Part shown: positions 1-64,000 of the stretch, piece after piece | How the letters are laid out: each line of letters opens with the position of its first letter | How positions within the stretch are numbered: the first letter of the stretch is position 1 | The notes under the pieces: model-generated | Databases searched by the model: none | What the model was told of the DNA's origin: nothing | Seen by the model: only the letters and a program-made list of their open reading frames with translations | Translations under genes and position numbers: made by a program | Assembly (NCBI GenBank): GCA_937863415.1 | Contig: CALMFC010000005.1 | Coordinates: 62,001-126,000, forward strand | DNA length: 64,000 nucleotides | Source of the DNA: an uncultured bacterium | GTDB lineage: Bacteria; Patescibacteriota; Saccharimonadia; Saccharimonadales; Saccharimonadaceae | Reading direction: 5' to 3'

Positions 1-78
1 TTGCTCGACCGTCGCAAAACAACTATTCAAATCAATATGCATAATCAGTGGGCGAGTCTGGTTATAGTCATTATTCAT
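1..78 (-). CDS. Y-family DNA polymerase, N-terminal fragment (cut by window edge)
   Basis: Only the first 26 codons are inside the window. They start at an ATG at 78 and contain MHIDLNSCFATVEQ, which matches the conserved start of Y-family translesion polymerases (DinB/ImuB/UmuC). In that family the Asp of HID binds a catalytic metal and the F-A-x-VEQ segment follows. The gene overlaps the stop of the 88-residue gene upstream by 8 bases, so the two are probably translated together. The motif is seen directly, but which branch of the family this is cannot be decided from 26 residues. Confidence 0.75.
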   Translation of the reverse strand, partial: MNNDYNQTRPLIMHIDLNSCFATVEQ

Positions 79-337
79 AATGATCAGCCTCACGCGTTAG
101 GCGCCAAGTTAAATGTTCGGCGTCCAGTTCGATTCGATAATCAGCCTGGTTATCGGTTACATCAAAAACATGCACCATACGATTACCCTGCGTGGTCGGA
201 TAGCGCAGACCAATCTCGGTTATCTCGACCTCTCGCCCATTTGGTCGCTTAAATTTCAGTGGTTTACATGGATTTAACCCGTCACTAAAAGTCGCAATCA
301 CCTTGATTCGTTCATTCAAAAAAGTTTCGTCATTCAT
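71..337 (-). CDS. Small protein upstream of Y-family polymerase
   Basis: An 88-residue soluble protein with a likely ribosome site (CGAGGAT) about 8 bases before the ATG. Its end overlaps the start of the polymerase gene, so the two form an operon. The C-terminal part alternates short beta-strand-like segments and ends in a Y-x-I-x-L-D-x-x-x-x-x-W-R-L pattern. Small beta-rich proteins of the DUF6504 type are encoded beside DinB/ImuB genes in other bacteria, and this pattern recalls them. That link is inference from context and a loose pattern. No catalytic motif is visible. Confidence 0.7.
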   Translation of the reverse strand: MNDETFLNERIKVIATFSDGLNPCKPLKFKRPNGREVEITEIGLRYPTTQGNRMVHVFDVTDNQADYRIELDAEHLTWRLTREADHYE

Positions 338-541
338 TGTAGAATCCTCGATAAAGTTATTTCGAGAAACGTTTACAAATTGTTCGCCCGTTCCCGTAGC
401 CCGTTTCGTAGCTACAAATCCGAAGACGATAATGAATGACCTTGCGTGAGGGACGCTTATTCGCCGTACGGCGAACAGTGAGTATCACGTGGTATATATC
501 TAGTATACTCTAATCTAACCCTAGAAAAACCCCTGATTTCT

Positions 542-550
542 TGCTACAAT
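542..550 (+). promoter_or_regulatory. Possible extended -10 promoter for tRNA-Met precursor
   Basis: TGCTACAAT is an extended -10 element (TGN plus TACAAT). Nothing closer to the tRNA looks like a promoter, so the transcript would begin near 557 and include the partial tRNA copy at 625-690. A second -10-like TATACT lies at 504-509. Apart from these boxes I see no gene in 338-624. Confidence 0.35.
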
Positions 551-624
551 CATCACCGTACCTAGAAACACGATTCGACAAACCAAGCTTTAGCTGTTTG
601 CCGAAGCAAAGTGAATTCCGACGA

Positions 625-690
625 GGTAGTGTAGCTCAGTTGGCCCAGCCGAAGGCGATAAATAAAATCGCGAGACGCTCTAACCAACTG
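625..690 (+). repeat. Partial tRNA-Met copies, direct and inverted
   Basis: Positions 625-643 are identical to the first 19 bases of the intact tRNA-Met at 744. Positions 676-690 are the exact reverse complement of the tRNA D-arm (CAGTTGGTTAGAGCG). CAGTTGG and CCAACTG can pair, closing a loop of about 40 bases. This is not a functional tRNA, because there is no anticodon arm, T-arm or acceptor 3' strand. It may be a decayed rearranged copy or a structured precursor leader. Confidence 0.7.
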
Positions 691-743
691 CCCATATACT
701 GCCAACTCCGCACCTTTCACACCTAAAACAATTTCATTTATAA

Positions 744-820
744 GGTAGTGTAGCTCAGTTGGTTAGAGCGCGAGACTCATAAGCTCGAGGTCACAGGTTC
801 AATTCCTGTCACTACTACCA
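744..820 (+). tRNA. tRNA-Met(CAT), elongator type
   Basis: A 77-base cloverleaf with D-arm GCTCAGTTGGTTAGAGC, anticodon loop CTCATAA (anticodon CAT), T-arm CAGGTTCAATTCCTG and encoded CCA. The acceptor stem GGTAGTG pairs with CACTACT, leaving a G-T pair at 1-72, and the last anticodon-stem pair is A-G. It resembles elongator tRNA-Met more than tRNA-fMet (which lies at 5158) or tRNA-Ile2 (at 6302). Confidence 0.93.
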
Positions 821-856
821 AATAAAAACGATCACCCTGCGTGATCATTTTTATTT
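821..856 (+). terminator. Terminator after tRNA-Met
   Basis: AATAAAAA-C-GATCAC / GTGATC-A-TTTTTATT forms a long stem around a 5-base loop, with a T-rich 3' arm. It begins directly after the CCA of the tRNA. Confidence 0.8.
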
Positions 857-861
857 GGTAT

Positions 862-1003
862 TTGTTGCTGGATTGAGCCTGAGACTTTTTGCGAAGCAAA
901 AATAGTCACATGGTCGCGTAGAGAATGAAGCGAAAAAGTGTTTACATTTTTGAGCGAATGAACGGAAGAGGCTTTAGCCGATATTCCTGTCACCTAAACT
1001 GAA
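862..1003 (+). repeat. tRNA-adjacent two-hairpin element, copy 1
   Basis: This follows the tRNA-Met terminator and is related to the stretch after tRNA-fMet (5276-5417). Shared parts in order are: hairpin GACTTTTTGC/GCAAAAATAGTC at 883-907; a GAAGCGAA stretch; a second hairpin AAAAAGTG/ACATTTTT at 933-951; GAGCGAA; AACGGAAGAG at 961-970; and GATATTCCTG. The element ends with an 11-base exact copy (983-993) of the tRNA's own T-arm/acceptor sequence at 802-812. The rest of 1004-1115 holds only a small CACAG/CTGTG hairpin. Confidence 0.6.
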
Positions 1004-1115
1004 TCTGCAACACGCAAGTTTCTTGCCTTAAGTCACAGGTGAAAACTGTGCGTTTTCAAAGATGTTGTTTCGTGGTCTCGGAACATGACTAATTCTTGTC
1101 ATTATAACTAAATAC

Positions 1116-1144
1116 TTGCTCTACAGTCAGTAAAGTTGTATAAT
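1116..1144 (+). promoter_or_regulatory. Sigma70-type promoter for the 180-residue gene
   Basis: TTGCTC at 1116-1121 and TATAAT at 1139-1144 are separated by 17 bases. The expected start near 1151 gives a leader of about 40 bases containing a small TACTC/GAGTA hairpin. Confidence 0.7.
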
Positions 1145-1191
1145 ATCAAAGTTACTCAACCGAGTATCGCACCTCAATAGAACGGACTAAA

Positions 1192-1734
1192 ATGGCAACT
1201 CTACTAATCGTTGGATTGTCTTATGGCAAACGACGCAAAGAAAACGAGCCCAACCCAGTCAACCGTAAACTCGGACGAGAGTTAGTAGGTGTGATTGACG
1301 ACAAGGGGTGGCATAATCTGATCGTTGTGTCGCAGTGGGAAATTGCCCTGCAGACCAAGAAGGACGGATACGGCGCGCACGTCAATCTCGTAGTGGACGA
1401 AAGTTTCGCTAGCTACAAGAACAAGAAGCGTTACTTGGACAGCGAAGACGTCGTGAACGCAGCCATCAACTTCGTAAAAGATAAGGGCATAGGAATTGAC
1501 GGAGTAATTGTCGTCGCAAATCCATTCCTGCACCTGGCCGCTGTTCAAAAGCTGATTCGCTCTAAAGGTCTCAACGTCATCAAGTATCCAATCGAGAAAG
1601 TCGGCTTCGACAACAGCTCGGAGCAACTGCAGTGGTGGTGCAAGGGTCCCCTGCGCTTTATCACGTACGGAATCATCGTCAAACTCGGCGACATCCTTAA
1701 CCGGAACCTTCATGGCATCGGCGAAAAGGAGTAA
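1192..1734 (+). CDS. Hypothetical protein, possibly DUF218/YdcF-like
   Basis: A 180-residue alpha/beta protein with no membrane segment. The first 50 residues end in a beta-strand, and a second core lies around GIDGVIVVANPFLHLAAVQ (about residues 98-116) followed by LIRSKGLNVI. This strand-helix-strand spacing recalls the DUF218 (YdcF/ElyC) fold, where a Ser or His after the strand binds the substrate. Here the order is N-P-F-L-H. The similarity is weak and no function is assigned. It has its own promoter and terminator, so it is monocistronic. No clear ribosome site precedes the ATG. Confidence 0.75.
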   Translation: MATLLIVGLSYGKRRKENEPNPVNRKLGRELVGVIDDKGWHNLIVVSQWEIALQTKKDGYGAHVNLVVDESFASYKNKKRYLDSEDVVNAAINFVKDKGIGIDGVIVVANPFLHLAAVQKLIRSKGLNVIKYPIEKVGFDNSSEQLQWWCKGPLRFITYGIIVKLGDILNRNLHGIGEKE

Positions 1735-1761
1735 CCGCGCCCCTCAGGCTCCCTAAAACGG

Positions 1762-1785
1762 AAATGCCTTGGAGGGGCATTTTCT
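1762..1785 (+). terminator. Terminator after 180-residue gene
   Basis: AAATGCC / GGCATTT stem with a 7-base loop, continuing into a T-rich end. Confidence 0.8.
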
Positions 1786-1805
1786 ATGTCGTTTATAATT
1801 AAATA

Positions 1806-1832
1806 CCCCACCAGTCGTCGTTGCTGATGGGG
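1806..1832 (-). terminator. Terminator of the 111-residue membrane protein gene
   Basis: On the minus strand CCCCATCAG pairs with CTGGTGGGG (one mismatch), followed by TATTTAATT. Confidence 0.6.
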
Positions 1833-1846
1833 GATGAGGTGGGGGA

Positions 1847-2182
1847 TTAATCCGGATTGGAATTGCTGTAGATTTTGCGCAGGTAATTGATTAGCTTGAT
1901 TAACCAATACGTCGCAAAAGATACGATCAAAAACCAAAATAGTGCAGCAGCAATTGGCAAAACCCACCATGATTCTACCGGCAAAGCTTCTGTCATATAG
2001 CTCGGTAAAACGTCTGCATATGCCTTAAACTGTTCTATTATCGGTTGATAAATGAAGTATGTTATAGCTGCTGCAATTAATCCTACGACTAGCGAAATGA
2101 CAACCAAGATCGGCTGAATTTTTCGCATTCGTGCTACTATGCCAGCCATTTTGTCACCGCCTTCGCTAGAAACCTCGCTCAC
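1847..2182 (-). CDS. Small membrane protein, two TM segments
   Basis: About 111 residues from the GTG at 2182, or 100 from the in-frame ATG at 2149, which has GGCGGTG upstream. Two hydrophobic segments are visible, IQPILVVISLVVGLIAAAI and WWVLPIAAALFWFLIVSFA, separated by about 30 polar residues and followed by a basic tail. I do not recognise the family. A -10 box TATACT at about 2201-2206 on this strand and a terminator after the stop make it a single-gene unit. Confidence 0.75.
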   Translation of the reverse strand: MSEVSSEGGDKMAGIVARMRKIQPILVVISLVVGLIAAAITYFIYQPIIEQFKAYADVLPSYMTEALPVESWWVLPIAAALFWFLIVSFATYWLIKLINYLRKIYSNSNPD

Positions 2183-2220
2183 CTACACGTTTGTGGATAA
2201 GATAGTATAGTTATATCATT

Positions 2221-2254
2221 AAAAATAACCACTGTCAATTTCAGTGGTTATTTT
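2221..2254 (-). terminator. Terminator of the tiny-protein pair (bidirectional)
   Basis: AATAACCACTG and CAGTGGTTATT form a perfect 11-bp stem around a 7-base loop, with T-rich flanks in both directions. It lies after the 44-residue gene and before the promoter of the 111-residue gene. Confidence 0.8.
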
Positions 2255-2284
2255 ATATCTTTCTAACGGCATCTCTGCGTTATA

Positions 2285-2419
2285 TTATAGCTCTACGCCT
2301 TCCATAGCAGCGGATCCAAGTCTAGCCTTAGCTAGGTCGAGTCGCCTTTTAATTCGCTGTTCCAGTTCATCACCGGATAGAGTAAAGGTCTCGACAACTT
2401 GGTTGGTTGTTTCGCTCAT
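2285..2419 (-). CDS. Small protein (44 residues)
   Basis: ATG at 2419 overlaps the stop of the preceding 28-residue gene by one base (TAATG), the usual sign of coupled translation. The protein is soluble. A short acidic/polar start (MSETTNQVVETFTL) is followed by a charged amphipathic helix (ELEQRIKRRLDLAKARL). It could be a helix-forming partner protein. No family recognised. Codon use looks normal and the pair ends in a strong terminator, which argues that it is real. Confidence 0.55.
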   Translation of the reverse strand: MSETTNQVVETFTLSGDELEQRIKRRLDLAKARLGSAAMEGVEL

Positions 2420-2505
2420 TATGCTAGAACCTCTAGCCCGAGCAAATCGCTCTTGCTGACTGGTTCGCCGATGCCGTTAAATATTTCTGGTTGCTGTGCT
2501 TGCAT
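2419..2505 (-). CDS. Small protein (28 residues)
   Basis: MQAQQPEIFNGIGEPVSKSD starts this 28-residue frame, with AAGGAT about 9 bases before the ATG. It is directly coupled to the 44-residue gene. No membrane segment or cysteine motif is visible. It may be a leader peptide or half of a two-peptide unit. Function unknown. Confidence 0.45.
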   Translation of the reverse strand: MQAQQPEIFNGIGEPVSKSDLLGLEVLA

Positions 2506-2602
2506 ATCTTGTATCCTTTTTGTTTTTATTATCTTATAACCTTATATTAGCATAAAAAGAATAAAAAAGCAAGACCTATTATGCAAAAACATCCACCCGT
2601 CT

Positions 2603-2632
2603 TTGACCTACTAGTGGTGGTTATGCTATAAA
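2603..2632 (+). promoter_or_regulatory. Promoter of the flavoprotein operon
   Basis: TTGACC at 2603-2608, 18-base spacer, then TGC-TATAAA at 2624-2632 (extended -10). Confidence 0.75.
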
Positions 2633-2661
2633 TTAGGTAGAGGAATTAACAAAACAAACAT

Positions 2662-3375
2662 ATGGATATATCCACTTCCCTCGCCGCTGTAGCATTCGCT
2701 GCACTGATTCATGCCAGCTTCCAACTAAGTGTTAGTGTTCTAACGCTAATGAGCGGCCATGCCATCGGAGCCAAGCGAACCCAGGCCAAAGTCATGCGTT
2801 TAACGACTGGCTTTATCTTTGGTGTTGCCGTCATGACTATGTTGGTTTTATCATTCGTAGCGTTAGTGCTGTTGCACGTATTTGGAGCCGACACCCCCAA
2901 GATTGTTTGGGCTGCTGGCTGTGGACTTCTAGTTGGTGTGGCTGTCGCTATCTGGGCCTTTTATTATCCGCACAAGAAGGGGACTATACTATGGATTCCC
3001 AGGGCAGTCGCCGACTATTTAACTAAGCGCACCAAAGCCACCAAAGACAGTGCCGAAGCATTTGGGCTAGGCCTTAGTAGCGTACTAGCTGAACTACTGT
3101 TCCTAATCGCCCCTATCGTCATTAGCGCAATGATCTTGATTCAACTACCTCCACTCTGGCAACTAGCCGGCATCGGTATATACACTGTGATTTCCCTATT
3201 GTCGCTCATCATTGTTTGGGTGCTAATCGGTAGCGGTCACACCCTAGCTGGCATTCAGAAATGGCGCGAGGAAAACAAGCGATTCTTGCAGTTTGCAGCT
3301 GGACTCGGACTAGTTGTCCTGGGATTTTATGTCTATGTTGGTGAAATTATGAACGTTACTGCCGGGGGCATTTAA
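2662..3375 (+). CDS. Multi-pass membrane protein
   Basis: 237 residues with about six hydrophobic segments (near residues 5-32, 45-73, 80-103, 135-162, 167-191 and 212-230) and a basic cytoplasmic loop around 107-130. It starts the operon and is followed after one base by an ATP-cone gene and then by a disulfide-reductase-like flavoprotein. The layout recalls LysE- or CcdA-type small transporters, but no signature motif is present and I do not name a family. Any link to electron or thiol transfer would rest only on the neighbouring flavoprotein. Confidence 0.8.
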   Translation: MDISTSLAAVAFAALIHASFQLSVSVLTLMSGHAIGAKRTQAKVMRLTTGFIFGVAVMTMLVLSFVALVLLHVFGADTPKIVWAAGCGLLVGVAVAIWAFYYPHKKGTILWIPRAVADYLTKRTKATKDSAEAFGLGLSSVLAELLFLIAPIVISAMILIQLPPLWQLAGIGIYTVISLLSLIIVWVLIGSGHTLAGIQKWREENKRFLQFAAGLGLVVLGFYVYVGEIMNVTAGGI

Positions 3376-3376
3376 C

Positions 3377-3658
3377 ATGACTTTGGTGGTAGACATTGTT
3401 AAGCACGGCAAACGTCCGTCCGAAAGTTTCTCGCGCGAGAAGCTACATGCCAGTATCGTCGCTGCCTGCCTAAGTGTTCGTGCGCCCGAGGGTCAGGCTG
3501 AAGCAACCGCTCACGCTGTTTGCGACGCCGTAATTGTCTGGCTACGCCAACGTCCCGAAGTTACCAGCACCGATATCCGAACCATTGCTGCCCGATATTT
3601 AAAAAGTCACCATCCCGATGCAGCCTATCTGTATGAACAGCAGCATTCCACCATCTAA
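3377..3658 (+). CDS. Stand-alone ATP-cone domain protein
   Basis: 93 residues beginning VDIVKHGKRPSESFSREKL, the typical start of an ATP-cone, followed by helices and S-T-D-I-R-T-I-A. ATP-cones are nucleotide-sensing domains known from ribonucleotide reductase and NrdR. Here the cone stands alone: there is no zinc ribbon as in NrdR and no reductase body. The spacing to the genes on both sides is 1 and 9 bases, so it belongs to a three-gene operon. It may make a membrane/flavoprotein pair responsive to ATP or dATP (inference). Confidence 0.85.
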   Translation: MTLVVDIVKHGKRPSESFSREKLHASIVAACLSVRAPEGQAEATAHAVCDAVIVWLRQRPEVTSTDIRTIAARYLKSHHPDAAYLYEQQHSTI

Positions 3659-3667
3659 GGAGAAAAA

Positions 3668-5041
3668 ATGGCCAAGAAACACACATTTGATTATGATTTG
3701 ATCGTTATCGGTAGCGGAGCCGGTGGTAGCGCCGCCGCAACTATTGCCGCTCAAGCTGGTAAAAAAGTTGCCATCATTGAATCCGATACCTTCGGCGGCG
3801 ACTCACCTAACTGGAGCGACGTGCCAACCAAGGCATTATTGCACGCAGCCAATTTATTCGATGATGCCAAAGACGGCGCCAAATTTGGCCTAAGGACATC
3901 AACACTTGGCTACAATTATCACTCAATTCGCGCTTGGAAAGATTTGGCGGTGCAGAGAACCGGGGCAGGGGGGAACCGTCGATATTATGAGAACCAGGGG
4001 ATTAGCGCCTACTCAGGATCCGCCCACTTCCTATCGCCTAACGAAATCAGCGTTAACCGACGTCATTTATCAGCCAGCCACTTCGTAATCGCTACCGGAT
4101 CACACTGGGTAATCCCCGATATCCAAGGACTTGATAAAGTCACTTACCTAACCCCACGCACCATCCTAGAAACACTTCGCCCACCCAAGACATTACTAGT
4201 TATCGGAGGCGGGGACATAGGTGTGGAAATCGCCCAGTTGATGGCCGTTTTTGGAACCAAAGTTTATATCGCCGAAAAAGCCGCTCGGTTACTTCCCCAC
4301 CACGACTCCGAAGCTGGCGAACTACTCAGCCGAGTTCTGAGTGAACGTTATGGCATCACTAGCCTAACCCACTCGCGTATCCTGTCTGTTGTCAAAGATG
4401 GGCTAGGCAAGCGGGTGACATTATCACGGGCTGGCGTTGAAAAGTCGGTACGTGTCGATGAGATTCTGGTCGCTGCTGGACGCGCCCCTAATGTTGATTT
4501 GGGCCTCGAGAACGCCGGGGTTAAATTCACCCCCAAAGGAATCGATGTCAACTCGTTCCTACAAACCAATGTGAAACATATCTTTGCGGCTGGTGATGTC
4601 CTGGGCCGAAACAGCCACACTCACACTGCCCTACTAGAAAGCCGCGTTGCCGCTAATAACATCCTGAGCAAGACCAAAATATCGCCAGATTACACCGCTA
4701 CACCAGAACTGGTGTTTACTAACCCCGAAATTGCAACTGTTGGACTGAGCGAGGATGATTGCCTGAAACGTGACCTAGCGATTAACAAAGCAGTCGCACC
4801 ACTGAACATCATCACACGTTCAAATACCTCTGATTTTCGCGATGGGTTCGTCAAGATTATTACTGATAAAAAAGGTGTGGTTTTGGGTGCTACTATTGCC
4901 TGCCCTCACGCCGCCGAAATGATCCACGAACTAGCCCTAGCCGTTAAATGTGGCCTGTTGGTGTCCGAAATCGCTGACACACCACACGCCTTCCTGAGTT
5001 GGAGCGAAGCAATTCGCGTCGCCGCCGGCAAACTTAGCTAA
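3668..5041 (+). CDS. Disulfide-reductase-fold flavoprotein lacking the redox cysteines
   Basis: 457 residues, the normal length of dihydrolipoyl dehydrogenase/mercuric reductase-type enzymes. The FAD-binding GSGAGGSAAA lies at residues 15-24, the NAD(P)-binding GGGDIGVEIA near 175, the second FAD motif AAGDV near 310, and a dimerization domain at the end. Relatives carry GGxC-4x-C followed by P-[ST]-K. Here the segment is GGDSPNWSDVPTK, with Ser46 and Asp51 in place of both cysteines. The C-terminal H-x-H-P-T-x-S-E is replaced by HAFLSWSE. It should still bind FAD and NAD(P)H but cannot do dithiol chemistry the usual way. AAGGAG precedes the ATG. Confidence 0.9.
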   Translation: MAKKHTFDYDLIVIGSGAGGSAAATIAAQAGKKVAIIESDTFGGDSPNWSDVPTKALLHAANLFDDAKDGAKFGLRTSTLGYNYHSIRAWKDLAVQRTGAGGNRRYYENQGISAYSGSAHFLSPNEISVNRRHLSASHFVIATGSHWVIPDIQGLDKVTYLTPRTILETLRPPKTLLVIGGGDIGVEIAQLMAVFGTKVYIAEKAARLLPHHDSEAGELLSRVLSERYGITSLTHSRILSVVKDGLGKRVTLSRAGVEKSVRVDEILVAAGRAPNVDLGLENAGVKFTPKGIDVNSFLQTNVKHIFAAGDVLGRNSHTHTALLESRVAANNILSKTKISPDYTATPELVFTNPEIATVGLSEDDCLKRDLAINKAVAPLNIITRSNTSDFRDGFVKIITDKKGVVLGATIACPHAAEMIHELALAVKCGLLVSEIADTPHAFLSWSEAIRVAAGKLS

Positions 5042-5050
5042 TCCCCTATA

Positions 5051-5079
5051 TTGCAGTAAACGCTCATATCTGTTAATAT
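5051..5079 (+). promoter_or_regulatory. Promoter for tRNA-fMet
   Basis: TTGCAG at 5051-5056 and TAATAT at 5074-5079, 17-base spacer. The transcript would carry about 70 bases before the mature 5' end. Confidence 0.6.
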
Positions 5080-5098
5080 CAAGTACGTGCTACACGAA

Positions 5099-5140
5099 TG
5101 GAGAAGTCTGGTCAGCTCTAACTCAAATCAATAGACCAGG
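5099..5140 (+). repeat. Partial 5' copy of tRNA-fMet in its own leader
   Basis: Positions 5099-5118 match 19 of 20 bases of the intact tRNA-fMet (acceptor end plus D-arm). CTGGTC in the copy can pair with GACCAG at 5134-5139. The rest of the tRNA is missing. The arrangement parallels the copy upstream of tRNA-Met at 625. Confidence 0.7.
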
Positions 5141-5157
5141 TAATGAATAAACTATAT

Positions 5158-5235
5158 CGCGGGGTGGAGCAGTCTGGTCAGCTCGGATGGCTCATAACCA
5201 TCAGGTCGCAGGTTCGAATCCTGCCCCCGCAACCA
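5158..5235 (+). tRNA. Initiator tRNA-fMet(CAT)
   Basis: Begins CGCGGGGTGGAGCAG and ends CCCCCGCAACCA, so the diagnostic C1-A72 mismatch of initiator tRNAs is present. The anticodon loop is CTCATAA and CCA is encoded. The anticodon stem is GATGG/CCATC, giving only two of the usual three consecutive G-C pairs next to the loop. Confidence 0.96.
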
Positions 5236-5273
5236 AGAAAAAACGACAACCATTTGGTAGTCGTTTTTTCTTT
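5236..5273 (+). terminator. Terminator after tRNA-fMet
   Basis: AGAAAAAACGAC / GTCGTTTTTTCT stem with a 12-base loop and T-rich 3' arm. Confidence 0.85.
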
Positions 5274-5275
5274 GT

Positions 5276-5417
5276 GGGGGTCAGGATCCGATTCTGCGAC
5301 TTTTTGCCAATGGCAAAAATAGTCGCAGGCGGCGAAGTGAGCGAAACAAAAGAAAGCACGGAGTATTTTCTTTTGCGAACAAACGGAAGAGCAAGCTTGC
5401 TTGCGATATCCTGCCCC
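5276..5417 (+). repeat. tRNA-adjacent two-hairpin element, copy 2
   Basis: Related to 862-1003. Hairpin 1 is GACTTTTTGC/GCAAAAATAGTC (5298-5324). Hairpin 2 is CAAAAGAAA/TTTCTTTTG (5347-5375), a different sequence from copy 1 but still perfectly paired. AACGGAAGAG lies at 5382-5391. The end, ATCCTGCCCC (5408-5417), exactly repeats the T-arm/acceptor junction of the neighbouring tRNA-fMet (5218-5227). It can also pair with GGGGTCAGGAT at 5276-5286, closing the element. Confidence 0.65.
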
Positions 5418-5511
5418 TAATCAAAAAACATCACCCATCTAGCTATTATTTAGTTTACAAATCCCCTGCAATATGCTAAAATACTCTTATTAATAAAAGG
5501 AACTTAATTTT

Positions 5512-5775
5512 ATGCCTGAACAATCAACAACTCAAAATAATAACAACGGATTTGCGATCGCTTCGCTTGTACTCGGTGTCATATCCGTACCGCTAGTTCT
5601 AGCTTGGTTGATATCCATCCCAACTGGTATTCTGGCGATTATTTTTGGTGCTATTTCACTAAAATCACCTGGACGCAGTATGGCCCTAGCTGGACTTATT
5701 ACAGGTTGCGTAGGATTATTCCTGAGCGTAATGTTAATACTTTTTGTATTTCTAGCTTATTTTGCTAGTATCTAA
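5512..5775 (+). CDS. DUF4190-type small membrane protein
   Basis: 87 residues. After an Asn/Gln-rich start come FAIASLVLGVISVP and IPTGILAIIFGAISL, then a second helix pair, AGLITGCVGLFLSV. This A-x-A-S-L-V-L-G-V-I-S pattern followed by a GAI loop is typical of DUF4190 membrane proteins, whose role is unknown. AAGGA lies ahead of the ATG, and TAAAAT at about 5478 may be the -10 box. Confidence 0.8.
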   Translation: MPEQSTTQNNNNGFAIASLVLGVISVPLVLAWLISIPTGILAIIFGAISLKSPGRSMALAGLITGCVGLFLSVMLILFVFLAYFASI

Positions 5776-5790
5776 GACCGCTAAAACCAT

Positions 5791-6243
5791 TTACTTTTCT
5801 TGATTCAAACTTTTACTGCTACCCCCTAGCAAGAAGTTCATCCATTGTTGAAAATTACTAACAGGCTTAGGCGCTGTCACTGCAACTAGTGGTGTGACCT
5901 TGTCGGCATCAATCGCGCCTTGAGAATTAGGCGGCAAGATTAGTACACTTTCGCCCGGCGTAACTAAACCAAGTCGTTCTCGAACAGCTAGTTCTTTGTA
6001 TTCATCGGTCTGATAATATCTTTGCTGTAGTTTCGCACTAGCGGTATCTAATTGCGCCACAATTAATTGGCGATTTTTGTCATCAAGCTCTTTTTGCAGA
6101 TTATAATTACGCTGTAACACACCCAGCGACCCCCATGCCCAGCCAGCCGCAATCGCAAATGCAATCACGATCACAGCGTTGTTAAGTGTGAAATACTTGT
6201 GGCGAAGTTGATAGTATATACGACGAATGTTTATTTTTTTCAT
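5791..6243 (-). CDS. FtsB/DivIC-family septum protein
   Basis: About 150 residues. A basic N-terminus, one TM segment (NAVIVIAFAIAAGWAWGSL), a coiled coil (NYNLQKELDDKNRQLIVAQ onward), then YKELAVRERLGLVTPGESV. The segment ERLGLVxPGE is the hallmark of FtsB/DivIC, which joins FtsL and FtsQ at the division septum. The ATG at 6243 is preferred, since the reading frame further upstream runs through a TATAAT promoter box. The promoter is divergent from that of tRNA-Ile. Confidence 0.88.
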   Translation of the reverse strand: MKKINIRRIYYQLRHKYFTLNNAVIVIAFAIAAGWAWGSLGVLQRNYNLQKELDDKNRQLIVAQLDTASAKLQQRYYQTDEYKELAVRERLGLVTPGESVLILPPNSQGAIDADKVTPLVAVTAPKPVSNFQQWMNFLLGGSSKSLNQEK

Positions 6244-6285
6244 GATGAGTTCAGATTTATTATAGCTCAACAGATGGATATAGGC

Positions 6286-6291
6286 TATAAT
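6286..6291 (+). promoter_or_regulatory. -10 box of tRNA-Ile
   Basis: TATAAT 10 bases before the tRNA 5' end, so the primary transcript would have a leader of only a few bases. Confidence 0.65.
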
Positions 6292-6334
6292 ATCAGAGTC
6301 TGGGGCTGTAGCTCATCGGTTAGAGCAGGCGGCT

Positions 6335-6943
6335 TAAGAAGTTCATTCTAAATTATGTAATGGGTTGTGTATTTCGGCATGACAGTTATGGCAAACGAGG
6401 ATACATTTAGCAACTTCCTCATCTATACGTTCTTGCTTGCGGTTCGATAAGGATCGCAAATCAAGCGGGAAAGATTTATCTTTCGGGACTAGATGATGGA
6501 AAGCTAACGCTGACGAGTTCTTGTTATAGCCGCATATCGAGCATTTACCACCTAATTGCGATAAAAGAGAAAATTTCCTTTTGTGTCCCCTTGCCTGTTG
6601 GGCAGCGTAAGACTGAAGGGAATTGTTCTTGCAGGCTGACGAGCAATACATTGTTTGTTTGCCAGTAAGGGTTTTGCCGCACTTAGTACAGGTTATGCTA
6701 TTTTTCATAACCAAATCATAACACGAATGATCTTACAGGGCTATCTGAGAAGTAATTTTCAGATGATAATCTGTCAAATTCGGGGAAGTCTTCATCGCTG
6801 TAAGCGAAATGATAATCCCGAGCCAAGTCCTGCTTGCGGGAAAGGTGTAGAGACTAGACGGCAGACATCCTACTGTCATTAGAGGATGAAGGGATAGTCC
6901 AGCTCACAAAGTCGAAAGGCGTTGCGAAAGTAATAGTGAGAAG
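6335..6943 (+). ncRNA. Group I self-splicing intron in tRNA-Ile
   Basis: About 609 bases between U33 and C34. The catalytic core lies near the 3' end. TCGGG (6780s) pairs with CCCGA (6816 on) as P4. GACTA in the R element (GTAGAGACTAGACGGC) pairs with TAGTC in the S element (AAGGGATAGTCC) as P7. CATCC/GGATG forms P8 and ATCTGA/TCAGAT forms P2. P1 can form between exon GGCT plus intron TAAGA and TCTTA...GGCT at about 6732-6742, giving the expected U-G pair at the 5' splice site. The last intron base is G6943. The HNH gene lies inside the P1 loop on the other strand. Confidence 0.9.
6343..6708 (-). CDS. HNH homing endonuclease, antisense within the intron
   Basis: About 121 residues from the ATG at 6708 (an in-frame TTG lies at 6714). 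The N-terminal CTKCGKTL...MYCSSACK is a C4 zinc knuckle. The HNH core runs from CSICGY through ALAFHHLVPKDK to CHNCHAEIHNP, with paired CxxC and histidines in place. HNH enzymes of this sort cut intron-less alleles to spread the intron. Unusually, the gene is antisense to the tRNA and intron, so it needs its own promoter. Its stop and start fall just inside the TCATTC/GAATGA stem that closes the P1 loop. Confidence 0.9.
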   Translation of the reverse strand: MKNSITCTKCGKTLTGKQTMYCSSACKNNSLQSYAAQQARGHKRKFSLLSQLGGKCSICGYNKNSSALAFHHLVPKDKSFPLDLRSLSNRKQERIDEEVAKCILVCHNCHAEIHNPLHNLE

Positions 6944-8573
6944 CATAACCACTTGGTAGATGGTTCGATTCCATCCAGCCCCACCATTGATTACTAACAG
7001 CCTCCTCGGAGGCTTTTTGTATCTGTAGGGGTTCAGTTCTGACGCGATCTATTTCGTCTCGAAGTCCTTTAGCGGATTTTGCCACTGGCACAAGCCATTC
7101 ATTAGGGGTGATGGCCAGTTTCCCATTAGTTAATGTTGGGTTCTGACCAATTGCAAGCAAGATGTCTTTCTTACTCGCAATATCACCATCCTTAAACTTT
7201 TCACTTACAGATGTTAGTTTCTCAAAAGTTTCAGTTGCCATTTCATACCAGTTCTTCACGCGATAGTTCGTGCCTGCCCGTTCTTCTTGGAGTTGATTAA
7301 GTTGCGACTTTAACTCAGCACCCTTCGTCCTATATTGTTCATCGTCAATAAGCCCTCGAGTTGCCATATCAAGTAAGCGATCAAGTTGGGTCTGGGTACT
7401 CTCGATGGACTTATCCTGCATTACCTGAATACTATTACGTCCAGTTACCTCTTGTTCAGCGAACTCCCGAAATGCGTCCATCGCCCACTCATAGAGCTCT
7501 GGTACAAGTTCATAACTATTCAATAATTCGTTCAGCTCGTCCCATAATTCAGTCTCACGGATGTAGAAGCTGCGTTGAGCACACCCACGTTTACCTGTGC
7601 AGTGATAGTAGTCATAGCTGGCAATCTTACCTGTAGCAAGTTTCTTTGTTTTACGTTCAGCAGTGATCATACAACCACATAAACCACATCGGATAAGTCC
7701 TCTTAAAGCAAACTGTTTGCGGGTGGTTAGTCGGGGCATACCTTTGCGACCCAATAAAGTTTGTACCTTGTCATATTCCTCTGCGGTAATCATCGCGGGA
7801 AAATCCGCTTTGTAAAACTTTTCCGAGTCATAAGGATCTGGCACCAATCCTGCATAACGAACATTTCGGAAGGAATTATATAAAGTGTTTTTAACTATCG
7901 GCTTTCCCCCTCGACTACCGTGAATAGCAGTCTTGTAACCCCACTCGTCAGTCATAATCGTGTGAATTGATTGCACGCTGTATTCACCAGTAAGAAAGAG
8001 TTCAAACGCTCTGCGCATTAGATAAAACCTCTCAGGATCCTTTTCCACGCGCGCCTCACCACGCCCTGTTAAAGAAGTGCGGACGTTGATGTAGCCTTCG
8101 GGAGCCTGTCCGGTTAACCCACCCATTTGTCGCTTCTTCTCGTTACCGCGTTTCACATCTTTGCTAAGTTTAGCTGAGTAGTACTGGCTCTGCGACATAG
8201 TCATCTGGAGCATCATCATACTTTCGGGAGTTTGGTCAAAATTAAAGCCTGATGCAAATTTAAGATCTTTAATTTTCATCTGCCTGATACGATATGTAAC
8301 TGCGGATGCGTCCACTTCGTTACGGCTTAAGCGGTCGGGGTGCCACGCAATAATTCCTTCTATCTTACCTTCATCAATTCGTTCCAGCATTTCTTTGAAC
8401 TTAGGGCGTTTGTCAGGTTCAAATGCACTTTTACTTTCGGTGTACCACTCAACGATGTTCAGGTCACTGAAGCGCACTCTAATTTGATCCTCTTGTGAAG
8501 AAAGCGAAAGCACTTGCCTCTCCGCTTCTTCGGTAGACTTTCGCATATACACTGCATATCGTAATTTACTCAT
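6879..8573 (-). CDS. Large serine recombinase (integrase)
   Basis: About 564 residues from the ATG at 8573, preceded by GGAGA. The catalytic resolvase domain comes first, with nucleophile Ser13 in YMRKST and the helix R-P-K-F-K-E-M-L. Next is the recombinase domain (APEGYIN onward), a zinc ribbon (RCGLCGCMI ... YYHCTGKRGC) and a C-terminal coiled coil. It would integrate and excise the 9-kb element. The last 45 or so residues are encoded by the tRNA terminator, the tRNA 3' exon and the end of the intron, so the original tail was probably exchanged on integration. Confidence 0.93.
   Translation of the reverse strand: MSKLRYAVYMRKSTEEAERQVLSLSSQEDQIRVRFSDLNIVEWYTESKSAFEPDKRPKFKEMLERIDEGKIEGIIAWHPDRLSRNEVDASAVTYRIRQMKIKDLKFASGFNFDQTPESMMMLQMTMSQSQYYSAKLSKDVKRGNEKKRQMGGLTGQAPEGYINVRTSLTGRGEARVEKDPERFYLMRRAFELFLTGEYSVQSIHTIMTDEWGYKTAIHGSRGGKPIVKNTLYNSFRNVRYAGLVPDPYDSEKFYKADFPAMITAEEYDKVQTLLGRKGMPRLTTRKQFALRGLIRCGLCGCMITAERKTKKLATGKIASYDYYHCTGKRGCAQRSFYIRETELWDELNELLNSYELVPELYEWAMDAFREFAEQEVTGRNSIQVMQDKSIESTQTQLDRLLDMATRGLIDDEQYRTKGAELKSQLNQLQEERAGTNYRVKNWYEMATETFEKLTSVSEKFKDGDIASKKDILLAIGQNPTLTNGKLAITPNEWLVPVAKSAKGLRDEIDRVRTEPLQIQKASEEAVSNQWWGWMESNHLPSGYASHYYFRNAFRLCELDYPFIL
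6999..7018 (+). terminator. Terminator after tRNA-Ile
   Basis: AGCCTCC/GGAGGCT stem with a 2-base loop, then TTTT. The recombinase frame runs through it on the opposite strand. Confidence 0.7.
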
Positions 8574-8589
8574 TATTTCTCCTGACCAA

Positions 8590-8704
8590 AAGGGCGACTC
8601 GGTTGTTGACACAGTCCATAGCAAGAAGCCATTTCCTGATACCGAGCCGCCCTTAAAGGTCGGGAAATAAATACACTTCTTGCGTGTTTATGGATTGTGT
8701 CAAC
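8590..8704. repeat. Crossed inverted repeats (pseudoknot-like) upstream of recombinase
   Basis: Two inverted repeats interleave. 8590-8603 pairs with 8641-8654 (13 of 14). 8605-8628 pairs with 8676-8704 (an 8-bp and a 16-bp block, one mismatch, 5-base bulge at 8684-8688). The order is B', A', B, A, so the two stems cannot nest and would make an H-type pseudoknot in RNA or alternative cruciforms in DNA. The stretch forms the leader of the recombinase gene and the space after the ATPase gene. Confidence 0.75.
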
Positions 8705-8722
8705 GTACTTATTATATCATTA

Positions 8723-10126
8723 TCATTTATCGGGGGTGGGGTCACTATTTCGCTGACCACCAAAGAATAGTGCATATGTTTCATCATCCAACCCATCAAT
8801 TGCGCTGTGCCTACTACCCCCCGAACCTATATTCTTTAGTTGATTCTCCTCTGTTAAAGACTTAGGAAAGATATGTCGTGTCCTTTTATCGCTGAAGTCC
8901 TTAGTTGGCTTTTCCTGTACGATCAACCCGCTGTTCTCAAGTTGAGGTAGGATCTGTTTACGAACTTGTTCGCTATTCATCGGCTTCTCCAGTGCCTTAA
9001 TGTGATAGTTGTTCAGCTCTTGTGGAGTGAGTCCGATTTTGTCGTACTCCATATCCTGTTTCAGTTCGTAGTTTCCTTTTTCGTACTTCTCTAAGTAAGC
9101 TGGCACAATGATGTCTTTGTAGAACCTAAGAACAGCGGGTGGCAAGTTGTATTCCTGACTCTCAGAGATTGCTGACCATAACTCAAAGCCTTCATCTACG
9201 TCCTTTTGTGTCGCATAAATCTTTCCATCTTCGGCAGTTCGGTGCCAAACATTGAGTAAGGTAATCGATTTGATTAACTGTACCAAGTGGCTGATATCTC
9301 GCATATGACGAGGCTTGGCAATTGGGAACAACTCTCGAAATTTGTCATTGACTCCATCTGGATTAGGAACGATAATCTCATTAACCTTTTCATCGCGAAT
9401 AGCGACAATCCTCGACATTAGATCAATTCGTTCCTGCTGTGAATTGAGCCAACCATTGTACTCATCCGCATTTGCACTTCGTCGAGCCTGACTTTGAATA
9501 CCAGCTAGGATCTTTTCGTCAGTTGCTTCGGGGCTTAGTAGGATAGCCCTTGTTGCTTCTTGCTCATCCAAGATCATACCTGCTGAACAGAAAATGGAGG
9601 ATGGATATCCTCGCAAGACAACGTGATCAGCTTGGTTCTTCCCCCCTTTACGGTTAGTGAAGCTATACTTCAAATCGCGTGAGTCATGCGAAAGTAGTGC
9701 TCGAAGTTTCGCCTGTAGTTGAGGGTCGGGTTGTTCATAGAATAGAAGGATTTTTCGTTCAAGTGAAACCAATCGCCCGACTACCTGCTTTTCCTCAGAA
9801 CCTTTCACTTTCTTAAAAATCGGTACTCCAGCTTCATAGAAGAAAGCAGTCGGACTTGCCCCACTCCTCTCAACTTTGTCGTCTGCTGGGAATAACTTCG
9901 CAATCTCAATCGCTAAAAAGCTTTTGCCTGTCGAGCTTGGCGCATTAAGACTCACATTAATCTGACTGCTATCTGTGTATGCAGATAGCATCGCAAGGAA
10001 TACTACAATCTTGTTCGTGTGATCATGCTTGATAGTTAGCGACAACACATCCCTCAAGTCCTCTAGAGACATTTCGAGGTAGAGCTCCATAGGCGCTTGC
10101 TTCAACTTGTTTGGCTTTGTTTCCAT
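8723..10126 (-). CDS. P-loop ATPase with C-terminal winged helix, helicase/primase-like
   Basis: About 467 residues. The second ATG (10126) is preferred because AAAGGAG lies 7 bases before it, whereas the first ATG (10132) sits right at the ribosome site. The Walker A motif is NAPSSTGKS near residue 65 and a probable Walker B is KILLFYEQPD. A central helical part is followed by a winged-helix-like region (MNSEQVRKQILPQLENSGLI). Proteins of this build in plasmids and integrative elements load or drive replication, so a replication role is inferred. The acidic, Gly/Ser-rich tail (IGSGGSRHS onward) looks disordered. Confidence 0.75.
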   Translation of the reverse strand: METKPNKLKQAPMELYLEMSLEDLRDVLSLTIKHDHTNKIVVFLAMLSAYTDSSQINVSLNAPSSTGKSFLAIEIAKLFPADDKVERSGASPTAFFYEAGVPIFKKVKGSEEKQVVGRLVSLERKILLFYEQPDPQLQAKLRALLSHDSRDLKYSFTNRKGGKNQADHVVLRGYPSSIFCSAGMILDEQEATRAILLSPEATDEKILAGIQSQARRSANADEYNGWLNSQQERIDLMSRIVAIRDEKVNEIIVPNPDGVNDKFRELFPIAKPRHMRDISHLVQLIKSITLLNVWHRTAEDGKIYATQKDVDEGFELWSAISESQEYNLPPAVLRFYKDIIVPAYLEKYEKGNYELKQDMEYDKIGLTPQELNNYHIKALEKPMNSEQVRKQILPQLENSGLIVQEKPTKDFSDKRTRHIFPKSLTEENQLKNIGSGGSRHSAIDGLDDETYALFFGGQRNSDPTPDK

Positions 10127-10295
10127 ATTCATTCTCCTTTAAATTATCCGTGTTCTCTGACTGTCCTCCCTTTGCGATTACGAAACGCATTATCGAAATC
10201 CCCGCCTCCTGAGCCTGTTCGTCTGAATAGTTCAAGTCACAATGCTCTTTCAAAAGAGCTTGGAGACGTTCAATACTGGCTTCACTGAATCGCAT
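10023..10295 (-). CDS. Hypothetical protein overlapping the ATPase gene
   Basis: 90 residues. The first half (RFSEASIERLQALLKEHCDLNYSDEQAQEAGISIMRFVIA) is a convincing helical domain. The second half is low in structure and is encoded in another frame over the first 104 bases of the ATPase gene. The start lies 5 bases after the stop of the DUF5659-like gene, with no strong ribosome site, so coupling is likely. Function unknown. Confidence 0.6.
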   Translation of the reverse strand: MRFSEASIERLQALLKEHCDLNYSDEQAQEAGISIMRFVIAKGGQSENTDNLKENEYGNKAKQVEASAYGALPRNVSRGLEGCVVANYQA

Positions 10296-10300
10296 AGAGA

Positions 10301-10546
10301 TTACTTATGTGCGTATATACGACTCTTCAACGTCTTTGTATTTTCAAACAACTGTCTGGCATCTACTCTCAAGCCAATAGACCAGTACTGATCAATTAGC
10401 TGTTCAGTCCAAGTTGTTTTCTTAAACTCGAAATGAGCACGATGCCCCTCGCTGTACGTAATCTTCTGCACAACGTACCCTAAGGTAACTAATGCTGCTG
10501 CAATGCCTAGGTCGTGAACTTTTATCGTTTCTTGCTTCATATTCAT
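10301..10546 (-). CDS. DUF5659-like small protein
   Basis: About 81 residues starting MNMKQETIKVHDLGIAAAL, with GGAGG just before the first of two ATGs (10546, 10540). The pattern D-L-G-x-A-A-x-L-x-x-x-G-Y, F-E-F-K-K-T, a Tyr in the middle and L-K-S-R-I-Y at the end fits DUF5659, a small family found in phages and mobile elements. Role unknown. It lies in the element's replication operon. Confidence 0.75.
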   Translation of the reverse strand: MNMKQETIKVHDLGIAAALVTLGYVVQKITYSEGHRAHFEFKKTTWTEQLIDQYWSIGLRVDARQLFENTKTLKSRIYAHK

Positions 10547-10560
10547 TTTGCCTCCAACTA

Positions 10561-10618
10561 ATAACACTCTCAACTTTACGAGAGTGTATTCTTTCGGTTT
10601 TCGGTAAGATTTCGGTAT
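10561..10618 (-). terminator. Hairpin plus three TTTCGGT repeats
   Basis: ACACTCTC/GAGAGTGT (8 bp, 8-base loop; 10563-10587) follows the winged-helix gene. Next to it TTTCGGT occurs three times (about 10592-10616), on the minus strand as ACCGAAA. The hairpin could end or attenuate the transcript. The short repeats resemble small iterons. Confidence 0.45.
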
Positions 10619-10620
10619 GG

Positions 10621-11724
10621 CTAAGTGTTGATTTTCAGCAACCAACCAACTCCAGGCGTATTGTAAATGCACTTATCGCCAATTACAGCGCGTAGCTTTT
10701 TATGCACCTCTGGAATAAGGCGGCCCAGCTTTGAATTTGAATCCTTACTCCCCCGCTGATAGCTAAATATATTTGCTTCTGGATCAGTAAATACTTCTTT
10801 TGGCCGCAACTCTTCGGGTCGCCTGAGGAAAACCCTCATAACATCCCGCTCTTGCTGCGTCATTCGAATCTCTTCGCCATTATATGTAATGCGTCCGTCT
10901 CTATTCGCGCGCAAGCCTTTATATCCAAATTCTTCTAAATCCTCATCACTGATTGGTTCAGCGGAACGAGACATTAATTCTAATTCTCGTTGGAACTCTT
11001 GATTAGTAATTTCAATATCAACGAAAGCACGTCCTTTGTTTTCCAAATCATAACCCATTTGAAGAATATTGTATTGACCGTTAACTAATTGCGGCGACAG
11101 GACAACTTCCCAAAATGGCGGAATGTAATCATAGAAATTAGTCTTCGTACTACCATAGACGTCTTCGATATTAATATGCGGAACAGATTGACGACTGACG
11201 ACTACGCCTAAGGCGTGATAAAGTTTTGCGGATTGGTGTTTGTAATCATCTGGCTTAAAAGCAGTGATCGTTGAAAGCTTATTTTCTTGCCACTTTTCGA
11301 GGTAATCAGTTAGATCATCGGTTATCTTTTGAACATTTACGGATTTAAGCATAAATCCTTGAGGGTTCGGTGCGACTGCTTCATCAAAGTCAGGCTCTTT
11401 TCCGTAATATGCCACCAGGACTGGAACTGTTTCGAACTCTAAATACCCATCTCTTTCATACTCGTATAGTTTTTGCACCAACTCGTCTTCGGTCTTACTC
11501 CCAAAATAATACCAATGGCTATTTTGCATAATCGGCTTAGCCTTGAGCACATCAGGAAACAGCGAGAGTATCCCCATTAAAAAAACCTTATGTTGATCCC
11601 AATACATTTCCATCTTCATAACCTTCATATTATCCAATATGTCCATCACATTAACAACACTAGCACAGTTAGTAGTCCTAAGTGGTACAATTAAAAAGTC
11701 TAAACCAGTATTAATGTGCCGCAT
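10621..11724 (-). CDS. Winged-helix DNA-binding protein (element regulator or initiator)
   Basis: 367 residues. Residues from about 285 on (MTQQERDVMRVFLRRPEELR...LIPEVHKKLRAVIGDKCIYNTPGVGWLL) show the order of an OmpR-type winged helix: recognition-helix region, R-x-x-L repeats, and a terminal hairpin with G-x-G-W/Y. The N-terminal 270 residues are not recognised and contain no receiver Asp pattern. Start is the ATG at 11724, right beside a 100-bp palindromic region that it may bind. It could be the master regulator or the replication initiator of the element. Confidence 0.75.
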   Translation of the reverse strand: MRHINTGLDFLIVPLRTTNCASVVNVMDILDNMKVMKMEMYWDQHKVFLMGILSLFPDVLKAKPIMQNSHWYYFGSKTEDELVQKLYEYERDGYLEFETVPVLVAYYGKEPDFDEAVAPNPQGFMLKSVNVQKITDDLTDYLEKWQENKLSTITAFKPDDYKHQSAKLYHALGVVVSRQSVPHINIEDVYGSTKTNFYDYIPPFWEVVLSPQLVNGQYNILQMGYDLENKGRAFVDIEITNQEFQRELELMSRSAEPISDEDLEEFGYKGLRANRDGRITYNGEEIRMTQQERDVMRVFLRRPEELRPKEVFTDPEANIFSYQRGSKDSNSKLGRLIPEVHKKLRAVIGDKCIYNTPGVGWLLKINT

Positions 11725-11815
11725 TTCTATGCGTGGTTAAGCCTATAAATCGGCACCACGCAAAGTGATAGGGCTTAAACACTTTATTACTGGTTTAGAC
11801 ACCACGCGTGGTGTC
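11698..11815. promoter_or_regulatory. Nested palindromic operator-like region
   Basis: Arms 11698-11718 and 11780-11800 are inverted repeats matching at 19 of 21 bases. Inside lie GTGGTTAAGCC/GGCTTAAACAC (10 of 11). GCGTGGT at 11731 and ACCACGC at 11755 form a further inverted pair, and the same half-site is repeated back to back in an 18-base perfect palindrome at 11798-11815. It sits between two divergent genes. The last palindrome precedes GTTTTATTTATAAGGAG, so it may also shape the leader of the membrane protein gene. Confidence 0.7.
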
Positions 11816-11836
11816 GTTTTATTTATAAGGAGTTAT

Positions 11837-12313
11837 ATGTCGAACAAAAAATTCAACCCACTTTATTTCCTAGCATTAATACCGATTGGTATGTTTGGAA
11901 TTTTAGGAGCAATCTTCGAATCATTTAGAGGAGAGGCGCTCTCTGGTTTTCTCTGGGGAATAGCAATTGGTTTTGGAATTATGGTAGTAAGCCTTATAGG
12001 CATTTTCGGATGGGAATGGCTGAAGAAACAAATGGAAAAAGGAAAGCTGTTCCCCTACATCACGCTTGCCGTGATAGCCTCTATTATCATCAGCACAATC
12101 TTTGCAACTTCTCTCGGGAAGCCGTCCTGTGAAGAATACGATAATAGTGGCGAACCTTATCAAAGCTGTACTCAGTACGCCGATGATGGTTACGAGGCTA
12201 CAAGTGACCAAAAGTGGGCAAAATTCTGGGGAACTTTACCAGTAACAATCGTGATTACCTCGCTTATAGCCACCCTGGTTCACCACAATATTCATAAGAA
12301 AGGCGAGAAATAA
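11837..12313 (+). CDS. Membrane protein of the element
   Basis: 158 residues from the ATG at 11837, which has AAGGAG 4 bases ahead. The frame is open further upstream but lacks a ribosome site there. Hydrophobic segments lie near residues 9-28, 37-58, 72-93 and 130-150, with a polar stretch holding two cysteines (KPSCEEYDNSGEPYQSC) between the third and fourth, probably outside the cell. Family unknown. It is divergent from the winged-helix gene and shares its palindromic control region. Confidence 0.75.
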   Translation: MSNKKFNPLYFLALIPIGMFGILGAIFESFRGEALSGFLWGIAIGFGIMVVSLIGIFGWEWLKKQMEKGKLFPYITLAVIASIIISTIFATSLGKPSCEEYDNSGEPYQSCTQYADDGYEATSDQKWAKFWGTLPVTIVITSLIATLVHHNIHKKGEK

Positions 12314-12330
12314 GATAGACAAGGTTATAC

Positions 12331-13617
12331 TTAGTAGTCATCAACAGACTGAAGAGGATAAATAGATGGAAGCTCAGATAACTTGTCAAAAATATGCTCA
12401 AGAAGAACCTTCATCTCTATCCAATTAGCTGGATTGACTGAATCACCCGCTAACACCCCCCGGTACTTCTCGCGGAAACTATTTTGGATCGCACGTTTAT
12501 CGAGAACTTCTCCTTGATAGGTCTCAACCTTTTCAATATAACCTTTCCACTGTATAGGTCTAAGAAATCCATTAGAGTCTGACAGTGCGTCTCTGCCAAG
12601 ATAAAGCTCAACGGAGCCTGCACGACCATTAACATCAAGATCAGAGTCGCCTTGCGGACCTTTTGTAGGATAACTATTCAAAAGCTCTGTACTGGGGTAC
12701 TGCGTGATGCAGAAATTATTCGGTAGACGCCGTCTTGCGCTCTGACCAAATGAAGCAATCGCCGATGTGCCAGCAGTGTCGTTATCTAGAATGAATAACA
12801 TATTTTCGGATATTCCAGCAGATGCAAAATTCTTAGCCATTTTCAGTATCGCATCAGCGTTAGTCTCGGGCTTAAAATCTGTTTCGAGAAATCGAACATA
12901 TCTAGCTAGGTATGGGTAAAGAACCTCAATACTTTTCTTGAGAAATTCGACGTCCGTAGTACCTTCCGTAATGATAATAGGTTTACCAATATTCGTATTG
13001 TATGCATCTATAGCAAAGGTAATGTCATCGGAGTATTCGTGTAAATCAGTAAAATCGAAAGTGAGTTCTTTTGCGCCCTCTTCATTCGCCAAGATTATAG
13101 AGAGAACAAATAATGGGTCATCATAATGATGTAGAAGTTCGTTTGCCATTACGAGTACCTTTCTGCTAGCAGTAGTTTGACCGGATACAATGTCGAACCA
13201 TTCATCAAAACTGATTGAACCGAGGTAATCAATCTTAGCTTGAGCTTCCGGAACATAGCTCTCTAAGCCATCGCTAGAGCCCGAGTATCGCTCTACAGCC
13301 CCCCGGTTAGAGTCGAGCATCGCCGACAGATGGTGGTCAAATATACCCTTTATGCCCATTTTTCCATATCCAAGAACCTTCAATTTATCTCTTATTTCCT
13401 TGACCGTTTGTTTTGCGGTGATAAGTGGATAGTCTTCATCGTCAAAGTCGAAATCATCTGAACGAATAATGCCACTCTCGGCTACTAGCCCCCTCGCTTC
13501 GTCTGCTAAGCTCTGGTGGATATCGGCAACTTCAAAAAGCGATAATATTGTGTCCACAGTATCCTTTACTTTATAGATTTGAGACCCTTCAGAATAAACC
13601 GCAAAATCGCATTCCAT
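12331..13617 (-). CDS. HEPN/Toprim N-terminal domain plus Toprim nuclease domain
   Basis: 428 residues. The start (FAVYSEGSQIYKVKDTVDT ... KEIRDKLKVLGYG) fits the HEPN/Toprim N-terminal domain found in bacterial conflict proteins. The C-terminal half is a Toprim domain: IIITEGTTDVEFL with Glu218, then FILDNDTAG with the D-x-D pair at 278-280. Toprim domains of OLD-type and related defence proteins cut DNA or RNA using these metal-binding acids. The start overlaps the stop of the nuclease gene by one base, so the two probably act together against phage (inference). Confidence 0.82.
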   Translation of the reverse strand: MECDFAVYSEGSQIYKVKDTVDTILSLFEVADIHQSLADEARGLVAESGIIRSDDFDFDDEDYPLITAKQTVKEIRDKLKVLGYGKMGIKGIFDHHLSAMLDSNRGAVERYSGSSDGLESYVPEAQAKIDYLGSISFDEWFDIVSGQTTASRKVLVMANELLHHYDDPLFVLSIILANEEGAKELTFDFTDLHEYSDDITFAIDAYNTNIGKPIIITEGTTDVEFLKKSIEVLYPYLARYVRFLETDFKPETNADAILKMAKNFASAGISENMLFILDNDTAGTSAIASFGQSARRRLPNNFCITQYPSTELLNSYPTKGPQGDSDLDVNGRAGSVELYLGRDALSDSNGFLRPIQWKGYIEKVETYQGEVLDKRAIQNSFREKYRGVLAGDSVNPANWIEMKVLLEHIFDKLSELPSIYPLQSVDDY

Positions 13618-14189
13618 CAGACTTTACCTTCGTCTGTATCCTCAACAATTTGCGCGAACGATTCAATTAAGTAGTCGTCGAGCACTAAGACGTTGCCCTT
13701 ATGGATGGCTTTATACATAAAGTCCTTGCCGTGATCATCTGTAACAAGAGAAGATCGAATGTTTATCACCGCGTGACCGTTGTTTGCGCCAACTAGATCA
13801 AATATTTTTTGCGCAGGCAAGACAATGAAGTCTTGGTCATAAGTATTGTGATCCCCCGCATTATCGAGCGATATTTGACCGTTTAAATAATGAACCACGA
13901 ACACCACGTAAGTTGTCTTAACATCGTGCTTTGACAATGTTGATAGATTAACATTCGCCATAAATTTCCCAGAGTCATAACCCTCGATATCTTGGCAAGT
14001 TTTAACTTGGATCTTATAAAAGCGGTTGTCTTTACTGGCGACGATATCAATGCCGTCATCAATGGCACCGTGAAAGACGTTGAAGCCATTTAAGAGAAGC
14101 TTACCAGCTGTAAGATACTCACCCGCTTGACCCAAGTAGTCTTTCGGTAAGTTAATGTCAAAATCGTCCTCTTCAAGCTCTTCTTCCAT
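13617..14189 (-). CDS. PD-(D/E)XK-like nuclease (DUF4365-type)
   Basis: 190 residues. The nuclease signature is visible in order: Glu24 in AGEYLTAGKLLLNGFNV, Asp48 in DDGIDIVA, and QVK at 61-63 in YKIQVKT. DUF4365-like nucleases have this E...D...QxK layout and occur in defence loci. The N-terminus is acidic (EEELEEDDFD). It is the first gene of a two-gene operon with the Toprim protein, and its start faces the divergent AbiJ-like gene across 65 bases. Confidence 0.8.
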   Translation of the reverse strand: MEEELEEDDFDINLPKDYLGQAGEYLTAGKLLLNGFNVFHGAIDDGIDIVASKDNRFYKIQVKTCQDIEGYDSGKFMANVNLSTLSKHDVKTTYVVFVVHYLNGQISLDNAGDHNTYDQDFIVLPAQKIFDLVGANNGHAVINIRSSLVTDDHGKDFMYKAIHKGNVLVLDDYLIESFAQIVEDTDEGKV

Positions 14190-14254
14190 ACGATAATGTT
14201 ACCACTATTCACCAAAGAAGTCCCAGAGGTGGAATTATGGAGTAAAATTGACAT

Positions 14255-15673
14255 ATGATCACAGGTGTTACCCGCAAAGCAATCATAGAGCTTTTCCGTA
14301 CGTTCGATCCCGATCCCACAGGAATCAGGTCTCTTATGAGCTTCACTGCGCAAAAACCGATAGGCATTAAATGGTGGGGCAACTTAGGTGAAATAGAGTT
14401 TCTTGCACGCCTATACGACCTCAAGGCTATGCCTTCTTCTGACAGTAGGTACGCAAACGCTTCCGAAGATATAGGTCAGCACCGTTTCAATAACGACGAT
14501 TGGGAGGACGATTACGTATTCACCGATTCAAGGTTTGAACTCGATACATCAGACACAGCCCTGTTAAGTTTTCTCGCTGAAACTTTACATCCCGAAGTAA
14601 GGACAGATCGAGCTGAAGTAAATGAAATTCGAGCACAATTAAATGACCTTTTACGACCAGACCTATACGAGCTCCAGCAGATTGAAGTTATTTCAGGTAA
14701 ACCTGTATTTGGAGCTGTCGATGTTGAGCCACGAAAAATCACTCCATTGATCCTTAGAGGCGCAATCGCGTATTCACTGTGGCTTAAAGGACCCTCAGCC
14801 CCCAACTTGCCTGCATATCTTGATTCGTTGAAGGCTCCCGCCGCCGAAGCCCCTATAGAGCCAATGAGTAGCAAAAAAGCGTATGTGCAGGAAAGGTTGA
14901 AGCGATTAGAAAAGCCAGAACTAGTTAAACTTGCGCGTGCCGTAATTGAAGATTTTCCCGAAGACGGATTAATCGATTTAATAAACGAAGTAGACAAGAG
15001 GCTTCCGGGAACGCATAAAGGTAGAGCGAAGAATCTGATCTTCGCCTCTAAAGGTCTTAAGCCGGAAATTGTCCTTTCTGACTCAGTAAATAATGACATC
15101 AAAATAACCAAGAATGAAAAAGACACATTGATCTACGAAGAGGACATCGATCCCAATCAAGGGCTAAGCTGGATCGAGCTTGTCGCTTGGTGGATGAAAG
15201 AACATAATATCGATGATCAGGAGCAAGCAAACAGCGAATTGTACAAAAGACTACTCGAGTCCTGCAACGAGCCTGAAAAAATGATAATGAATTCATACGG
15301 ATACATACTGAAGGAGCAAGGCTTTCACTTACCTGCGTTGATACCGCAGGTTTACTTGCACTTCGATCCTTTCACCAAAAAACAAAGAGTCACTCCAAGT
15401 CCTCTAATGAGACAGAGGATGGATTTCCTAATGTTATTACCGAATAGGTCGCGTGCGGTTATCGAACTCGACGGAATAGAGCACTACTCTGACACAGACG
15501 GAAAAGCTAATACCAAGAAGTATGCGGAAATGATGGAAGAAGATCGGAAGATTCGACTGGCGGGTTATGATGTCTACAGATTTGGTGGGCAGGACTTTGT
15601 TAATAAAGTAGAAGCTAGTAAAAAGCTAAGGCGGTTCTTTCAAGGCTTATTGCTAAAGTACGATATCAAGTAG
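14255..15673 (+). CDS. AbiJ-NTD3 domain fused to a Vsr/DUF559-like nuclease
   Basis: 472 residues. Residues 1-170 fit AbiJ-NTD3: ITRKAIIELF, EIEFLARLYDL, IGQHRFNNDDWEDDYVF, AETLHPEVR. A helical middle follows (about 210-260). The C-terminal 95 residues look like a small nuclease: RMDFLMLLP, AVIELDGIEHYSD, then EEDRKIRLAGYDVYRFGG, as in Vsr/DUF559 enzymes where E-x-D and Q/E-x-H bind metal. Lactococcal AbiJ causes abortive infection. Here the effector is a nuclease rather than HEPN. TAAAAT lies 6 bases before the ATG, so the mRNA is probably leaderless. Confidence 0.82.
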   Translation: MITGVTRKAIIELFRTFDPDPTGIRSLMSFTAQKPIGIKWWGNLGEIEFLARLYDLKAMPSSDSRYANASEDIGQHRFNNDDWEDDYVFTDSRFELDTSDTALLSFLAETLHPEVRTDRAEVNEIRAQLNDLLRPDLYELQQIEVISGKPVFGAVDVEPRKITPLILRGAIAYSLWLKGPSAPNLPAYLDSLKAPAAEAPIEPMSSKKAYVQERLKRLEKPELVKLARAVIEDFPEDGLIDLINEVDKRLPGTHKGRAKNLIFASKGLKPEIVLSDSVNNDIKITKNEKDTLIYEEDIDPNQGLSWIELVAWWMKEHNIDDQEQANSELYKRLLESCNEPEKMIMNSYGYILKEQGFHLPALIPQVYLHFDPFTKKQRVTPSPLMRQRMDFLMLLPNRSRAVIELDGIEHYSDTDGKANTKKYAEMMEEDRKIRLAGYDVYRFGGQDFVNKVEASKKLRRFFQGLLLKYDIK

Positions 15674-15680
15674 TTGTTAG

Positions 15681-15962
15681 TTAGTCTTTTGCCCAAGCGG
15701 GTTTGTCATTTGTGTAACCAAAGAAGTAAATCTTTGCGTCAGTTTCATTATCCAAAATCATACAGAATATATCGTTCAAAAACAGTCTGTAGGTTGTGCC
15801 TGCTTTGATACGACTAAAGAATTTAGAGAAGTTAATCTTATGACTCGAAACTTGCTGGTGATGCTTACCGAAGCACTCGTAAGAATTAGCAAACAGATCT
15901 CTGATTTGATCTCCCGTCAGAAACTTCTCTTCATATCCGTTATACACATCTCTTTTAACCAT
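15681..15962 (-). CDS. Hypothetical protein (93 residues)
   Basis: A soluble protein, MVKRDVYNGYEEKFLTGDQI at the start and a strand-rich second half (TTYRLFLNDIFCMILDNETD). Its end faces the AbiJ-like gene across 7 bases. GGGGGT precedes the ATG. No family recognised. It may be the last gene of the element or an immunity/accessory gene of the defence block, on position only. Confidence 0.6.
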   Translation of the reverse strand: MVKRDVYNGYEEKFLTGDQIRDLFANSYECFGKHHQQVSSHKINFSKFFSRIKAGTTYRLFLNDIFCMILDNETDAKIYFFGYTNDKPAWAKD

Positions 15963-16039
15963 ACCCCCATTATCCTACTGTTTTCCATTTTTTTTGAAAA
16001 ACTCTATGTAGATAACCCGATAAGAGCTTGGACGCAGGT

Positions 16040-16125
16040 GGAGGAATACCCCCTCTCCCCCCCTAGTCTCACCTAAATAGGATTGACCCGTGTGTACGAG
16101 CTCTAGTTGCCGCCAGGGGGTCTTT
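16040..16125 (+). terminator. Long-loop inverted repeat with T-run
   Basis: ACCCCCT near 16048 and AGGGGGT near 16115 could pair across about 60 bases, and CTTTTTT follows. A C-rich tract (CTCCCCCCC) lies in the loop. This fits a terminator or a structured short RNA. The 290 bases before the 2H gene otherwise hold only the repeat at 16163 and the hairpin at 16207. Confidence 0.35.
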
Positions 16126-16162
16126 TTTAACTCATAGACACAACTAAACATTCAGGATGGCG

Positions 16163-16191
16163 GTTCTAACTTCGTTCATAATGCCCCACCA
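16163..16191 (+). repeat. 29-bp direct repeat, copy 1
   Basis: Identical over 29 bases to 16815-16843, starting GTTCTAACTTCG and ending GCCCCACCA. The last nine bases are also the 3' end of tRNA-Ile (6978-6986). Like the other copy it is followed at once by a terminator hairpin. It may mark the right end of the integrative element. Confidence 0.8.
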
Positions 16192-16206
16192 GATGAACCA
16201 CTCATG

Positions 16207-16236
16207 ACAGTCAGAACTATTCTGGCTGTTTTTTGT
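16207..16236 (+). terminator. Hairpin after repeat copy 1
   Basis: ACAGTCAGAA / TTCTGGCTGT with a 3-base loop, then TTTTT. Confidence 0.75.
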
Positions 16237-16248
16237 TATTATGAAAAC

Positions 16249-16815
16249 ATGAAATTATCTGTTGTTAGCTATCTGGACTCGGCATCACTTCTAAAGGTGC
16301 GTGAGGTTCAAGGGGCACTCAGCAAGATAACTGGCTCGAAAGCTTCACTCACATCTTGGGATCCTCACATCACTATAGGTGACGGCATCGTGGTCAACGA
16401 CGAGTCGCTTCAAGAATTTCAGAGCGAAATTCAAACTATTGCTTCACCAACCTTAAGTTTCCAGCTAAAGCTCGGCGGCATTGGAACAATGGACAACTTC
16501 AAAGGCGGAAGTGGAGAGAAAGTATCTCCGTTCGTTTTATATTTAGACGTTGATGTTACCGACCAACTACTACAACTTGTAGAAAAAGTTTCACAAATAT
16601 CAAGCGGTTTTGAAAAATGGTATTTTATGCCAAAACCATATGAACCTCATTGCACTCTCGCATTTAGAGACCTCACAGAAGATGGTTTCAAGCTTGGATG
16701 TGAGTATCTTAAAAAACAAGATATCAACCTTATCTCAACAATTGATCACATCGCTCTCGTCGAAAAGCTTGAGAACCTGGATAAAGAGTTGTTGAGGGTC
16801 AATTTAGAAAAATAG
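16249..16815 (+). CDS. 2H phosphoesterase (2'-5' RNA ligase/cyclic phosphodiesterase-like)
   Basis: 188 residues. The two H-x-T motifs of the 2H superfamily are both present: WDPHITIG in the first half and YEPHCTLAF in the second. These histidine pairs cleave or form 2',5' or cyclic phosphodiester bonds in RNA or cyclic nucleotides. The ATG at 16249 is chosen because TATTAT lies 6 bases upstream (leaderless). The stop codon's G is the first base of repeat copy 2, so the gene is framed by two 29-bp repeats. Confidence 0.88.
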   Translation: MKLSVVSYLDSASLLKVREVQGALSKITGSKASLTSWDPHITIGDGIVVNDESLQEFQSEIQTIASPTLSFQLKLGGIGTMDNFKGGSGEKVSPFVLYLDVDVTDQLLQLVEKVSQISSGFEKWYFMPKPYEPHCTLAFRDLTEDGFKLGCEYLKKQDINLISTIDHIALVEKLENLDKELLRVNLEK

Positions 16816-16843
16816 TTCTAACTTCGTTCATAATGCCCCACCA
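16815..16843 (+). repeat. 29-bp direct repeat, copy 2
   Basis: Exact copy of 16163-16191, 652 bases downstream, beginning at the stop codon of the 2H gene. Confidence 0.85.
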
Positions 16844-16844
16844 A

Positions 16845-16879
16845 AGAAAAATATACACTACCAAGGTGTGTATTTTTCT
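16845..16879 (+). terminator. Bidirectional terminator
   Basis: AGAAAAATATACAC / GTGTGTATTTTTCT, 7-base loop, T-rich in both directions. It serves the 2H gene and the facing 95-residue gene. Confidence 0.85.
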
Positions 16880-16893
16880 ATTCAGTCCAAAGT

Positions 16894-17181
16894 TTATTTC
16901 TTTGGTCGATGTCTCAGTGCGCTAAAAACAATAATCGCCAAGGCCACCACGATTACAATCGCAAACAGGTTGCTAAAGAACTGGTCATTACTGTTGTGCT
17001 CTTTGGATTGGATAAATGGCACAATCTTAAACGTATACGACACCGCCTGAAGAAAATCAACTCCGTTCATCATGAACAAGATAATAAAAGTTGTATATAA
17101 CACTAGAAAAAGGACGGTTAACCAGTTCTTACGCGACCACCTAAGGATGGCTTTAGATTTATAATATTTTTGAGGCTTCAT
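16894..17181 (-). CDS. Small membrane protein, two TM segments
   Basis: 95 residues with a basic N-terminus (KPQKYYKSKAILRWSRKNW), TM segments LTVLFLVLYTTFIILFM and LFAIVIVVALAIIVFSAL, and a basic tail (RHRPKK). Both ends should be cytoplasmic. Family not recognised. A degenerate third repeat and a terminator lie upstream on this strand. Confidence 0.75.
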   Translation of the reverse strand: MKPQKYYKSKAILRWSRKNWLTVLFLVLYTTFIILFMMNGVDFLQAVSYTFKIVPFIQSKEHNSNDQFFSNLFAIVIVVALAIIVFSALRHRPKK

Positions 17182-17208
17182 ATTATGAAAATATTATAAC
17201 AGCCAGCC

Positions 17209-17234
17209 CTAGCTTCGTAATCGATGCACCGCCC
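17209..17234 (+). repeat. Degenerate third copy of the 29-bp repeat
   Basis: CTAGCTTCGTAATCGATGCA resembles the CTAACTTCGT...ATGC core of the two exact copies and is likewise followed by CACCGCCC and a hairpin. The similarity is partial and could be chance. Confidence 0.4.
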
Positions 17235-17239
17235 GAATT

Positions 17240-17263
17240 AAAAACAGACCACATCGGGTCTGC
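17240..17263 (-). terminator. Terminator of the 189-residue gene
   Basis: On the minus strand CAGACC pairs with GGTCTG, followed by TTTTTAATT, directly after the stop. Confidence 0.8.
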
Positions 17264-17264
17264 T

Positions 17265-17834
17265 TTATATATCGCGTTTCTTACGATCATTTCTTATTTT
17301 AATTCTAGCTATCGCTTCGTTGAGAGTGTATCCATAGTCTATCATTTTCTTTATCTGGGATTCATCTGATGCTTTGACTAACGATCCAATTGCAACCTCA
17401 TCTTCAGGAGACCGATGCACAACACCAGATAAGCCCAACTCTCTTTCTTGACGCTCGTGATCCTCGATTCGTTGTCGTCGAGCTTTAACCGATGCACTTA
17501 CGGCAGCTTCTTGTCGTCTTTCTATTTCGTCAGGGTCGATAAATCCTTTTGACTCCAGACGTGCCCGAGCAAGATCATAGGTCATGCCAGGCTTCTCTGC
17601 TTCGTCTTCAAGCATTTCATCATACGCCTTTTTGGCTTTTTCACGCTGCTCATCTTCTTTTTCAGACTGTTGCACGTAGTCTTCTAATATAGAATCCTCA
17701 ATTACATCCGAGTTAGTTGGCAGTAAGACCCCGTCTTGCCCTTCGATATTAGTTTCAATTTCGCCATTAACACTAATGGTGTGCTCGTCGAGTCGTTCAG
17801 CCGTACTTAAATCGCGAGTTTCGTTACTTTCCAC
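17265..17834 (-). CDS. Charged helical protein, hypothetical
   Basis: About 189 residues if it starts at the GTG at 17834, which overlaps the preceding gene by 11 bases and has AAAGG 8 bases ahead. The protein is very rich in Glu, Arg and Lys, with long helices (QQSEKEDEQREKAKKAYDEM; ARRQRIEDHERQERELGL) and a C-terminal KKMIDYGYTLNEAIARIKIR helix. No membrane segment. Family unknown. It probably forms a coiled coil with a partner. It is in an operon with the 94-residue gene. Confidence 0.7.
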   Translation of the reverse strand: MESNETRDLSTAERLDEHTISVNGEIETNIEGQDGVLLPTNSDVIEDSILEDYVQQSEKEDEQREKAKKAYDEMLEDEAEKPGMTYDLARARLESKGFIDPDEIERRQEAAVSASVKARRQRIEDHERQERELGLSGVVHRSPEDEVAIGSLVKASDESQIKKMIDYGYTLNEAIARIKIRNDRKKRDI

Positions 17835-18108
17835 GACGAAAAACCTTTCTTGGTATAGGTTTACGAAGCTTCTCGCGATCTCGCCTTGGCGCATTTGAAG
17901 AATTAGCTACAAGCGCATCGAGGGCAAAATCTCCAAACTCATGAACTACATGTGTCTTGGCTACTTCTAAACTGGGTTCGGCTTCGGCATAATTAACTAC
18001 ATCAGGATCACGAACACCCTCCCATACGTCCTTCGGTGGACCGTCTATTAAAGAGCCGTATGGGTCAAAGCTGTCATCGGGTTTTGTTTGTGTTTCGAAG
18101 TTTGTCAT
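17824..18108 (-). CDS. Hypothetical acidic protein (94 residues)
   Basis: Polar and acidic first half (TNFETQTKPDDSFDPYGSLI) and a very basic tail (RRDREKLRKPIPRKVFRRGK). No fold recognised. TATAAT lies 6 bases before the ATG, preceded by TGC, so it is an extended -10 promoter giving a leaderless mRNA. Confidence 0.65.
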   Translation of the reverse strand: MTNFETQTKPDDSFDPYGSLIDGPPKDVWEGVRDPDVVNYAEAEPSLEVAKTHVVHEFGDFALDALVANSSNAPRRDREKLRKPIPRKVFRRGK

Positions 18109-18157
18109 AATTACATTATAGCATAAGCATGAAACTTAGTCAACCGTCTGGTAGGTG

Positions 18158-19267
18158 TTACTCCCAGCGGAAGACTTTGAAGGCGATGGCGTAGATAACT
18201 ATCATCCACGCGCCAATGAGGCCAAGTTGGGGTAAGATATCGATAAATCCTTTGCCCTCAGTAGAGATCAGCCTAATGCCGTCGATTACGGGAGTTAATG
18301 GCAAAAATGCAGAGATATTCTGTAGCCATTCTGGCATCAAGAACCTAGGGAAAAACGTACCGGATAGAAACATCATCGGGAAAACTATGATGTTAGCTAG
18401 CGGCGCGACTTGTCGCTCGTTCTTGGCCCAGCCACCTAACGCTAGTCCGATACCTAGAATCGTAATGATACCAAGAACTATAAATACACCTAACTCAAAC
18501 CAATTACCCACTACCTGCAGGTTGAATATCCAAATAGCAATAATGAACATTATTGCCAAACTGATTAACCCGATAACCGCCTGGCCAATCATGGTTGCCA
18601 GGAAATACTGCCAGACCTTGAGCGGAGTAGTCGAAAGTCGGCGCAAAATACCCATCTTTTTAAGTTCTGGAAAAACGTTTACTGGTCCAAAGATTCCCAT
18701 ACCGATAATCGCAAAGCCCAGTAGTCCGGCGAAGGTGTAGTCAAAAGCCGACAAACTGCGTTCGTTCAACTGCTCTTGCTTGACCGTAAAAGGCACTTCG
18801 TTTTGGACGAATTTAGTATTAATTGCCCCGAACTGAGCATTCAAAATACTAGTCAGGGCTTGGGCTGATTGTTGGTTATTCTGGGTATAGACAATCTGGG
18901 CCTCACCACTGGGGTATTTAGCATCGCCCTTAACCGTACCGAAATCGGCTGGCAAAATAATTGCCGCGTCTAGTTCAGACCTGGTCATCTTTTCTTTGGC
19001 GGCGTCTAGAGTCGTGACCTCTTTATTGACCTTTAGTATCTTGCCGTCTTCGGAACTTTTAACGAAATCTTTGGCAAATGTACTGTCCGATTGGTTAATT
19101 ATTGCAACGTTGAACGAAACGTCACCGCTACCGCTGTTAAGGCCACCAAAAACGAATAGGAAAATTAACGGGAAACCAATGGTAAAGAAAAGCGCCAGGC
19201 GATCCCTAAAAAAGCGTTTGGTATTGATGCGAACAAAAGTTATAACTGTATAAAGTGAACCTTTCAT
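18158..19267 (-). CDS. ABC-2 type exporter permease
   Basis: 369 residues. An N-terminal TM segment near 20-40, an extracytoplasmic domain of about 150 residues (NVAIINQSDSTFAKDFVKS onward), then five TM segments with the conserved PVNVFPELKKMGILRRLSTTP coupling helix and NERQVAPLANIIVFPMMFLSGTFFP near the end. This is the YhgE/DrrB-like ABC-2 layout. The ATPase gene ends 3 bases upstream, so the two make one exporter of drugs, lipids or peptides. The substrate cannot be told. Confidence 0.9.
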   Translation of the reverse strand: MKGSLYTVITFVRINTKRFFRDRLALFFTIGFPLIFLFVFGGLNSGSGDVSFNVAIINQSDSTFAKDFVKSSEDGKILKVNKEVTTLDAAKEKMTRSELDAAIILPADFGTVKGDAKYPSGEAQIVYTQNNQQSAQALTSILNAQFGAINTKFVQNEVPFTVKQEQLNERSLSAFDYTFAGLLGFAIIGMGIFGPVNVFPELKKMGILRRLSTTPLKVWQYFLATMIGQAVIGLISLAIMFIIAIWIFNLQVVGNWFELGVFIVLGIITILGIGLALGGWAKNERQVAPLANIIVFPMMFLSGTFFPRFLMPEWLQNISAFLPLTPVIDGIRLISTEGKGFIDILPQLGLIGAWMIVIYAIAFKVFRWE

Positions 19268-19270
19268 AGA

Positions 19271-20032
19271 TTAGCTCCCCTCCCTCAGGTCTTTACCGGT
19301 CAAATCAATGAAAACGTCCTCTAGGTTGGCCTGTTCGACATGCTGCTTTTTAGAAAAGCCACGTGCAAGTAGTTGTTTTATCAGATTTTTGGGCGTATCG
19401 ATGGCGACAATTTTGCCATTATCCATAACGGCAATCCGATCACAGAGAATCTCGGCCTCATCCATATAGTGAGTGGTCATGATAACGCTGATGCCTCGGT
19501 CGCGGACATGTTCAATTAATTCCCACAGGTGACGCCGCGCCTGCGGGTCTAGACCCGTAGTGGGCTCATCTAGGAAAAATACCTTAGGACCGTGTACAAG
19601 GGCTGTAGTAATGCTCAGACGCTGCTTTTGACCACCAGATAAGGTCTCAACGTAACTTTTGGCCTTATCCTCTAGGTCAACGTCACGCAGGAACTGCAAT
19701 GGATCGACTTTTACACCATAAGCGGCCGCGAACATTTCGATTACTTCGGTTAGTCTAGTTTTGTCCTGAAAAGCCGGGGTTTGAGGTTGAACACCAATCA
19801 GACGTTTAATCTTGTCAGGGTTTTTGGCGACATCAATACCGTCAATCGTGACCGTTCCGGAATCAATCGAGCGCAAAGTCTCCATCATTTCAAGTGTAGT
19901 GGTTTTACCGGCCCCGTTTGGGCCTAGGATTCCGAATATTTCACCCTTTTTAACTGAGAAACTGACACCGTCAACAGCCTGTTTATCGTCATACTTTTTC
20001 TTAAGATCTTTCACTACAATCATCGCGGTCAT
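19271..20032 (-). CDS. ABC transporter ATP-binding protein
   Basis: 253 residues with Walker A GPNGAGKTTT, signature LSGGQKQR, Walker B VFFLDEPTTGLDP and the switch His in IMTTHYMDEAE. The sequence is closest in type to DrrA/CcmA exporters and partners the ABC-2 permease that follows. TAGAAT sits 6 bases before the ATG at 20032, so the mRNA is probably leaderless and the first of the two nearby ATGs is the start. Confidence 0.95.
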   Translation of the reverse strand: MTAMIVVKDLKKKYDDKQAVDGVSFSVKKGEIFGILGPNGAGKTTTLEMMETLRSIDSGTVTIDGIDVAKNPDKIKRLIGVQPQTPAFQDKTRLTEVIEMFAAAYGVKVDPLQFLRDVDLEDKAKSYVETLSGGQKQRLSITTALVHGPKVFFLDEPTTGLDPQARRHLWELIEHVRDRGISVIMTTHYMDEAEILCDRIAVMDNGKIVAIDTPKNLIKQLLARGFSKKQHVEQANLEDVFIDLTGKDLREGS

Positions 20033-20069
20033 TCGTCTATTCTACACCTGGGCATCGTATTTTTCCATC

Positions 20070-20101
20070 AAAAAAGCCCCCAGAATATGGGGGCATTTTT
20101 T
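20070..20101 (-). terminator. Terminator of the 68-residue gene
   Basis: AAAAAATGCCCCCA / GGGGGCTTTTTT on the minus strand with a 6-base loop. Confidence 0.85.
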
Positions 20102-20170
20102 GGCACCTGTTTGTTTGGCTATACTATACTACCAAACGCGCTTATGGTGCAAGTCTAATAAATTATTAAA

Positions 20171-20377
20171 CTATTTTTTCTTAGAAACAGTCAAGAAACC
20201 ATTGCGTGGATTTTCTTTGACTACGCGGTCTTCTGGAAGATCAACTGGGTGACCTTTAGCGTTTTTCTCTACTTTTGCGAAAAAGTAAATTGTTTGTGGT
20301 TTGCCGCCACGAAGTGTAACTTCGGTGCTGTGCAAGTAGTAAGTGACGCCCTTTGAGTTTGTGTGCTTGTAAGCCAT
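20171..20377 (-). CDS. Small conserved-type protein (68 residues)
   Basis: MAYKHTNSKGVTYYLHSTEV, then KPQTIYFFAKVEKNAKGHPV and DLPEDRVVKENPRNGFLTV. The pattern Y-Y-L-H ... IYFFAK ... DLP ... V-x-E-N-x-R-x-G is one I associate with small hypothetical proteins common in Patescibacteria. It is a beta-rich basic protein of unknown role. A full AGGAGG about 10 bases before the ATG suggests strong expression, unlike the leaderless genes nearby. Confidence 0.8.
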   Translation of the reverse strand: MAYKHTNSKGVTYYLHSTEVTLRGGKPQTIYFFAKVEKNAKGHPVDLPEDRVVKENPRNGFLTVSKKK

Positions 20378-20447
20378 GATATCCTTATACCTCCTGTTAT
20401 TGCTATACGTGAGCTAGAGTACAACCTGGCGCGCTCGGTGTCAACGG

Positions 20448-21080
20448 TTAGATGCTTTTATAATGTCGACTCAGCATCAACCGAAGTACCATGAGACTGG
20501 TTGTGCGGAGCAGTATTACCAGGGCGATCAAGGCTGTAGCTACGACCGACCAACCCGCAAAATCTGGTGTCCACAAGGGCGATGCAAAAACATGTAAATA
20601 TAGGTCAGCGGGTGGCAGTTTAACTGCCCCAGTCAAGTTGCTGGCGGCTGGATATTTGCCTAGTTCACTAAAGGTACACTGCACATACGCTTGTGACCAT
20701 GAGGAGAACCGTGGTGCGCAAACTTCCTGGGCTTTTTTGTAAATATTGCCATTTGGATTTTCGTCCGAGGCGGCTTTGTCATAAGCTTTTTGGACGTCAC
20801 GTTTATAGCTAGCCTGCAGGTAAAGTCCTTTGCCCATGTCGGTATTCATGTGTGACGAAACATAGCGTTGTAAGTCATACAACCTATTGATGACTGCGTC
20901 GGTGTTGCCAGCCTCATCAGCCGCCGTTACTGCACCGCGCCGTTCGACCATCCCAATGTTATTTAGCCTAAGAAAAGTCATGGACACGAAAATAGAAATA
21001 ATCAAAAGTACCACCAGCTGCCAAGTCTTGACGCGCTGAAGCTGTTTTATGCTGTGTCTGACTTGTTTTTTATCGGCCAT
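20448..21080 (-). CDS. Membrane protein with extracellular domain
   Basis: 210 residues. A basic N-terminus, TM segment WQLVVLLIISIFVSMTFLRL (about 21-40), an external domain of about 120 residues with two cysteines (EVCAPRF and YVQCTF), and a second TM segment GWSVVATALIALVILLRTT near the end. The cysteines could form a disulfide. GGGGA precedes the ATG. Family not recognised. Confidence 0.75.
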   Translation of the reverse strand: MADKKQVRHSIKQLQRVKTWQLVVLLIISIFVSMTFLRLNNIGMVERRGAVTAADEAGNTDAVINRLYDLQRYVSSHMNTDMGKGLYLQASYKRDVQKAYDKAASDENPNGNIYKKAQEVCAPRFSSWSQAYVQCTFSELGKYPAASNLTGAVKLPPADLYLHVFASPLWTPDFAGWSVVATALIALVILLRTTSLMVLRLMLSRHYKSI

Positions 21081-21122
21081 TTATCCCCACCATGAATATT
21101 AAAACTAGTATAACACGGGGGG

Positions 21123-22340
21123 TTATTTACGATATAGCTGGAACCGAGCCGTCATAATCAACAGAACAGCCAAGGCAGTAAGTATGAAGAATACCCTAAA
21201 GCCAATTTCCATATTGCTCGATAACCACAGACAAATTAAGAAAACTCCACAAGCTAGAGATGTACCCACCATTGAAAACACCTCTATTCCCATCAAATAC
21301 ATTACCCTGTGACCAGATAGATCGGCTGTATCGAACATGCCACGAGTAAACGCCATGGACTGAGCGGTAGTGGCTACTTCATCAGTTACATTTACACCAA
21401 CAACACCGACAGGCGACACAACCGCCGCTCTAGTTAGATGGATTAATGAATCGGCTATAACACCGGTCTTTAGTAACAGCCCGCCTTTTCGATTATCGAT
21501 TAATTTACCGAATATATACGACGAGGCAATGGCCACGACAATGGTTATCGAAGCTAATACTCCTAAGACGACGTAAATCTCGTTATCGAATTGCGGAAAT
21601 ATCACAATCGCAATAAATAATCCCCAAATCGTAGTGGTACCCACAACATCAAAACCCGTACCAACCCTTGCAAACATACTAGGTAATGCAACCCTCCAAG
21701 GAAAGCCCTTGATTGCAATCCTTTGACGCTTCTCTACTCTATCGACCGTTCGAAATAGTGGTGCCGCCGCAAATATAAAAACACAGCCAGCTACCCACAT
21801 AGTCACAGATGGACCAAACATTAATGCGATTAAACCTCCAATAACTGGGCTAACACCAATCGCAATCTTTTCGAGGATATTCATAAAGCCAATTTCCTTA
21901 CCAGCGTGCGCCATACTTTTAACCCGAGAAAACTCTACGAAATAACATATCTCGTGCAATGTTCCTGAAATCCCCATGCAGACTCCAGAAAAGATTAAGG
22001 CTGGCAGACCAACGTCAGGTACAAATCCAAGTGAAATCATGGCTGGTATATATAAAATATTGGCGAGCAATATCCCTTTTTTTGACCCTACCTTAGCTGC
22101 AAATATGCCTGACGGCACAGCCATTAAGCCTTTCATGATGAAAAACAGCGCCCAAAACCCAATAATAAACTCTAAACTGTATCCGATTTTATATAGATAT
22201 ACCGACGCAAACCCAGATCCCAGATTGAGTGCAACCACCCGCATTGTCTTGGCAGCGTAAAGCTCGCCTACCTCGCTAAAGGTGGCGTAGCGCCAAAAAT
22301 GACGACGTGCAAATACTTTGAATAAGAACTTTTTTAGCAT
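21123..22340 (-). CDS. MFS transporter
   Basis: 405 residues with about twelve hydrophobic segments in two halves, and the basic loop SGIFAAKVGSKKGIL after the second or third helix, as in the major facilitator superfamily. The long basic N-terminus (LKKFLFKVFARRHFWRYATF) is cytoplasmic. Nothing shows the substrate. Divergent from murC, with about 70 bases between the starts. Confidence 0.82.
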   Translation of the reverse strand: MLKKFLFKVFARRHFWRYATFSEVGELYAAKTMRVVALNLGSGFASVYLYKIGYSLEFIIGFWALFFIMKGLMAVPSGIFAAKVGSKKGILLANILYIPAMISLGFVPDVGLPALIFSGVCMGISGTLHEICYFVEFSRVKSMAHAGKEIGFMNILEKIAIGVSPVIGGLIALMFGPSVTMWVAGCVFIFAAAPLFRTVDRVEKRQRIAIKGFPWRVALPSMFARVGTGFDVVGTTTIWGLFIAIVIFPQFDNEIYVVLGVLASITIVVAIASSYIFGKLIDNRKGGLLLKTGVIADSLIHLTRAAVVSPVGVVGVNVTDEVATTAQSMAFTRGMFDTADLSGHRVMYLMGIEVFSMVGTSLACGVFLICLWLSSNMEIGFRVFFILTALAVLLIMTARFQLYRK

Positions 22341-22410
22341 ATTGTTTGTGTTTAATCTTTCACCTATTACATCACAGTTAACCTTAAAGTTAAAGTGTTA
22401 TACTATCGTT

Positions 22411-23658
22411 ATGAATATATACTTTTCTGGCATCGGTGGCGTTGGGATAGGACCGTTAGCTGAAATTGCCCTGGATGCTGGATATTCTGTGTCTGGCTCA
22501 GATTTAGCCGATAGTTTAGTCACTAACCAGCTGAGGAAAAGGCAAGTTGAAATCAACATCGGCCAGGATGGTGTGTTTTTAAAATCAAAACACGAGGCAA
22601 AACCAATCGATTGGTTCGTGTACACCTCTGCCTTGCCAGATGACCACGCCGAACTTGTTCTAGCACGCGAACTAGGTATAAAAACCGCCAAGCGTGACGA
22701 ATTGTTGGCATATATCATCAAAGAAAAACATTTAAAACTAATTGCCATTGCTGGTACTCACGGTAAAACCACTACGACCGGCATGATGATTTGGTCGCTG
22801 CAACAACTAGGTATTCCTATTAGCTACTCGATCGGTACCACCATGAGCTTTGGGCCGAGTGGCAAATTCGATGCTAGTAGTGAGTATTTTATTTATGAAT
22901 GTGACGAATTTGACCGCAATTTCTTGCATTTTCATCCTAATATCGCATTGATTACGGCGATTGATTACGACCACACCGATACATACCCAACTAAACAAGA
23001 ATACCTAGATGCCTTTCATGACTTCGCCGAACAGAGTGGCCAGGTAATGAGTTGGGCCGATCAACATGGCGAGATTTTTGACGGTTTATTCCAGGTCAGT
23101 CTGCTAACGAACAACCAAGTTAACGATATAAACCTAGCGGGACTACATAATCGACGTAACGCTACACTAGTTCAAACTGCATTGCTGTGGATTGGAATTA
23201 CAAACGACACGGATAAAATACTAGAAAGCTTTCCAGGTACAGATCGCCGGTTTGAAAAACTAGCTGATAATTTATACAGCGATTACGGACACCACCCGAC
23301 AGAGATCGCTGCAACTCTACAAATGGCACGCGAAGTTTTCGATCATGTCGTGCTCGTATATCAACCGCACCAAAACATACGTCAGCATGAAATAAAAGGC
23401 GACTATACCAACCAATTTGAGCTAGCCGAAGAAATTTACTGGCTACCAACATACCTGTCGCGCGAGGACCCCAAGTTAGAGATTTTAACGTCAGAACAAC
23501 TGACCACTCATTTAACTAATAAAAGTTCGGTTCATTCCGCTGAGTTTAACGACGAACTGTGGAATAACATTCAGCGAGCCCGCCAAGCTGGTAAACTAGT
23601 CCTTTGCATGGGCGCCGGCGCGATTGACGAGTGGGTACGAAAAAGACTTGCACAATGA
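22411..23658 (+). CDS. murC: UDP-N-acetylmuramate--L-alanine ligase (MurC)
   Basis: 415 residues from the ATG at 22411, which has TATACT 6 bases ahead (leaderless). N-terminal nucleotide-binding FSGIGGVGIGPLAEIA, ATP-binding AGTHGKTTTTGMM, ECDEFDRNF in the middle domain, DYDHTD, and the C-terminal Mur ligase DYGHHPTEI and VYQPHQNIR. MurC adds L-alanine to UDP-MurNAc in peptidoglycan synthesis. It is slightly shorter than the usual 440-490 residues. Mpl (which joins a tripeptide) is the alternative but less likely. The stop overlaps the next start (ATGA). Confidence 0.9.
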   Translation: MNIYFSGIGGVGIGPLAEIALDAGYSVSGSDLADSLVTNQLRKRQVEINIGQDGVFLKSKHEAKPIDWFVYTSALPDDHAELVLARELGIKTAKRDELLAYIIKEKHLKLIAIAGTHGKTTTTGMMIWSLQQLGIPISYSIGTTMSFGPSGKFDASSEYFIYECDEFDRNFLHFHPNIALITAIDYDHTDTYPTKQEYLDAFHDFAEQSGQVMSWADQHGEIFDGLFQVSLLTNNQVNDINLAGLHNRRNATLVQTALLWIGITNDTDKILESFPGTDRRFEKLADNLYSDYGHHPTEIAATLQMAREVFDHVVLVYQPHQNIRQHEIKGDYTNQFELAEEIYWLPTYLSREDPKLEILTSEQLTTHLTNKSSVHSAEFNDELWNNIQRARQAGKLVLCMGAGAIDEWVRKRLAQ

Positions 23659-24416
23659 AAATAATGCAATTAAATGTCTGGTTAGGGCGCCTAACTCCGC
23701 TCATCCTACAGCTAGTTCAGCAAGAGAAGCCAGATATACTCACAGTCCAAGAAGTATTTCGTGGTGGCCTAGACGTAAAGTTTCCCGACAATATGTTCAC
23801 AATCTTTGAACAACTAGACGACTTGTTCGCTTTTAGCGATTTCTCACCAGCTCACTCAACACAAATCGCTCACTCTAACGTCAAAATGGGTATCGCTACG
23901 TTTAGTAATTACCCCATAACAGCCCGTCGCGATTTTTTTACGAGCGGACAATACGTCGGTGACCTTACACGGGAGTCATACGTTGAAAATAGTCGTACGC
24001 TTCAGGTCATAGAACTAGATGTTAATGGCACTGCCCTACATATTCTGAACCACCATGGTTATTGGACGAGGGATGCAATGGGTGACAGTGTTTCGGTGGA
24101 AAAAATGCAAATTGTGGCCGATACCGTCAAAGAGCTTGGTGATGTCCCCGTCATCCTGGCCGGTGACTTTAACGTAGTTCCTAATAGTCCAGCAATGAGA
24201 GTTTTTGACGGCCTACTGACTGACTTAGCCGCCACGCACAACGTAAAAACCACCCTCAGTCCACTACGCAATTTACACGATATACCATGTGACCACATTA
24301 TGATTAATCGTCATATAATCGAACGAGATTTTCGTGTTGAAAACGATGTTGTATCCGACCATCTGGCAGTAATCCTGGAATTCGAGATTAATCAACGAAC
24401 AGAAAGGTCAAATTAA
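23655..24416 (+). CDS. Endonuclease/exonuclease/phosphatase-fold hydrolase
   Basis: 253 residues. EEP signatures in order: MQLNVWLGRL, LTVQEVF (metal-binding Glu), NHHGYWTRD, LAGDFNVVPNS (Asp and Asn), CDHIMIN and SDHLAV (terminal Asp-His pair). The family includes DNA repair exonucleases, phosphodiesterases and phosphatases. The substrate cannot be told. The ATG overlaps the murC stop by 4 bases, and a second EEP gene follows with a 1-base overlap. Confidence 0.88.
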   Translation: MKIMQLNVWLGRLTPLILQLVQQEKPDILTVQEVFRGGLDVKFPDNMFTIFEQLDDLFAFSDFSPAHSTQIAHSNVKMGIATFSNYPITARRDFFTSGQYVGDLTRESYVENSRTLQVIELDVNGTALHILNHHGYWTRDAMGDSVSVEKMQIVADTVKELGDVPVILAGDFNVVPNSPAMRVFDGLLTDLAATHNVKTTLSPLRNLHDIPCDHIMINRHIIERDFRVENDVVSDHLAVILEFEINQRTERSN

Positions 24417-25144
24417 TGCGACTACTACAACTAAATGCCTGGCAATTGCGACTGGCAAAAAAAGTTGAAGATATGATAAGTTTAGAGACTCCAGATATTA
24501 TCTGTCTACAAGAAATATGCGACGCAAAAAACGAGCTCGGCTTTATCACTACTCTAACGGAATTACAGCAAGATATTAAATACGCGCATCAATACTATTC
24601 ACCCGTTTATAGCTTTGACTTTATGGACGAAACAGTTGGGTTTGGTAGTGCAATTATCGCTAACCAGGCCTTTGCTACCAAGTCATCGACGTTCACGAGT
24701 GGACAATACAAAAACAGCTTTACTCTAAATAACGATGACTATAATGTTCGTAATTTTCAGCACGTTACCGTCTCACACAATAACGAATTTATCCATATAA
24801 TCAATCACCACGGTTACCACGTTCCTAATCACAAGAATGGCAACGAACATACCCTCAAAGCCTGTCAGCAAATTGCCGATTATATTGCTAAGCTCGATGG
24901 ACCAATTATAGTTGCGGGCGATTTTAATTTGACACCCAATAGTGAATCTATCGAAGTCCTAAATGGACGACTACGTAACTTGTCGATTGAATATAATCTG
25001 CAGACAACTCGCAATGATTTAACAACCAAAACTGAGGTTTGTGATTATATTTTTGTCAACGATAAGGTCAAAGTTAATGATTTTTATATCTCAGATGTCG
25101 TCGCGTCAGACCACCAAGGTCTGGTTCTGGAATTTGACATTTAG
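24416..25144 (+). CDS. Second EEP-fold hydrolase, tandem paralogue
   Basis: 242 residues with the same motif set as its neighbour: LLQLNAWQLRL, IICLQEICD, NHHGYHV, VAGDFNLTPNS, CDYIFVN, SDHQG. The two share layout and the phrase TSGQY in the middle, so they arose by duplication. The TAATG overlap couples their translation. The catalytic residues look complete in both copies. Confidence 0.88.
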   Translation: MRLLQLNAWQLRLAKKVEDMISLETPDIICLQEICDAKNELGFITTLTELQQDIKYAHQYYSPVYSFDFMDETVGFGSAIIANQAFATKSSTFTSGQYKNSFTLNNDDYNVRNFQHVTVSHNNEFIHIINHHGYHVPNHKNGNEHTLKACQQIADYIAKLDGPIIVAGDFNLTPNSESIEVLNGRLRNLSIEYNLQTTRNDLTTKTEVCDYIFVNDKVKVNDFYISDVVASDHQGLVLEFDI

Positions 25145-25150
25145 AAATAC

Positions 25151-25480
25151 TTAGCGGTTGTCGCCGCTACCACTCAGAGTGCCTCGTGATTGACGGCTGG
25201 CTAGCTTTTCGATGTTTTTGGTACCAATTGCATCTAGCGAGATATCGAAATAATCAGATAGAACAGCGATGTACCACATAACATCGCCAAGCTCTTTTTT
25301 TAGATCTTCTTTATCAAGCTTGTCGAAATCACTACCGTGATCTCTAATGATCTTCTTTACTTTTTCGGCGATTTCACCGGCCTCACCTACAAGCCCTAAA
25401 ACTAAATGGAACATTTCGTCTTTTTTATCTTTCGGGCCCGCTGTTCTTAGAGCTAGTTGTTGGTATTCGTTTAAATTCAT
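25151..25480 (-). CDS. MazG-like nucleotide pyrophosphohydrolase
   Basis: About 109 residues from MNLNEYQQLALRT. The MazG core is visible: GLVGEAGEIAEKVKK (E-x-x-E helix) and KKELGDVMWYIAVLSDYF (E-x-x-D helix), which bind magnesium and hydrolyse NTPs or dNTPs to monophosphates. It is a single-domain protein of normal size for the house-cleaning branch. The start lies 4 bases after the Nudix gene, so the two form an operon of nucleotide-handling proteins. Confidence 0.88.
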   Translation of the reverse strand: MNLNEYQQLALRTAGPKDKKDEMFHLVLGLVGEAGEIAEKVKKIIRDHGSDFDKLDKEDLKKELGDVMWYIAVLSDYFDISLDAIGTKNIEKLASRQSRGTLSGSGDNR

Positions 25481-25484
25481 ACTT

Positions 25485-26147
25485 CTAATTATACCAATCC
25501 ACCTCAAATTCCTCAAAAAAATGATCGTCTTTGAAGAAAGTCCGTGTAATTATTTGCTCAACCGCGGGCGCTAGGTTGTAGTTAGTCAATTTATGAGGCT
25601 TAGCCCAAATAGTTGACTCGTTGGTCACTATGTCGTCACGGTTAAATCGAAATACATGTGCAAGCGTTGTTGACAGCAACTCCTTGGCGTTTTTAACCCT
25701 GATATATGCATCACCTGCATGAATCGGTTGATCTTCGGTTATATTAAGTTTCTCTAGAGCTTCGCGTTTAGCGGCCTCAATTATATTAGCGTCGTCGATA
25801 TGTAGTTTACCGTATGGCAAAGTCCAAGTATCGATATAGGGTTGTTTGTTGCGCTTTTGCAACAATACATCGCCATCGCTATTTTGAACCACTAGCATGC
25901 TGATAATCTTGGGTTGGGAGCAAGTTGACATCTTTTCTTCGCTAAACCTATCGACATACATCAAACCTTTTGGGGACAAAGTATAAGATTGGTCGTGTTT
26001 CTGTATAAAACCATCCTTAGTTAGAACACCAAGGTGATAAGACAGAAGATTCGTGTCGGTATTGGGCGGTCTCATATCACGAAATCTAACAAAATTTGAA
26101 TATGTTAATGAATTAATAATATATTTTTGTATTCGATGTTTTATCAT
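25485..26147 (-). CDS. Winged-helix plus degenerate Nudix domain protein
   Basis: About 220 residues. The first 70 (HRIQKYIINSLTYSNFVRF ... LLSYHLGVLTKDGFI ... LSPKGLMYVD) form an ArsR-like winged helix. The rest is Nudix-like, but the box reads GKLHIDDANIIEAAKREALE, lacking the E-E pair of the G-x5-E-x7-R-E-U-x-E-E-x-G-U consensus. It is likely a ligand-sensing regulator rather than a hydrolase, comparable in concept to NrtR. ATGs at 26156 and 26147 are both possible. A 12-bp inverted repeat lies upstream. Confidence 0.8.
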   Translation of the reverse strand: MIKHRIQKYIINSLTYSNFVRFRDMRPPNTDTNLLSYHLGVLTKDGFIQKHDQSYTLSPKGLMYVDRFSEEKMSTCSQPKIISMLVVQNSDGDVLLQKRNKQPYIDTWTLPYGKLHIDDANIIEAAKREALEKLNITEDQPIHAGDAYIRVKNAKELLSTTLAHVFRFNRDDIVTNESTIWAKPHKLTNYNLAPAVEQIITRTFFKDDHFFEEFEVDWYN

Positions 26148-26178
26148 GTCGTTCATTGTAACATTTGACTCAAATTAT

Positions 26179-26214
26179 ATATAAATAATATCACAATTTA
26201 TGTATTATTTATAT
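26179..26214. promoter_or_regulatory. AT-rich inverted repeat upstream of the Nudix regulator
   Basis: ATATAAATAATA at 26179-26190 and TATTATTTATAT at 26203-26214 are perfect inverted 12-mers 12 bases apart, within the presumed promoter of the winged-helix/Nudix gene. The 138 bases from 26157 to 26294 are very AT-rich and hold no gene. Confidence 0.5.
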
Positions 26215-26294
26215 AAGTAACATCTGTCAATTTATGTTGAATAATCTATTTAAATAGTCAAATAAATATATACGTATAAATATTTGATTGAATA

Positions 26295-26660
26295 TTACTT
26301 AGTTGGGTCGTTAATGCCTAACGCTTCAGGGCTAAGCGGGTCGCCACTAAATGCATCGGCTGACTGAATTGAGGTGGCCTGAGTATTAAACAAATTCTTA
26401 AATTCGTTAATCGATTCTTGGTTAACTGGACCAATGCTTGAATAATTCTTGAAACTACTGTCGTCACGGTTAACCTGACTGCTAACACTACGATAACCAG
26501 GACGACTTAGGTCTAGTTGAGCAGTACCACTACTGGTGTACATAGCCATACTAATAAATGTCATCGCAAAGGCAATGCCAATCGCAATAACAACCATCAA
26601 TAGGAACCTGTGTTTATCCCAAAACGACAGTTCTTCGACTATTGCTTCGTTTTCATTCAT
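26295..26660 (-). CDS. Single-TM membrane protein
   Basis: 121 residues: an acidic N-terminus (NENEAIVEELSFWDKHR), one TM segment (FLLMVVIAIGIAFAMTFISMA) and an external tail rich in Ser and Asn. Its ATG overlaps the stop of the 183-residue gene (ATGA), so the two work together. Family unknown. Confidence 0.75.
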   Translation of the reverse strand: MNENEAIVEELSFWDKHRFLLMVVIAIGIAFAMTFISMAMYTSSGTAQLDLSRPGYRSVSSQVNRDDSSFKNYSSIGPVNQESINEFKNLFNTQATSIQSADAFSGDPLSPEALGINDPTK

Positions 26661-27208
26661 GGCTGTTTAGTCCCCTGTTTTGCCAAATAATCATTCTCAA
26701 ATGCATTCATGGCGGTTTTATAGTCGTTTAAGAATTGGTTAAGCCTTGCAACATCAACGTGTACCTGTGTTCGCTTCTCGCGAGACGCAGCAACTGCATC
26801 ATAGAACGAAACGGGCTGATTCAGACAGTCTATCTTGAGAGCAACGGCAAGCTGAACTTCGTAGTTCCTGTAATCGTTTCGGAAAGCATCCAGCTTTTGA
26901 TTATATGCCGATGTTACGGCCGTCAAACTAGAGTTGTCGTAGTTGTTATTGGATAACCTAGAATTAAATCGATCCATTAATTTGGTCGTCATTAATTCAT
27001 ATAACTGTCCCATATTTACACGGAGCAGTGCGTCACTTGCATGCAACTGAGTAAGGGTGTTTTTGGCGGTCACACAGTTACTGCGGATGTTTTCGATATG
27101 CTGATCATTCATTCGACTATCCACGGCGGATACGCGAGCAAACAAGACGCCCGTAATGGTCGTAGCAAAAACTAAGCCAACAATTAATGCTTTTACAGAT
27201 ATTTTCAT
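26657..27208 (-). CDS. Secreted or anchored helical protein
   Basis: About 183 residues. The hydrophobic start (ISVKALIVGLVFATTITGVLF) is a signal anchor. The rest is a long helical domain with two cysteines (IRSNCVTAKN and KIDCLNQP). It may stand on the outer face of the membrane with the single-TM protein encoded next. No family recognised. Confidence 0.75.
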   Translation of the reverse strand: MKISVKALIVGLVFATTITGVLFARVSAVDSRMNDQHIENIRSNCVTAKNTLTQLHASDALLRVNMGQLYELMTTKLMDRFNSRLSNNNYDNSSLTAVTSAYNQKLDAFRNDYRNYEVQLAVALKIDCLNQPVSFYDAVAASREKRTQVHVDVARLNQFLNDYKTAMNAFENDYLAKQGTKQP

Positions 27209-27361
27209 CAATATCCATTATCTAATGGATGGGGCTGTTTGGTCAAATAAAAACTACTATAACGAGTATAATAATACTACCGAATTATTGAAACATTGGG
27301 TCGCCTCGGAACTGAAGACAAGTCTTCGCTTCACTCGGTTCGCCAATGTTATAATAGAGAC

Positions 27362-27889
27362 ATGACAACATATACGTTAGCGGGAGGATGTTTTTGGTGC
27401 TTGGACGCTGTATATCGTCGTATGAAAGGTGTCACGTCAGTGCTGAGTGGTTATTCAGGAGGAGAAGTTGATAACCCGACCTATGAGCAGGTTTCAACTG
27501 GCACAACAGGACACGCTGAAGCAGTCCAAATTACTTTCGATGAAACTGTCATTCCAGCTGATACGATCTTAGACATCTTTTTCTTGATTCACGACCCGAC
27601 TACACCGAATCGCCAAGGTAATGATGTTGGTCCACAATATCGTTCAATGATGTTTTACGTCAATGATAGCCAACATCAAAAGTTTAACCAAGCAATCGAG
27701 CGAGCTAAAACCCATTGGGGTAACACTATCGTCACTAAAATAGCCAAATTAAATAAATTCTATCCCGCAGACGACGAGCATCAAGACTATTTCAATAAAA
27801 CCCCCGAAAGTAGCTATTGCCAAATTGTGATTGCACCGAAAATTATCAAAGCCCGCAGCGCATACACTAAATGGTTCAAGGAGGATTAG
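27362..27889 (+). CDS. msrA: Peptide methionine sulfoxide reductase MsrA
   Basis: 175 residues beginning TYTLAGGCFWCLDAVYRRMKG. The catalytic Cys is in GCFWC. Family motifs SGYSGG, GHAEAVQI, DPTTPNRQGNDVGPQYRS and the Y-Q-K-P-E-type end (YCQIVIAPKI) are present. MsrA repairs oxidised methionine. TATAAT lies 6 bases before the ATG with TGT ahead of it, so the mRNA is leaderless. The metal-beta-lactamase gene follows after one base. Confidence 0.95.
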   Translation: MTTYTLAGGCFWCLDAVYRRMKGVTSVLSGYSGGEVDNPTYEQVSTGTTGHAEAVQITFDETVIPADTILDIFFLIHDPTTPNRQGNDVGPQYRSMMFYVNDSQHQKFNQAIERAKTHWGNTIVTKIAKLNKFYPADDEHQDYFNKTPESSYCQIVIAPKIIKARSAYTKWFKED

Positions 27890-27890
27890 T

Positions 27891-28523
27891 ATGAAAGTAG
27901 CCAAATACGAACACGCTTGTTTCACGGTTGAAAACGCTGGTCAGGTATTGGTTATTGACCCAGGTGAATGGACGACTGATTTTGTTGTCACGGATAACAT
28001 CATCGCGATTGTCGTCACCCACGAACACGGCGACCATTTTGATCCGAGTATTCTTGCCAAGATTTATGATAAAAACCCGAACTCAGTTTTAGTATCGTTA
28101 AAATCAATTGTTGATAAAATGCCCGATCATACAACTAAAGCCGTAAAACCTGGCGATAAGATCGAGATTGGACCATTTAATCTAGAGTTTTTCGGTGGCA
28201 AACACGCTATTATTCACAACAGTTACCCTGCCACCGAGAATGTAGGTGTATTAATTAACGATACTGTTTATTACCCAGGTGATTCGTTTGCTTTGCCGGG
28301 TAAACCAATTGACGTTTTAGCCATACCAGCATCTGCACCCTGGCTAAAGATCAGTGAATCAATCGATTTTTTAAATACAGTCAAACCTTTCCTAGCCTTT
28401 CCAACCCATGACGCGATTCTGTCTGAAACCGGCAAACAACTAGCCGATAGAATGCTGTCTCAAGTGGCCGAATCTGCGACAATCGCCTACAGTCGAATTG
28501 ACGGGACAACTATAGAAATTTAG
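27891..28523 (+). CDS. Metallo-beta-lactamase-fold hydrolase (UlaG-like)
   Basis: 210 residues starting MKVAKYEHACFTVENAGQVL after a strong AAGGAGG. The metal-binding HEHGDHFDP, GGKHAIIH, YPGDSF and the late PTHD are in order, matching UlaG/YtnP-type small hydrolases. The substrate is unknown. It is in an operon with msrA before it and the AlkA-like gene after it. Confidence 0.88.
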   Translation: MKVAKYEHACFTVENAGQVLVIDPGEWTTDFVVTDNIIAIVVTHEHGDHFDPSILAKIYDKNPNSVLVSLKSIVDKMPDHTTKAVKPGDKIEIGPFNLEFFGGKHAIIHNSYPATENVGVLINDTVYYPGDSFALPGKPIDVLAIPASAPWLKISESIDFLNTVKPFLAFPTHDAILSETGKQLADRMLSQVAESATIAYSRIDGTTIEI

Positions 28524-28525
28524 CT

Positions 28526-29176
28526 ATGCTAATTAATAACGTTCTCGCAAACAAACAGACGCTATCCGCCGGTTCGAAACACCTACAAGTATCTGACCCG
28601 ATTTTGGAGGTCATCATAAAACGCGCTGGCCTACCAACTATCACTCCACATAAAAACTATTATCAAGAACTGGTCGAGAGCATTATTTCGCAACAACTAA
28701 GCGTCAAAGCAGCCGCAACAATTCAAAAACGGTTTTTAGATTTATTTAAGGGCGACGACTTTCCTACTCCAAACGAAATCTTAAAGAAAGATATCGAGGA
28801 ACTACGGGCTGTCGGTTTATCTCGTCAAAAAGCTGGCTATATCCAAGACTTAGCCTTAAAAGTTATCGAAGGAACCGTCAGATTCAATCACCTGGATGCA
28901 CTGACGAACGATGAAGTCATCGCTGAATTAACCCAAGTGAAAGGTGTCGGTGTTTGGACCGTTCATATGTTTTTGATATTTTGCATGGGACGACTAGACA
29001 TTTTGCCAGTCGGAGATTTGGGCATCAAGAACGGCATTCAAAAACTCTACGAACTAGACGCATCTCCAACTCCCGAAGTCATCCAAAATATCGCTACCGC
29101 CAACAACTGGCACCCGTACGAATCAATCGCCAGTTGGTACGTTTGGCACTCACTAGATAATAAACCTGCGCTATAA
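28526..29176 (+). CDS. AlkA-like DNA-3-methyladenine glycosylase
   Basis: 216 residues of the HhH-GPD fold: YYQELVESIISQQLSVKAA, the hairpin-helix-hairpin LTQVKGVGVWTVHMFLIF, and the catalytic Asp in LPVGDLGIKNG. There is no C-terminal Fe-S Cys cluster, as expected for AlkA rather than Nth or MutY. It removes alkylated purines in base excision repair. It lacks the N-terminal domain of E. coli AlkA, as do many small bacterial forms. Confidence 0.9.
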   Translation: MLINNVLANKQTLSAGSKHLQVSDPILEVIIKRAGLPTITPHKNYYQELVESIISQQLSVKAAATIQKRFLDLFKGDDFPTPNEILKKDIEELRAVGLSRQKAGYIQDLALKVIEGTVRFNHLDALTNDEVIAELTQVKGVGVWTVHMFLIFCMGRLDILPVGDLGIKNGIQKLYELDASPTPEVIQNIATANNWHPYESIASWYVWHSLDNKPAL

Positions 29177-29183
29177 TGAAATT

Positions 29184-29708
29184 ATGATATCTTTACCGCG
29201 AGAAGAAGGTTGGAAAGTTTGGGATAAATTTTGGAACGAGGCAACTGAAGAGTTCTTTAAGGTTGAGGATGTACAAGACTATAGTGATGAGGATAATAAC
29301 CAAAAAGGATCTCTAGCCGCGTGGATGAGAGGTGATAAAATCGAATCACTGCGCATTATTTCCAAAAATAAAAGTAAATGGGCTGAGCAATCCAGCACAA
29401 AGCCAATCCGTAAAATTCGTATTCATGTCGTCGATAAGCCATATACCGAATATCTGAAATGGGAAATTGAGCACTATAAGCTCGTCAACATCACCCTAGG
29501 TAAAGAAGAGGTTTATTTAGTCGACCGTAATGACGTACCAGGCTATTCATTGGGAGATTTTATGATGTTCGATAGTAAAAGAGTTACCCAAAGTAACTAT
29601 TCTGCGGGTGGTCGTATGCAAAGTATGAATGTTTATAATGAAGGTGAATCTATTACAGAGTTTTTGAACGCAAAAACACATCTAATGAAATATGCTAAAA
29701 GATTATAA
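29184..29708 (+). CDS. DUF6879-like protein
   Basis: 174 residues with SLAAWMRGDKIES, IRIHVVDKPYTEYLKWEIEH, and the end pattern LGDFMMFDSKRVTQSNY. DUF6879 proteins, best known from actinobacteria beside HTH regulators, show this R-x-R-x-V...P-x-T-x-Y and D-F-x-x-F-D arrangement. Their function is unknown. TATAAT lies 6 bases before the ATG. The 3' end overlaps that of the facing TM2 gene by 6 bases. Confidence 0.75.
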   Translation: MISLPREEGWKVWDKFWNEATEEFFKVEDVQDYSDEDNNQKGSLAAWMRGDKIESLRIISKNKSKWAEQSSTKPIRKIRIHVVDKPYTEYLKWEIEHYKLVNITLGKEEVYLVDRNDVPGYSLGDFMMFDSKRVTQSNYSAGGRMQSMNVYNEGESITEFLNAKTHLMKYAKRL

Positions 29709-30173
29709 ACCTTGTAGCTGATTGATGTCAGGCATATTAAAACCGCCACCAGGGATTAGCTTTTGTAAATCTCCACCTTGAACCATATTGATTATTTGTC
29801 CAATCGCATAAATCAAACTTATACCAGTTAGTAGCAAAGTTATGCCAAGTACGATAGCAAAAATAAGCACCGTCATAGCAGCGAATTTCTTGTACCTAGC
29901 GGCCTGCAGCATTTCGTTACCCTGTTTGTCACGCATACTGCCCGACATCACTAGCACTAAATCAATTATCGTCCAAAGCCCCAGACCTCCAAAGGTAATC
30001 AGTTTCAAAATTCCTGTCCAAACCTTACCCAGATAAAACCTATCAACGCCGAACATTCCCCACATAAAACTTAGGAAAAATACAGCCAGAAAATGTCGTT
30101 GCCTGGACGGGTCCGGAACAGATTTAGTAACTTCAGCCGCTTCAGGCGCTGATGATGATGCTTGTGGTTCCAT
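29703..30173 (-). CDS. TM2 domain protein
   Basis: 156 residues. After a polar N-terminus comes the TM2 domain (HFLAVFFLSFMWGMFGVDRF, YLGKVWTGILKLITFGGLG, IIDLVLV), with the typical G-x-D-R-F-Y-L-G turn. Another TM segment follows (MTVLIFAIVLGITLLLTGI), then a Gly/Gln-rich tail. TM2 proteins are small membrane proteins with no fixed role. Confidence 0.9.
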   Translation of the reverse strand: MEPQASSSAPEAAEVTKSVPDPSRQRHFLAVFFLSFMWGMFGVDRFYLGKVWTGILKLITFGGLGLWTIIDLVLVMSGSMRDKQGNEMLQAARYKKFAAMTVLIFAIVLGITLLLTGISLIYAIGQIINMVQGGDLQKLIPGGGFNMPDINQLQGL

Positions 30174-30214
30174 AGGTTCAAGTATACACCTATGACTGAA
30201 TGTCTGATATCAAA

Positions 30215-30628
30215 CTAAATTTTGGGCCAATTTTTGAGAATTAATTGTTTATAGCCTTTATTCATATCGATTTCCGAAATTTCGTCACGCGTAACCCACT
30301 CGCCAAATTCATATTTCGGATGTGACGGCCGAAGTTCTATTTTGTCATGAGCTATTCCAACATAAGCTAATATGACCGACGTACCGGGTTTGTCATTTCG
30401 AAGAAAAAAGTCTGTTCTTTTCAGATTATCAACCTCTATGCCAAGTTCTTCCATTATTTCTCTGTTGATCGCCTGGTCGGGCGTTTCGCCAACTTCTAGG
30501 TGTCCGCCAGGTAACCCACTGCGTCTAGGATATCGCATTATTAGTACAGTTTTTAAATCTGCTGAATAAATTGCAGCTTTTGTCGACACAGTAAATGCAT
30601 CGTAGCCAACATTCCAATTAAAAGCCAT
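30215..30628 (-). CDS. Nudix hydrolase
   Basis: 137 residues with an intact Nudix box: GHLEVGETPDQAI then NREIMEELGI, matching G-x5-E-x7-R-E-U-x-E-E-x-G-U. Substrate unknown (nucleoside diphosphate derivatives are typical). It starts 2 bases after aspS, so the two share a transcript. Confidence 0.92.
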   Translation of the reverse strand: MAFNWNVGYDAFTVSTKAAIYSADLKTVLIMRYPRRSGLPGGHLEVGETPDQAINREIMEELGIEVDNLKRTDFFLRNDKPGTSVILAYVGIAHDKIELRPSHPKYEFGEWVTRDEISEIDMNKGYKQLILKNWPKI

Positions 30629-30630
30629 GA

Positions 30631-31944
30631 CTACGGCGCCAATCGATTGATGTCGCGCGGGAACAAAGTTGCTTCTTTGACGTTAGCTAAACCAATTGTT
30701 TTTTGGACCAAACGGTCAATTCCAAAACCACAGCCACCATGAGCTGGCAAGCCATACTTAAAGGCTTGTAAGTAATATTTAAATCCATCGTGGTTAATAT
30801 CCATCCCAGCGTTTTCCATCTGTTTTACCATCGTGTCATAGTTATTTTCACGCAGAGGAACCGTCGCAAGCTCTAGCCCCCGAAATATCAAATCTGCCCA
30901 AGCAACCGTGCCACCATCTTTGAATTTATGATAAAACTTACCGGCGACAGCTGGGAAATCAGTTGCATAAACTAGGTCACTGCCCAGTTGTTTACGAGCG
31001 TGGTCTGATATCCATCGCTCTTCATCGGGTGTCAGGTCTTTTTCATCGGTTACATCCGTACCTGTCGCTTTGGTGTAAAGGTCATGTATTTCAGCGACTG
31101 TAAAACGAGGTATTTTACCGTCCTCGGGTAGTTTAAGTTCAGGCGCATTCAGGCTTTTTAGATCAGCTGCATGTTCGTCATAAACACGCCTCAATATATA
31201 GTTAGTCATGTCCCCAATCATATCCATCACTTCGTCATGGTCCTGAACAAATCCCATTTCAACATCTAACATTGTAAGTTCAGTTAGATGCCTAGTGGTA
31301 GCGCTTGGCTCAGCCCGATATGAGTGTCCGATTTCATAAACCCGTTCAAACGCACCGACCATTATTTGCTTATATAGTTGTGGGCTCTGGGCTAGCGTCG
31401 CGATTTTACCGAAATAATCTAGTTTAAACACCTCTGCTCCACCTTCGGTTGCCTCAGACAGTAGTTTCGGTGTGTCGATTTCAATAAATTCTTTATCACG
31501 CAAAAATTTGCGGATATAATAAGTCAGGTCTGCTCGAATTTTAAAAATCTTTTGCTCATTAAGATTGCGGATATTTAAAACACGGTTTTCGAATAATGTA
31601 TCTAAGTGCTCAGACTTGTGCGAAATCGGCTTATCAACCTCGATTGGCGGTTCGTCTGTTACAGGCACCTCGACCACAATTTTAACGTCGTGTAACTCTG
31701 CGCCCCCTGGTGCACGCTCGTCTTCCACGACCATCCCAGTTAACGACAGTACTGTACCAATTTGAAGACCACGAAGCTTTTCTAGCTCGTCTTTGTCATC
31801 AACCAGCGTCTGGGCGAGCCCTGTACGATCGCGTAAAGTAATAAAATTTAGACCACCCAACAGGCGTTTTTTATGCAACCATCCATTTATAGTTACAGTT
31901 TTGCCAATGTTTGCAGATAGTTCTTTGGTTAGTGTTCGAGTCAT
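30631..31944 (-). CDS. aspS: Aspartyl-tRNA synthetase, archaeal-type
   Basis: 437 residues. OB-fold anticodon-binding domain (GKTVTINGWLHKKRLLGGLN), class II motif 2 (FERVYEIGHSYRAEPSATTRH) and motif 3 (GCGFGIDRLVQ). It is about 150 residues shorter than standard bacterial AspRS and lacks the GAD insert, so it belongs to the archaeal/eukaryal-type branch, whose bacterial members often also charge tRNA-Asn when GatCAB is present. Non-discriminating behaviour is inference. The Nudix gene follows. Confidence 0.93.
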   Translation of the reverse strand: MTRTLTKELSANIGKTVTINGWLHKKRLLGGLNFITLRDRTGLAQTLVDDKDELEKLRGLQIGTVLSLTGMVVEDERAPGGAELHDVKIVVEVPVTDEPPIEVDKPISHKSEHLDTLFENRVLNIRNLNEQKIFKIRADLTYYIRKFLRDKEFIEIDTPKLLSEATEGGAEVFKLDYFGKIATLAQSPQLYKQIMVGAFERVYEIGHSYRAEPSATTRHLTELTMLDVEMGFVQDHDEVMDMIGDMTNYILRRVYDEHAADLKSLNAPELKLPEDGKIPRFTVAEIHDLYTKATGTDVTDEKDLTPDEERWISDHARKQLGSDLVYATDFPAVAGKFYHKFKDGGTVAWADLIFRGLELATVPLRENNYDTMVKQMENAGMDINHDGFKYYLQAFKYGLPAHGGCGFGIDRLVQKTIGLANVKEATLFPRDINRLAP

Positions 31945-31981
31945 AATTATTTATAAGTGTAACATCCTCACCCCTAATGAG

Positions 31982-32998
31982 CTAGATGTCTTTGCCTTTT
32001 TGTGACTCGATATTTTTGCCTGGATTACTAGCCGCAACTGCCCGTAGGTCATCGTGGGCATCAAATTCATCAATAATTTTTTGACCAATCAAGGTCTCAA
32101 TCACATCCTCAAGCGCCAGTAAGCCAACGGTTTCACGATACTCATTTACAACCACGAACAGATAATGATGTGTCTTTAGAAAGGCCGCCAAAGCATGCCT
32201 TAGTGTCTGATCTTCACGAATATAATAAACTTTCGGATCCATCGCCTTTTCGGCTGTTGTTGAACGTTTGATATCTAGCGCCAATAAACTCTGCAAATGT
32301 AATATCCCAACAACATGATCAATATCGCCATCAATCACAGGTAGCCGGCTATGGCCAGTTTTATGAAGCTCATCTAACGTCAAAGGCCCTAAAAATTCAG
32401 ATTTTTTAATACTATCAATCACACTTTTTGGTGTCATAACAGAACTAACCAAAGATTCACTAAATGACAAACCGCTAAGAATGAGCTTCTTTTCATCATC
32501 TGTTAAAACACCGTCTGAATTCTCGACTAAGTTCTGAAGCTCCTGACGCGAATCAATGCTGGACGGACCAACCTCGGTGTCACTTTTAAGTCGTACGACC
32601 CTAAATAATTTTGAGAATTTCTTAACTACCTTTAGTATCTCGGGTTCAAACGCAGAATATAGCTTTTGAGAAAGTTTGTTAATGAACCCAACGTTAGCGA
32701 TTGGTCCATACAAAATTGCAACCAAAATGGACGTAATCACTCCTATTGCCCACCCAAAAGTCAAAATAGCCAGTATCGCAAAACCAACCAACAACACAGC
32801 TGTTTTTATCTTGATAAGCGACACTACATCTATGATTAAACCTTCGCGCTCAAGCTCTTTTTTGGCTTGTTTGTCACCGTCTTCAGCCCGTCGCTCTAGT
32901 TCAAACAAACTAAGCCTGCTACGCCCGGGTCTAACACCCGCAACTAACACTAAGCTTATAAAAACGACGGCTGAAACAATAATCAAGAAAGTTGACAT
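31982..32998 (-). CDS. CNNM/CorC-type membrane protein with CBS pair
   Basis: 338 residues. An N-terminal TM segment, a pair of TM segments near residues 65-105, then two CBS domains (MTPKSVIDSIKKSEFLGPL... and YYIREDQTLRHALAAFLKT...) ending ETVGLLALEDVIETLIG, the typical end of the CBS pair in HlyC/CorC proteins. These proteins are linked to magnesium and cobalt efflux. The terminal CorC_HlyC domain is missing, so the protein is a short form. Confidence 0.85.
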   Translation of the reverse strand: MSTFLIIVSAVVFISLVLVAGVRPGRSRLSLFELERRAEDGDKQAKKELEREGLIIDVVSLIKIKTAVLLVGFAILAILTFGWAIGVITSILVAILYGPIANVGFINKLSQKLYSAFEPEILKVVKKFSKLFRVVRLKSDTEVGPSSIDSRQELQNLVENSDGVLTDDEKKLILSGLSFSESLVSSVMTPKSVIDSIKKSEFLGPLTLDELHKTGHSRLPVIDGDIDHVVGILHLQSLLALDIKRSTTAEKAMDPKVYYIREDQTLRHALAAFLKTHHYLFVVVNEYRETVGLLALEDVIETLIGQKIIDEFDAHDDLRAVAASNPGKNIESQKGKDI

Positions 32999-33082
32999 AC
33001 TACCTATAATTGTACATTAGTCACGCTACCCGCCAACAAGATTGTTTGTTACAATTAATATAGACAAATAAAGGAGATTATT

Positions 33083-33793
33083 TTGAGTAAATTAGCCTGG
33101 ATTATTTTTGCAGTTGTTGCAGCCGGAATATTGACGCTACTAATTGTGTTATCACCACGGGATAAAATTGACGTTAGTTCAATTAACACTAACGAGGTGC
33201 AATCAGCAAGTACTGACAATGGTAATATCGCCGATCATGTCTTTGGCAAAGTCGGTAGCCCTGTTACCTTAATCGAATACGGTGATTTTCAATGCCCAGG
33301 TTGCGGTAGCGCTTACCCTAGAGTTAAAGCAATCTCCGAAGAATACAAAGATCAGCTACAGTTCGTGTTTCGTAACTTCCCGCTAACTTCAATCCACCCT
33401 AATGCCAAAGCAGCAGCTGGAGCCGCCGAAGCAGCAGGACTCCAGGGTAAATACTGGGAAATGCACGATTTAATCTATCAATCCCAAACAAGTTGGAGCC
33501 TACTAACTGACAAAGAGCGAACCGACGCATTTAACGGCTACGCTCGTCAACTTGGACTAGATATTAGCAAATTCGACAGCGATATCTCTAGCACAGCAGT
33601 TACCAAGAAAATTACCTTTGACCAAACTATCGGTAAAAAAGCCGGTGTCGACTCGACCCCTACTTTTTATCTAAACGGTGTCAAACTTGATCAGGCTACC
33701 TGGGCAGACGACACAGCCTTCAAGGCTGCTATCGATGCCGAGCTAACTAAGGCTGGTATTGCACTTCCGAAGACCGATTCAACCAAAGAGTAA
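33083..33793 (+). CDS. DsbA-like thiol-disulfide oxidoreductase, membrane anchored
   Basis: 236 residues from a TTG start with GGAG 6 bases ahead; no ATG serves as well. N-terminal TM anchor (WIIFAVVAAGILTLLIVL), then a thioredoxin fold with active site CPGC in YGDFQCPGCGSAYP, a helical insert, and cis-Pro in VDSTPTFYLNG. It should oxidise or isomerise disulfides in exported proteins. It may act on cysteine-bearing surface proteins encoded elsewhere in the window (inference). Confidence 0.92.
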   Translation: MSKLAWIIFAVVAAGILTLLIVLSPRDKIDVSSINTNEVQSASTDNGNIADHVFGKVGSPVTLIEYGDFQCPGCGSAYPRVKAISEEYKDQLQFVFRNFPLTSIHPNAKAAAGAAEAAGLQGKYWEMHDLIYQSQTSWSLLTDKERTDAFNGYARQLGLDISKFDSDISSTAVTKKITFDQTIGKKAGVDSTPTFYLNGVKLDQATWADDTAFKAAIDAELTKAGIALPKTDSTKE

Positions 33794-33805
33794 TTCTCTA
33801 AATAA

Positions 33806-33837
33806 AAACACCCCGGTGCCTTGGGGTGTTTTCTTTT
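33806..33837 (+). terminator. Terminator after dsbA-like gene
   Basis: AAACACCCC / GGGGTGTTT with an 8-base loop, followed by TCTTTT. Confidence 0.9.
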
Positions 33838-33883
33838 GTAGTTTGAAACTAAAAAATAGTTTCGGATTAGAATCTTACGATTC

Positions 33884-33976
33884 TTACTGCGCTATATACA
33901 GTTGCCATTCGGCAGGCACCACATCCACGGCTATCTTTTTGCGTCGTGACGACACAAATTCGATGGCTATTGGCAT
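33884..33976 (-). CDS. Very small protein (30 residues)
   Basis: MPIAIEFVSSRRKKIAVDVV followed by PAEWQLYIAQ. AAGGAG lies 11 bases before the ATG, and just upstream TGTAC-TTA-GTACA forms an inverted repeat touching the ribosome site. After the stop come two hairpins (GAATC/GATTC and GAAACTA/TAGTTTC). The compact signals suggest a real gene or a regulated leader peptide. Function unknown. The rest of 33838-34122 has no other gene. Confidence 0.5.
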   Translation of the reverse strand: MPIAIEFVSSRRKKIAVDVVPAEWQLYIAQ

Positions 33977-34122
33977 GTGATATTCACTCCTTGTACTAAG
34001 TACAGCCTCACGCGCTTCGACCTTTAAAATTAGTTTTGGCGCGAGACACATCAACTATAGTATCAAGTCTAACCTGACACGTCAAGATAGGCGTTTTTGG
34101 CAAAACGCTTGTGATTTCTATT

Positions 34123-35055
34123 CTAGAACACTTTTAAGCGTCTGACAAGTAGATAAGCCACCAAAATGATGACTATTGTAAAGGCTACAATAGCCATATA
34201 AGCCCAGGGTTGATTGGCAAACGGCAAAGCAACGTTCATGCCGTACATACCGTAGATAACGTTCGGAAGGGTTATAAGAACCGTTAAAACTGTCAGCGTT
34301 TTCATACGATGGTTCAAGGTGTTATTGGCAATCGTACTATAGGCGTTACGGATACTATTAACACTTTGGGTGTGGCTAGCAACAGATACGACTAACTGGT
34401 TAACGTGTAACATTATATCGTCGATTGCTTCGATATCGCGTCCCTGGAAGGCTTCTCGTTTGTTGTCTTTAAGCCTACCTAGAACCGCCAAAATACCTGT
34501 CAGATTGGTCTGGTATTCGTTCAGGCTGTCCTCTACGGTCACAAAGTGCACGAAGTCCTTGTTATCAGCCTCACGGTTACGCAGACGTTGATCAATGCTT
34601 CGAATATACATCATTGTTCGATTAATTAACTCTTCGTATTCATTCACAACCGCCACTAGTGTCGCCAGTAAAATTAGCTTGCTATTACCGGCAGGCACCG
34701 GTGAACTAGAGTTGACAATCGTGCCTGGCAAAAAATAATCAGTTGTCGAAAGCGTGACATAAACCGAGCCTTTAACTATTGCAAGCAGAGGGGTCGAGAC
34801 AGTCGCACCGCGCTTGGTTCGTCTAACCATGCGTACAAAAACATACAAAACATCGTCTTTGTACTCAACGCGTGGCAGTTCGTGCTTATCGATAACATCC
34901 CGAACGATATTTGGATCTAGGCTAAATTGCGATATTATATCTGTTAGCTCTTCGTGCGTCACCGAAGAACCATACACCCAAACGTGTGAACTAGGTGGCG
35001 AAGCTACTCGATGTAACTCCTCGTGAACCGAGTGTTTTGTAAAATACCCAACCAT
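34123..35055 (-). CDS. corA: CorA-family magnesium transporter
   Basis: 310 residues. A large cytoplasmic domain with a long helix, then two C-terminal TM segments with the selectivity motif in YGMYGMNVALPF. The N-terminal domain is in the usual size range. TATACT is 8 bases before the ATG on this strand, so the leader is minimal. CorA pentamers import Mg2+ or other divalent metals. Confidence 0.92.
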   Translation of the reverse strand: MVGYFTKHSVHEELHRVASPPSSHVWVYGSSVTHEELTDIISQFSLDPNIVRDVIDKHELPRVEYKDDVLYVFVRMVRRTKRGATVSTPLLAIVKGSVYVTLSTTDYFLPGTIVNSSSPVPAGNSKLILLATLVAVVNEYEELINRTMMYIRSIDQRLRNREADNKDFVHFVTVEDSLNEYQTNLTGILAVLGRLKDNKREAFQGRDIEAIDDIMLHVNQLVVSVASHTQSVNSIRNAYSTIANNTLNHRMKTLTVLTVLITLPNVIYGMYGMNVALPFANQPWAYMAIVAFTIVIILVAYLLVRRLKVF

Positions 35056-35104
35056 TTACAAGCAGTATAGCGTGTTTTTGCATCTCAGGCTAGCGCCTAA
35101 ATAA

Positions 35105-36793
35105 TTAAGCTATTCCGGGCGTTTCATTTGGTTTAGCGCTACGAAGCTCACGTTCTTTGAGGCCAAACACTAGAACGGTTGCAATAGCCATCAAAATAGA
35201 CGAAGTTATGAATATACCGCGCAAACTGGCGCTAAATGTGTGAACGATTTTATACGCATAATCATCTTGTTCTGCCATAAACTTAGCCTGGGCTACCTTA
35301 CCAACCTCGGGAGGTAAAGCCGCGAATGCTTTGGCTGATTGCTCATTAATCTTTTGCTTGACGTCTGGTGTATTAATGTTTAGTAGTGTACTTGAATCAT
35401 CAAAACTACCAATTTTTGATGCAGCCGGGTTTTGTTTTAACGTCTGTATATAGGCATTTTGGTTCATATCACCCAGCCCGGTAACAATGCCTGATGTTAG
35501 GATTGCCCCAAAAACCGCCACGCCAATCGTTGACCCCAGCCCTCTAAATAGTTGGCTAGAGCTAGTAGCCGCACCTAGATCTTTTTGTCCAAACTCGTTT
35601 TGAACAGCCAAGCTAATTACTGGCATCGCTACACCCATACCAATACCCAAACACGCCATGACAATCCCCTCGTACAGATAACCTATTTCTGGCGTCAAAA
35701 ACGACAAGCAAATCATAGCTAGCGTCGCGATTATAAAGCCCGACTGCATAAACACTTTGTATTTTCCAAATCTAGATATCAACTGACCAGACACCACACT
35801 GGTTAACATCAGGCCACCAACCATAGGTAGTAGCATTAATCCTGATTCGGTCGGACTAGCACCAAACACCTGCTGATTAAACTGGGTTAGGTATAAGATT
35901 GAGCCCATAAATGCCGAACCAAATAACAAGGCTATGCTCATAATCAACACGTAATTACGGTTTTTAAAGAAATATGGCGGTAAAATTGGCTCCTCGGCTC
36001 GCCTCTCAGCCAGAATAAACCCAACGATTGCTGCGGCAACAACACCGAACATAATCAAACGCAAGCCAAGAAGTGTTAAATCAGTTGAAGCTAGTAAATC
36101 GGCGAAAATAACATCTGTATTATCGATAGCAAGCACCAGCGTTGCTAGACCAACCGCCAGGAAGGCTGCTCCAAAATAATCAACCTTCGGCTTACGTGCA
36201 TGCTTAAGCGGTGGACAAAACATCGCAATAACTATAAACGCCATAATTCCAATTGGGACATTAATAAACAAAGTCCAGCGCCAGTCGGTTACTAATCCAA
36301 AGAAGTTATGTGGTTCGGTCAAAAACCCGCCAAGAAGTGGCCCAATCAACGACGAAAATCCAAATGCAGCCCCAATAAAACCCTGCCACTTGCCACGCTC
36401 ACGTGGTGCGAACAAATCTCCAATTATTGTAAAGGCGTTGGCCATGATAACTCCACCACCAATACCCTGAACAGCCCGCCAAATTATCAATTGCTCGATG
36501 CTACCGCTCATTCCGCCCAGTAGTGATCCCGCCACGAACACGCCAACACCAATAAGCAGCATTACACGTCGACCAAATAAATCTGATAACTTACCAGCAA
36601 TCGGCACCGTAATAGTTGATGTTATTAGATAAGCTGTTACCACCCAGCCGAGTGATGAAAATGCATTAAAATCTTCGACAATCTTGCCAAGAGCGGTCGA
36701 AATAACAGTCTGGTCAAGCGCAACCAAAAACAGACTGGCCATGACCGACAACATAATTATAATTTTGTTTCTAAGTGTTAAGTGGTGGTGCAT
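35105..36793 (-). CDS. DHA2-family MFS multidrug exporter (EmrB/QacA type)
   Basis: 562 residues with about 14 TM segments. Motif A is GKLSDLFGRRVMLLIG and motif C-like GIGGGVIMANAFTI follows. The D in FLVALDQTVISTALGKI at the first helix is typical of DHA2 exporters. A large loop (residues about 440-500) precedes the last helix. It is co-transcribed with an AbrB-type regulator 5 bases upstream, suggesting controlled expression. Substrates unknown. Confidence 0.92.
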   Translation of the reverse strand: MHHHLTLRNKIIIMLSVMASLFLVALDQTVISTALGKIVEDFNAFSSLGWVVTAYLITSTITVPIAGKLSDLFGRRVMLLIGVGVFVAGSLLGGMSGSIEQLIIWRAVQGIGGGVIMANAFTIIGDLFAPRERGKWQGFIGAAFGFSSLIGPLLGGFLTEPHNFFGLVTDWRWTLFINVPIGIMAFIVIAMFCPPLKHARKPKVDYFGAAFLAVGLATLVLAIDNTDVIFADLLASTDLTLLGLRLIMFGVVAAAIVGFILAERRAEEPILPPYFFKNRNYVLIMSIALLFGSAFMGSILYLTQFNQQVFGASPTESGLMLLPMVGGLMLTSVVSGQLISRFGKYKVFMQSGFIIATLAMICLSFLTPEIGYLYEGIVMACLGIGMGVAMPVISLAVQNEFGQKDLGAATSSSQLFRGLGSTIGVAVFGAILTSGIVTGLGDMNQNAYIQTLKQNPAASKIGSFDDSSTLLNINTPDVKQKINEQSAKAFAALPPEVGKVAQAKFMAEQDDYAYKIVHTFSASLRGIFITSSILMAIATVLVFGLKERELRSAKPNETPGIA

Positions 36794-36798
36794 AGAGG

Positions 36799-37038
36799 TT
36801 ATTTATTGCCGTTTTTATGTTTTAGAGCACGAAATGATTCAACTTGAAGGTTCATCTTGTCAATAAACTGCTCGAGCTTTTCTTCGTTAAGTAATATTAT
36901 TGCACCACTTTCAGGTGAACCAAAAACATACATACGATCACCGGTCGATATGCCATACTCTTCACGAGCTTCGGACGGTATGACCAACTGACCTTTCGTT
37001 CCTACCGTGGCTGTTCCATAAAGCTTCTTATTATGCAT
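36799..37038 (-). CDS. AbrB/SpoVT-type transcription regulator
   Basis: 79 residues. The swapped-hairpin DNA-binding domain reads GTATVGTKGQLVIPSEAREE, then YGISTGDRMYVFGS. Such proteins act as dimers or tetramers on AT-rich operators. GAAGG precedes the ATG. It leads the operon with the MFS exporter and probably controls it. Three GTATG repeats in the promoter are candidate binding sites. Confidence 0.9.
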   Translation of the reverse strand: MHNKKLYGTATVGTKGQLVIPSEAREEYGISTGDRMYVFGSPESGAIILLNEEKLEQFIDKMNLQVESFRALKHKNGNK

Positions 37039-37070
37039 CGTCTACCTTCGTTTATTTTTAACAAATGTTT

Positions 37071-37105
37071 ACTATACTCCTGGTATGAAAAGTATGTCAA
37101 GTATG
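37071..37105 (-). promoter_or_regulatory. Promoter and putative operator of the abrB-MFS operon
   Basis: On the minus strand TTGACA (37095-37100) and TATAGT (37071-37076) are 18 bases apart. GTATG occurs at 37083, 37092 and 37101 on the plus strand, exactly 9 bases apart, covering the -35 box. Confidence 0.7.
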
Positions 37106-37151
37106 TTCACGGCCCGCGTCCTTGTTGCGACCAAAGAGTATAATAGGATGT

Positions 37152-38294
37152 ATGAAAAAACGATACATCATCACAGCGATCATAGTCGTTCTGATCCTGG
37201 GTTTATTGTTTTGGTTTAGATTCTTGGGTCTTGAAAAACCCACACACCCTGCCCCAGTGCAACCTATTGCCGAGAAGTCCTTTGTCGACAAAACACTGGA
37301 CAATATGTCACTCCGTGATAAAGTTGCCTCGCTATTCATATTACACACCCCTGGCACCGACAAAACTAAACTAGCGCAATTCGTCAACAAATATAAACCC
37401 GGCGGAATAATACTGATGGGAGACAATATTCCGGCCACCACGACTCAATTAGCTGATATGACTAAAGCACTGACCGGTGACAAAAAATTACCGATATTAA
37501 TCGCAACCGACGAGGAGGGTGACACCGTCAGACGACTAGATAGCGATAATTTTTATGGTGCTCTCGAATTAAGGAACCTGCCGGCTCGCTCTACCAAAGA
37601 TGCCTTCACTAACCGATCTTTGTTGCTTAAAAGCGTCGGCATAAATCTGAATTTCGGTATCGTAGCCGACGTCACAGACAACCCAAGCTCGTTCATCTAC
37701 CCAAGAGTTCTGGGCACAAACCCTACTGAGGCTAGTGCACGGGTAGCTGCCGCAGTCGATGGTACGAAAGGTATAACTCTATCAACAATCAAGCACTTTC
37801 CGGGTCACGGCGAAACCGAAGCCAATTCACATCTGACAATTCCAGTCGCTACAACAACCTATGGCGACTGGTTAGAGCGAGTATCGCCACCATTTGAAGC
37901 AGGCATAAAAGCTGGAGCAGACGTTGTGATGTTTGGACAGTTAACATATAGTTCAGTCGATCCATTACCTGCTACTTTGTCAAAAAAGTGGCACGACATA
38001 TTAACTAATAATCTTGGTTTCAAAGGAATTATGATTACTGATGACATGGTAATGCTCCAAAACTCAGGCGACCCCAACTACTCTGATACAGTCGAAAACT
38101 CAGTCGAAGCCATAAATGCTGGTAATAACTTAATCCTATTTGTTACTGATCACGACGATGCAAAGTCAATGATTAATCCCGACAACTTAATCGATGGAGT
38201 AGTTAATGCAGTAAAAGATGGACAGATTAAACAAACCCTTATCGACGCTAGCGCTCGCAAAGTGTTAAATCTGCGCTTTAACCTGCCTGGTTAA
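37152..38294 (+). CDS. Glycoside hydrolase family 3 protein, NagZ-like
   Basis: 380 residues. An N-terminal signal anchor (ITAIIVVLILGLLFWFRFLG), then the GH3 barrel with LIATDEEGDTVRRL and the NagZ signature KHFPGHGETEANSH, in which Asp/His pairs act as general acid/base, plus ITDDMVM near the end with the nucleophile Asp. It probably removes N-acetylglucosamine from peptidoglycan fragments outside the cell. TATAAT at 37139-37144 puts the RNA start almost at the ATG. The last 17 bases overlap a gene on the other strand. Confidence 0.9.
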   Translation: MKKRYIITAIIVVLILGLLFWFRFLGLEKPTHPAPVQPIAEKSFVDKTLDNMSLRDKVASLFILHTPGTDKTKLAQFVNKYKPGGIILMGDNIPATTTQLADMTKALTGDKKLPILIATDEEGDTVRRLDSDNFYGALELRNLPARSTKDAFTNRSLLLKSVGINLNFGIVADVTDNPSSFIYPRVLGTNPTEASARVAAAVDGTKGITLSTIKHFPGHGETEANSHLTIPVATTTYGDWLERVSPPFEAGIKAGADVVMFGQLTYSSVDPLPATLSKKWHDILTNNLGFKGIMITDDMVMLQNSGDPNYSDTVENSVEAINAGNNLILFVTDHDDAKSMINPDNLIDGVVNAVKDGQIKQTLIDASARKVLNLRFNLPG

Positions 38295-38403
38295 AATCAG
38301 TAATAAAAAAGATTATTATCGTTACCAAAATAGCAACAATCAAGATAACAGTGATCAGTTCAAGCAGAGTATAGCCTAGTTGGTTTCGAGTTGCCTTGCG
38401 CAC
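38278..38403 (-). CDS. Mini prepilin-like protein (41 residues)
   Basis: GTG start with GGGAG about 9 bases ahead. The sequence starts VRKATRNQLGYTLLELITVI and continues as one hydrophobic helix, ending FFITDFNQAG. G-Y-T-L-L-E-L-I is the prepilin cleavage motif of type IV pilins, with Glu at mature position 5. Ordinary pilins carry a globular domain after the helix, but here the stop comes 15 residues or so past the motif's helix. It is either a minimal pilin, like small archaeal/Flp-type forms, or a gene cut short. Confidence 0.6.
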   Translation of the reverse strand: MRKATRNQLGYTLLELITVILIVAILVTIIIFFITDFNQAG

Positions 38404-38501
38404 GCGGTAGACTCCCGTCTATTAATACTTATATTTTAACACGATTTAATGCCTATGCTTTAATATTTTTGTTATACTAACACTTAAAGGAGTATGGGTA
38501 G

Positions 38502-39374
38502 TTGAGTCGAGATATAAAGTTGGCAACGCGCGGAAATAATCGAATACGACTATTTAACCGGCATAAGCTAGGCCTAAAAGGCCTGGTTGCGTTAATGGCT
38601 CTGTTTGCGGTAGTAGTTCCAGCTACTGTCTATGCTTTGACGCCAATATCTCAAGGCTATAGTACCAGCGACAAGCTATCGGTTGGCTCAATAGTGAGCT
38701 TAAAGAACAACACAACTGACGAAGTTGTTGGTGCTACTATCGACAATGTCGACAGCATCTTGGGGGTAGTAATAAACGATGGTAGTTCACTGCTGACACT
38801 TTCGAGCGGACAATCCAATCAAGTCCAGGTCGCTACCAGTGGCAACCTACCTGTATTAATATCCGATATCAATGGAGAGATAAAAAAGGGCGATCAGATC
38901 ACCGCTTCACCTATCAAAGGCGTCGGTATGAAAGCCACCAGCAACACCAAGGTGATTGGAATTGCACAAGGCGATCCTATTAATAGTAGCGACAAAGAAT
39001 CCTACACAGACGCCCAAGGCAACAAAGAAGATATCACGCTTGGCCAGATTACAGTTTTAGTAAACGTTTCGTACTACTTTCAACAACCAGATAAAACTCT
39101 GATACCTGCAGCAATTCAAAACCTGGCCAACGCCATGGCGGGCAAAAAAGTGGACACCTTGCCGATCTTGATTAGCGGTGCGATATTTTTGGTAACATTA
39201 ATTGTCGTCGTTAGTATTATCTATTCTATGATTCATAGCAGTATAATTTCAGTAGGGCGCAATCCAATGTCGCAATCTGCCATTTACCGTGATGTGATTC
39301 AATTATCAGCCTTGGTACTTGGGATACTGGCGGTCGCCGGAATAGCAATTTATGTAATATTAACGAGGTTTTAG
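38502..39374 (+). CDS. Ectodomain protein with ATP synthase c-like C-terminal hairpin
   Basis: 290 residues from a TTG start with AAAGGAG 9 bases ahead. TM1 lies near 26-46, a beta-rich exported domain spans about 48-215, and two TM helices form the last 70 residues. The loop between them reads ISVGRNPMSQSAI, like the R-x-P polar loop of F-type c subunits, and by topology it faces the cytoplasm, where gamma and epsilon would touch it. The last helix (LSALVLGILAVAGIAIYVIL) has no Asp or Glu, so it cannot carry protons or sodium. First gene of the F1-like operon. The c-like reading is inference from motif, topology and position. Confidence 0.75.
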   Translation: MSRDIKLATRGNNRIRLFNRHKLGLKGLVALMALFAVVVPATVYALTPISQGYSTSDKLSVGSIVSLKNNTTDEVVGATIDNVDSILGVVINDGSSLLTLSSGQSNQVQVATSGNLPVLISDINGEIKKGDQITASPIKGVGMKATSNTKVIGIAQGDPINSSDKESYTDAQGNKEDITLGQITVLVNVSYYFQQPDKTLIPAAIQNLANAMAGKKVDTLPILISGAIFLVTLIVVVSIIYSMIHSSIISVGRNPMSQSAIYRDVIQLSALVLGILAVAGIAIYVILTRF

Positions 39375-40028
39375 GTGGATATTCATATAGTTTTACAGTG
39401 GGTTCTTTTCATTAGCGTATTTATTATTGGCGCCTTAACTACACTTGCTATCGACCACTTCGTCGAGCATAGGCGCATTAAAAAAGCTGAGCCAAAAAAG
39501 CCTAGTACTGCTGGCCCCGCAACGGTTTCAATTCCACCCGCTATTCGCGAACAATTGCTACAAACTGCTCAAAATAACTTCCAAAAGGTCATGGAAAAAT
39601 CAGCCATCGACTTGCAACGTGACCTGGGCTTTATTTCGGACAAACTCAATCGACAACTCGAAAAATTAGGGTCTGACATCGTCAACAGCGAATCAGAACG
39701 ATATCGAAAAACTATCGAAGCACTTCGAAAACAAGCTGAAACCACGATCAAAGACGCTACGGCTGACGTAAATGATCACCAAACCGACATCAACACCAAG
39801 TTAACCGAGCGACAGACTGAGCTTGAAGAAAACCTACGCAAGAAACTAGCCGACGAGCAAACACTGTTAATAAAACAAATCGACACCAAACTATCAGACG
39901 CTGTTTTGTCATTCCTAACCGAAACCATGCAACATAATGTCGACCTAGGGTCTCAAAGCGATTATTTAGTGGCGATGCTTGAAGAACACAAAGATGAGCT
40001 AAAAAAAGAGGCTGTTGATGAAGTTTGA
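39375..40028 (+). CDS. ATP synthase b-subunit-like stalk protein
   Basis: 217 residues from a GTG directly after the previous stop. One N-terminal TM helix (VLQWVLFISVFIIGALTTLAI), a Pro/Ala linker, then a long charged coiled coil to the end. This is the shape of subunit b, which links the membrane part to delta and alpha. The standard b is about 160 residues and ends in a delta-binding segment. This one is longer. Sequence identity to known b subunits is not evident, so the call rests on shape and gene order. Confidence 0.75.
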   Translation: MDIHIVLQWVLFISVFIIGALTTLAIDHFVEHRRIKKAEPKKPSTAGPATVSIPPAIREQLLQTAQNNFQKVMEKSAIDLQRDLGFISDKLNRQLEKLGSDIVNSESERYRKTIEALRKQAETTIKDATADVNDHQTDINTKLTERQTELEENLRKKLADEQTLLIKQIDTKLSDAVLSFLTETMQHNVDLGSQSDYLVAMLEEHKDELKKEAVDEV

Positions 40029-40515
40029 ACTACCAGCTAGTATCTCGTCAACTCAAGACTTATCCAATCTAATTATTGAGATTGGTGGCTATACACGCTG
40101 GTTTGCAAAAGACACGATTCGCAGGCGCGTTAGCACCAAAAAGCGTAAAAAACACTCCAACGACGAACCGGTTTTATCGAGTGCAGCATCAGAAGTCATA
40201 CGTAATTGGTCTAGTAGCAATCCCATGACCAGCCTCAGCCTAAATAAGCTCGTTAAAACGCTTGAAAAATCTAAAGCCAGTGCTTCCGTCATCGCTATTA
40301 CACTAGCTGCCCCACCGACAAACGAAGTAAAAACCAAACTAGTTGCCTGGTGCCGTAAAAATATCGCGCCTGACGTAATGGTTTCGTTTAATTTCAACAC
40401 GACAATTCTAGGTGGCATGGTAGTTAGATCCGGTAGTCGAATTTTTGACTGGTCGTTTAAACGTCAGATTTTAGCTGCCCGAGAATCTTTCCCAGAGGTA
40501 CTTCGCCGTGTTTGA
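40018..40515 (+). CDS. ATP synthase delta-subunit-like protein
   Basis: 165 residues from the ATG at 40018, overlapping the b-like gene. The end matches the delta/OSCP C-terminal pattern: VMVSFNFNTTILGGMVVRSG followed by SRIFDWSFKRQI (GG-x-x-V-R-x-G ... D-x-S). The N-terminal helical bundle is weakly recognisable and carries a basic insert (STKKRKKHS). Delta ties the stalk to the top of F1. It overlaps the alpha gene by 8 bases. Confidence 0.85.
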   Translation: MKFELPASISSTQDLSNLIIEIGGYTRWFAKDTIRRRVSTKKRKKHSNDEPVLSSAASEVIRNWSSSNPMTSLSLNKLVKTLEKSKASASVIAITLAAPPTNEVKTKLVAWCRKNIAPDVMVSFNFNTTILGGMVVRSGSRIFDWSFKRQILAARESFPEVLRRV

Positions 40516-42094
40516 TAATCCAACCTTTCAACGACTGGTTGAGGCTGACCATCTAACAGGCGAAGTCGTGTCGGTTAATAGCTTTTTGATTGAAGTTAGG
40601 GGTCTAGAAGGTGTCCGACTAGGGGCACAGGTTCTGTTCGAAGATGGACAACGTGGATTAGTTCGTGAGGCGTACGGCGACAAGGTAATTTTATTCAACA
40701 TCGACTCCGAAAGTATGACCCCGGGAACTCTGGCTGTAGTAGAGAACGATGTTCTCAGCATTCCAGTTGGCAAAAAGTTAATCGGTCGTGTAATTAACCC
40801 GATGGGTAAACCGCTTGATGGTAAGGGTGCGCTTAAAACTACCGAAACGTCAGGCATATTCAACCAAGCTCCGGGCATTATGGACCGCAGTATGTTAAAT
40901 GAACAACTCGCTAGTGGTGTTACAGCCGTCGATATGTTCTTCCCAGTTGTACTTGGTCAGCGTATTGCTGTCCTAGGTGATAGTAAATCTGGTAAAAGTA
41001 CCTTTCTAAGCCAACTGAGCGCCAGCCAAAACGGGTCAGACAGAATCGTTGTTTATGTGTTGATTGGTAAAAGAAAGGTTGATATTGAGCAATTACTAGA
41101 AGGCCTACGTGATTCTGGTGCTATGAGTCACACCATTGTCGTTCTAGCTGACATCTTCGATTCACTGACCCAAAGCTACATGGCGCCCTATGCAGCTTGT
41201 GCCGTGGCCGAGAACCTGTGGTACAGCGGCAAAGACGTAATTATTATTTATGACGACCTAAGTAGTCACGCCGAAGCATATAGGCAGCTGTCACTACTAC
41301 AAGAAGTTGATCCAGGTCGCGATTCATACCCAGGTGATATGTTCTACGCCCACTCTAGCCTACTAGAGCGTGCTGGCAAGCTACTAAGTAGCGGTAAGAC
41401 GCTGACTGCCCTACCCGTCATCCTAACGCCTAACGATGATATTACAGCCTATTTATCAACAAGTATTATGTCAATTACTGATGGTCAGATTATCTTGGAT
41501 CTAAACGTTTTTAGGCAAGGCATTCGTCCAGCCGTTAATGCCGGCCTATCGGTTTCGCGTGTTGGCGGTCAAGCTCAAACTGTTCGTCAAAAGCGTTTGT
41601 CTGGAACATTATTTAAACTGTTAGCTAAATATAAACAAGCCGAAGAGTTCTCGCATTTCGGATCGAGCCTGTCTAAGGACGCCCAAATTGATTTGTCCCT
41701 AGGTAAACAAGTTTACGATGCCCTCCAGCAGCCACCTGAAGAGCTACTATCGTTAACTGAACAACAAATCATCCTCGAAACAATCATTTTGGGGGGCGGA
41801 AAAGTAGAGATTGACGTCAGGGGACTCAAAGAATCAGCACGCAAAGAGGCATCTCATGTCAAAAAAGAAACAGACCTAGACAGTATTGAGGCACAGTTAT
41901 TAAAACGTCACACGATTAAATCAAAAGAAACGCCAGAACCAGCCAAAGATACTGATGAATCTAACGAGTCAGAAGAGCCTGAAGATAAATCAGACAATGA
42001 AGCGCCGTCAGAGGACGAGTCGCAAGACAGCCCAAAGCCAGAATCTGACGTTAGCGAAGAAAAAGACAAGGAAAAATCTGATGAGACGCGCTAG
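40508..42094 (+). CDS. F1-ATPase alpha-like subunit with acidic tail
   Basis: 528 residues. P-loop GDSKSGKS at 157-164, Walker B VIIIYDDLSSHAEAYRQ near 245-260, PGRDSYPGDMFYAHSSLLER, and SVSRVGG with the arginine finger Arg351. It lacks the usual 25-residue N-terminal helix that binds delta. The last 65 or so residues are a low-complexity tail of Asp, Glu, Ser and Lys, not found in standard alpha subunits. Nucleotide binding and the arginine finger appear intact, so it can complete the catalytic site on beta. Confidence 0.92.
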   Translation: MFDNPTFQRLVEADHLTGEVVSVNSFLIEVRGLEGVRLGAQVLFEDGQRGLVREAYGDKVILFNIDSESMTPGTLAVVENDVLSIPVGKKLIGRVINPMGKPLDGKGALKTTETSGIFNQAPGIMDRSMLNEQLASGVTAVDMFFPVVLGQRIAVLGDSKSGKSTFLSQLSASQNGSDRIVVYVLIGKRKVDIEQLLEGLRDSGAMSHTIVVLADIFDSLTQSYMAPYAACAVAENLWYSGKDVIIIYDDLSSHAEAYRQLSLLQEVDPGRDSYPGDMFYAHSSLLERAGKLLSSGKTLTALPVILTPNDDITAYLSTSIMSITDGQIILDLNVFRQGIRPAVNAGLSVSRVGGQAQTVRQKRLSGTLFKLLAKYKQAEEFSHFGSSLSKDAQIDLSLGKQVYDALQQPPEELLSLTEQQIILETIILGGGKVEIDVRGLKESARKEASHVKKETDLDSIEAQLLKRHTIKSKETPEPAKDTDESNESEEPEDKSDNEAPSEDESQDSPKPESDVSEEKDKEKSDETR

Positions 42095-42947
42095 TGCTAT
42101 TGAAAAAGAAAGTGTCCAGATTGGAACGATTGAAGATTTGACCGGTGTTTTTGAAAGTATCGCCAGCACTCAGGTTGCCAAAGTTCGCAACAAAGTAGAA
42201 CTTTCCAAAGAATTCTTCGAACTACTTTGGCGTCGGTACCGTTCGATTCGGGTCGACCCCAAAACCAGAATCACTAATCGCAGTGACGACAAAAAGCAAA
42301 AACAAGCTTTTATAATTATTTCAGCCGAAGCAGGGCTTAGTGGTGATATCGACAAACGCCTGATCGAATCAATGCTCAAAAATTATGACAAAGCAACCAT
42401 CGACATCATAGTTCTAGGTACTCACGGCGCTACCCAATTAACTCAACTGGGTATTAGTTTTGTCCGCTATTTCCAGGTACCCGAAACCGACAGCTATATT
42501 GACGTTAGCCCGGTAATCGAAGCACTTGAACCTTATTCGAAAGTAATCGTTTACTACGGTGAATACGTTTCACTTGGTGTCCAAGACGTAAAAAGCATCG
42601 ATTTAGTCTCGAGCATGCGCGATATGAGCCACGAAGACGAGATTGACGAAGACACTATGACTGCCGAGGATACAATTTTTGAACCATCGCTAGACGAAAT
42701 CGCTGAACAAATGGAAAAAACGATGATGACTCTAGCTCTTAGCCAAACCATACTCGAATCCAGTCTAGCCCAAGCTGCCAGTCGTTTTAACTCGATGGCC
42801 GTCGCCAAGAAACGAGCTGGTGAACTGTTAGCAGATTATCGCCTAGAGTTTCACCGCGCCAAACGTAGCGAAAGCGACCGACAGTTACGCGAAGTTATGA
42901 TTAGTATCAAAAAGAAAAAGGCACGCGCCAGAGGATTAGCCCGATGA
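42081..42947 (+). CDS. F1-ATPase gamma-like subunit (rotor shaft)
   Basis: 288 residues from the ATG at 42081, overlapping the alpha gene by 14 bases. The N- and C-terminal helices that make the shaft are recognisable (ASAIEKESVQIGTIEDLTGV at the start, SRFNSMAVAKKRAGELLADY near the end), as is ISAEAGLSGDIDK in place of the usual ITSDRGLCGxxN. An acidic insert (MSHEDEIDEDTMTAEDTIFE) lies before the last helix. The sequence is clearly diverged from standard gamma but keeps the shape of a shaft. Confidence 0.87.
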   Translation: MRRASAIEKESVQIGTIEDLTGVFESIASTQVAKVRNKVELSKEFFELLWRRYRSIRVDPKTRITNRSDDKKQKQAFIIISAEAGLSGDIDKRLIESMLKNYDKATIDIIVLGTHGATQLTQLGISFVRYFQVPETDSYIDVSPVIEALEPYSKVIVYYGEYVSLGVQDVKSIDLVSSMRDMSHEDEIDEDTMTAEDTIFEPSLDEIAEQMEKTMMTLALSQTILESSLAQAASRFNSMAVAKKRAGELLADYRLEFHRAKRSESDRQLREVMISIKKKKARARGLAR

Positions 42948-44401
42948 AAAAAGTTACTAAACGATCTGTTAGAAAAGCTGCCAAGAAATCTGCTAAAAAG
43001 ACCAGTTCAACCGCAGCTAAATTCGCTAACGAACACGTTGGAGTTATATCTTCGCTTCGTGGACTAATGGTAGAAGTCGAAATACTAGACGCTAAACCAT
43101 CCGAAAAAGAACTACTAATTGTCGAAGGTCACCCAGACGTTTTCCTAGAGGTCAGTTTTTTCCGCGATGGCGTCGTTGTCTGCGTCAATTTAACTAATGA
43201 CCAAAACCTACGTTGTGGTATGAAAATCTCGCGTAGCCACACTAAAGTAACAGTGCCCGTAGGAACCGACACTCTAGGCCGAGTGTTTAATGCCCTGGGT
43301 GAACCACTAGATAAAGGTCCTAATGTCACTAATAATCGCCGAGTAATCAGCGAGGCGTCTGGCACCAAAACGTATCGCGGCACTCAAAAACTTGAAATGC
43401 TCGAAACTGGGCTAAAAGTTATCGACTTTTTGACGCCATTTGTTAAAGGTCGCAAGATTGGCATTGTCGGCGGTGCTGGTGTTGGTAAGACAGTGCTTAC
43501 GATGGAAATGATTAACAACGTCACCCGTAATGCCAAAAGTCTTTCGATTTATTGCGGTGTTGGTGAACGTATTCGTGAGGGTAATGAGCTATATGAGACA
43601 CTCAAAGAAACTGGCGTGCTAAAAAACACAGTTATGTACTTTGGTCAGATGGACTCGACACCAGCTATTCGTTCCATGGTGGGACCGGCCGCTGCAACTG
43701 CTGCTGAATATTTCCGCGACGAAGAGGGTCGCGACATCTTATTCTTTGTTGATAATATTTATCGTCACATTCAAGCCCTAACCGAACTATCAACTAACCT
43801 TGGCTTAATCCCATCCGAAGGTGGCTACTCGCCTACTATCTTTGCTGAACTTCGCCGCCTAGAAGACCGCCTAAGCTCAACTGACAAAGGTACGATTACA
43901 TCAGTCCAAGCCGTTTACATTCCAGCGGACGACTTGTCCGACCCTGCCGTACAAGCTATTTCGCAACAGCTGGATTCAGTCCTTGTTCTATCACGTTCTG
44001 TGGCCGAAAACGGCATTCGTCCGGCAGTAGATTTGCTCAAAACAACCTCGTCACTTCTAACTCCTCAAATTGTTGGTGAGCGTCACTACAAACTGGCTGG
44101 TCAAGTTCAAGCTATCATGCAAAAGTATGATTCACTCAAAAATATTATTGCTATCGTCGGTGAAAACGAACTTTCACCAGCAGATCGTAAAGATTACCAA
44201 AATGCCCAAAAGTTAGTTCAGTTTTTCTCGCAGGACTTTACCGTAGCTGAACACTTATCGGGCAAGCCCGGCCAATACTTCACCCTAGCTCAAACTTTAG
44301 ACGGTATCGAAGATATCTTAAATGGCAGAACTCCCAAAGAACACAAAGAGGAAAAGCCAAAAACTAGTGATAAACCCGCTAAACCAACTAAAAAATCATG
44401 A
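42944..44401 (+). CDS. F1-ATPase beta-like catalytic subunit with basic tails
   Basis: 485 residues. P-loop GGAGVGKT at 176-183, catalytic Glu208 in GVGERIREGNEL, Walker B ILFFVDNIYRHIQ, TSVQAVYIPADDLSDPA and the DELSEED-loop equivalent NELSPAD. All ATP-hydrolysing residues are in place. Unlike standard beta it has a Lys/Arg-rich N-terminal extension of about 25 residues and a Lys/Pro-rich C-terminal tail of about 20. These could bind the acidic alpha tails or the membrane. ATGA overlap with gamma and epsilon. Confidence 0.93.
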   Translation: MKKVTKRSVRKAAKKSAKKTSSTAAKFANEHVGVISSLRGLMVEVEILDAKPSEKELLIVEGHPDVFLEVSFFRDGVVVCVNLTNDQNLRCGMKISRSHTKVTVPVGTDTLGRVFNALGEPLDKGPNVTNNRRVISEASGTKTYRGTQKLEMLETGLKVIDFLTPFVKGRKIGIVGGAGVGKTVLTMEMINNVTRNAKSLSIYCGVGERIREGNELYETLKETGVLKNTVMYFGQMDSTPAIRSMVGPAAATAAEYFRDEEGRDILFFVDNIYRHIQALTELSTNLGLIPSEGGYSPTIFAELRRLEDRLSSTDKGTITSVQAVYIPADDLSDPAVQAISQQLDSVLVLSRSVAENGIRPAVDLLKTTSSLLTPQIVGERHYKLAGQVQAIMQKYDSLKNIIAIVGENELSPADRKDYQNAQKLVQFFSQDFTVAEHLSGKPGQYFTLAQTLDGIEDILNGRTPKEHKEEKPKTSDKPAKPTKKS

Positions 44402-44661
44402 AACATGACGACAACCTCAAAACACTAAATGTCATCGCTAGGGCACCATTTAACGTTTATTACCAAGGTGATGCCCAAGCGGTAACTGCCACCAACAAAG
44501 TTGGTGAATTTGATATATTGCCAGGGCACGCCGACTTTTTTTCTATCCTAGACCCCGGTGAAGTCGTTATCACCACTAAATCTGAACCAATCGTTTTTGA
44601 TATCAATAACGGCATCCTAACCGCCCGCGATAATGAAGTGATGCTATTTGTTAACATGTAA
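44398..44661 (+). CDS. F1-ATPase epsilon-like subunit, beta-sandwich only
   Basis: 87 residues with the epsilon N-terminal sandwich pattern VGEFDILPGHADFFSILDPG, then VFDINNGILTARDNEVML. The C-terminal helical hairpin, which inhibits ATP hydrolysis in many bacteria, is absent. The enzyme would therefore be free of epsilon inhibition. The start overlaps the beta stop by 4 bases. No a-subunit gene follows. Confidence 0.9.
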   Translation: MKHDDNLKTLNVIARAPFNVYYQGDAQAVTATNKVGEFDILPGHADFFSILDPGEVVITTKSEPIVFDINNGILTARDNEVMLFVNM

Positions 44662-44667
44662 GGTCTG

Positions 44668-44817
44668 AGCCTCGAGATTCCACTACTGCTGCTCGGGGAG
44701 ACTGTGAAATCCGAGGCGTACCCGAGGATTTCAGCCGAACGCTTTAATACAAGCTCCTTACGGAGCTTGTATTAAAAAAGAGTGCTCCCAGAGTGGCAGT
44801 AGTGGGATTTCGAGGCT
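44668..44817. repeat. Branched inverted-repeat element after the F1-like operon
   Basis: The outer arms 44668-44689 and 44796-44817 are inverted repeats matching at 20 of 22 bases. Inside are two further hairpins: GAAATCC/GGATTTC (44706-44732) and a perfect 15-bp stem TTTAATACAAGCTCC (44743-44757) with its complement at 44762-44776. It would fold as a stem with two or three branches. It lies between two convergent genes, so it could be a terminator, a small RNA or a miniature mobile element. Confidence 0.7.
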
Positions 44818-44832
44818 AAGGCAAAACATCTT

Positions 44833-45870
44833 CTATTGCATAACTATATAATCAAACAAGATGCCACCAGCAGATAGAGGACTCGAGACATAAATACTAA
44901 ACCCAGTTGCGGTGCGGTTAACGAAAAAGTTCGCACTCCGTCCAACTGGCGAAACCACTACGTGCGGCGTACTGCTGAATTGATTATGGAAATAAACCTG
45001 AGCAATTAGTCCTGTGCCAGCTCCGACACCAATATTAGCTGCAACCGTACCAGATGCGTCATTACCACTAATCGAAACTGTTCCATTTGACCCTAGTGCT
45101 GATCCACCTGCGCTAATTCCAGGTGCAGTCCCCCGAGTAATAATATGTCCGCCAATCGTTAGCGTTGTATCAGATACTAAACTACTAGCCTGAAAATTAC
45201 GTACCGACAAAGTTCCACCCACTGACAAACTACCCGCAATATTAACGTTATTATTAACGGTCAACAATTGATTAACCGTTACTGTACCTTGCAATCTAGT
45301 TGTACCATCTACTGTTAGGTCTTTGCGTAGCGACAAATTAGTGGCCGACGCATCACCATTCACATTTAACTTGTCGACCGACGTATCACCAGCCTGCAAA
45401 TTAGCTAGACTAGCACCGGTCGCAGAGAATTTACTGTTTAGCTTTAGTTCTCCAGCGATACTAACATCACCACCAACTGTCAGCTTGCCGTCAAAACGTG
45501 AATTTGGACCAACAACTAATTCTGTCCCAGCATCACCGATCGCATTACGACTAACACCTAGTTTATCTAGAACAACTGGGCTTATCACAACCTCGGACTT
45601 TGACTGGGCATTTGCATCATCTTGGCTACTAGATAAGAATGCAATTACGGCCGCATTAATTCCCAAAATCACAACAACCACAGCTATTCCGATGAATGTA
45701 GCCTTGTGACTTGGTCGATAGGTTTTATGTTTTAGAAGAACGCGTTTTTTGGGTTTAGCTTCATCTACCTTTTTGTTGTCGGTTTTTGACTGCGACGCAG
45801 ATTCATCCTGAGTCTTTAAGAGTTCAGGTGCTGGCAAATCTGAAGTGTTTTTGTTATCGTCTGATTTCAT
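44833..45870 (-). CDS. Membrane-anchored beta-solenoid-like surface protein
   Basis: About 345 residues from MKSDDNKNTS. A charged cytoplasmic part of about 50 residues, one TM helix (FIGIAVVVVILGINAAVIAFL), then an external part made of short repeats such as GKLTVGGDVSIAGELKLN and TVNNNVNIAGSLSVGGTLSV, the spacing of bactofilin- or solenoid-type stacks. The end (STPHVVVSPVGRSANFFVNR onward) is a small beta domain. It faces the surface-protein genes to the right. Confidence 0.8.
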   Translation of the reverse strand: MKSDDNKNTSDLPAPELLKTQDESASQSKTDNKKVDEAKPKKRVLLKHKTYRPSHKATFIGIAVVVVILGINAAVIAFLSSSQDDANAQSKSEVVISPVVLDKLGVSRNAIGDAGTELVVGPNSRFDGKLTVGGDVSIAGELKLNSKFSATGASLANLQAGDTSVDKLNVNGDASATNLSLRKDLTVDGTTRLQGTVTVNQLLTVNNNVNIAGSLSVGGTLSVRNFQASSLVSDTTLTIGGHIITRGTAPGISAGGSALGSNGTVSISGNDASGTVAANIGVGAGTGLIAQVYFHNQFSSTPHVVVSPVGRSANFFVNRTATGFSIYVSSPLSAGGILFDYIVMQ

Positions 45871-46065
45871 GTTTGTATGTTGTCTGTTACTAGGCGATAT
45901 TATAACGCTAAAGGCTATTACTTGCAACAAAACTCTTCACTTGCACAAAGTGAGCGGCAGCGGGTGGTGTTCGGTGGGGCAAACCGGACGACAGGACCCG
46001 CAATAGAATACACGCCCCCAAGGGTCCTTATTGCAAAATTATCGGCAATCCTTGACAATAAGGTT

Positions 46066-46797
46066 ATGTTAAAGAGGTTGGTCGGATATTTTGGTGCACT
46101 TGTCGTGTTAGCTGTTAGCGTAGCGCTGAGTTCTAGTTACGTCTCAGCCGAAGAACCACAATCACCTAACTACAAATTCAGCGAAAGCACACTGGGTGCT
46201 GGTGGCCTGATACAATCAAGCTCGGCTAATTTTCAGGGTCGCGAAACCGTTGGCGACGTGGCTGTCGGCAACGCTAATTCATCAAACTACCAGATTAATG
46301 CTGGTGGTACAACCACTCACGATCCTTCACTATCTTTCTCTGTAGGAAGTGGAAGTATTAACTTTGGTAATTTTAGTGCAACCAACCCGACTGTCACCAC
46401 CTCTACCTTTACAGTTTTAAACTACACTAGCCATGGTTACGTTGTGCAAATGTTCGGAACTCCTCCAACTAATGGATCGACTACTATCGACCCAATGACG
46501 ACAGCTGGACCATCGACAGTTGGCGTTTCGCAATTCGGCATCAACCTAGTGGCTAACACCTCTCCTGTTTCAGTCGGTTCTAACTTAAACAATGGTCAGT
46601 TTGGATTCGGTCAGGTTGCGCCTAATTACTCTACGCCCAATCAATATCGCTATGTCAGTGGCGACACAATTGCGTTGGCTCCAAAAAGCTCTGGACTGAC
46701 TACATACACTATTACCTACTTGGTTAATGTACCTGCATTAACACCTGGTGGAAAATATACAAGCGACCAGACATTAATAGTTACTGGAACGTATTAA
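46066..46797 (+). CDS. Exported WxL-like surface protein (short)
   Basis: 243 residues from the ATG at 46066. Signal peptide YFGALVVLAVSVALSSSYVSA with cleavage expected after VSA. The C-terminal 150 residues (VSQFGINLVAN ... NQYRYVSGDTIALAPKSSGL ... YTITYLVNV) share order and phrases with the two larger proteins downstream (SQFGLNLKAN, DNFKFVPGD, SYIANV), so the three have one domain in common. This domain resembles the WxL surface domain in plan. No LPXTG sorting signal. Confidence 0.75.
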   Translation: MLKRLVGYFGALVVLAVSVALSSSYVSAEEPQSPNYKFSESTLGAGGLIQSSSANFQGRETVGDVAVGNANSSNYQINAGGTTTHDPSLSFSVGSGSINFGNFSATNPTVTTSTFTVLNYTSHGYVVQMFGTPPTNGSTTIDPMTTAGPSTVGVSQFGINLVANTSPVSVGSNLNNGQFGFGQVAPNYSTPNQYRYVSGDTIALAPKSSGLTTYTITYLVNVPALTPGGKYTSDQTLIVTGTY

Positions 46798-46826
46798 AAA
46801 CTAGCCATTAATCTTAAAAATAGCTG

Positions 46827-46855
46827 TTGACACTGAATTACGCTCATGCTATTCT
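46827..46855 (+). promoter_or_regulatory. Promoter of the 381-residue surface protein
   Basis: TTGACA at 46827-46832, 17-base spacer, TGC-TATTCT ending at 46855. The sequence GCTCATGCTA is repeated in the next gene's promoter at 48081. Confidence 0.8.
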
Positions 46856-46896
46856 TTTAACAAACCAATTAAATACAAAAAAGAAAAAACAAAAAA

Positions 46897-48042
46897 ATGA
46901 TTAAACACCACCACTCATTTATTAGGTTATTAACTCTCGTCACACTAGTTGTGGCTCTTTCGGTTGGACCATTCTTGCCGATGACAGCTCATGCAGCTCA
47001 GATCACAAACCGAAAACTAACATTAATAGCCGGTGATACCAACGGTAATACAGTCAACGCCGGTGCAATGGCAAGTGGTGTTGTTAAGCATAAGTTTGAT
47101 TTTACGGTACCGTCCGGAACAAGTGTCGGATCAATTCAGTTCCTATACTGCACACAAGCAGCTGATACTTGTGTTACGCCAACTGGACTCAGTACAACAT
47201 CTGCTACTCTGGACGCTCAATCTGGAGCAACAGGATTCACTATGGTTAATACAACCAATGGTGCACCTTATATTGCAAGAGTAAGTGCTAGTGTCATCCC
47301 AGCTGCGACCCCGCTTAGCTATACGCTAAATTCGGTTACTAACCCAAGCGACAACAACACATCCTTTTATGTACGTATCACTACGTTTGCAACTACTGAT
47401 GCTACAGGCGCACCTACCGATCAAGGTACAGTTGCCGCTAGTACCTCTGAACAGATCTACCTATCTGGCATCATGCCCGAGTCACTTGTCTTTTGTACCG
47501 GTGCAACTATCGATCGCACACCTGCCGTAACCGGCGTGCCTGATTGTGCCACGGCTACTGCTGGTGTTATTAGTTACAACCAAGCGTTCTCACCAACCGA
47601 CACCGCAACTGCCTCGTCACAAATGTTCGCCTCGACCAATGCTGGATCAGGTTTTGCAATAACGGTTAATGGACCAACTCTGACGTCTGGTGCCAACACC
47701 ATTACGGGGATGTCTACAATGGGACCTATTATACATGGTGTTAGCCAGTTTGGACTAAACCTAAAGGCAAACACCGTAGCAACATCAACCGTACCCGTAG
47801 GGGCAGAGATTGACAAGCCCTCAAATGGCGCTAATTTCCGTGCTGCACCTGCAACAGGTTATGACACAGTTGATAACTTCAAATTTGTGCCAGGTGACGT
47901 TGTGGCTAATAGCGATAACGGTGGCGCCGGTGGTACAGACTCTCAGATTATCACGGTATCCTACATCGCTAACGTACCTGGTAGCTTGCCAGCTGGTACC
48001 TACTCAACTACCCTTACCTACATCTGTACTCCAACATTCTAG
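46897..48042 (+). CDS. Exported WxL-like surface protein A
   Basis: 381 residues. Signal peptide (LLTLVTLVVALSVGPFLPMTAHA), then AQITNRKLTLIAGDTNGNTV, a beta-rich body with paired cysteines (YCTQAADTCV; VFCTGA...PDCATA), and the shared C-terminal domain ending YSTTLTYICTPTF. It is a paralogue of the next gene over its whole length. Function is probably surface-layer or adhesion. The cysteines may be joined by a DsbA-like enzyme such as that at 33083 (inference). The leader is A-rich with no clear Shine-Dalgarno. Confidence 0.8.
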   Translation: MIKHHHSFIRLLTLVTLVVALSVGPFLPMTAHAAQITNRKLTLIAGDTNGNTVNAGAMASGVVKHKFDFTVPSGTSVGSIQFLYCTQAADTCVTPTGLSTTSATLDAQSGATGFTMVNTTNGAPYIARVSASVIPAATPLSYTLNSVTNPSDNNTSFYVRITTFATTDATGAPTDQGTVAASTSEQIYLSGIMPESLVFCTGATIDRTPAVTGVPDCATATAGVISYNQAFSPTDTATASSQMFASTNAGSGFAITVNGPTLTSGANTITGMSTMGPIIHGVSQFGLNLKANTVATSTVPVGAEIDKPSNGANFRAAPATGYDTVDNFKFVPGDVVANSDNGGAGGTDSQIITVSYIANVPGSLPAGTYSTTLTYICTPTF

Positions 48043-48064
48043 TTGTAAATCACTAATGGTTTTA

Positions 48065-48094
48065 TTGACGGGACTTTAATGCTCATGCTACAAT
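48065..48094 (+). promoter_or_regulatory. Promoter of surface protein B, leaderless
   Basis: TTGACG at 48065-48070, 18-base spacer, TGC-TACAAT ending at 48094, only 6 bases before the ATG. Confidence 0.75.
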
Positions 48095-48100
48095 TCCGTC

Positions 48101-49216
48101 ATGAGTGTGAGACTGAACGGGAAGTTATTGCTGGTATCTGTGATTTTGTTAGTAGCAACTTTCACGACAGTCTTCAGGTCTAATGACGTAAACGCTGCTC
48201 AAATTACAGTCCGCAAATTGACCCTCCAGGCTGGTACGACCGACGGCGGATCAAAACCTGGAGGTGTCGTTAAGCATCAATTTGAATTTACGATACCTTC
48301 TGCTACAGCAGTAGGTTCAATTCAATTTGAATACTGTACAACAGCTAGCGGCGGAACTTGTGTCGTGCCATCTGGTTTAGATACCACGGCGGCAACTCTA
48401 ACCAACCAATCAGGTTCAATCGGTTTTACCATGGTAAATACTACTAATGGCGCTCCCTATATAACTCGTGGATCAGCTGTATCAGCTGCGGGAACAGACC
48501 TGTATCAGTTAAGTAACATAACCAACCCGACAACCACTAACTATACATTCTTCGTACGCATATCAACCTATACAAGCACTAACGCTACTGGTAGTCCAGT
48601 CGATACAGGCACAGTGGCAGCTAGCACGTCAACTCAAATCGTCCTAACCGGTATCATGCCTGAATCACTAATATTCTGCACCGGAGCAACGATCACTAAA
48701 ACTGCGGGAATTCCTGACTGTACAACCGCAACAGCAGGTGCAATCAGCTTTAATCAACTATTCTCGCCTACCGACACTGCCACCGCTACCTCACAAATGG
48801 CTGCATCGACCAATGCCGCATCTGGATATAGCATTACAGTTAATGGCCCAACTCTTACTTCTGGATCCAATACCATCCCCGCGATGACATCATCTGGTGT
48901 TGGCGTTAGAGGAACTGGACAATTTGGCATGAATCTTAAACTTAACACTGTCGCAACCTCTACTGTAGCTGTCGGTGCAGAAGTAGACTCTGCACCTGAT
49001 GGCGTAAACCTTAAGGGTCAAGCCGCTGCAGGATATGACACAGTCGATAACTTTAAGTTCGTTAGTGGTGACAGCGTTGCTAACAGCGCTAACGGTGGTG
49101 CTGGTCCAACCAACGCCCAGATCTTTACATCGTCCTATATTGTCAACGTAGCTGGTAATCAGGCGTCTGGTACATACGTTTCAACCTTGACTTACATATG
49201 CACACCAACCTTTTAA
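48101..49216 (+). CDS. Exported WxL-like surface protein B
   Basis: 371 residues, tandem duplicate of the preceding gene: same signal-peptide layout, AQITVRKLTLQAGTTDGG, same cysteine pairs, and same end YVSTLTYICTPTF. The two differ mainly by short insertions. The copy has its own promoter, so both may be expressed or switched separately. The 3' end overlaps the start of the DUF916-like gene by 19 bases. Confidence 0.8.
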   Translation: MSVRLNGKLLLVSVILLVATFTTVFRSNDVNAAQITVRKLTLQAGTTDGGSKPGGVVKHQFEFTIPSATAVGSIQFEYCTTASGGTCVVPSGLDTTAATLTNQSGSIGFTMVNTTNGAPYITRGSAVSAAGTDLYQLSNITNPTTTNYTFFVRISTYTSTNATGSPVDTGTVAASTSTQIVLTGIMPESLIFCTGATITKTAGIPDCTTATAGAISFNQLFSPTDTATATSQMAASTNAASGYSITVNGPTLTSGSNTIPAMTSSGVGVRGTGQFGMNLKLNTVATSTVAVGAEVDSAPDGVNLKGQAAAGYDTVDNFKFVSGDSVANSANGGAGPTNAQIFTSSYIVNVAGNQASGTYVSTLTYICTPTF

Positions 49217-50205
49217 ACACCAAATTATACGTTCGATCGATTATTGCCGCTAGCTTGCTGGTTTTGTTATTTGGCACACTCGCTTCACCGCTAGTTAACG
49301 CCCAATCCACTGACAGTACTGCTGGTCAGGCTCTCGAGATTGGCCCAACTGTATTTAATGTCTCAGCCAACCCAGGCGACTCTGTTAAAGTTAATGTCAA
49401 TATTCGCGACGTATCACCGACTAATTTGATTGTACGCGGTCAAATTAATGACTTCGTCGCCAACGGCGAAGAAGGTATACCCAAAATTATTCTAGATGAT
49501 AGTGTCGATAATCCATATTCACTAAAAACTTGGGTGTCAACGCCTGGTCAGCTAACGCTCAAGCCAAAAGAACTAAAGACCCTCCCTGTAACGATTAATG
49601 TCCCGTCAAATGCCTCTCCGGGTGGATATTATGGTGTTATCCGCTTTACATCTAACCCACCAGAACTTGAAGGCACCGGTGTGGCGTTATCAGCCAGTGT
49701 TGGTGCGTTAATAATCCTGACAGTTAATGGGACCGCTAAGCAACAGTTGTCGGTGGTAGAGTTCTCGACCAGCAAAAACGGCAAAACTGGTAACTTTTTC
49801 GAAACTACCCCAATCCAGTTCACAGAGCGCATCAAAAATAGCGGTAATATCCACGAAGAACCAACCGGACTGGTGACAGTAACCGACATGTTCGGCAACA
49901 AAGTCGTTAACCTAGCTATTAATCAACCACCTGGAAAGATTTTGCCTGATAGTATTCGTAAATTCACGCAGCCGCTAGACAGTTCATCCATCGGTAATCG
50001 AATTCTGTTTGGCCTGTATCATGCTGATCTGACTGTTAATTACGGTGACGGACAAACCGCCAAATCAAGCTTGTCGTTCTGGGTGATTCCGTACACTTTG
50101 ATTATCATATCAATTCTAGGATTAGTAGCTGCCTTTTTCTTGCTAAGGTACCTCATCAGGCGCTATAACCGTGCAATCATCGCTCGTGCCAAACGACATA
50201 AATAG
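49198..50205 (+). CDS. DUF916-like WxL-interacting surface protein
   Basis: 335 residues. Signal peptide (IIAASLLVLLFGTLASPLVNA), then EIGPTVFNVSANPGDSVKVN and VTINVPSNASPGGYYGVIRF, matching the two immunoglobulin-like domains of DUF916/WxLIP proteins. A C-terminal TM anchor (LIIISILGLVAAFFLLRYLI) and a basic tail follow. In Gram-positive bacteria such proteins bind WxL proteins and peptidoglycan. Its place right after two WxL-like genes supports the same partnership here. Confidence 0.85.
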   Translation: MHTNLLNTKLYVRSIIAASLLVLLFGTLASPLVNAQSTDSTAGQALEIGPTVFNVSANPGDSVKVNVNIRDVSPTNLIVRGQINDFVANGEEGIPKIILDDSVDNPYSLKTWVSTPGQLTLKPKELKTLPVTINVPSNASPGGYYGVIRFTSNPPELEGTGVALSASVGALIILTVNGTAKQQLSVVEFSTSKNGKTGNFFETTPIQFTERIKNSGNIHEEPTGLVTVTDMFGNKVVNLAINQPPGKILPDSIRKFTQPLDSSSIGNRILFGLYHADLTVNYGDGQTAKSSLSFWVIPYTLIIISILGLVAAFFLLRYLIRRYNRAIIARAKRHK

Positions 50206-50229
50206 CATAAGCATGGTATAATATTGTCC

Positions 50230-51186
50230 ATGCAGAAAAGCATGAAACTAAAACACAAAGAACATAGCGGACGACTTCGTCCACACGAATTCACATCATA
50301 CATTTCACTTATTGTTCTGCTAGTTATAGTTGGACTTTCTTTGGTTATTTATACAGTTACAGCAGCAAGTCCAGGTCCACAAGCAGGGTCAGTTGGACTA
50401 ACTGGCGTTATCGAAGGCAAACCGCCCACTCTGGCCGCTCACATAGATACGCCAACCAACAACCAACACTTTGGCACTTCGCCAGTTACGATTAGTGGTA
50501 CTTGTCCGCCCAATACCTTGGTCGAGCTTTTCAAAAACGACATCTTTGCAGGCTCTGTGCCCTGTAGTGTAATTGGTCAATTCGAACTAGACATCGATCT
50601 ATTAATTGGATCAAACACACTAGTTGCCAAGGTTTATGATGAACTAAACCAAGCAGGACCGGATTCGAACATAGTTACTGCCCACTACGATGCCTTGCCA
50701 CCTCAGGCAGGAGCACTAACTTCACTTAGTTTTGGTAGTGCACAACTGCTACTAAACACCGATGCCGTATTTAGAGGTGTTTTTCCAGAACAAGAACTAG
50801 TTATTCCCATTAATATCATCGGCGGATCGCCACCATATGCTGTCAATGTAGACTGGGGTGACTCGAACAACAAGGTGGTACCTAGAAATGATAATATTCC
50901 GTTCAAAACCGGACACAAATACCAAAAAGCTGGAACATATCAAATCTCGATTCAAGCAACTGATGCAGTTGGACGAGTAGCCTTTCTAAGCGTAGCCTCA
51001 ATTGTCAACGGCCAACCAAGCGTTGAGTCTGTCGGCACAATGTCAGCATCAACCACCAATCACCTGTTAGTCCTATGGCCGCTTTATACGGCTGTAATTG
51101 GGGTAGTGCTGGCATTTTGGTTAGGCGACAGGCGCGCAAAGCACATGATGAAAAAACGTGGCATGGTAATCGCTCCAAAAGACTAA
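50230..51186 (+). CDS. PKD-like surface protein with two membrane anchors
   Basis: About 318 residues from the ATG at 50230 (TGG-TATAAT ends 7 bases before it). N-terminal TM (YISLIVLLVIVGLSLVIYTV), an Ig-like domain (PVTISGTCPPNTLVELFKND), then a PKD-like domain with NVDWGDSNNK and HKYQKAGTYQISIQATD, and a C-terminal TM helix with a basic tail. PKD domains support protein-protein or sugar contacts outside the cell. It probably belongs to the WxL-type assembly. Confidence 0.83.
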   Translation: MQKSMKLKHKEHSGRLRPHEFTSYISLIVLLVIVGLSLVIYTVTAASPGPQAGSVGLTGVIEGKPPTLAAHIDTPTNNQHFGTSPVTISGTCPPNTLVELFKNDIFAGSVPCSVIGQFELDIDLLIGSNTLVAKVYDELNQAGPDSNIVTAHYDALPPQAGALTSLSFGSAQLLLNTDAVFRGVFPEQELVIPINIIGGSPPYAVNVDWGDSNNKVVPRNDNIPFKTGHKYQKAGTYQISIQATDAVGRVAFLSVASIVNGQPSVESVGTMSASTTNHLLVLWPLYTAVIGVVLAFWLGDRRAKHMMKKRGMVIAPKD

Positions 51187-51305
51187 AATTTGCTTCATTT
51201 TTATCTGTTACAACCCTTGTAAAAAATGACTCAGGCGGTTATGCTTAATGTAGGTAAAAAGCGTGCGGAGAAAATGCTTTTGCTGATAGGGAAAAGCTAG
51301 ACATA

Positions 51306-54300
51306 ATGGTAGCAAATGTGTGGAGAATTGGCCGTAAATTGTCCCCTTACATCCTTTTGTTGGGTCTTTTCGTATTTGCAATCTTTTTTTCTATTAATCC
51401 AGCTAACGCTGTCGCCGGTGTAAACCAACAACTTAACTTCCAGGGTAGATTGCTCGATAGCTCGGGAGCAACGGTTCCCGATGGCTATTACAATATCCAG
51501 TTTAAAATTTATCAAGATGGTGATGGACAAACTGTAGGCGACACAACCGGTTCGCCGTCCGGAACACTGAAATGGACCGAAAACTATCTAAACGCCAACA
51601 GCCAAGGTGTTACGGTGGTAAATGGTTTTATGTCTGTTCAGCTAGGATCAATCACTCCTTTTGGAAGCAGTATTGACTGGAATCAAGATACATTATGGTT
51701 GTCGATGAATATCGGTAACACGAACGTATCATGTACTCCATTTAGTGCCTGTAGTCCAGACGGTGAAATGGTTCCAATGAAGCGATTATCTGCAAATGCC
51801 TATGCGCTTAACTCTAGATTACTAGGTGGACTTTCGAGTGCAGACTTTTTGCAATTTGCTCAAGGTGGAGTCCAAACCGACAGTTCAACCAACACAAGTA
51901 TAGCTGTCAACAAAACCGGCAGCGGTAATATCCTAGAATTACAATCAAGCGGGACGGCAGCTTTTACCATCAATAATTCTGGTAACATATCGTTCGGAAA
52001 TAATGCTAATCATAATATTTCTGTTGCTACTGCATCTAGTGGAGCTGGCAAATCCTTAACAGTTACGTCTGGAAATGCAGCCAGCGGAAGCACCTTGGTC
52101 GGTGGTGACCTGGTTCTTCAGGGTGGAGCTGGTGACGGTAGTGCGACTAGTGGAAGTGTAATTGTAAAGTCCAATGGCACTAACTCAACGAACGCTTTCC
52201 AGGTCCAAAACGCCACAGGAACCACAATTCTTAGTGTTGATACTATAAATAGTATTATCCAAATCGGTTCGGCAACCCCAAACACCGACCCTGATTTAAT
52301 TGTACTTAATAATTACTCAAGTGCCTCTGACCCTACTAACGGAACTAATGGTGCAATGTACTATAACACCAGTACCAATAGCTTTCGATGTTACGTAAAT
52401 GGTGCATGGAGTGATTGTTCTGGCGCCCACGGCAGCTTCATCGACTTGCAAGCCTCCACGCCAGGCACAGCCCAAACTGGTCATTTTAATATTTCCGGGA
52501 CCGGTATCGCTTCTATCTTACAGGGAACAACGTCTGTACTTACCCCAACACTAGATACAGCTACAGCTGCTACTTTAAACATAGGAACAGCTAATGCGAC
52601 AACTGTACAAATTGGTAATATCACACTAAGTAGTGGAACTCAAAACATTGCGATTGGTAATAATAACACTGCTGGTGGAACCACTAATGTAACGATTGGA
52701 TCCGGTGCGTCGGCAGCGGGCGGAACAACTGCATTGCAGGCAAAGACCTCGATTAGTCTATCAACCAACGGAGTAGCCCGTGGGACTTTTGATAATGCTG
52801 GTAATCTATACCTTGGAAATGGTGTTACGGCTGGTGCACCAAGCAACTTTACAATTAGTGGAACTGGTAGTAGTACGACCGCAGTGGCCGGAGGTACCGT
52901 AACAATTCAGGGTGGAAACGCTACAACTGGTAATGCAAATGGAGGTAATTTAACGTTGTCAGGTGGAACTGGAGTTGGTACAGGTAGTAACGGATTAGTT
53001 GTACTAACCACACCAACGTTCTCAACAACCGCCAATGATCCTAATTGTTATACGGGGGGCGCATTGGTGACCTCATCTTGTACTATTGCTACTTCGTCAG
53101 TAAATAATTCCTCAGCAATATTCGCTGGCTTCTCTACAACCGGTAAAACTGTCACCCTACCCGATCCAGCCAACACCACAGCAGGAAGAATTATTTACCT
53201 TACAGCCGCTAATGGATCGCAAGATTTCACATTACTAGTAAACGGCGGTGGAACTGGTAACTCAATTGCTATGCGCCAGAACACTAGCGCTACGATGATC
53301 TGGAACGGATCAGACTGGACAGCCGCTGGAGCGTCGAGCTCAACCACACTTCAATCCGCCTATGATAATACTTTGCAAAGTGCTGGTGGGGCTGAATTAG
53401 TTGTTGGACATACTGCTAACACCAATGGACTTACGATCCGTGATAGCTCAGTTAATCCAGTCAACGGAACCCTACTAAGCGTACAGACCGCATCAGCTGC
53501 AGTACTCCTTTCTGTTAATAGTAACGTAACAGAATACTCAACTAATGGTGGCGCTGAGGTAGCCGGGGGCAGTTCTAGCACCTTCCCTGCAAATACTTGG
53601 AGTAGCGTTGGTAGTTCAACTATCTCGAGATACACAACAGCTGGAAACTACATCGCAACAGGTCAAGCTTCTGCATCTGTCAGTACAACAACTAGCGCCG
53701 GAGCCGGAATAAAAAACACACTAACCGGTGCTTTGACCGCAAACACAAACTACAATGTATCATTCGCAGCTCGATTGGCAAGTGGCACCTTCACTGATAT
53801 GGATGTTTATTACTCAATTAATGGCACGGCTACTTCGGTTGCATGTACGTCTAATGAGGCTGTCACTACCAGTGTGTGGACAAAAATTAACTGTACTTTT
53901 GCAGCGCCGGCGTCTGGTATGACAAGCAGTAATGCGATTCTTATTAGGCAAACAGGTAGTGGCACTGCGCGTGTATTTTATATAGATAACCTCAGTGTGA
54001 CAATTGCTGCAGATTACAATTATGCGACCGATGGTAGTGTAGTTGATGCGGGTAACTTCGCAACAAACTGGACTTCTGTATCGGGAGCATCAGTTACACG
54101 AACGACCTCTGTTGGAAATGATGCTAGTGATAGCGCCCAAGTTGTTTCTACGGGTACGGGTCAGGGTGTTCGCAATAAACTTGCTATTAACCCACTAACT
54201 AATACACTTTATAGAATCTCGGTTTACACTTCCAGTACGACGTCTGGATTTAACAGCTTCACTGTGCGATATTCTCGAAACGGCGGGACTAATTTTGTAA

Positions 54301-55205
54301 ATTGTGCTGACTACAACACGCAAACTGTTTCCTCGACAGCAACAGATTTCACAAAAATTACATGTTACATTACTACCGATGGAACGGCAGCAACCAGCCC
54401 TTACGTCTATTTCACACAGTCTGACGCCACTGGCCGCACTTTCTACGTAGATACCTTCTCTATGACCCTATCTTCAAACACTACACCAAACGTGCAAATT
54501 GGTGGTGGTATCAACGGTGGTCCCGTCACCTTACTTACATTAGATAAAGGTGCATCCGCACCGATTGCAAGCAATAACGATGCTTTGCTCGGATCGATGT
54601 ATTATGACACCACACTTGGTAAACTGCAGTGTTATGAAGCTGATGGTTGGGGCGCATGTGGTTCGTCACCGGACAATGTTGTTACGTTATCACCAGAATT
54701 TACAAACGCAGTTATGCATGGAACTGGCGTAGGCACTATGACGTCAGATATATGTTCAGATACCTTAAACATCAACGATGGATCATCTGGTCAAGCTACC
54801 ATTTGTGGCCCAAATGAAACCTTTAACTTCTATAAGTGGAGTTCACCTCAGGCTACCCCACAAACCTACAGCATTTACGTTACCTACCAATTACCGAGCA
54901 CGTTCAAAGAATTCGCATCTGGTCAAACATCAATTATGGGTCGAACTGACAGTTCGAACGCAACAGTCCAATATCAGGTATATCGCAACGATGCGACTTC
55001 TGGTTTGACAGCATGTGGATCCACCGTTACCGTATCTACTGGCGCCGTATCATCCTGGCAAACAGGTCTTGCAAGTGGAGCTGCCGATCCTTCAACCTGC
55101 GGATTTGTGCCTGATAACAGTATCGTATTCAAAATTAACGTCATCTCAAGCGTCAACGCGAGTGCGTATGTTGGTAACTTAAACTTCATATTTAGCAACA
55201 GGTAA
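51306..55205 (+). CDS. Large exported surface protein (1299 residues)
   Basis: Signal peptide/anchor at residues 12-35 (LSPYILLLGLFVFAIFFSIN), then QQLNFQGRLLDSSGATVPDG and LGSITPFGSSIDWNQDTLWL, a start I associate with large CPR and phage-tail-like surface proteins. Ser/Thr/Gly-rich beta repeats follow (TLNIGTANATTVQIGNIT; TALQAKTSISLSTNG), then two carbohydrate-binding-module-like domains near 790-880 and 905-1050 (NTNYNVSFAARLASG; NTLYRISVYTSSTTSG), and a C-terminal beta domain. No sortase signal. An 8-codon reading frame precedes the start. Confidence 0.8.
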   Translation: MVANVWRIGRKLSPYILLLGLFVFAIFFSINPANAVAGVNQQLNFQGRLLDSSGATVPDGYYNIQFKIYQDGDGQTVGDTTGSPSGTLKWTENYLNANSQGVTVVNGFMSVQLGSITPFGSSIDWNQDTLWLSMNIGNTNVSCTPFSACSPDGEMVPMKRLSANAYALNSRLLGGLSSADFLQFAQGGVQTDSSTNTSIAVNKTGSGNILELQSSGTAAFTINNSGNISFGNNANHNISVATASSGAGKSLTVTSGNAASGSTLVGGDLVLQGGAGDGSATSGSVIVKSNGTNSTNAFQVQNATGTTILSVDTINSIIQIGSATPNTDPDLIVLNNYSSASDPTNGTNGAMYYNTSTNSFRCYVNGAWSDCSGAHGSFIDLQASTPGTAQTGHFNISGTGIASILQGTTSVLTPTLDTATAATLNIGTANATTVQIGNITLSSGTQNIAIGNNNTAGGTTNVTIGSGASAAGGTTALQAKTSISLSTNGVARGTFDNAGNLYLGNGVTAGAPSNFTISGTGSSTTAVAGGTVTIQGGNATTGNANGGNLTLSGGTGVGTGSNGLVVLTTPTFSTTANDPNCYTGGALVTSSCTIATSSVNNSSAIFAGFSTTGKTVTLPDPANTTAGRIIYLTAANGSQDFTLLVNGGGTGNSIAMRQNTSATMIWNGSDWTAAGASSSTTLQSAYDNTLQSAGGAELVVGHTANTNGLTIRDSSVNPVNGTLLSVQTASAAVLLSVNSNVTEYSTNGGAEVAGGSSSTFPANTWSSVGSSTISRYTTAGNYIATGQASASVSTTTSAGAGIKNTLTGALTANTNYNVSFAARLASGTFTDMDVYYSINGTATSVACTSNEAVTTSVWTKINCTFAAPASGMTSSNAILIRQTGSGTARVFYIDNLSVTIAADYNYATDGSVVDAGNFATNWTSVSGASVTRTTSVGNDASDSAQVVSTGTGQGVRNKLAINPLTNTLYRISVYTSSTTSGFNSFTVRYSRNGGTNFVNCADYNTQTVSSTATDFTKITCYITTDGTAATSPYVYFTQSDATGRTFYVDTFSMTLSSNTTPNVQIGGGINGGPVTLLTLDKGASAPIASNNDALLGSMYYDTTLGKLQCYEADGWGACGSSPDNVVTLSPEFTNAVMHGTGVGTMTSDICSDTLNINDGSSGQATICGPNETFNFYKWSSPQATPQTYSIYVTYQLPSTFKEFASGQTSIMGRTDSSNATVQYQVYRNDATSGLTACGSTVTVSTGAVSSWQTGLASGAADPSTCGFVPDNSIVFKINVISSVNASAYVGNLNFIFSNR

Positions 55206-55212
55206 TCCCAGT

Positions 55213-58200
55213 ATGTTAAATATCAAAAAAACCATCACAAGATTGGCAAAGCAATTTAGGCACTTTTTTCTAAACCTCAAACAACAAGCGCGTCATTTTT
55301 GGAAACAGCCAAACGCACGCAAATTTAGCTACCTAAGCTTTATAATAATTTTTCTACTTATTATTGCGAATGTAGTCCTTTCATTTATATATGGTCAGAC
55401 CCCATATAAACTCGGTAAAGCTGAAGCTCTACTAAGCCCAGTTAGTCACGTAATGGCAAATAAAATTAGCTATGACGCCCTAAGCCAAAGCTTTAATTTT
55501 AATGCGCAAGGCACCTCAGACGGTAGTGATTTGATAAACGCTAGCACTACAGTAAAATCTACTGCTTATAAAAATGCTTCAAAGGGCGTAACTGTCGTAG
55601 ACCCTGTAAATAATATAGATTTTACTTTGACACCAAAATATAAACTCGGCGAAGGTAAACAATCTAATGACAGGATTATATATCCGATATCTGATAATTC
55701 TGGATGGACGGTTTATACCATGCAAGCCACTGGTGTCAAAGAGGACATATTACTCAATAAAAAGACCAGCGATAAAAAAACTTTTGAGTATAGCCTAAAC
55801 CTATCTGACGGACTTGAAGCTAGAATGGAAACAGACGGTGGAATCGGTATTTACGGAAATCCAACTCTTTCTAGTGACATAACGACTGCAACTAGCGCCG
55901 ATGCTTTGTTACTACAAAAAGCAAGATTGAATTCAACCAAAACGACGTTGCTATTCTCTATCCCTAAACCTATTATCGTTGAGTCTGGTGGCAAAAAGTC
56001 GAAGGTCCAAGTCGCCTATTCGCTAAATGGAAATTCATTAAATATTACTGCCTCAAATCTTAATCAAGGCAGCTATCCCCTTTCTATCGATCCAAGCATT
56101 TATGTTTCGACTGCCCAGCAATTTATGGCTGGTAACAATGAAACTAACATTAACTTTAACGTTGATAATAAATTAATTGAAAAGGCCCACACGACTGGAG
56201 CGCGTTTTAATTCTTGGAATCCAACCAAAGATTTAAACAACACAATGTGGAGACAAGGTGTCGCTGTAGCTGGTGGCTATATCTATACGGTTGGTGGCAC
56301 TCACCCAGAGGGAGGTATCGCTAGCTACACTACGCCAGGTACAGATACATTTGTTGTACCGGCCGGTGTCAACTCTATTAGCGTTAAGGCTTGGGGTGGC
56401 GGTGGTGGTGGAGGTGGAGGCGGAAACGGTACTAATAGCACCGGCGGTAACGGTGGTGGGGGTGGTTTCGTTCAAACTACACTCACTGTTACACCTGGTG
56501 AAACATTAAACATTGCGGTCGGCGGTGGCGGTGGATTTGGTGGTGGCTCAACTAGGTCTGGAGAAGGCGGAGGTGGTGGCGGATATTCGCGAGTTTCACG
56601 AAGCTCCACTTCCCTATTAGTCGCAGCTGGAGGTGCAGGTGGAGGTGGAGGTGGTAACAGTTCTTATGCTGGTGGTGACGGTGGAGCTGGCGGTGGTACG
56701 ACAGGCATAGGTGGGTCTGATGGTTCTAATGCGCCTGCTGGAGATCCTGGAACACCATCTGGTGGAGGTGCGGGTGGCAATAGCAGCCGTAATGATGGCG
56801 CAAACGGTGGTTCTTTATCCGGTGGCGATGGAGCTGATGGACGTAGTAGCTCGGGCTCTGATGGCAGCAACAGTAATGGCGGTTCAAATGGAGGTGGTAA
56901 CGGTGGCTCACGAGACATAAATAACTCCTACGCTGGCGCAGGTGGAGGTGGTGGTGGGTACTATGGTGGAGGTGGTGGTAGCTCAAGTGGCTCCAGTAAC
57001 CGTTCAGCCGGCGGTGGAGGTGGTGGCTCTAGCTATACCACTGGTACAGGGGCTATCAACACAGCTGGAAGTGGCACCACTCCCGGTAATTCAACCGACT
57101 CAGATATAGGCGCTAGCGCTGTTGGTGGTAATGGCGGAGCTCGTAGGGGTGACGGAACATCAGGCTCATCGGGTAGCGTGGTAATCTCGTACACAACAGA
57201 CGTTTCATCGGTTGACACAGTGAGTTGGGCTAGATTTAATACTACTTCTGGTGAGATTGAAAATACTAACCCAGGCAATGGTACATGTAGTGGTTGGTGT
57301 ACTTCGACTGCATATAAATTACCAGCTCCAAGAAGCAATCTATCGTTGGTTGCATATAATGGCTTTTTATATGCGATTGGTGGCGAAGATCCTAGCTGCA
57401 CAACAGCAAATGGTACTGGTGATGGTGGACTATGTAAGACTGTTTATGTAGCCAAGATTGGCGCAAACGGAGAACCTAGACTTTGGCACCCTACTGACAC
57501 TAACCAAAACAACTGGACGTATTGGTACCGTGCCGGTGACCTAACAAATCCACGTAGTATATCAGCTGCTGTGGCTAGTAATAACCATATGTATCTGTTG
57601 GGTGGTAAAACAAGTAGTGGTGGCGTCGTATCGGTAACAAATACAGTGCAGATTGCAGATATTATTCCTACAGGCGCACTAAGTAGTTGGACCACATCCT
57701 CTGCTAACTTACCGACAAGTAGTTACGGGCATGGAGCAGAAATATACAACAGCCGACTATATTTAATTGGTGGATCTTCAGCAGTTGGTAGCGCTCCAAC
57801 TAACAGTGTTTACTACGTCAAAATTAACAATGATGGTACTTTAAATAACTGGTTACAGACGTCTAGTTTTGCAAATGGAAGATTAGGTAATGGCGGTAAC
57901 TTTACAACTGTCTGGGGGGGTTACTTATACATCAGTGGAGGTTGTACGGCAGTTAATGGGAGTGGTTATTGCACATCAATTAGTAATGACACTCAACTTG
58001 CAAGTATAAATGCTGATGGTAGTTTAGATATATGGAACACAAACGCAAGTGTTTCTGACCAAAGGACGGGACATAACCTGGTTTCGTGGCGTAATTATAT
58101 TTACATAGTGGGTGGTTGTAGTAGTCAAAGCTCCACCACAGGAGTCTGCCTATCACCCCTTCAAACAATCAACTATGGATCAATCAACCAAGACGGTGAC

Positions 58201-61200
58201 GCTTCAACTGTTGATCAATCCGTGGCATCGGGTACTGCACCGTGTAATGGCGGTAGTCCTCATAGCTGTGACCTACCAGGCACAACTTATATTGGTAATA
58301 TGCTTACTGCGTCATTCATTTCTGGTGGTTATTTGTATGTGATTGGGGGTTGTACGAATAATTCTTGTTCAAGTACCCTCGGCAATGTATCATATGTAGC
58401 AATATCTTCAACTGGATCGATGACCAAGCCAGCTACTTGCCCCACTGGAACCTACAGAGGAAACATATGGTGTGTTGACACTACAAATACAATATCTGGT
58501 GGAATTGCTGCCGCTAGCCCTGTTGTGTTCGGCAATGTAATTTACTTGGTGGGTGGTCTCAACGGCAGCAGTAATATAAACGCAATCAACCGTGCGACCA
58601 TAAATAGCGATGGTAGTCTATCGGCTTGGACATCACAGTCAATGACGGGCCTCGGCGTCAACTCAGTTTCATACCTGTTCGCTTACTCTCGCGCAAATCC
58701 AGCATCAGCTAGCACTGCACCCGGAAATCTCTACATTTTTGGTGGCTGTACGTCGGCTAGCAATGCGGGCTGTAGTGGTTATAGCCAAAATGTTTATAAA
58801 TGCGACATCCTAGTAAACCAATCTATATCTTCATGCTCCACCAGTGGACAACTACAGATCGGCAAAGTCAGCGGAGATAATTCTACCGGTCTAGCTATTA
58901 TGAGCGGAACTGTCTACGCAAATTACATCTATCTAATTGGTGGTGTGTCGCCAAATATCACCGATCTCGATACTGTAAGATACGCCAAGTTTGACAACAG
59001 TAATAATGTCGTTTCTACCGACGGAGGAAGTTCCTGGATAGAGTCACCAAATAAAATGGAAGTTGGTCGTCGTCGTGCAGCCGCATTTGGCTACAACGGT
59101 TATATATATGCAATGGGTGGATATGATGGTGGGTCTGGAAGCGTATTGGCTGATATTGAGTTCATCAAAGTTAACGTTAGTGACGGAAGTTTAGGTAGTG
59201 CAAGTGAAGGTTTTAACGTCTCAGCCGTTACGATTAATCAACGTTGGGGATTAAGTGTGCCAATATCTAACTCGTTTGCCTACATTATTGGCGGATGTAC
59301 AGTTGGTGCTAGCCCAAGTGGTTGTACAACCAGAACAGATGTCATCCAAACATTCCAAATTTACAATAACGACAGCGGGGCTCCTGCTGGTTACAACACT
59401 TCGTCGCATACATATAGCACAAGCCCGAACCGAATCGGTGCTAGTAGTACTATCTTGAATGGATATATTTATACTGCAGGTGGATGCACTAGCGCAACTG
59501 ATTGCACGACGGCAACCAATAACGTTTCATACGCACCGATTGACGCAAATGGTGATATCGGCACTTGGTCCAATACAAGCTCTAATTTACCGGCTGCTCG
59601 AGCCTGGGGTAAGTTAGAAGCGGCAGGAGGAACACTGTACTATATCGGTGGTCAAGACAGTTCTGGTGATAGTCAAAAAACCATATATTATGCTACTCCG
59701 TCCTCTGGAAATGTTACGTCTTGGCAAACCGCCAGTAACGGCTTACCCAAAGAAAAAACACAATTTGGCTCCACTGTTTGGAATGACAGGTTATATGTAG
59801 TTGGTGGCTTAAATAGTTCCAGTGGATCAGTTATTTACGATACAGCTGGCACTCAAACCTATACAGTTCCCGCCGGCGTTACTTCTATTACAGTCAAAGC
59901 CTGGGGAGCTGGCGGTGGTGGCGGTGGTGGTGGATCGAGTGGTGGCGGTGGCAACGGTGGTGGCGGTGGTTACTCAAAAGCAACACTAACTGTCACACCA
60001 GGCGAATCTTTAACCGTCATAGTGGGTAGCGGAGGTGGCGCAGGTGATCTTAGTAGTGGAGGGAGCGGAACACTATCTGGAGACGGTGGCGGTGGCGGTG
60101 GTTATTCGATTGTAAAAAGAGGCGGAACATCACTCATTATCGCTCCGGGTGGAGCTGGAGGTGGTGGCGGAGATAATTCATCTGCTACGACTGGTGGTAA
60201 TGGTGGAGCTGGTGGTGGATCGAGTGGCGAAAACGGAGCAAGTTCGCTCAGTGCTGGGGGTGGTACTGCGGGAACAGGTTCTACCGGTGGAACTGGTGGA
60301 ACTGGTGGCAATAACGATGGTGCGAATGGCGGTTCCCTATCCGGAGGTGACGGCGGTGATGGGCGCAGTAATCAAGGTAGTGATGGAAGCAAACTAAATG
60401 CTGGAACACCTACTGGCGGTAATGGTGGTAATGGTGATGAAAATGCCAACGGCTATGGCGCCGGTGGAGGTGGTGGATCTGGCTATTTTGGTGGTGGCGG
60501 TGGCGCTGGTGCACTTGCCGGTAATGCTGGAGGAGGTGGAGGTGGAGGTGGATCTGGCTACACAACAGGTACCGCAACACTGATGACAGCGGGCAGTGGA
60601 CAAACGCCTGGTAATTCAACAGACATTAAACGTGGCAATGGTGGAGATGGAGGTGGCGGTGGCGCAATAAATGGTAGCGGAACTGCAGGCAATCCAGGTG
60701 TAGTATCAATCGCAGTCGCTGGAAGCAGCGACCCAAACTGCGCGAATGGTGTTTGTAACGAAATATATATTAGCCCAAGCCTATCAAGTGGTGGAGACAT
60801 TACCTCCGCTTGGACAACTTCGGGATCAAACCTAAGCATTGCCCGTAGTGGTGCGACGGCCGTTGCTTATGCTAATAACTTATATGTCCTGGGCGGATAT
60901 GATGGCCTAAATTACCTAAGTGACGTGCAATATTCAAAACTTAGCACCAGCGACGGATCTACTGGCAGCTGGACCTATACGACTAGCCTGCCAGGAGCAT
61001 TATCACAATCCGACGGTTTTGCAGCTAACGGTTACATATATCTCATTGGCGGTAGATCTAATGATTCAACCTGCTCGCCTATTACTTTGGTTGCACCGAT
61101 TAGTGCAAATACAACTATCGTATCGGGCAACAATCCAACCGGAATTGGCGAATGGTTTGCAACTAATCAACGCTACAGCGGAGATCGCTACGGCGCATCG

Positions 61201-61755
61201 GCAGTCTATTCGGACGGAAAGGCTTATGTACTTGGTGGAGCATGTGGAAGTGGCACACTGACCTATGCATCGCCAGTTACTCAACAGACGACGGTTTTAT
61301 CACAACCGCAACTTGCAAAATACTCAATCATGATCGATACTGACTCAGATGTTTTTCCGCGTAGTTGGTTACTAAACGGTGTCGACAACTCAATCGGTGC
61401 GTTCTGGCAATTACGAACTAGATCTATGACCAACACTACTACATCATGTACGTCCCCTGCGATGACTACTTGGGGACAAGAGACTAATTTTGGAAGTGTC
61501 GTACTTGGTTTGCCGGGTGTATATACTCCAAAAAACGGTTCTGGCGTTAATACCAACTGTGCAAGGTTTTATTATTTCAGCATTGCAGTCGACAGCACCC
61601 AGGCATATGGGTACCCTGACGACGTAACGCGTGGACCAACAATCACCGACTTAACTTTGCAATTTGCAGCCGATCCAAGCAAACGCCTAATGCATGGCCG
61701 GACATTTACCGGTGGTCTACAGCAACCTGTTGATACGCCCTACTACACCAATTAG
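55213..61755 (+). CDS. Giant Kelch-repeat and glycine-rich surface protein (2180 residues)
   Basis: N-terminal TM anchor (LSFIIIFLLIIANVVLSFIY, about 46-65). A beta domain runs to about residue 330. A first glycine-rich domain (about 375-665) is followed by many Kelch-like blades with I-Y-x-x-G-G (YAIGGEDPSC, YLLGGKTSSGG, YIIGGCTVGA), then a second glycine-rich domain (about 1550-1840), more blades and a C-terminal beta domain. Each glycine-rich part opens with TVPAGV...I-x-V-K-A-W-G. Many blades carry paired cysteines (GGCTS...C). Likely an adhesin or host-contact filament. It starts 7 bases after the 1299-residue gene. Confidence 0.82.
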   Translation: MLNIKKTITRLAKQFRHFFLNLKQQARHFWKQPNARKFSYLSFIIIFLLIIANVVLSFIYGQTPYKLGKAEALLSPVSHVMANKISYDALSQSFNFNAQGTSDGSDLINASTTVKSTAYKNASKGVTVVDPVNNIDFTLTPKYKLGEGKQSNDRIIYPISDNSGWTVYTMQATGVKEDILLNKKTSDKKTFEYSLNLSDGLEARMETDGGIGIYGNPTLSSDITTATSADALLLQKARLNSTKTTLLFSIPKPIIVESGGKKSKVQVAYSLNGNSLNITASNLNQGSYPLSIDPSIYVSTAQQFMAGNNETNINFNVDNKLIEKAHTTGARFNSWNPTKDLNNTMWRQGVAVAGGYIYTVGGTHPEGGIASYTTPGTDTFVVPAGVNSISVKAWGGGGGGGGGGNGTNSTGGNGGGGGFVQTTLTVTPGETLNIAVGGGGGFGGGSTRSGEGGGGGGYSRVSRSSTSLLVAAGGAGGGGGGNSSYAGGDGGAGGGTTGIGGSDGSNAPAGDPGTPSGGGAGGNSSRNDGANGGSLSGGDGADGRSSSGSDGSNSNGGSNGGGNGGSRDINNSYAGAGGGGGGYYGGGGGSSSGSSNRSAGGGGGGSSYTTGTGAINTAGSGTTPGNSTDSDIGASAVGGNGGARRGDGTSGSSGSVVISYTTDVSSVDTVSWARFNTTSGEIENTNPGNGTCSGWCTSTAYKLPAPRSNLSLVAYNGFLYAIGGEDPSCTTANGTGDGGLCKTVYVAKIGANGEPRLWHPTDTNQNNWTYWYRAGDLTNPRSISAAVASNNHMYLLGGKTSSGGVVSVTNTVQIADIIPTGALSSWTTSSANLPTSSYGHGAEIYNSRLYLIGGSSAVGSAPTNSVYYVKINNDGTLNNWLQTSSFANGRLGNGGNFTTVWGGYLYISGGCTAVNGSGYCTSISNDTQLASINADGSLDIWNTNASVSDQRTGHNLVSWRNYIYIVGGCSSQSSTTGVCLSPLQTINYGSINQDGDASTVDQSVASGTAPCNGGSPHSCDLPGTTYIGNMLTASFISGGYLYVIGGCTNNSCSSTLGNVSYVAISSTGSMTKPATCPTGTYRGNIWCVDTTNTISGGIAAASPVVFGNVIYLVGGLNGSSNINAINRATINSDGSLSAWTSQSMTGLGVNSVSYLFAYSRANPASASTAPGNLYIFGGCTSASNAGCSGYSQNVYKCDILVNQSISSCSTSGQLQIGKVSGDNSTGLAIMSGTVYANYIYLIGGVSPNITDLDTVRYAKFDNSNNVVSTDGGSSWIESPNKMEVGRRRAAAFGYNGYIYAMGGYDGGSGSVLADIEFIKVNVSDGSLGSASEGFNVSAVTINQRWGLSVPISNSFAYIIGGCTVGASPSGCTTRTDVIQTFQIYNNDSGAPAGYNTSSHTYSTSPNRIGASSTILNGYIYTAGGCTSATDCTTATNNVSYAPIDANGDIGTWSNTSSNLPAARAWGKLEAAGGTLYYIGGQDSSGDSQKTIYYATPSSGNVTSWQTASNGLPKEKTQFGSTVWNDRLYVVGGLNSSSGSVIYDTAGTQTYTVPAGVTSITVKAWGAGGGGGGGGSSGGGGNGGGGGYSKATLTVTPGESLTVIVGSGGGAGDLSSGGSGTLSGDGGGGGGYSIVKRGGTSLIIAPGGAGGGGGDNSSATTGGNGGAGGGSSGENGASSLSAGGGTAGTGSTGGTGGTGGNNDGANGGSLSGGDGGDGRSNQGSDGSKLNAGTPTGGNGGNGDENANGYGAGGGGGSGYFGGGGGAGALAGNAGGGGGGGGSGYTTGTATLMTAGSGQTPGNSTDIKRGNGGDGGGGGAINGSGTAGNPGVVSIAVAGSSDPNCANGVCNEIYISPSLSSGGDITSAWTTSGSNLSIARSGATAVAYANNLYVLGGYDGLNYLSDVQYSKLSTSDGSTGSWTYTTSLPGALSQSDGFAANGYIYLIGGRSNDSTCSPITLVAPISANTTIVSGNNPTGIGEWFATNQRYSGDRYGASAVYSDGKAYVLGGACGSGTLTYASPVTQQTTVLSQPQLAKYSIMIDTDSDVFPRSWLLNGVDNSIGAFWQLRTRSMTNTTTSCTSPAMTTWGQETNFGSVVLGLPGVYTPKNGSGVNTNCARFYYFSIAVDSTQAYGYPDDVTRGPTITDLTLQFAADPSKRLMHGRTFTGGLQQPVDTPYYTN
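56380..57130 (+). repeat. Glycine-rich coding repeat 1
   Basis: Low-complexity GGT/GGC/GGA tract inside the giant surface gene, ending VVISYTTD. The reverse strand shows long Pro/His-rich open frames here that are only shadows. Confidence 0.85.
59905..60670 (+). repeat. Glycine-rich coding repeat 2
   Basis: Second GGT/GGA-rich tract, paralogous to the first: same opening (TVTPGE), same middle (NDGANGGSLSGGDG) and same end (GYTTGT...TAGSG). Confidence 0.85.
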
Positions 61756-61789
61756 ACATTAACTCTTCTGGTGTATACTATTAATAAAT

Positions 61790-62491
61790 ATGGCAAATCA
61801 TAACAGGCAAAGAACTAAACGGCAGGTAATTTGGCAAGATATTGTACCCGCCAAACCTATATCAAAATTACGTCAAAAAAAACCAGCTCGAACCCTTGAA
61901 ATAAGAATCTCATTACCCCATTTCTTTTCGTCAAAGAAATTTATCAATTTCAATACCAAAATTAAAAAATACAAAAAAGCTATTTGGATAATAGCTGCCA
62001 TCTTAATTTTATTATTGATCGGTCTATTTTTTGTCTTACAGGATAACAATTCTGTTCCACCAAATATTAAGCCTAACGATGACTCAAAACCAATCGATAC
62101 GGGCGCAGATAGTAATCAACCGAAATACCACACCATCACTCCAGGTGGTAAGAATATCGGTCAATTAGGTGGATGGACCAGAGTTAGTCCAATTAATAGC
62201 AATCCAGTCTTTGCTTACGTTGATTACATAGATAATATTCCAATAAGGGTTAGTCAGCAACCACTCCCAGATGGATTTGATCAAGATACCACCGCGCAAA
62301 TAGATCAGCTCGCTATAGGCTACAATGCCAATGAGAAAATTACTGTCGATAATATTTCTGTCCACATTGGTACAAACTCAAAAGGTCCTCAGTCAGTTAT
62401 TTTTGTCAAAAATAATCTTTTGATCCTCATAACATCTAGTGCTAAAATTACGAATGATCAATGGGCGAACTACATTAGCTCTTTGCAATAA
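61790..62491 (+). CDS. Single-pass membrane protein with external domain
   Basis: 233 residues. A basic N-terminus (about 60 residues), TM helix AIWIIAAILILLLIGLFFVL, a Pro/Asp linker, then a compact external domain of about 130 residues (VFAYVDYIDNIPIRVSQQPL; VHIGTNSKGPQSVIFVKNNL). TATACT lies 10 bases before the ATG. Family not recognised. It may anchor or process the surface proteins encoded just upstream. Confidence 0.75.
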   Translation: MANHNRQRTKRQVIWQDIVPAKPISKLRQKKPARTLEIRISLPHFFSSKKFINFNTKIKKYKKAIWIIAAILILLLIGLFFVLQDNNSVPPNIKPNDDSKPIDTGADSNQPKYHTITPGGKNIGQLGGWTRVSPINSNPVFAYVDYIDNIPIRVSQQPLPDGFDQDTTAQIDQLAIGYNANEKITVDNISVHIGTNSKGPQSVIFVKNNLLILITSSAKITNDQWANYISSLQ

Positions 62492-62493
62492 AA

Positions 62494-62985
62494 CTACTGC
62501 TTAACAACTAAGTCACCGATTACAACACCTGACTTTTTACCGTATGCACACGTCACAGTAACTGGCCATTTACCTACTGGCACCGAACTCTCGACTGTCC
62601 ACGTCCAACTGACTGTCCCAAACTCGTCAGCCGTCTTTTTTGATAAACCAGAGTCATCGCTTGGAACTTTATTATAAACAGCCGTTATGGTGCATGTTGC
62701 TAGAGCCCTAGTTTTAATAATAATCATTGCATTCGATCCAGGCGCAATTGGGGTCGTCAGTGACTGAATCGATACTCCAACTGGTGTGTTTTCAGACGGC
62801 ATAACATGTTCAATAATTTTGGGCTTAGAGTCAATCGGTTTGATATCTTGGACTGGAGCAACCGGCTGAACCATGCCCATTATCCATGTATACAGTACAC
62901 CAGCTACAACTGCCAGTACAATCAAAGCTAGTATACTAATCGAAACATTGCGTATAACTTTTTTTAGATTACGCTTTTTAACCAT
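62494..62985 (-). CDS. Membrane-anchored Ig-like domain protein
   Basis: 163 residues. Basic start (KKRNLKKVIRNVSISILAL), one TM helix, then a beta-sandwich-like external domain (APGSNAMIIIKTRALATCTI ... WTWTVESSVPVGKWPVTVTC) with two cysteines placed as in an Ig-type fold. It faces the previous gene across 2 bases. Function unknown. Confidence 0.75.
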   Translation of the reverse strand: MVKKRNLKKVIRNVSISILALIVLAVVAGVLYTWIMGMVQPVAPVQDIKPIDSKPKIIEHVMPSENTPVGVSIQSLTTPIAPGSNAMIIIKTRALATCTITAVYNKVPSDDSGLSKKTADEFGTVSWTWTVESSVPVGKWPVTVTCAYGKKSGVVIGDLVVKQ

Positions 62986-63003
62986 GACGTGGTTATGTCC
63001 AGC

Positions 63004-63516
63004 CTAGTGGTTGGCTTCTTTGTATTTTGTAATAGACTTTGTAACCGTACCGTCGGTTTTTAGATTTTCAAAGAACAAAATCTGATCTTTGCTAATAATC
63101 ATTTCGTCAGTTGGGCCATGAATTTCACTACCAAGCTTAATTAGTTCGACACCAGGATTAGATTGGGTACCAGCATCCTGTAGTTTCGTAGAATCAGCAG
63201 TTTTCGTCTGTAAATAGAACACGTCTGTTAACTTCATATATCCACCATTTAGTGTGTGTAACTTTCCAAAATAAACCTGACCGTTACTAAAGAAGACCGC
63301 CTGGTATTTACCGCTATCAATACTTGATCCCATAGTTGAGTTATAAAAACTCCAACCACCAAAGACTAAAATAGCCACCAGTAGCAATAGACCGACAACC
63401 ATAGCCGTCGTTTTGTTGCGAATTGCTCGCCCTAAACTAGATTTACTCTTTTTAGGCGCATCATGTCCACCCCTGCGGCCACTACCGGCTGGTACATTAA
63501 CAGTTACATTGTCCAT
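63004..63516 (-). CDS. Membrane-anchored protein, hypothetical
   Basis: About 170 residues from MDNVTVNVPAGSG. A basic, Gly-rich cytoplasmic part (GRRGGHDAPKKSKSS), TM helix (AMVVGLLLLVAILVFGGWSF) and an external domain with YQAVFFSNGQVYFGKLHTLN and YMKLTDVFYLQ. The S-N-G-Q-V-Y-F-G motif is one I associate with small CPR membrane proteins. AGGGG precedes the start. It shares direction with the 62494 gene, 18 bases apart, so the two form an operon. Confidence 0.78.
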   Translation of the reverse strand: MDNVTVNVPAGSGRRGGHDAPKKSKSSLGRAIRNKTTAMVVGLLLLVAILVFGGWSFYNSTMGSSIDSGKYQAVFFSNGQVYFGKLHTLNGGYMKLTDVFYLQTKTADSTKLQDAGTQSNPGVELIKLGSEIHGPTDEMIISKDQILFFENLKTDGTVTKSITKYKEANH

Positions 63517-63587
63517 ACTTACCATTTCCCCTACGTTTAGTTAGACTAATAATAGCATGACAGGTATGGGTTTATCAATCCAAACCA

Positions 63588-64000
63588 CTAACCAATCCAA
63601 GCCTTAACAGCCCCAAGTGACAGCTCCAAACGACGCGGAAATCCTTCGTCGTCTATATGCAGATTTACTAGGTGTCCAAATTCTTCGAGGAATTTATCGT
63701 GCTCAGGTTGTCGTAAATCAAGTTGTGCAAACTCTGTATAGTCTTTCGCTTTATAAATACCACGCAGTAACGACTCGCTAAGATCAAGGCTGATTATAAA
63801 AACCTCATAACCCCTTCCCTCTAACCGCCTATGGTGAGTTTCCCACATTCGGTCAACGCTAGCGTCATAAATAAAAGATTTTCCGCTATCCATCAAGTTA
63901 ATTGCCCGCTCGTCGCGACGCTTCTCATACTCTTTCTGGTCAAATTTTAATAAATCTTCTTTTACCTCTGTCCTTAAGGTATCATTATTAAATATAGGTA
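63588..64000 (-). CDS. P-loop kinase-like protein, C-terminal part (cut by window edge)
   Basis: The frame is open to the window edge, so the N-terminus with its P-loop is outside. Visible are FNNDTLRTEVKEDLL, an R-x-x-E-R-A helix, SGKSFIYDASVDRMWETHHR, YEVFIISLDLSE and a tail. The layout (N-D-x-L-R, then F-I-Y-D-A-S-x-x-R) is like the adenylate-kinase/zeta-toxin type of AAA kinases, where Asp and Arg handle the substrate phosphate. Substrate not decidable. Confidence 0.7.
   Translation of the reverse strand, partial: PIFNNDTLRTEVKEDLLKFDQKEYEKRRDERAINLMDSGKSFIYDASVDRMWETHHRRLEGRGYEVFIISLDLSESLLRGIYKAKDYTEFAQLDLRQPEHDKFLEEFGHLVNLHIDDEGFPRRLELSLGAVKAWIG

Follow-up and report, generated by a model that had tools for sequence, protein, structure and literature searches.

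The window analysed here, a stretch of 64,000 nucleotides (C5:62001-126000), belongs to a genome of 847,504 bases in 14 contigs that is rated 99.99% complete. Its tRNA-Ile(CAU) gene is interrupted in the anticodon loop by a group I intron, and the P1 loop of the intron holds a gene for an HNH endonuclease on the opposite strand. The locus is made up of the following features.

6286-6291, plus strand: TATAAT, candidate -10 element for the tRNA gene, 10 nt before the 5' exon starts (from the sequence)
6302-6334, plus strand: tRNA-Ile(CAU) 5' exon, last base U33 (ARAGORN on the joined exons; sequence)
6331-6334, plus strand: P1 exon strand GGCU, with U6334 in a wobble pair with G6739 (pairing analysis)
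6335-6943, plus strand: group I intron, 609 nt, last base G6943 (RF00028, ARAGORN, sequence)
6339-6348, plus strand: 5' strand of the P1 extension (AAG U TCATTC), of which 6343-6345 doubles as the minus-strand HNH stop (sequence, pairing)
6343-6708, minus strand: HNH endonuclease gene, 121 aa, in the P1 loop; ATG at 6708, TGA at 6345-6343, alternative start TTG at 6714
6715-6720, minus strand: TATGAT, weak putative -10-like hexamer that precedes the HNH ATG by 6 nt
6724-6914, plus strand: catalytic core (RF00028)
6725-6734, plus strand: 3' strand of the P1 extension (GAATGA U CUU) (sequence, pairing)
6738-6742, plus strand: internal guide sequence GGGCU (pairing; 12 of 13 CAU introns)
6944-6986, plus strand: tRNA 3' exon, from C34 onward, with encoded CCA at 6984-6986 (ARAGORN, sequence)
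6999-7018, plus strand: intrinsic terminator of the tRNA gene (terminator scan)

The group I intron proposed in the original prediction passes a covariance-model check, since the Rfam group I intron family (RF00028) matches 6724-6914 on the plus strand with 73.6 bits (gathering score 50, E 8.9e-17), its sole match genome-wide. The intron lies between tRNA positions 33 and 34 (U33/C34). In P1, the exon strand GGCU pairs with GGCU at 6739-6742, so that U6334.G6739 is at the splice site, followed by U6335.G6738; a P1 U-G pair and a terminal G (here G6943) had both been named in the original prediction. Beyond a 3x3 internal loop, P1 continues in register through AAG/CUU and TCATTC (6343-6348) with GAATGA (6725-6730), the stem that had been said to close the loop around the HNH gene. 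The observed pairing sum of P1 was reached in 10 of 2000 shuffles of the exon letters. The GGGCU guide recurs in the CAU-tRNA introns compared, with viral L163 (GGUUG against the exon CGACU) as the exception, and all 14 of 14 CAU introns end in G.

Splicing at these junctions would restore a full tRNA, as predicted: ARAGORN calls the joined segments 6302-6334 and 6944-6986 as a clean 76-nt tRNA(CAT), and the anticodon loop is broken when the 5' junction is moved by one or two bases. The automatic ARAGORN call on the unspliced gene, tRNA-Leu(UAA), was discarded in view of the short variable loop and of the CAU junction, which yields a 7-nt anticodon loop with an intron ending in G. The genome has only two other CAU tRNAs, at window positions 744 and 5158, both Met-like, and it carries a TilS gene (C5:60074-60634). 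The interrupted gene thus encodes a CAU tRNA besides two Met tRNAs in a TilS-bearing genome, which identifies it as tRNA-Ile2(CAU), the host named at the outset.

An intact second tRNA-Ile(CAU), which the original prediction had named as the mark of a dead copy here, was searched for, and the genome has none. Since the sole gene of this kind is the interrupted one and TilS is present, it is not a dead spare copy, and as a sole copy it would presumably have to splice. A tRNA pseudogene or relic with an intron that does not splice is therefore extremely improbable. The anticodon stem does contain a C29.A41 mismatch, which would suit a relic, but the intronless relatives of the family have an identical anticodon arm. 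The spliced tRNA differs at 2 of 76 positions from the uninterrupted tRNA of a family locus (L365), as one compensatory acceptor pair, and this compensation, the encoded CCA and the intact core all speak for a working gene.

The intron is optional within the genus. A pattern search finds it in five of 28 genus genomes (G000, G186, G200, G209 and G218), while 21 have an uninterrupted tRNA-Ile(CAU) and none has both forms; the two genomes with neither (G215 and G229) are incomplete. A presence in 5 of 28 against an absence in 21 of 28 is the distribution expected of a mobile intron.

The antisense HNH gene is likewise present as predicted, as a 121-aa minus-strand ORF whose protein matches the phrog_2255 profile (HNH endonuclease) with E 1.9e-21. 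The longest open frame of the insert, 122 codons, was reached in none of 500 dinucleotide shuffles (maximum 121, mean 63). The protein has an N-terminal CxxC...CxxxC finger and an HNH domain, in which H71 H72, N108 and H110 of the motif are visible in the alignment. Its stop codon sits within the P1 stem, and its C-terminal HNLE is encoded by a P1 strand that the HNH-less intron of G218 (L011) also has. With 18.4 bits the protein stays below the cut-off of Pfam HNH (PF01844), 21.4; two relatives, L014 and L085, score 21.4 and 23.9. The AlphaFold model has a pLDDT of 87.7. Its fold matches are weak (best Z 4.8), most rows among the matches listed being HNH nucleases or Cas9/IscB. A Foldseek search with the model gave nothing at E 0.001 (best E 0.1), and no relative among solved structures was found by sequence at E 0.1. 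No PD-(D/E)XK family is reported for the protein, its best nuclease matches being HNH families. Compared with the G200 gene, dN/dS is 0.11 (NG86) or 0.26 (YN00), with codon-position differences of 23/12/49; by these ratios the frame is under purifying selection. A peripheral loop, here P1, that houses an open and conserved endonuclease gene is a characteristic of mobile introns.

The antisense arrangement is recurrent. All eight HNH genes found in CAU-tRNA introns are antisense, six of them cellular and two on viral contigs. Besides the full frame of the window, they comprise the gene of G200 (L014, identical in DNA to L021; 79% amino acid identity), that of G511 (L085; 68%), that of G186 (L009), where the contig starts within the HNH and the 5' exon is unseen, and the viral L163 and L260. 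The two remaining genes are decayed, one having in-frame stops (L022) and the other, in G436 (L334), being truncated and lacking its N-terminal half. The other seven of the 15 CAU introns, in G218, G209, G321, G416, G453, G363 and G344, have no HNH gene. In the last of these genomes (L074), the CAU-intron lineage occupies an initiator-like CAU tRNA at the identical position. Viral L163 is part of a 98.6-kb contig with a tRNA cluster, and a TilS-like PP-loop gene lies directly downstream of its tRNA (TIGR02432 is the best match, with 84.8 bits, which is below its cut-off of 93.6). In L085, group I introns occur in two adjacent tRNA genes, tRNA-Phe without an HNH gene and tRNA-Ile with the antisense HNH. 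Related group I introns are also seen in tRNA-Phe(GAA) in 13 phylum genomes, with anticodon loops read by eye (L071, L077, L078, L083-L085, L088, L089 and L091-L095).

When 379 phylum genomes were searched with a profile, HNH relatives appeared in 38, and 30 loci were examined. At 24 of these the HNH gene lies within a tRNA intron, 21 times in sense and three times antisense. The three antisense loci are those of the window, G511 and G436, all CAU by exon reading. The hosts of the 21 sense genes are called by ARAGORN as Asn(GUU) (13) and Thr(UGU) (8); the latter calls are read here as tRNA-Asn with a slid junction, from inspection of L010 only. At five further loci the HNH gene stands beside a same-strand tRNA, and at one (L333) there is neither a tRNA nor an intron within 700 nt. 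The intron pattern occurs in at least 26 of the 379 genomes, and it misses introns with a longer spacer between the pattern halves, such as that in the tRNA-Ile of G511.

Free-standing relatives also occur in viral sequences, where 29 of 80 loci were examined for neighbours; plasmid sequences gave no match. Of these viral HNHs, the eight nearest to that of the window are L251-L257 and L259. Seven of the eight adjoin a CAU tRNA, six on the strand opposite to the tRNA and L259 on the same strand, and L257 has no tRNA within 700 nt. In the viral contig of L251 (IMGVR_UViG_3300033183_000299), a CAU tRNA is followed by an antisense HNH gene and then by a displaced 3' half of a tRNA that has the same acceptor strand. 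The displaced half has a local score of 15.5, which none of 200 shuffles attained. Displaced tRNA halves were considered as a general rule and rejected, being significant at one of seven loci, L251 alone; an apparent tRNA 5' half at L253 was equalled by 32 of 200 shuffles and is not significant. Remoter HNH relatives, L247, L249 and L250, occur in the tRNA clusters of Shigella phage Henu12, Salmonella phage FelixO1 and Synechococcus phage S-WAM2, where each shares a few bases with the beginning of a tRNA gene.

In a tree of the HNH proteins (68 rows, 114 columns), built from homologues gathered by similarity to the window HNH and therefore favouring its own clade, 16 sequences form a CAU-associated group with 91/85 support, while many forks are unresolved. 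This group consists of eight CAU-intron HNHs, six that adjoin CAU tRNAs, L257 and L333; L024, L256, L066 and L341, which are duplicates, near-duplicates or fragments, were left out. Orientation requires two changes on this tree. In the intron tree (45 rows, without L007, which the extraction pattern missed), the 15 CAU introns form one clade with 100/99 support, within which HNH-plus, HNH-less and decayed introns (L022 and L334) interleave. Such interleaving is what a homing cycle would be expected to leave behind.

The preferred reading, to which a probability of about 0.7 is assigned, is that the sole tRNA-Ile(CAU) gene of this genome would carry a mobile group I intron whose antisense HNH protein acts as a homing endonuclease for the anticodon region of CAU tRNA genes. 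The pre-tRNA would splice itself, P1 setting the junction at U33 and G6943 the 3' junction, and the HNH protein would be made from the opposite strand of the P1 loop. The protein would then cut or nick the uninterrupted anticodon arm of CAU tRNA genes (CU^CAUAA), and repair of the cut would copy the intron in, leaving an interrupted gene that is immune. The anticodon arm is the probable target because the intron is inserted there and because free-standing relatives lie at CAU tRNAs. Such a cycle fits the optional occurrence of the intron, the selection on the HNH frame, the decayed copies and the introns that lack an HNH gene. Counting against the homing reading are the Pfam score below the cut-off, the weak fold matches, the lack of a promoter in the scan described below and the occurrence of L333 without a tRNA.

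The decayed copies, together with the same Pfam score and promoter result, also suit an intron that still splices after its mobility has been lost, with the HNH gene as a recently inactive passenger. Selection averaged over a branch is compatible with such a very recent loss. The window copy, on the other hand, keeps a full frame with its C..C and HH/N/H residues and a low dN/dS against G200, which makes a passenger unlikely. More tentatively, and with a little less than even chances, the homing reading may be extended to a single lineage of HNH proteins that bear a zinc finger at the N-terminus and would be specific, in Patescibacteria-like genomes as well as in phages, for the anticodon arm of CAU tRNA genes, both Ile2 and Met. 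This lineage would persist in its own target either as an always-antisense intron gene or free-standing beside the tRNA. The displaced 3' half at L251 suggests an element that restored the gene it broke, and the antisense orientation could have been inherited from the free-standing state, giving the HNH gene its own message instead of the unspliced pre-tRNA.

A sigma-70 consensus scan detected no promoter on the minus strand of the window from which such a message could start. A -10-like hexamer stands 6 nt before the HNH ATG at four of five cellular loci and 8 nt before it in L022, and in G511 it is a perfect TATAAT; in shuffles of single loci, P ranges from 0.035 to 0.48 and mostly falls short of significance. 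By eye, the P1 loop of the HNH-less intron (G218, L011) has a similar stretch, so the hexamer may simply reflect P1 pairing. A message started from this hexamer would have almost no leader, and it would be complementary to the P1 loop, the 5' strand of P1 and the 5' exon beyond, and not to the core.

The original prediction had proposed that expression of the nuclease could interfere with splicing, and this hypothesis is somewhat weakened, because a message starting at the hexamer would spare the ribozyme core. In its full form, the antisense message would pair with the P1 strand and the 5' exon, and nuclease expression would lower the level of mature tRNA-Ile. The HNH gene is indeed antisense to the 5' strand of P1 and has its stop codon in that stem, and the scan shows no terminator on the minus strand ahead of the tRNA 5' exon; antisense interference is discussed for the antisense homing endonuclease genes (HEGs) of Didymium rDNA in the available text of PMC9548176. 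The promoter scan, the short reach of a message begun at the ATG and the seven of 15 CAU introns without HNH speak against such regulation, as the P1 loop tolerates the absence of the gene and regulation by its message is not needed. Interference of this kind is judged distinctly unlikely.

Downstream of the tRNA lies an island of about 11.1 kb (window 7018-18158, ends approximate), bounded on the far side by an ABC-2-like permease (18158-19267, named by eye), a homologue of which is near the tRNA in G218. The island includes genes for a serine recombinase, an AbiJ_NTD3 protein (14255-15673) and a 2'-5' RNA ligase-like protein, as well as a weak PD-(D/E)XK match at 13617-14189. The open frame of the serine recombinase (6879-8624, minus strand) extends across the terminator and the 3' exon of the tRNA gene and ends at a stop codon within the intron, as if an element had inserted beside the tRNA. 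The HNH gene could in principle be expressed by read-through from this co-directional recombinase and serve the island, since the recombinase lies on the same strand, its frame enters the intron and the scan found no minus-strand terminator between the two genes. Such an origin is very unlikely, because antisense HNH genes are also present in G200, G511, G186, L022 and the viral contigs, and because a different sequence follows the tRNA in G200.

Several known systems share parts of this arrangement. The gene of the nuclease I-Ssp6803I has sense orientation. The intron that encodes this nuclease belongs, like that of the window, to group I and interrupts a CAU tRNA. As described in the accessible text of PMC1995217, I-Ssp6803I is the nuclease of the tRNA-fMet(CAU) group I intron of Synechocystis PCC 6803 and is reported to be specific for the tRNA anticodon region; it differs from the window enzyme, which is an HNH protein and not PD-(D/E)XK, and whose host is tRNA-Ile and not tRNA-fMet. 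Should the anticodon arm of CAU tRNAs be what the HNH protein recognises, a second, unrelated enzyme family would act on this type of site. The Azoarcus intron also shares its class (group I) and its host, tRNA-Ile(CAU), with the window intron. That intron is about 205 nt long, is not known to carry a homing endonuclease gene and is inserted after the anticodon U, not between U33 and C34. It is named in PMC3984707, a 2014 review of bacterial group I introns whose available text does not contain the words 'antisense' and 'opposite strand'; nor does 'antisense' occur in the available text of PMC11270868 and PMC11835236. The available text of PMC8172020 notes group I introns in tRNAs of circularised CPR genomes, without detail.

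In myxomycetes, rDNA introns such as L2066 of Didymium squamulosum and S956-2 of D. iridis carry antisense HEGs, and P1 is among the HEG insertion sites, according to the available text of PMC9548176 and PMC3679873. They share with the window intron a HEG that is antisense to the ribozyme, and differ, as far as that text describes them, in being systems of eukaryotic rDNA with a His-Cys box nuclease, spliceosomal introns and polyadenylation. In the literature searched by title and abstract opening, no paper was recognised as describing a HEG that is antisense to a group I intron of a bacterial tRNA. The segB gene of phage T4 lies between tRNA genes and encodes a free-standing homing endonuclease of the GIY-YIG type (PMC2988022, available text). 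It acts in a phage tRNA cluster by homing, as is proposed for the window HNH, but, as described there, it belongs to another nuclease family, is not intron-borne and has a tRNA intergenic target.

In this reduced genome, a single-copy essential tRNA would depend on a ribozyme in which a strand of P1 is also the stop codon of an antisense nuclease. The tRNA-Asn(GUU) introns have a homologous HNH domain that likewise lies between the 5' exon and the core, but their HNH proteins are encoded in sense, lack the N-terminal finger and fall elsewhere in the HNH tree. The CAU introns with an antisense HNH and the Asn introns with a sense HNH together make it testable how the HEGs of structural-RNA introns are expressed without harm to the host RNA, which is a long-standing question.

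Follow-up and report, generated by a model that had tools for sequence, protein, structure and literature searches.

A c-subunit-like hairpin without the ion-binding acid, fused to an exported domain, opens a second F1-like operon in Saccharimonadaceae

What does an F1-like ATPase drive when the only candidate for its c subunit lacks the acid that binds the ion and carries an exported domain instead? This question is raised by a gene, here called X, in the window, by which we mean the whole stretch of 64,000 nucleotides that was analysed, from an uncultured bacterium of the Saccharimonadaceae (genome of 0.85 Mb in 14 contigs, essentially complete). The original prediction, made from the letters alone, was that X joins an exported domain to a hairpin resembling those of F-type c subunits, and that a ring of such proteins could transmit the rotation of an F1 shaft to the cell surface. 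To our knowledge, all established F-, V- and A-type rotary ATPases couple to ions. Patescibacteria, in turn, account for a large share of bacterial diversity and have few characterised surface systems.

The X protein and the operon that it opens

X encodes 290 amino acids, with a TTG start about 9 nt downstream of AAAGGAG, and is the first gene of a tightly packed operon, X-b-delta-alpha-gamma-beta-short epsilon (38502-44661), with the following features.

38502..39374, + strand: X, a signal peptide, an exported beta domain and a c-like hairpin without the ion-binding acid
38649..39077, + strand: exported beta domain of X, residues 50-192, with a capsid cement/decoration-like fold (AlphaFold2, Foldseek)
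39156..39368, + strand: c-like transmembrane hairpin of X, residues 219-289 (AlphaFold2, Foldseek, VIA-align, profile tests)
39255..39266, + strand: GRNP polar loop, residues 252-255, invariant in the family and present also in the canonical c subunit of the same genome
39318..39320, + strand: Leu273 at Pro+18, the site of the ion-binding Asp/Glu (sequence comparison)
39375..40028, + strand: b-like peripheral stalk protein, one N-terminal transmembrane helix (hydropathy), then coiled coil
40015..40515, + strand: delta/OSCP subunit (PF00213, E 9e-8, over the cut-off)
40508..42094, + strand: alpha subunit (PF00006, E 1e-64), P-loop GDSKSGKS and arginine finger kept
42081..42947, + strand: gamma subunit (PF00231, E 6e-27; TIGR01146, E 2.5e-20)
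42944..44401, + strand: beta subunit (PF00006, E 2e-64), with GGAGVGKT, GER and the Walker B Asp intact
44398..44661, + strand: short epsilon of 87 aa, beta-sandwich domain only (PF02823, E 1.5e-13)

In the AlphaFold2 model of X (32-row alignment, mean pLDDT 83.7) a signal helix (residues 13-38) precedes the beta domain, which is followed by a short helix (203-213) and by two C-terminal helices of 35 residues each (219-253 and 255-289) that meet at GRNP; by hydropathy, the signal segment and these two helices are the only hydrophobic segments. Both the hairpin with its cytoplasmic loop and its fusion to an exported domain had thus been read correctly. X is a real gene, as judged from its homologues in 32 of 60 related genomes and at 69 loci of the GTDB contig collection (84,980 species scanned), all but one of them of Saccharibacteria type (68 loci). 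All 32 rows of the family alignment share GRNP, and the acid is missing without exception, which excludes chance. Searches of X against PHROGs and NCBIfam returned no match.

The predicted fold of the exported domain is like that of phage capsid cement and decoration proteins, with Foldseek matches to 8pkh (E 9e-6), phi29 gp12 (3gqh, 3e-4) and Sf11 (9ocb, 3e-3), and a match below the cut-off to Pfam PF23982 (XM1 gp53, E 1e-4). A prophage origin was considered and rejected: because an F1 operon adjoins X in dozens of genomes, these matches are not evidence of a prophage and only describe the fold of the exported domain.

Regarding the motor parts, the b-like protein matches PF00430 weakly (E 0.32), and its place between X and delta is conserved; the gamma gene has a probable start at 42081, which makes it overlap alpha at its end. 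All 42 beta sequences keep the P-loop lysine, the Walker B Asp and the catalytic Glu of GER, and all 41 alpha sequences keep the arginine finger. Because these catalytic residues are intact, the F1-like complex is expected to hydrolyse ATP. The operon contains no subunit a and, by hydropathy, no polytopic protein anywhere in 38502-44661, and X is the only c candidate in this second F1 set. A canonical F1Fo operon, a-c-b-delta-alpha-gamma-beta-epsilon, lies on another contig of the same genome and holds its single copies of subunit a and canonical c. The short epsilon gene, the missing subunit a and this canonical operon go beyond what had been predicted.

In a tree of beta subunits, E. coli and two canonical patescibacterial sequences group together (100/100), and the F1-like sequences split into several lineages. 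With three canonical rows the tree cannot tell one origin from several, and it is compatible with either. The F1-like sets of loci L138, L150, L151 and L094 have beta subunits that branch off closer to canonical F1 than those of the other sets, and are perhaps of separate origin.

Kinship with c subunits and the missing ion site

Of the 38 Foldseek matches in the PDB for an AlphaFold2 model of the X hairpin alone (pLDDT 86.6), 33 are ATP synthase c subunits, with E above 1 throughout (best 1.1). VIA-align superposed the model on c subunits with Z up to 9.9, a value that unrelated helical hairpins can also reach. For the X subfamily of the window alone, hhalign against the canonical c subunits of the order gave 76-79% and E about 2e-5 over 26 columns round the loop, a score that was reached by 12 of 100 shuffles in which GRNP was kept and the helices were scrambled. 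The Pfam search of the window's X gave no match to PF00137. These results suggest that the direct similarity of this subfamily to c rests mostly on the shared GRNP loop, and, given that its score was not distinguished from those of the GRNP-keeping shuffles, we do not base the homology of X to c on its own subfamily.

Wider sets of sequences were compared with c in the same way, with the following results. First, all 104 fused hairpins matched c at 94% (E 1e-7). Second, the hairpins of distant X-like proteins, which the full-length X profile finds at 76-104 bits, matched canonical c at 96% (E 4e-9). Third, the hairpins of giant and other larger proteins matched canonical c at 98% (E 6e-14). 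For each of these sets, none of 100 loop-preserving shuffles scored as high. Distant fused members also pass or approach the Pfam c model, namely, a fusion of 679 aa with an Ig-like domain at locus L150 reaches 30.1 bits with ATP-synt_C (PF00137), over a cut-off of 24, and matches the NCBIfam model of F0F1 subunit C with E 2.4e-11. In profile searches of the PDB, the hairpin returned two weak matches, the second of them an ATP synthase c subunit (E 0.17), and the full X profile returned no ATP synthase c match. Homology of the fused hairpins to c is well supported by profile comparison at the level of the family, and the link of X itself to c appears to run through its distant relatives. The similarity to c profiles proposed for X therefore stands for the fused hairpins as a set, and for the L150 protein, and is no more than suggestive for the subfamily of the window taken alone.

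As in F-type c subunits (PF00137), the hairpin of X consists of two transmembrane helices and a polar cytoplasmic RNP loop, in line with the R-N/Q-P pattern of c, with equal helix lengths and spacing. The fused hairpins differ from c subunits, however, in their fusion to exported domains, in a glycine-poor helix 1 (on average 1.7 glycines, against 5.4 in canonical c), owing to which their packing may differ from that of a known c-ring, and at two positions after the loop. At Pro+18 the X hairpin (VGRNPMSQSAIYRDVIQLSALVLGILAV) has Leu, whereas the canonical c subunit of the same genome (LGRNPEKLSEIRTLMITAIVFADSLAI) has Asp. Among the 104 fused hairpins this residue is L in 62 and I, V, F, G, M or A in the others, and no D or E occurs from Pro+14 to Pro+29, in contrast with 29 of 29 canonical c subunits that have D or E at Pro+17 to +19. 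Directly after the loop Pro, the Glu of all 29 canonical c subunits is replaced by L, M, Y or F in all 104 fused sequences. An acid in helix 1 was found in a single one of the 104. The original prediction that the ion-binding acid is missing is thereby confirmed, and no other position of helix 2 in this range makes up for it.

A second PF00119 subunit a was found in none of the 51 genomes that carry the F1-like system, and in nine of these (G003, G008, G059, G101, G160, G183, G275, G292 and G334) PF00119 is wholly missing; G160 is a single-contig genome. With neither an acid in helix 2 nor a second subunit a, the X system lacks any ion path of a known type, and its loss of ion translocation is well supported by these comparisons of genes and residues. 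It may be noted separately that the nine fusion-bearing genomes without PF00119 carry alpha and beta genes, yet, since subunit a is missing, probably have no ATP synthase at all.

Distribution, exchangeable outside domains and surface genes

X keeps close company with F1 genes. Of the 69 GTDB loci, 50 extend downstream for more than 7.5 kb; alpha lies near X in 48 of these 50, each of delta, gamma, beta and epsilon in 47, and b in 46. In the 60 related genomes, a second F1 set is present in 35 of 35 with X or another fused hairpin and in 0 of 25 without (Fisher 2e-17, a p-value that overstates independence because the genomes are related); these counts were taken from printed result lists, and many of the genomes are metagenome bins. 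Together with the place of X at the head of a complete second F1-like operon, this co-occurrence upholds the predicted tie to an F1 motor. The X genes of G036, G042 and G053 are located away from the F1 operon.

Beyond the order, the profile of fused hairpins was scanned against 381 sampled Patescibacteria genomes, counting as fused forms open frames of over 150 aa. Fused forms occur in at least 70 of the 381, usually beside F1-like genes. Besides X-like proteins of 250-310 aa, the scan returned giant proteins and ordinary c subunits, one of which, at L152, was verified within an a-c-b operon. The fused exported domains range from 170 to more than 2400 residues. Within the genus of the window, G006 and G007 have no X, and a 2573-aa exported NHL/Ig protein ends in an acid-free c-like hairpin; downstream of it lies a second F1 set (alpha, gamma, beta, epsilon and b- and OSCP-like genes), and a further giant protein and the genes of an ABC-MacB/FtsX pair belong to the same neighbourhood. 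The distant G066 (L138) has a similar arrangement. In these cases the hairpin stays constant and what lies outside can be exchanged, as expected of a rotor with a surface payload.

Several single loci are worth recording. Exported NHL-propeller/Ig proteins of up to 2573 aa with a c-like hairpin end occur at L088 (2389-10107), L089 (2120-9838), L087 and L138, adjoining a second F1 set and an ABC/MacB-FtsX pair. At L140, two different X-like hairpin proteins, at 2488-3273 (+) and 11329-12096 (-), flank one F1-like operon. At L040, L042, L044, L045, L050, L101, L133 and L135, X genes, often extra copies, lie away from F1 and adjoin genes for giant surface proteins; such copies are possibly alternative crown subunits.

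Beyond epsilon, the window continues with genes for surface proteins.

44833..45930, - strand: bactofilin-like protein with one transmembrane helix (PF04519, E 2e-4, below the cut-off)
45877..46797, + strand: exported surface protein (g45877), conserved beside the operon
46897-48042 and 48101-49216, + strand: two related exported beta-rich proteins, with cross-matches between them
49198..50205, + strand: WxL-interacting-protein-like (WxLIP-like) protein (PF06030, E 6e-6, just under the cut-off)
50224..51186, + strand: exported protein with weak Ig/PKD matches and a C-terminal transmembrane helix
51306-55205, + strand: large surface protein, carbohydrate-binding-like
55213-61755, + strand: large kelch-repeat surface protein of 2180 aa, end of the conserved surface-gene run

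This order of genes is found across the order Saccharimonadales: the run from X to epsilon is followed by the opposite-strand bactofilin-like gene and several exported beta-rich proteins and, further on, by a WxL-interacting-protein-like wall-binding protein, an Ig-type protein and giants. The bactofilin-like gene is present in 41, and g45877 in 40, of the 50 GTDB neighbourhoods with room for them. The WxLIP-like protein, with a signal peptide, a peptidoglycan-binding domain and a C-terminal transmembrane helix, is a candidate wall anchor, and a relative of it adjoining the fused c of the distant L150 passes the Pfam cut-off. On the other side of X, and divergent from it, a 41-codon open reading frame (VRKATRNQLGYTLLELITVILIVAILVTIIIFFITDFNQAG; 38403-38278, - strand) lies between a GH3 gene and X, and consists of a type IV prepilin signal and a helix without a head domain. 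In 14 of 36 related loci a similar headless micro-pilin is encoded upstream of X, on the minus strand and no more than 1 kb away; none of the other 1-kb bins of these loci, on either strand, has one.

A putative surface motor, its rivals and known systems

We consider it probable, although well short of certain, that X is a repurposed F-type c subunit and the rotor of a second, ion-independent F1 motor, whose most likely work is to turn something at the cell surface rather than to pump protons. From the well-supported homology of the fused hairpins to c, the operon and the loss of ion translocation, we infer ring assembly, rotation, stator anchoring and a surface task as follows. Several X hairpins would pack into a c-like ring, whose GRNP loops would hold the foot of gamma and epsilon; ATP hydrolysis in alpha3beta3 would turn gamma, epsilon and the X ring, and delta and the single-span b would hold alpha3beta3 as the stator. 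Lacking both subunit a and the ion-binding acid, the complex would move no ions, and its work would show up on the outer side of the membrane, where the ring of beta domains would rotate or be put under torque. This crown would hand the torque to the large surface proteins encoded alongside, in the service of adhesion, of traction on a host or of organising the surface layer. The proposed ring and the passing of its rotation to the surface agree with all that was observed. What speaks against such a motor is that a single-span b must still resist torque; without subunit a the stator needs another anchor, for which we conjecture that the peptidoglycan-binding WxLIP-like protein perhaps serves. 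Also to be counted against it are the glycine-poor helix 1 of the fused hairpins, the weak Foldseek E-values of the hairpin model, the X genes that lie apart from F1 or occur as extra copies next to giant genes, and the mainly loop-based similarity to c of the window's own subfamily.

With doubt slightly outweighing belief, it is tempting to speculate further that a phylum-wide class of ATP-driven transmembrane rotors exists, in which F1 turns an ion-free, c-derived ring with a crown of interchangeable surface domains, be they capsid-cement-like beta domains, Ig repeats, NHL propellers or proteins of over 2500 aa. Evolution seems to have dropped the ion site and the channel, kept F1 and the c-derived hairpin, and added surface domains. 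If true, this would be a direct way of sending torque through the membrane to the outer surface of a host-dependent cell, and candidate machinery for the host-attached life of Patescibacteria. It is also a warning that alpha and beta genes in their genomes need not mean ATP synthesis.

Other readings of the same genes were weighed. A c-like ring of X might serve as a membrane anchor that is static or tilts, its crown not rotating in a sustained way. The F1-like ATPase would then do conformational work, opening or resetting surface proteins, as has been suggested for MIB-MIP of Mycoplasma. The surface-protein-rich gene cluster would suit this, as would the Mycoplasma Type 3 model, which is of the same kind and whose authors regard their data as not fully supportive (PMC12994834); nevertheless, gamma, delta, epsilon and b, the needs of rotary coupling, are all kept, and we find this reading unlikely. 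Doubtful to a greater degree is a secretion-type ATPase, like FliI/FliH/FliJ, that aids the export or assembly of surface proteins, with X as its membrane dock. FliI-type ATPases are related to F1 and appear among the lower-scoring NCBIfam families, and surface genes adjoin the operon, but alpha and beta score 398 and 452 bits as atpA and atpD against about 218 and 213 as FliI/SctN, whose export ATPase models they match below cut-off; moreover, alpha, beta and epsilon stay distinct, the hydrophobic segments at the N-termini of the exported proteins are of the Sec kind, and no gene for an export gate lies nearby.

The presence of canonical F1Fo in most fusion-bearing genomes, together with the similarity of the loops, would allow X hairpins to be minor members of the canonical c-ring, anchoring surface proteins to the ordinary ATP synthase. 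However, nine fusion genomes lack subunit a, canonical c is absent in the three of them checked for c, and X sits in the F1-like operon and not in the canonical one, which makes such mixed rings very improbable. We give hardly any credence, finally, to the idea that the complex translocates ions through a channel that has escaped recognition and binds them elsewhere than at a helix-2 acid. In the engineered subunit c of E. coli (A24D/D61N, PDB 1l6t) a site in helix 1 can indeed stand in for this acid, but the 104 fused sequences offer one helix-1 acid and no helix-2 acid, and there is neither a polytopic protein in the operon nor a second subunit a.

With respect to known systems, the X operon resembles that of the F1Fo ATP synthase in uniting alpha, beta, gamma, delta, epsilon and a b-like stalk, with catalytic residues intact, and departs from it in lacking subunit a and the ion site, in an epsilon reduced to its N-terminal domain and in its surface-protein neighbours. 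As with the N-ATPase, or alternate F1Fo, it is a second F-type operon in one genome; nevertheless, it has no subunit a, and identity with the N-ATPase was rejected on the alternate F1F0 models, which lie far below cut-off for alpha, beta and gamma (NCBIfam TIGR03305, 427 against 752; TIGR03324, 343 against 750). Searches of the open-licence literature, preprints excluded, for an F1-like ATPase, c-ring, rotary motor or WxL in Patescibacteria or Saccharibacteria gave no relevant paper.

By analogy, the nearest known counterparts are the F1-like X0 ATPases of Mycoplasma, namely, Type 2 (the G1-ATPase of M. mobile gliding) and Type 3 (MIB-MIP, for which this ATPase is needed; PMC12994834). There, MMOB1650 and MMCAP2_0577 are signal-peptide proteins with two C-terminal transmembrane helices, encoded with F1-like subunits (PMC11864180; PMC12994834), and X, likened to them by described architecture (PMC12994834), is such a secreted protein too. 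A 12-transmembrane protein is present and b is absent in the Mycoplasma systems; the patescibacterial set, by contrast, includes b and delta but lacks a 12-transmembrane protein. Membership by sequence was rejected on these grounds and because alpha and beta score higher as atpA and atpD, the window's beta reaching 452 bits with atpD, 388 with MSC_0618 (cut-off 570) and 351 with MMOB1670 (cut-off 850). The patescibacterial system may nonetheless work like a Mycoplasma F1-like X0 ATPase. In the published model of M. mobile gliding, force transduction within the membrane is labelled unknown (PMC11864180), and homology of the Mycoplasma membrane proteins to c is not recognised in either paper (PMC11864180; PMC12994834). 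If X is indeed a c-derived rotor, the two-helix membrane proteins of the gliding and MIB-MIP motors may work in the same way, and this rotating-crown answer to force transfer is testable because the patescibacterial membrane part can still be recognised as c.
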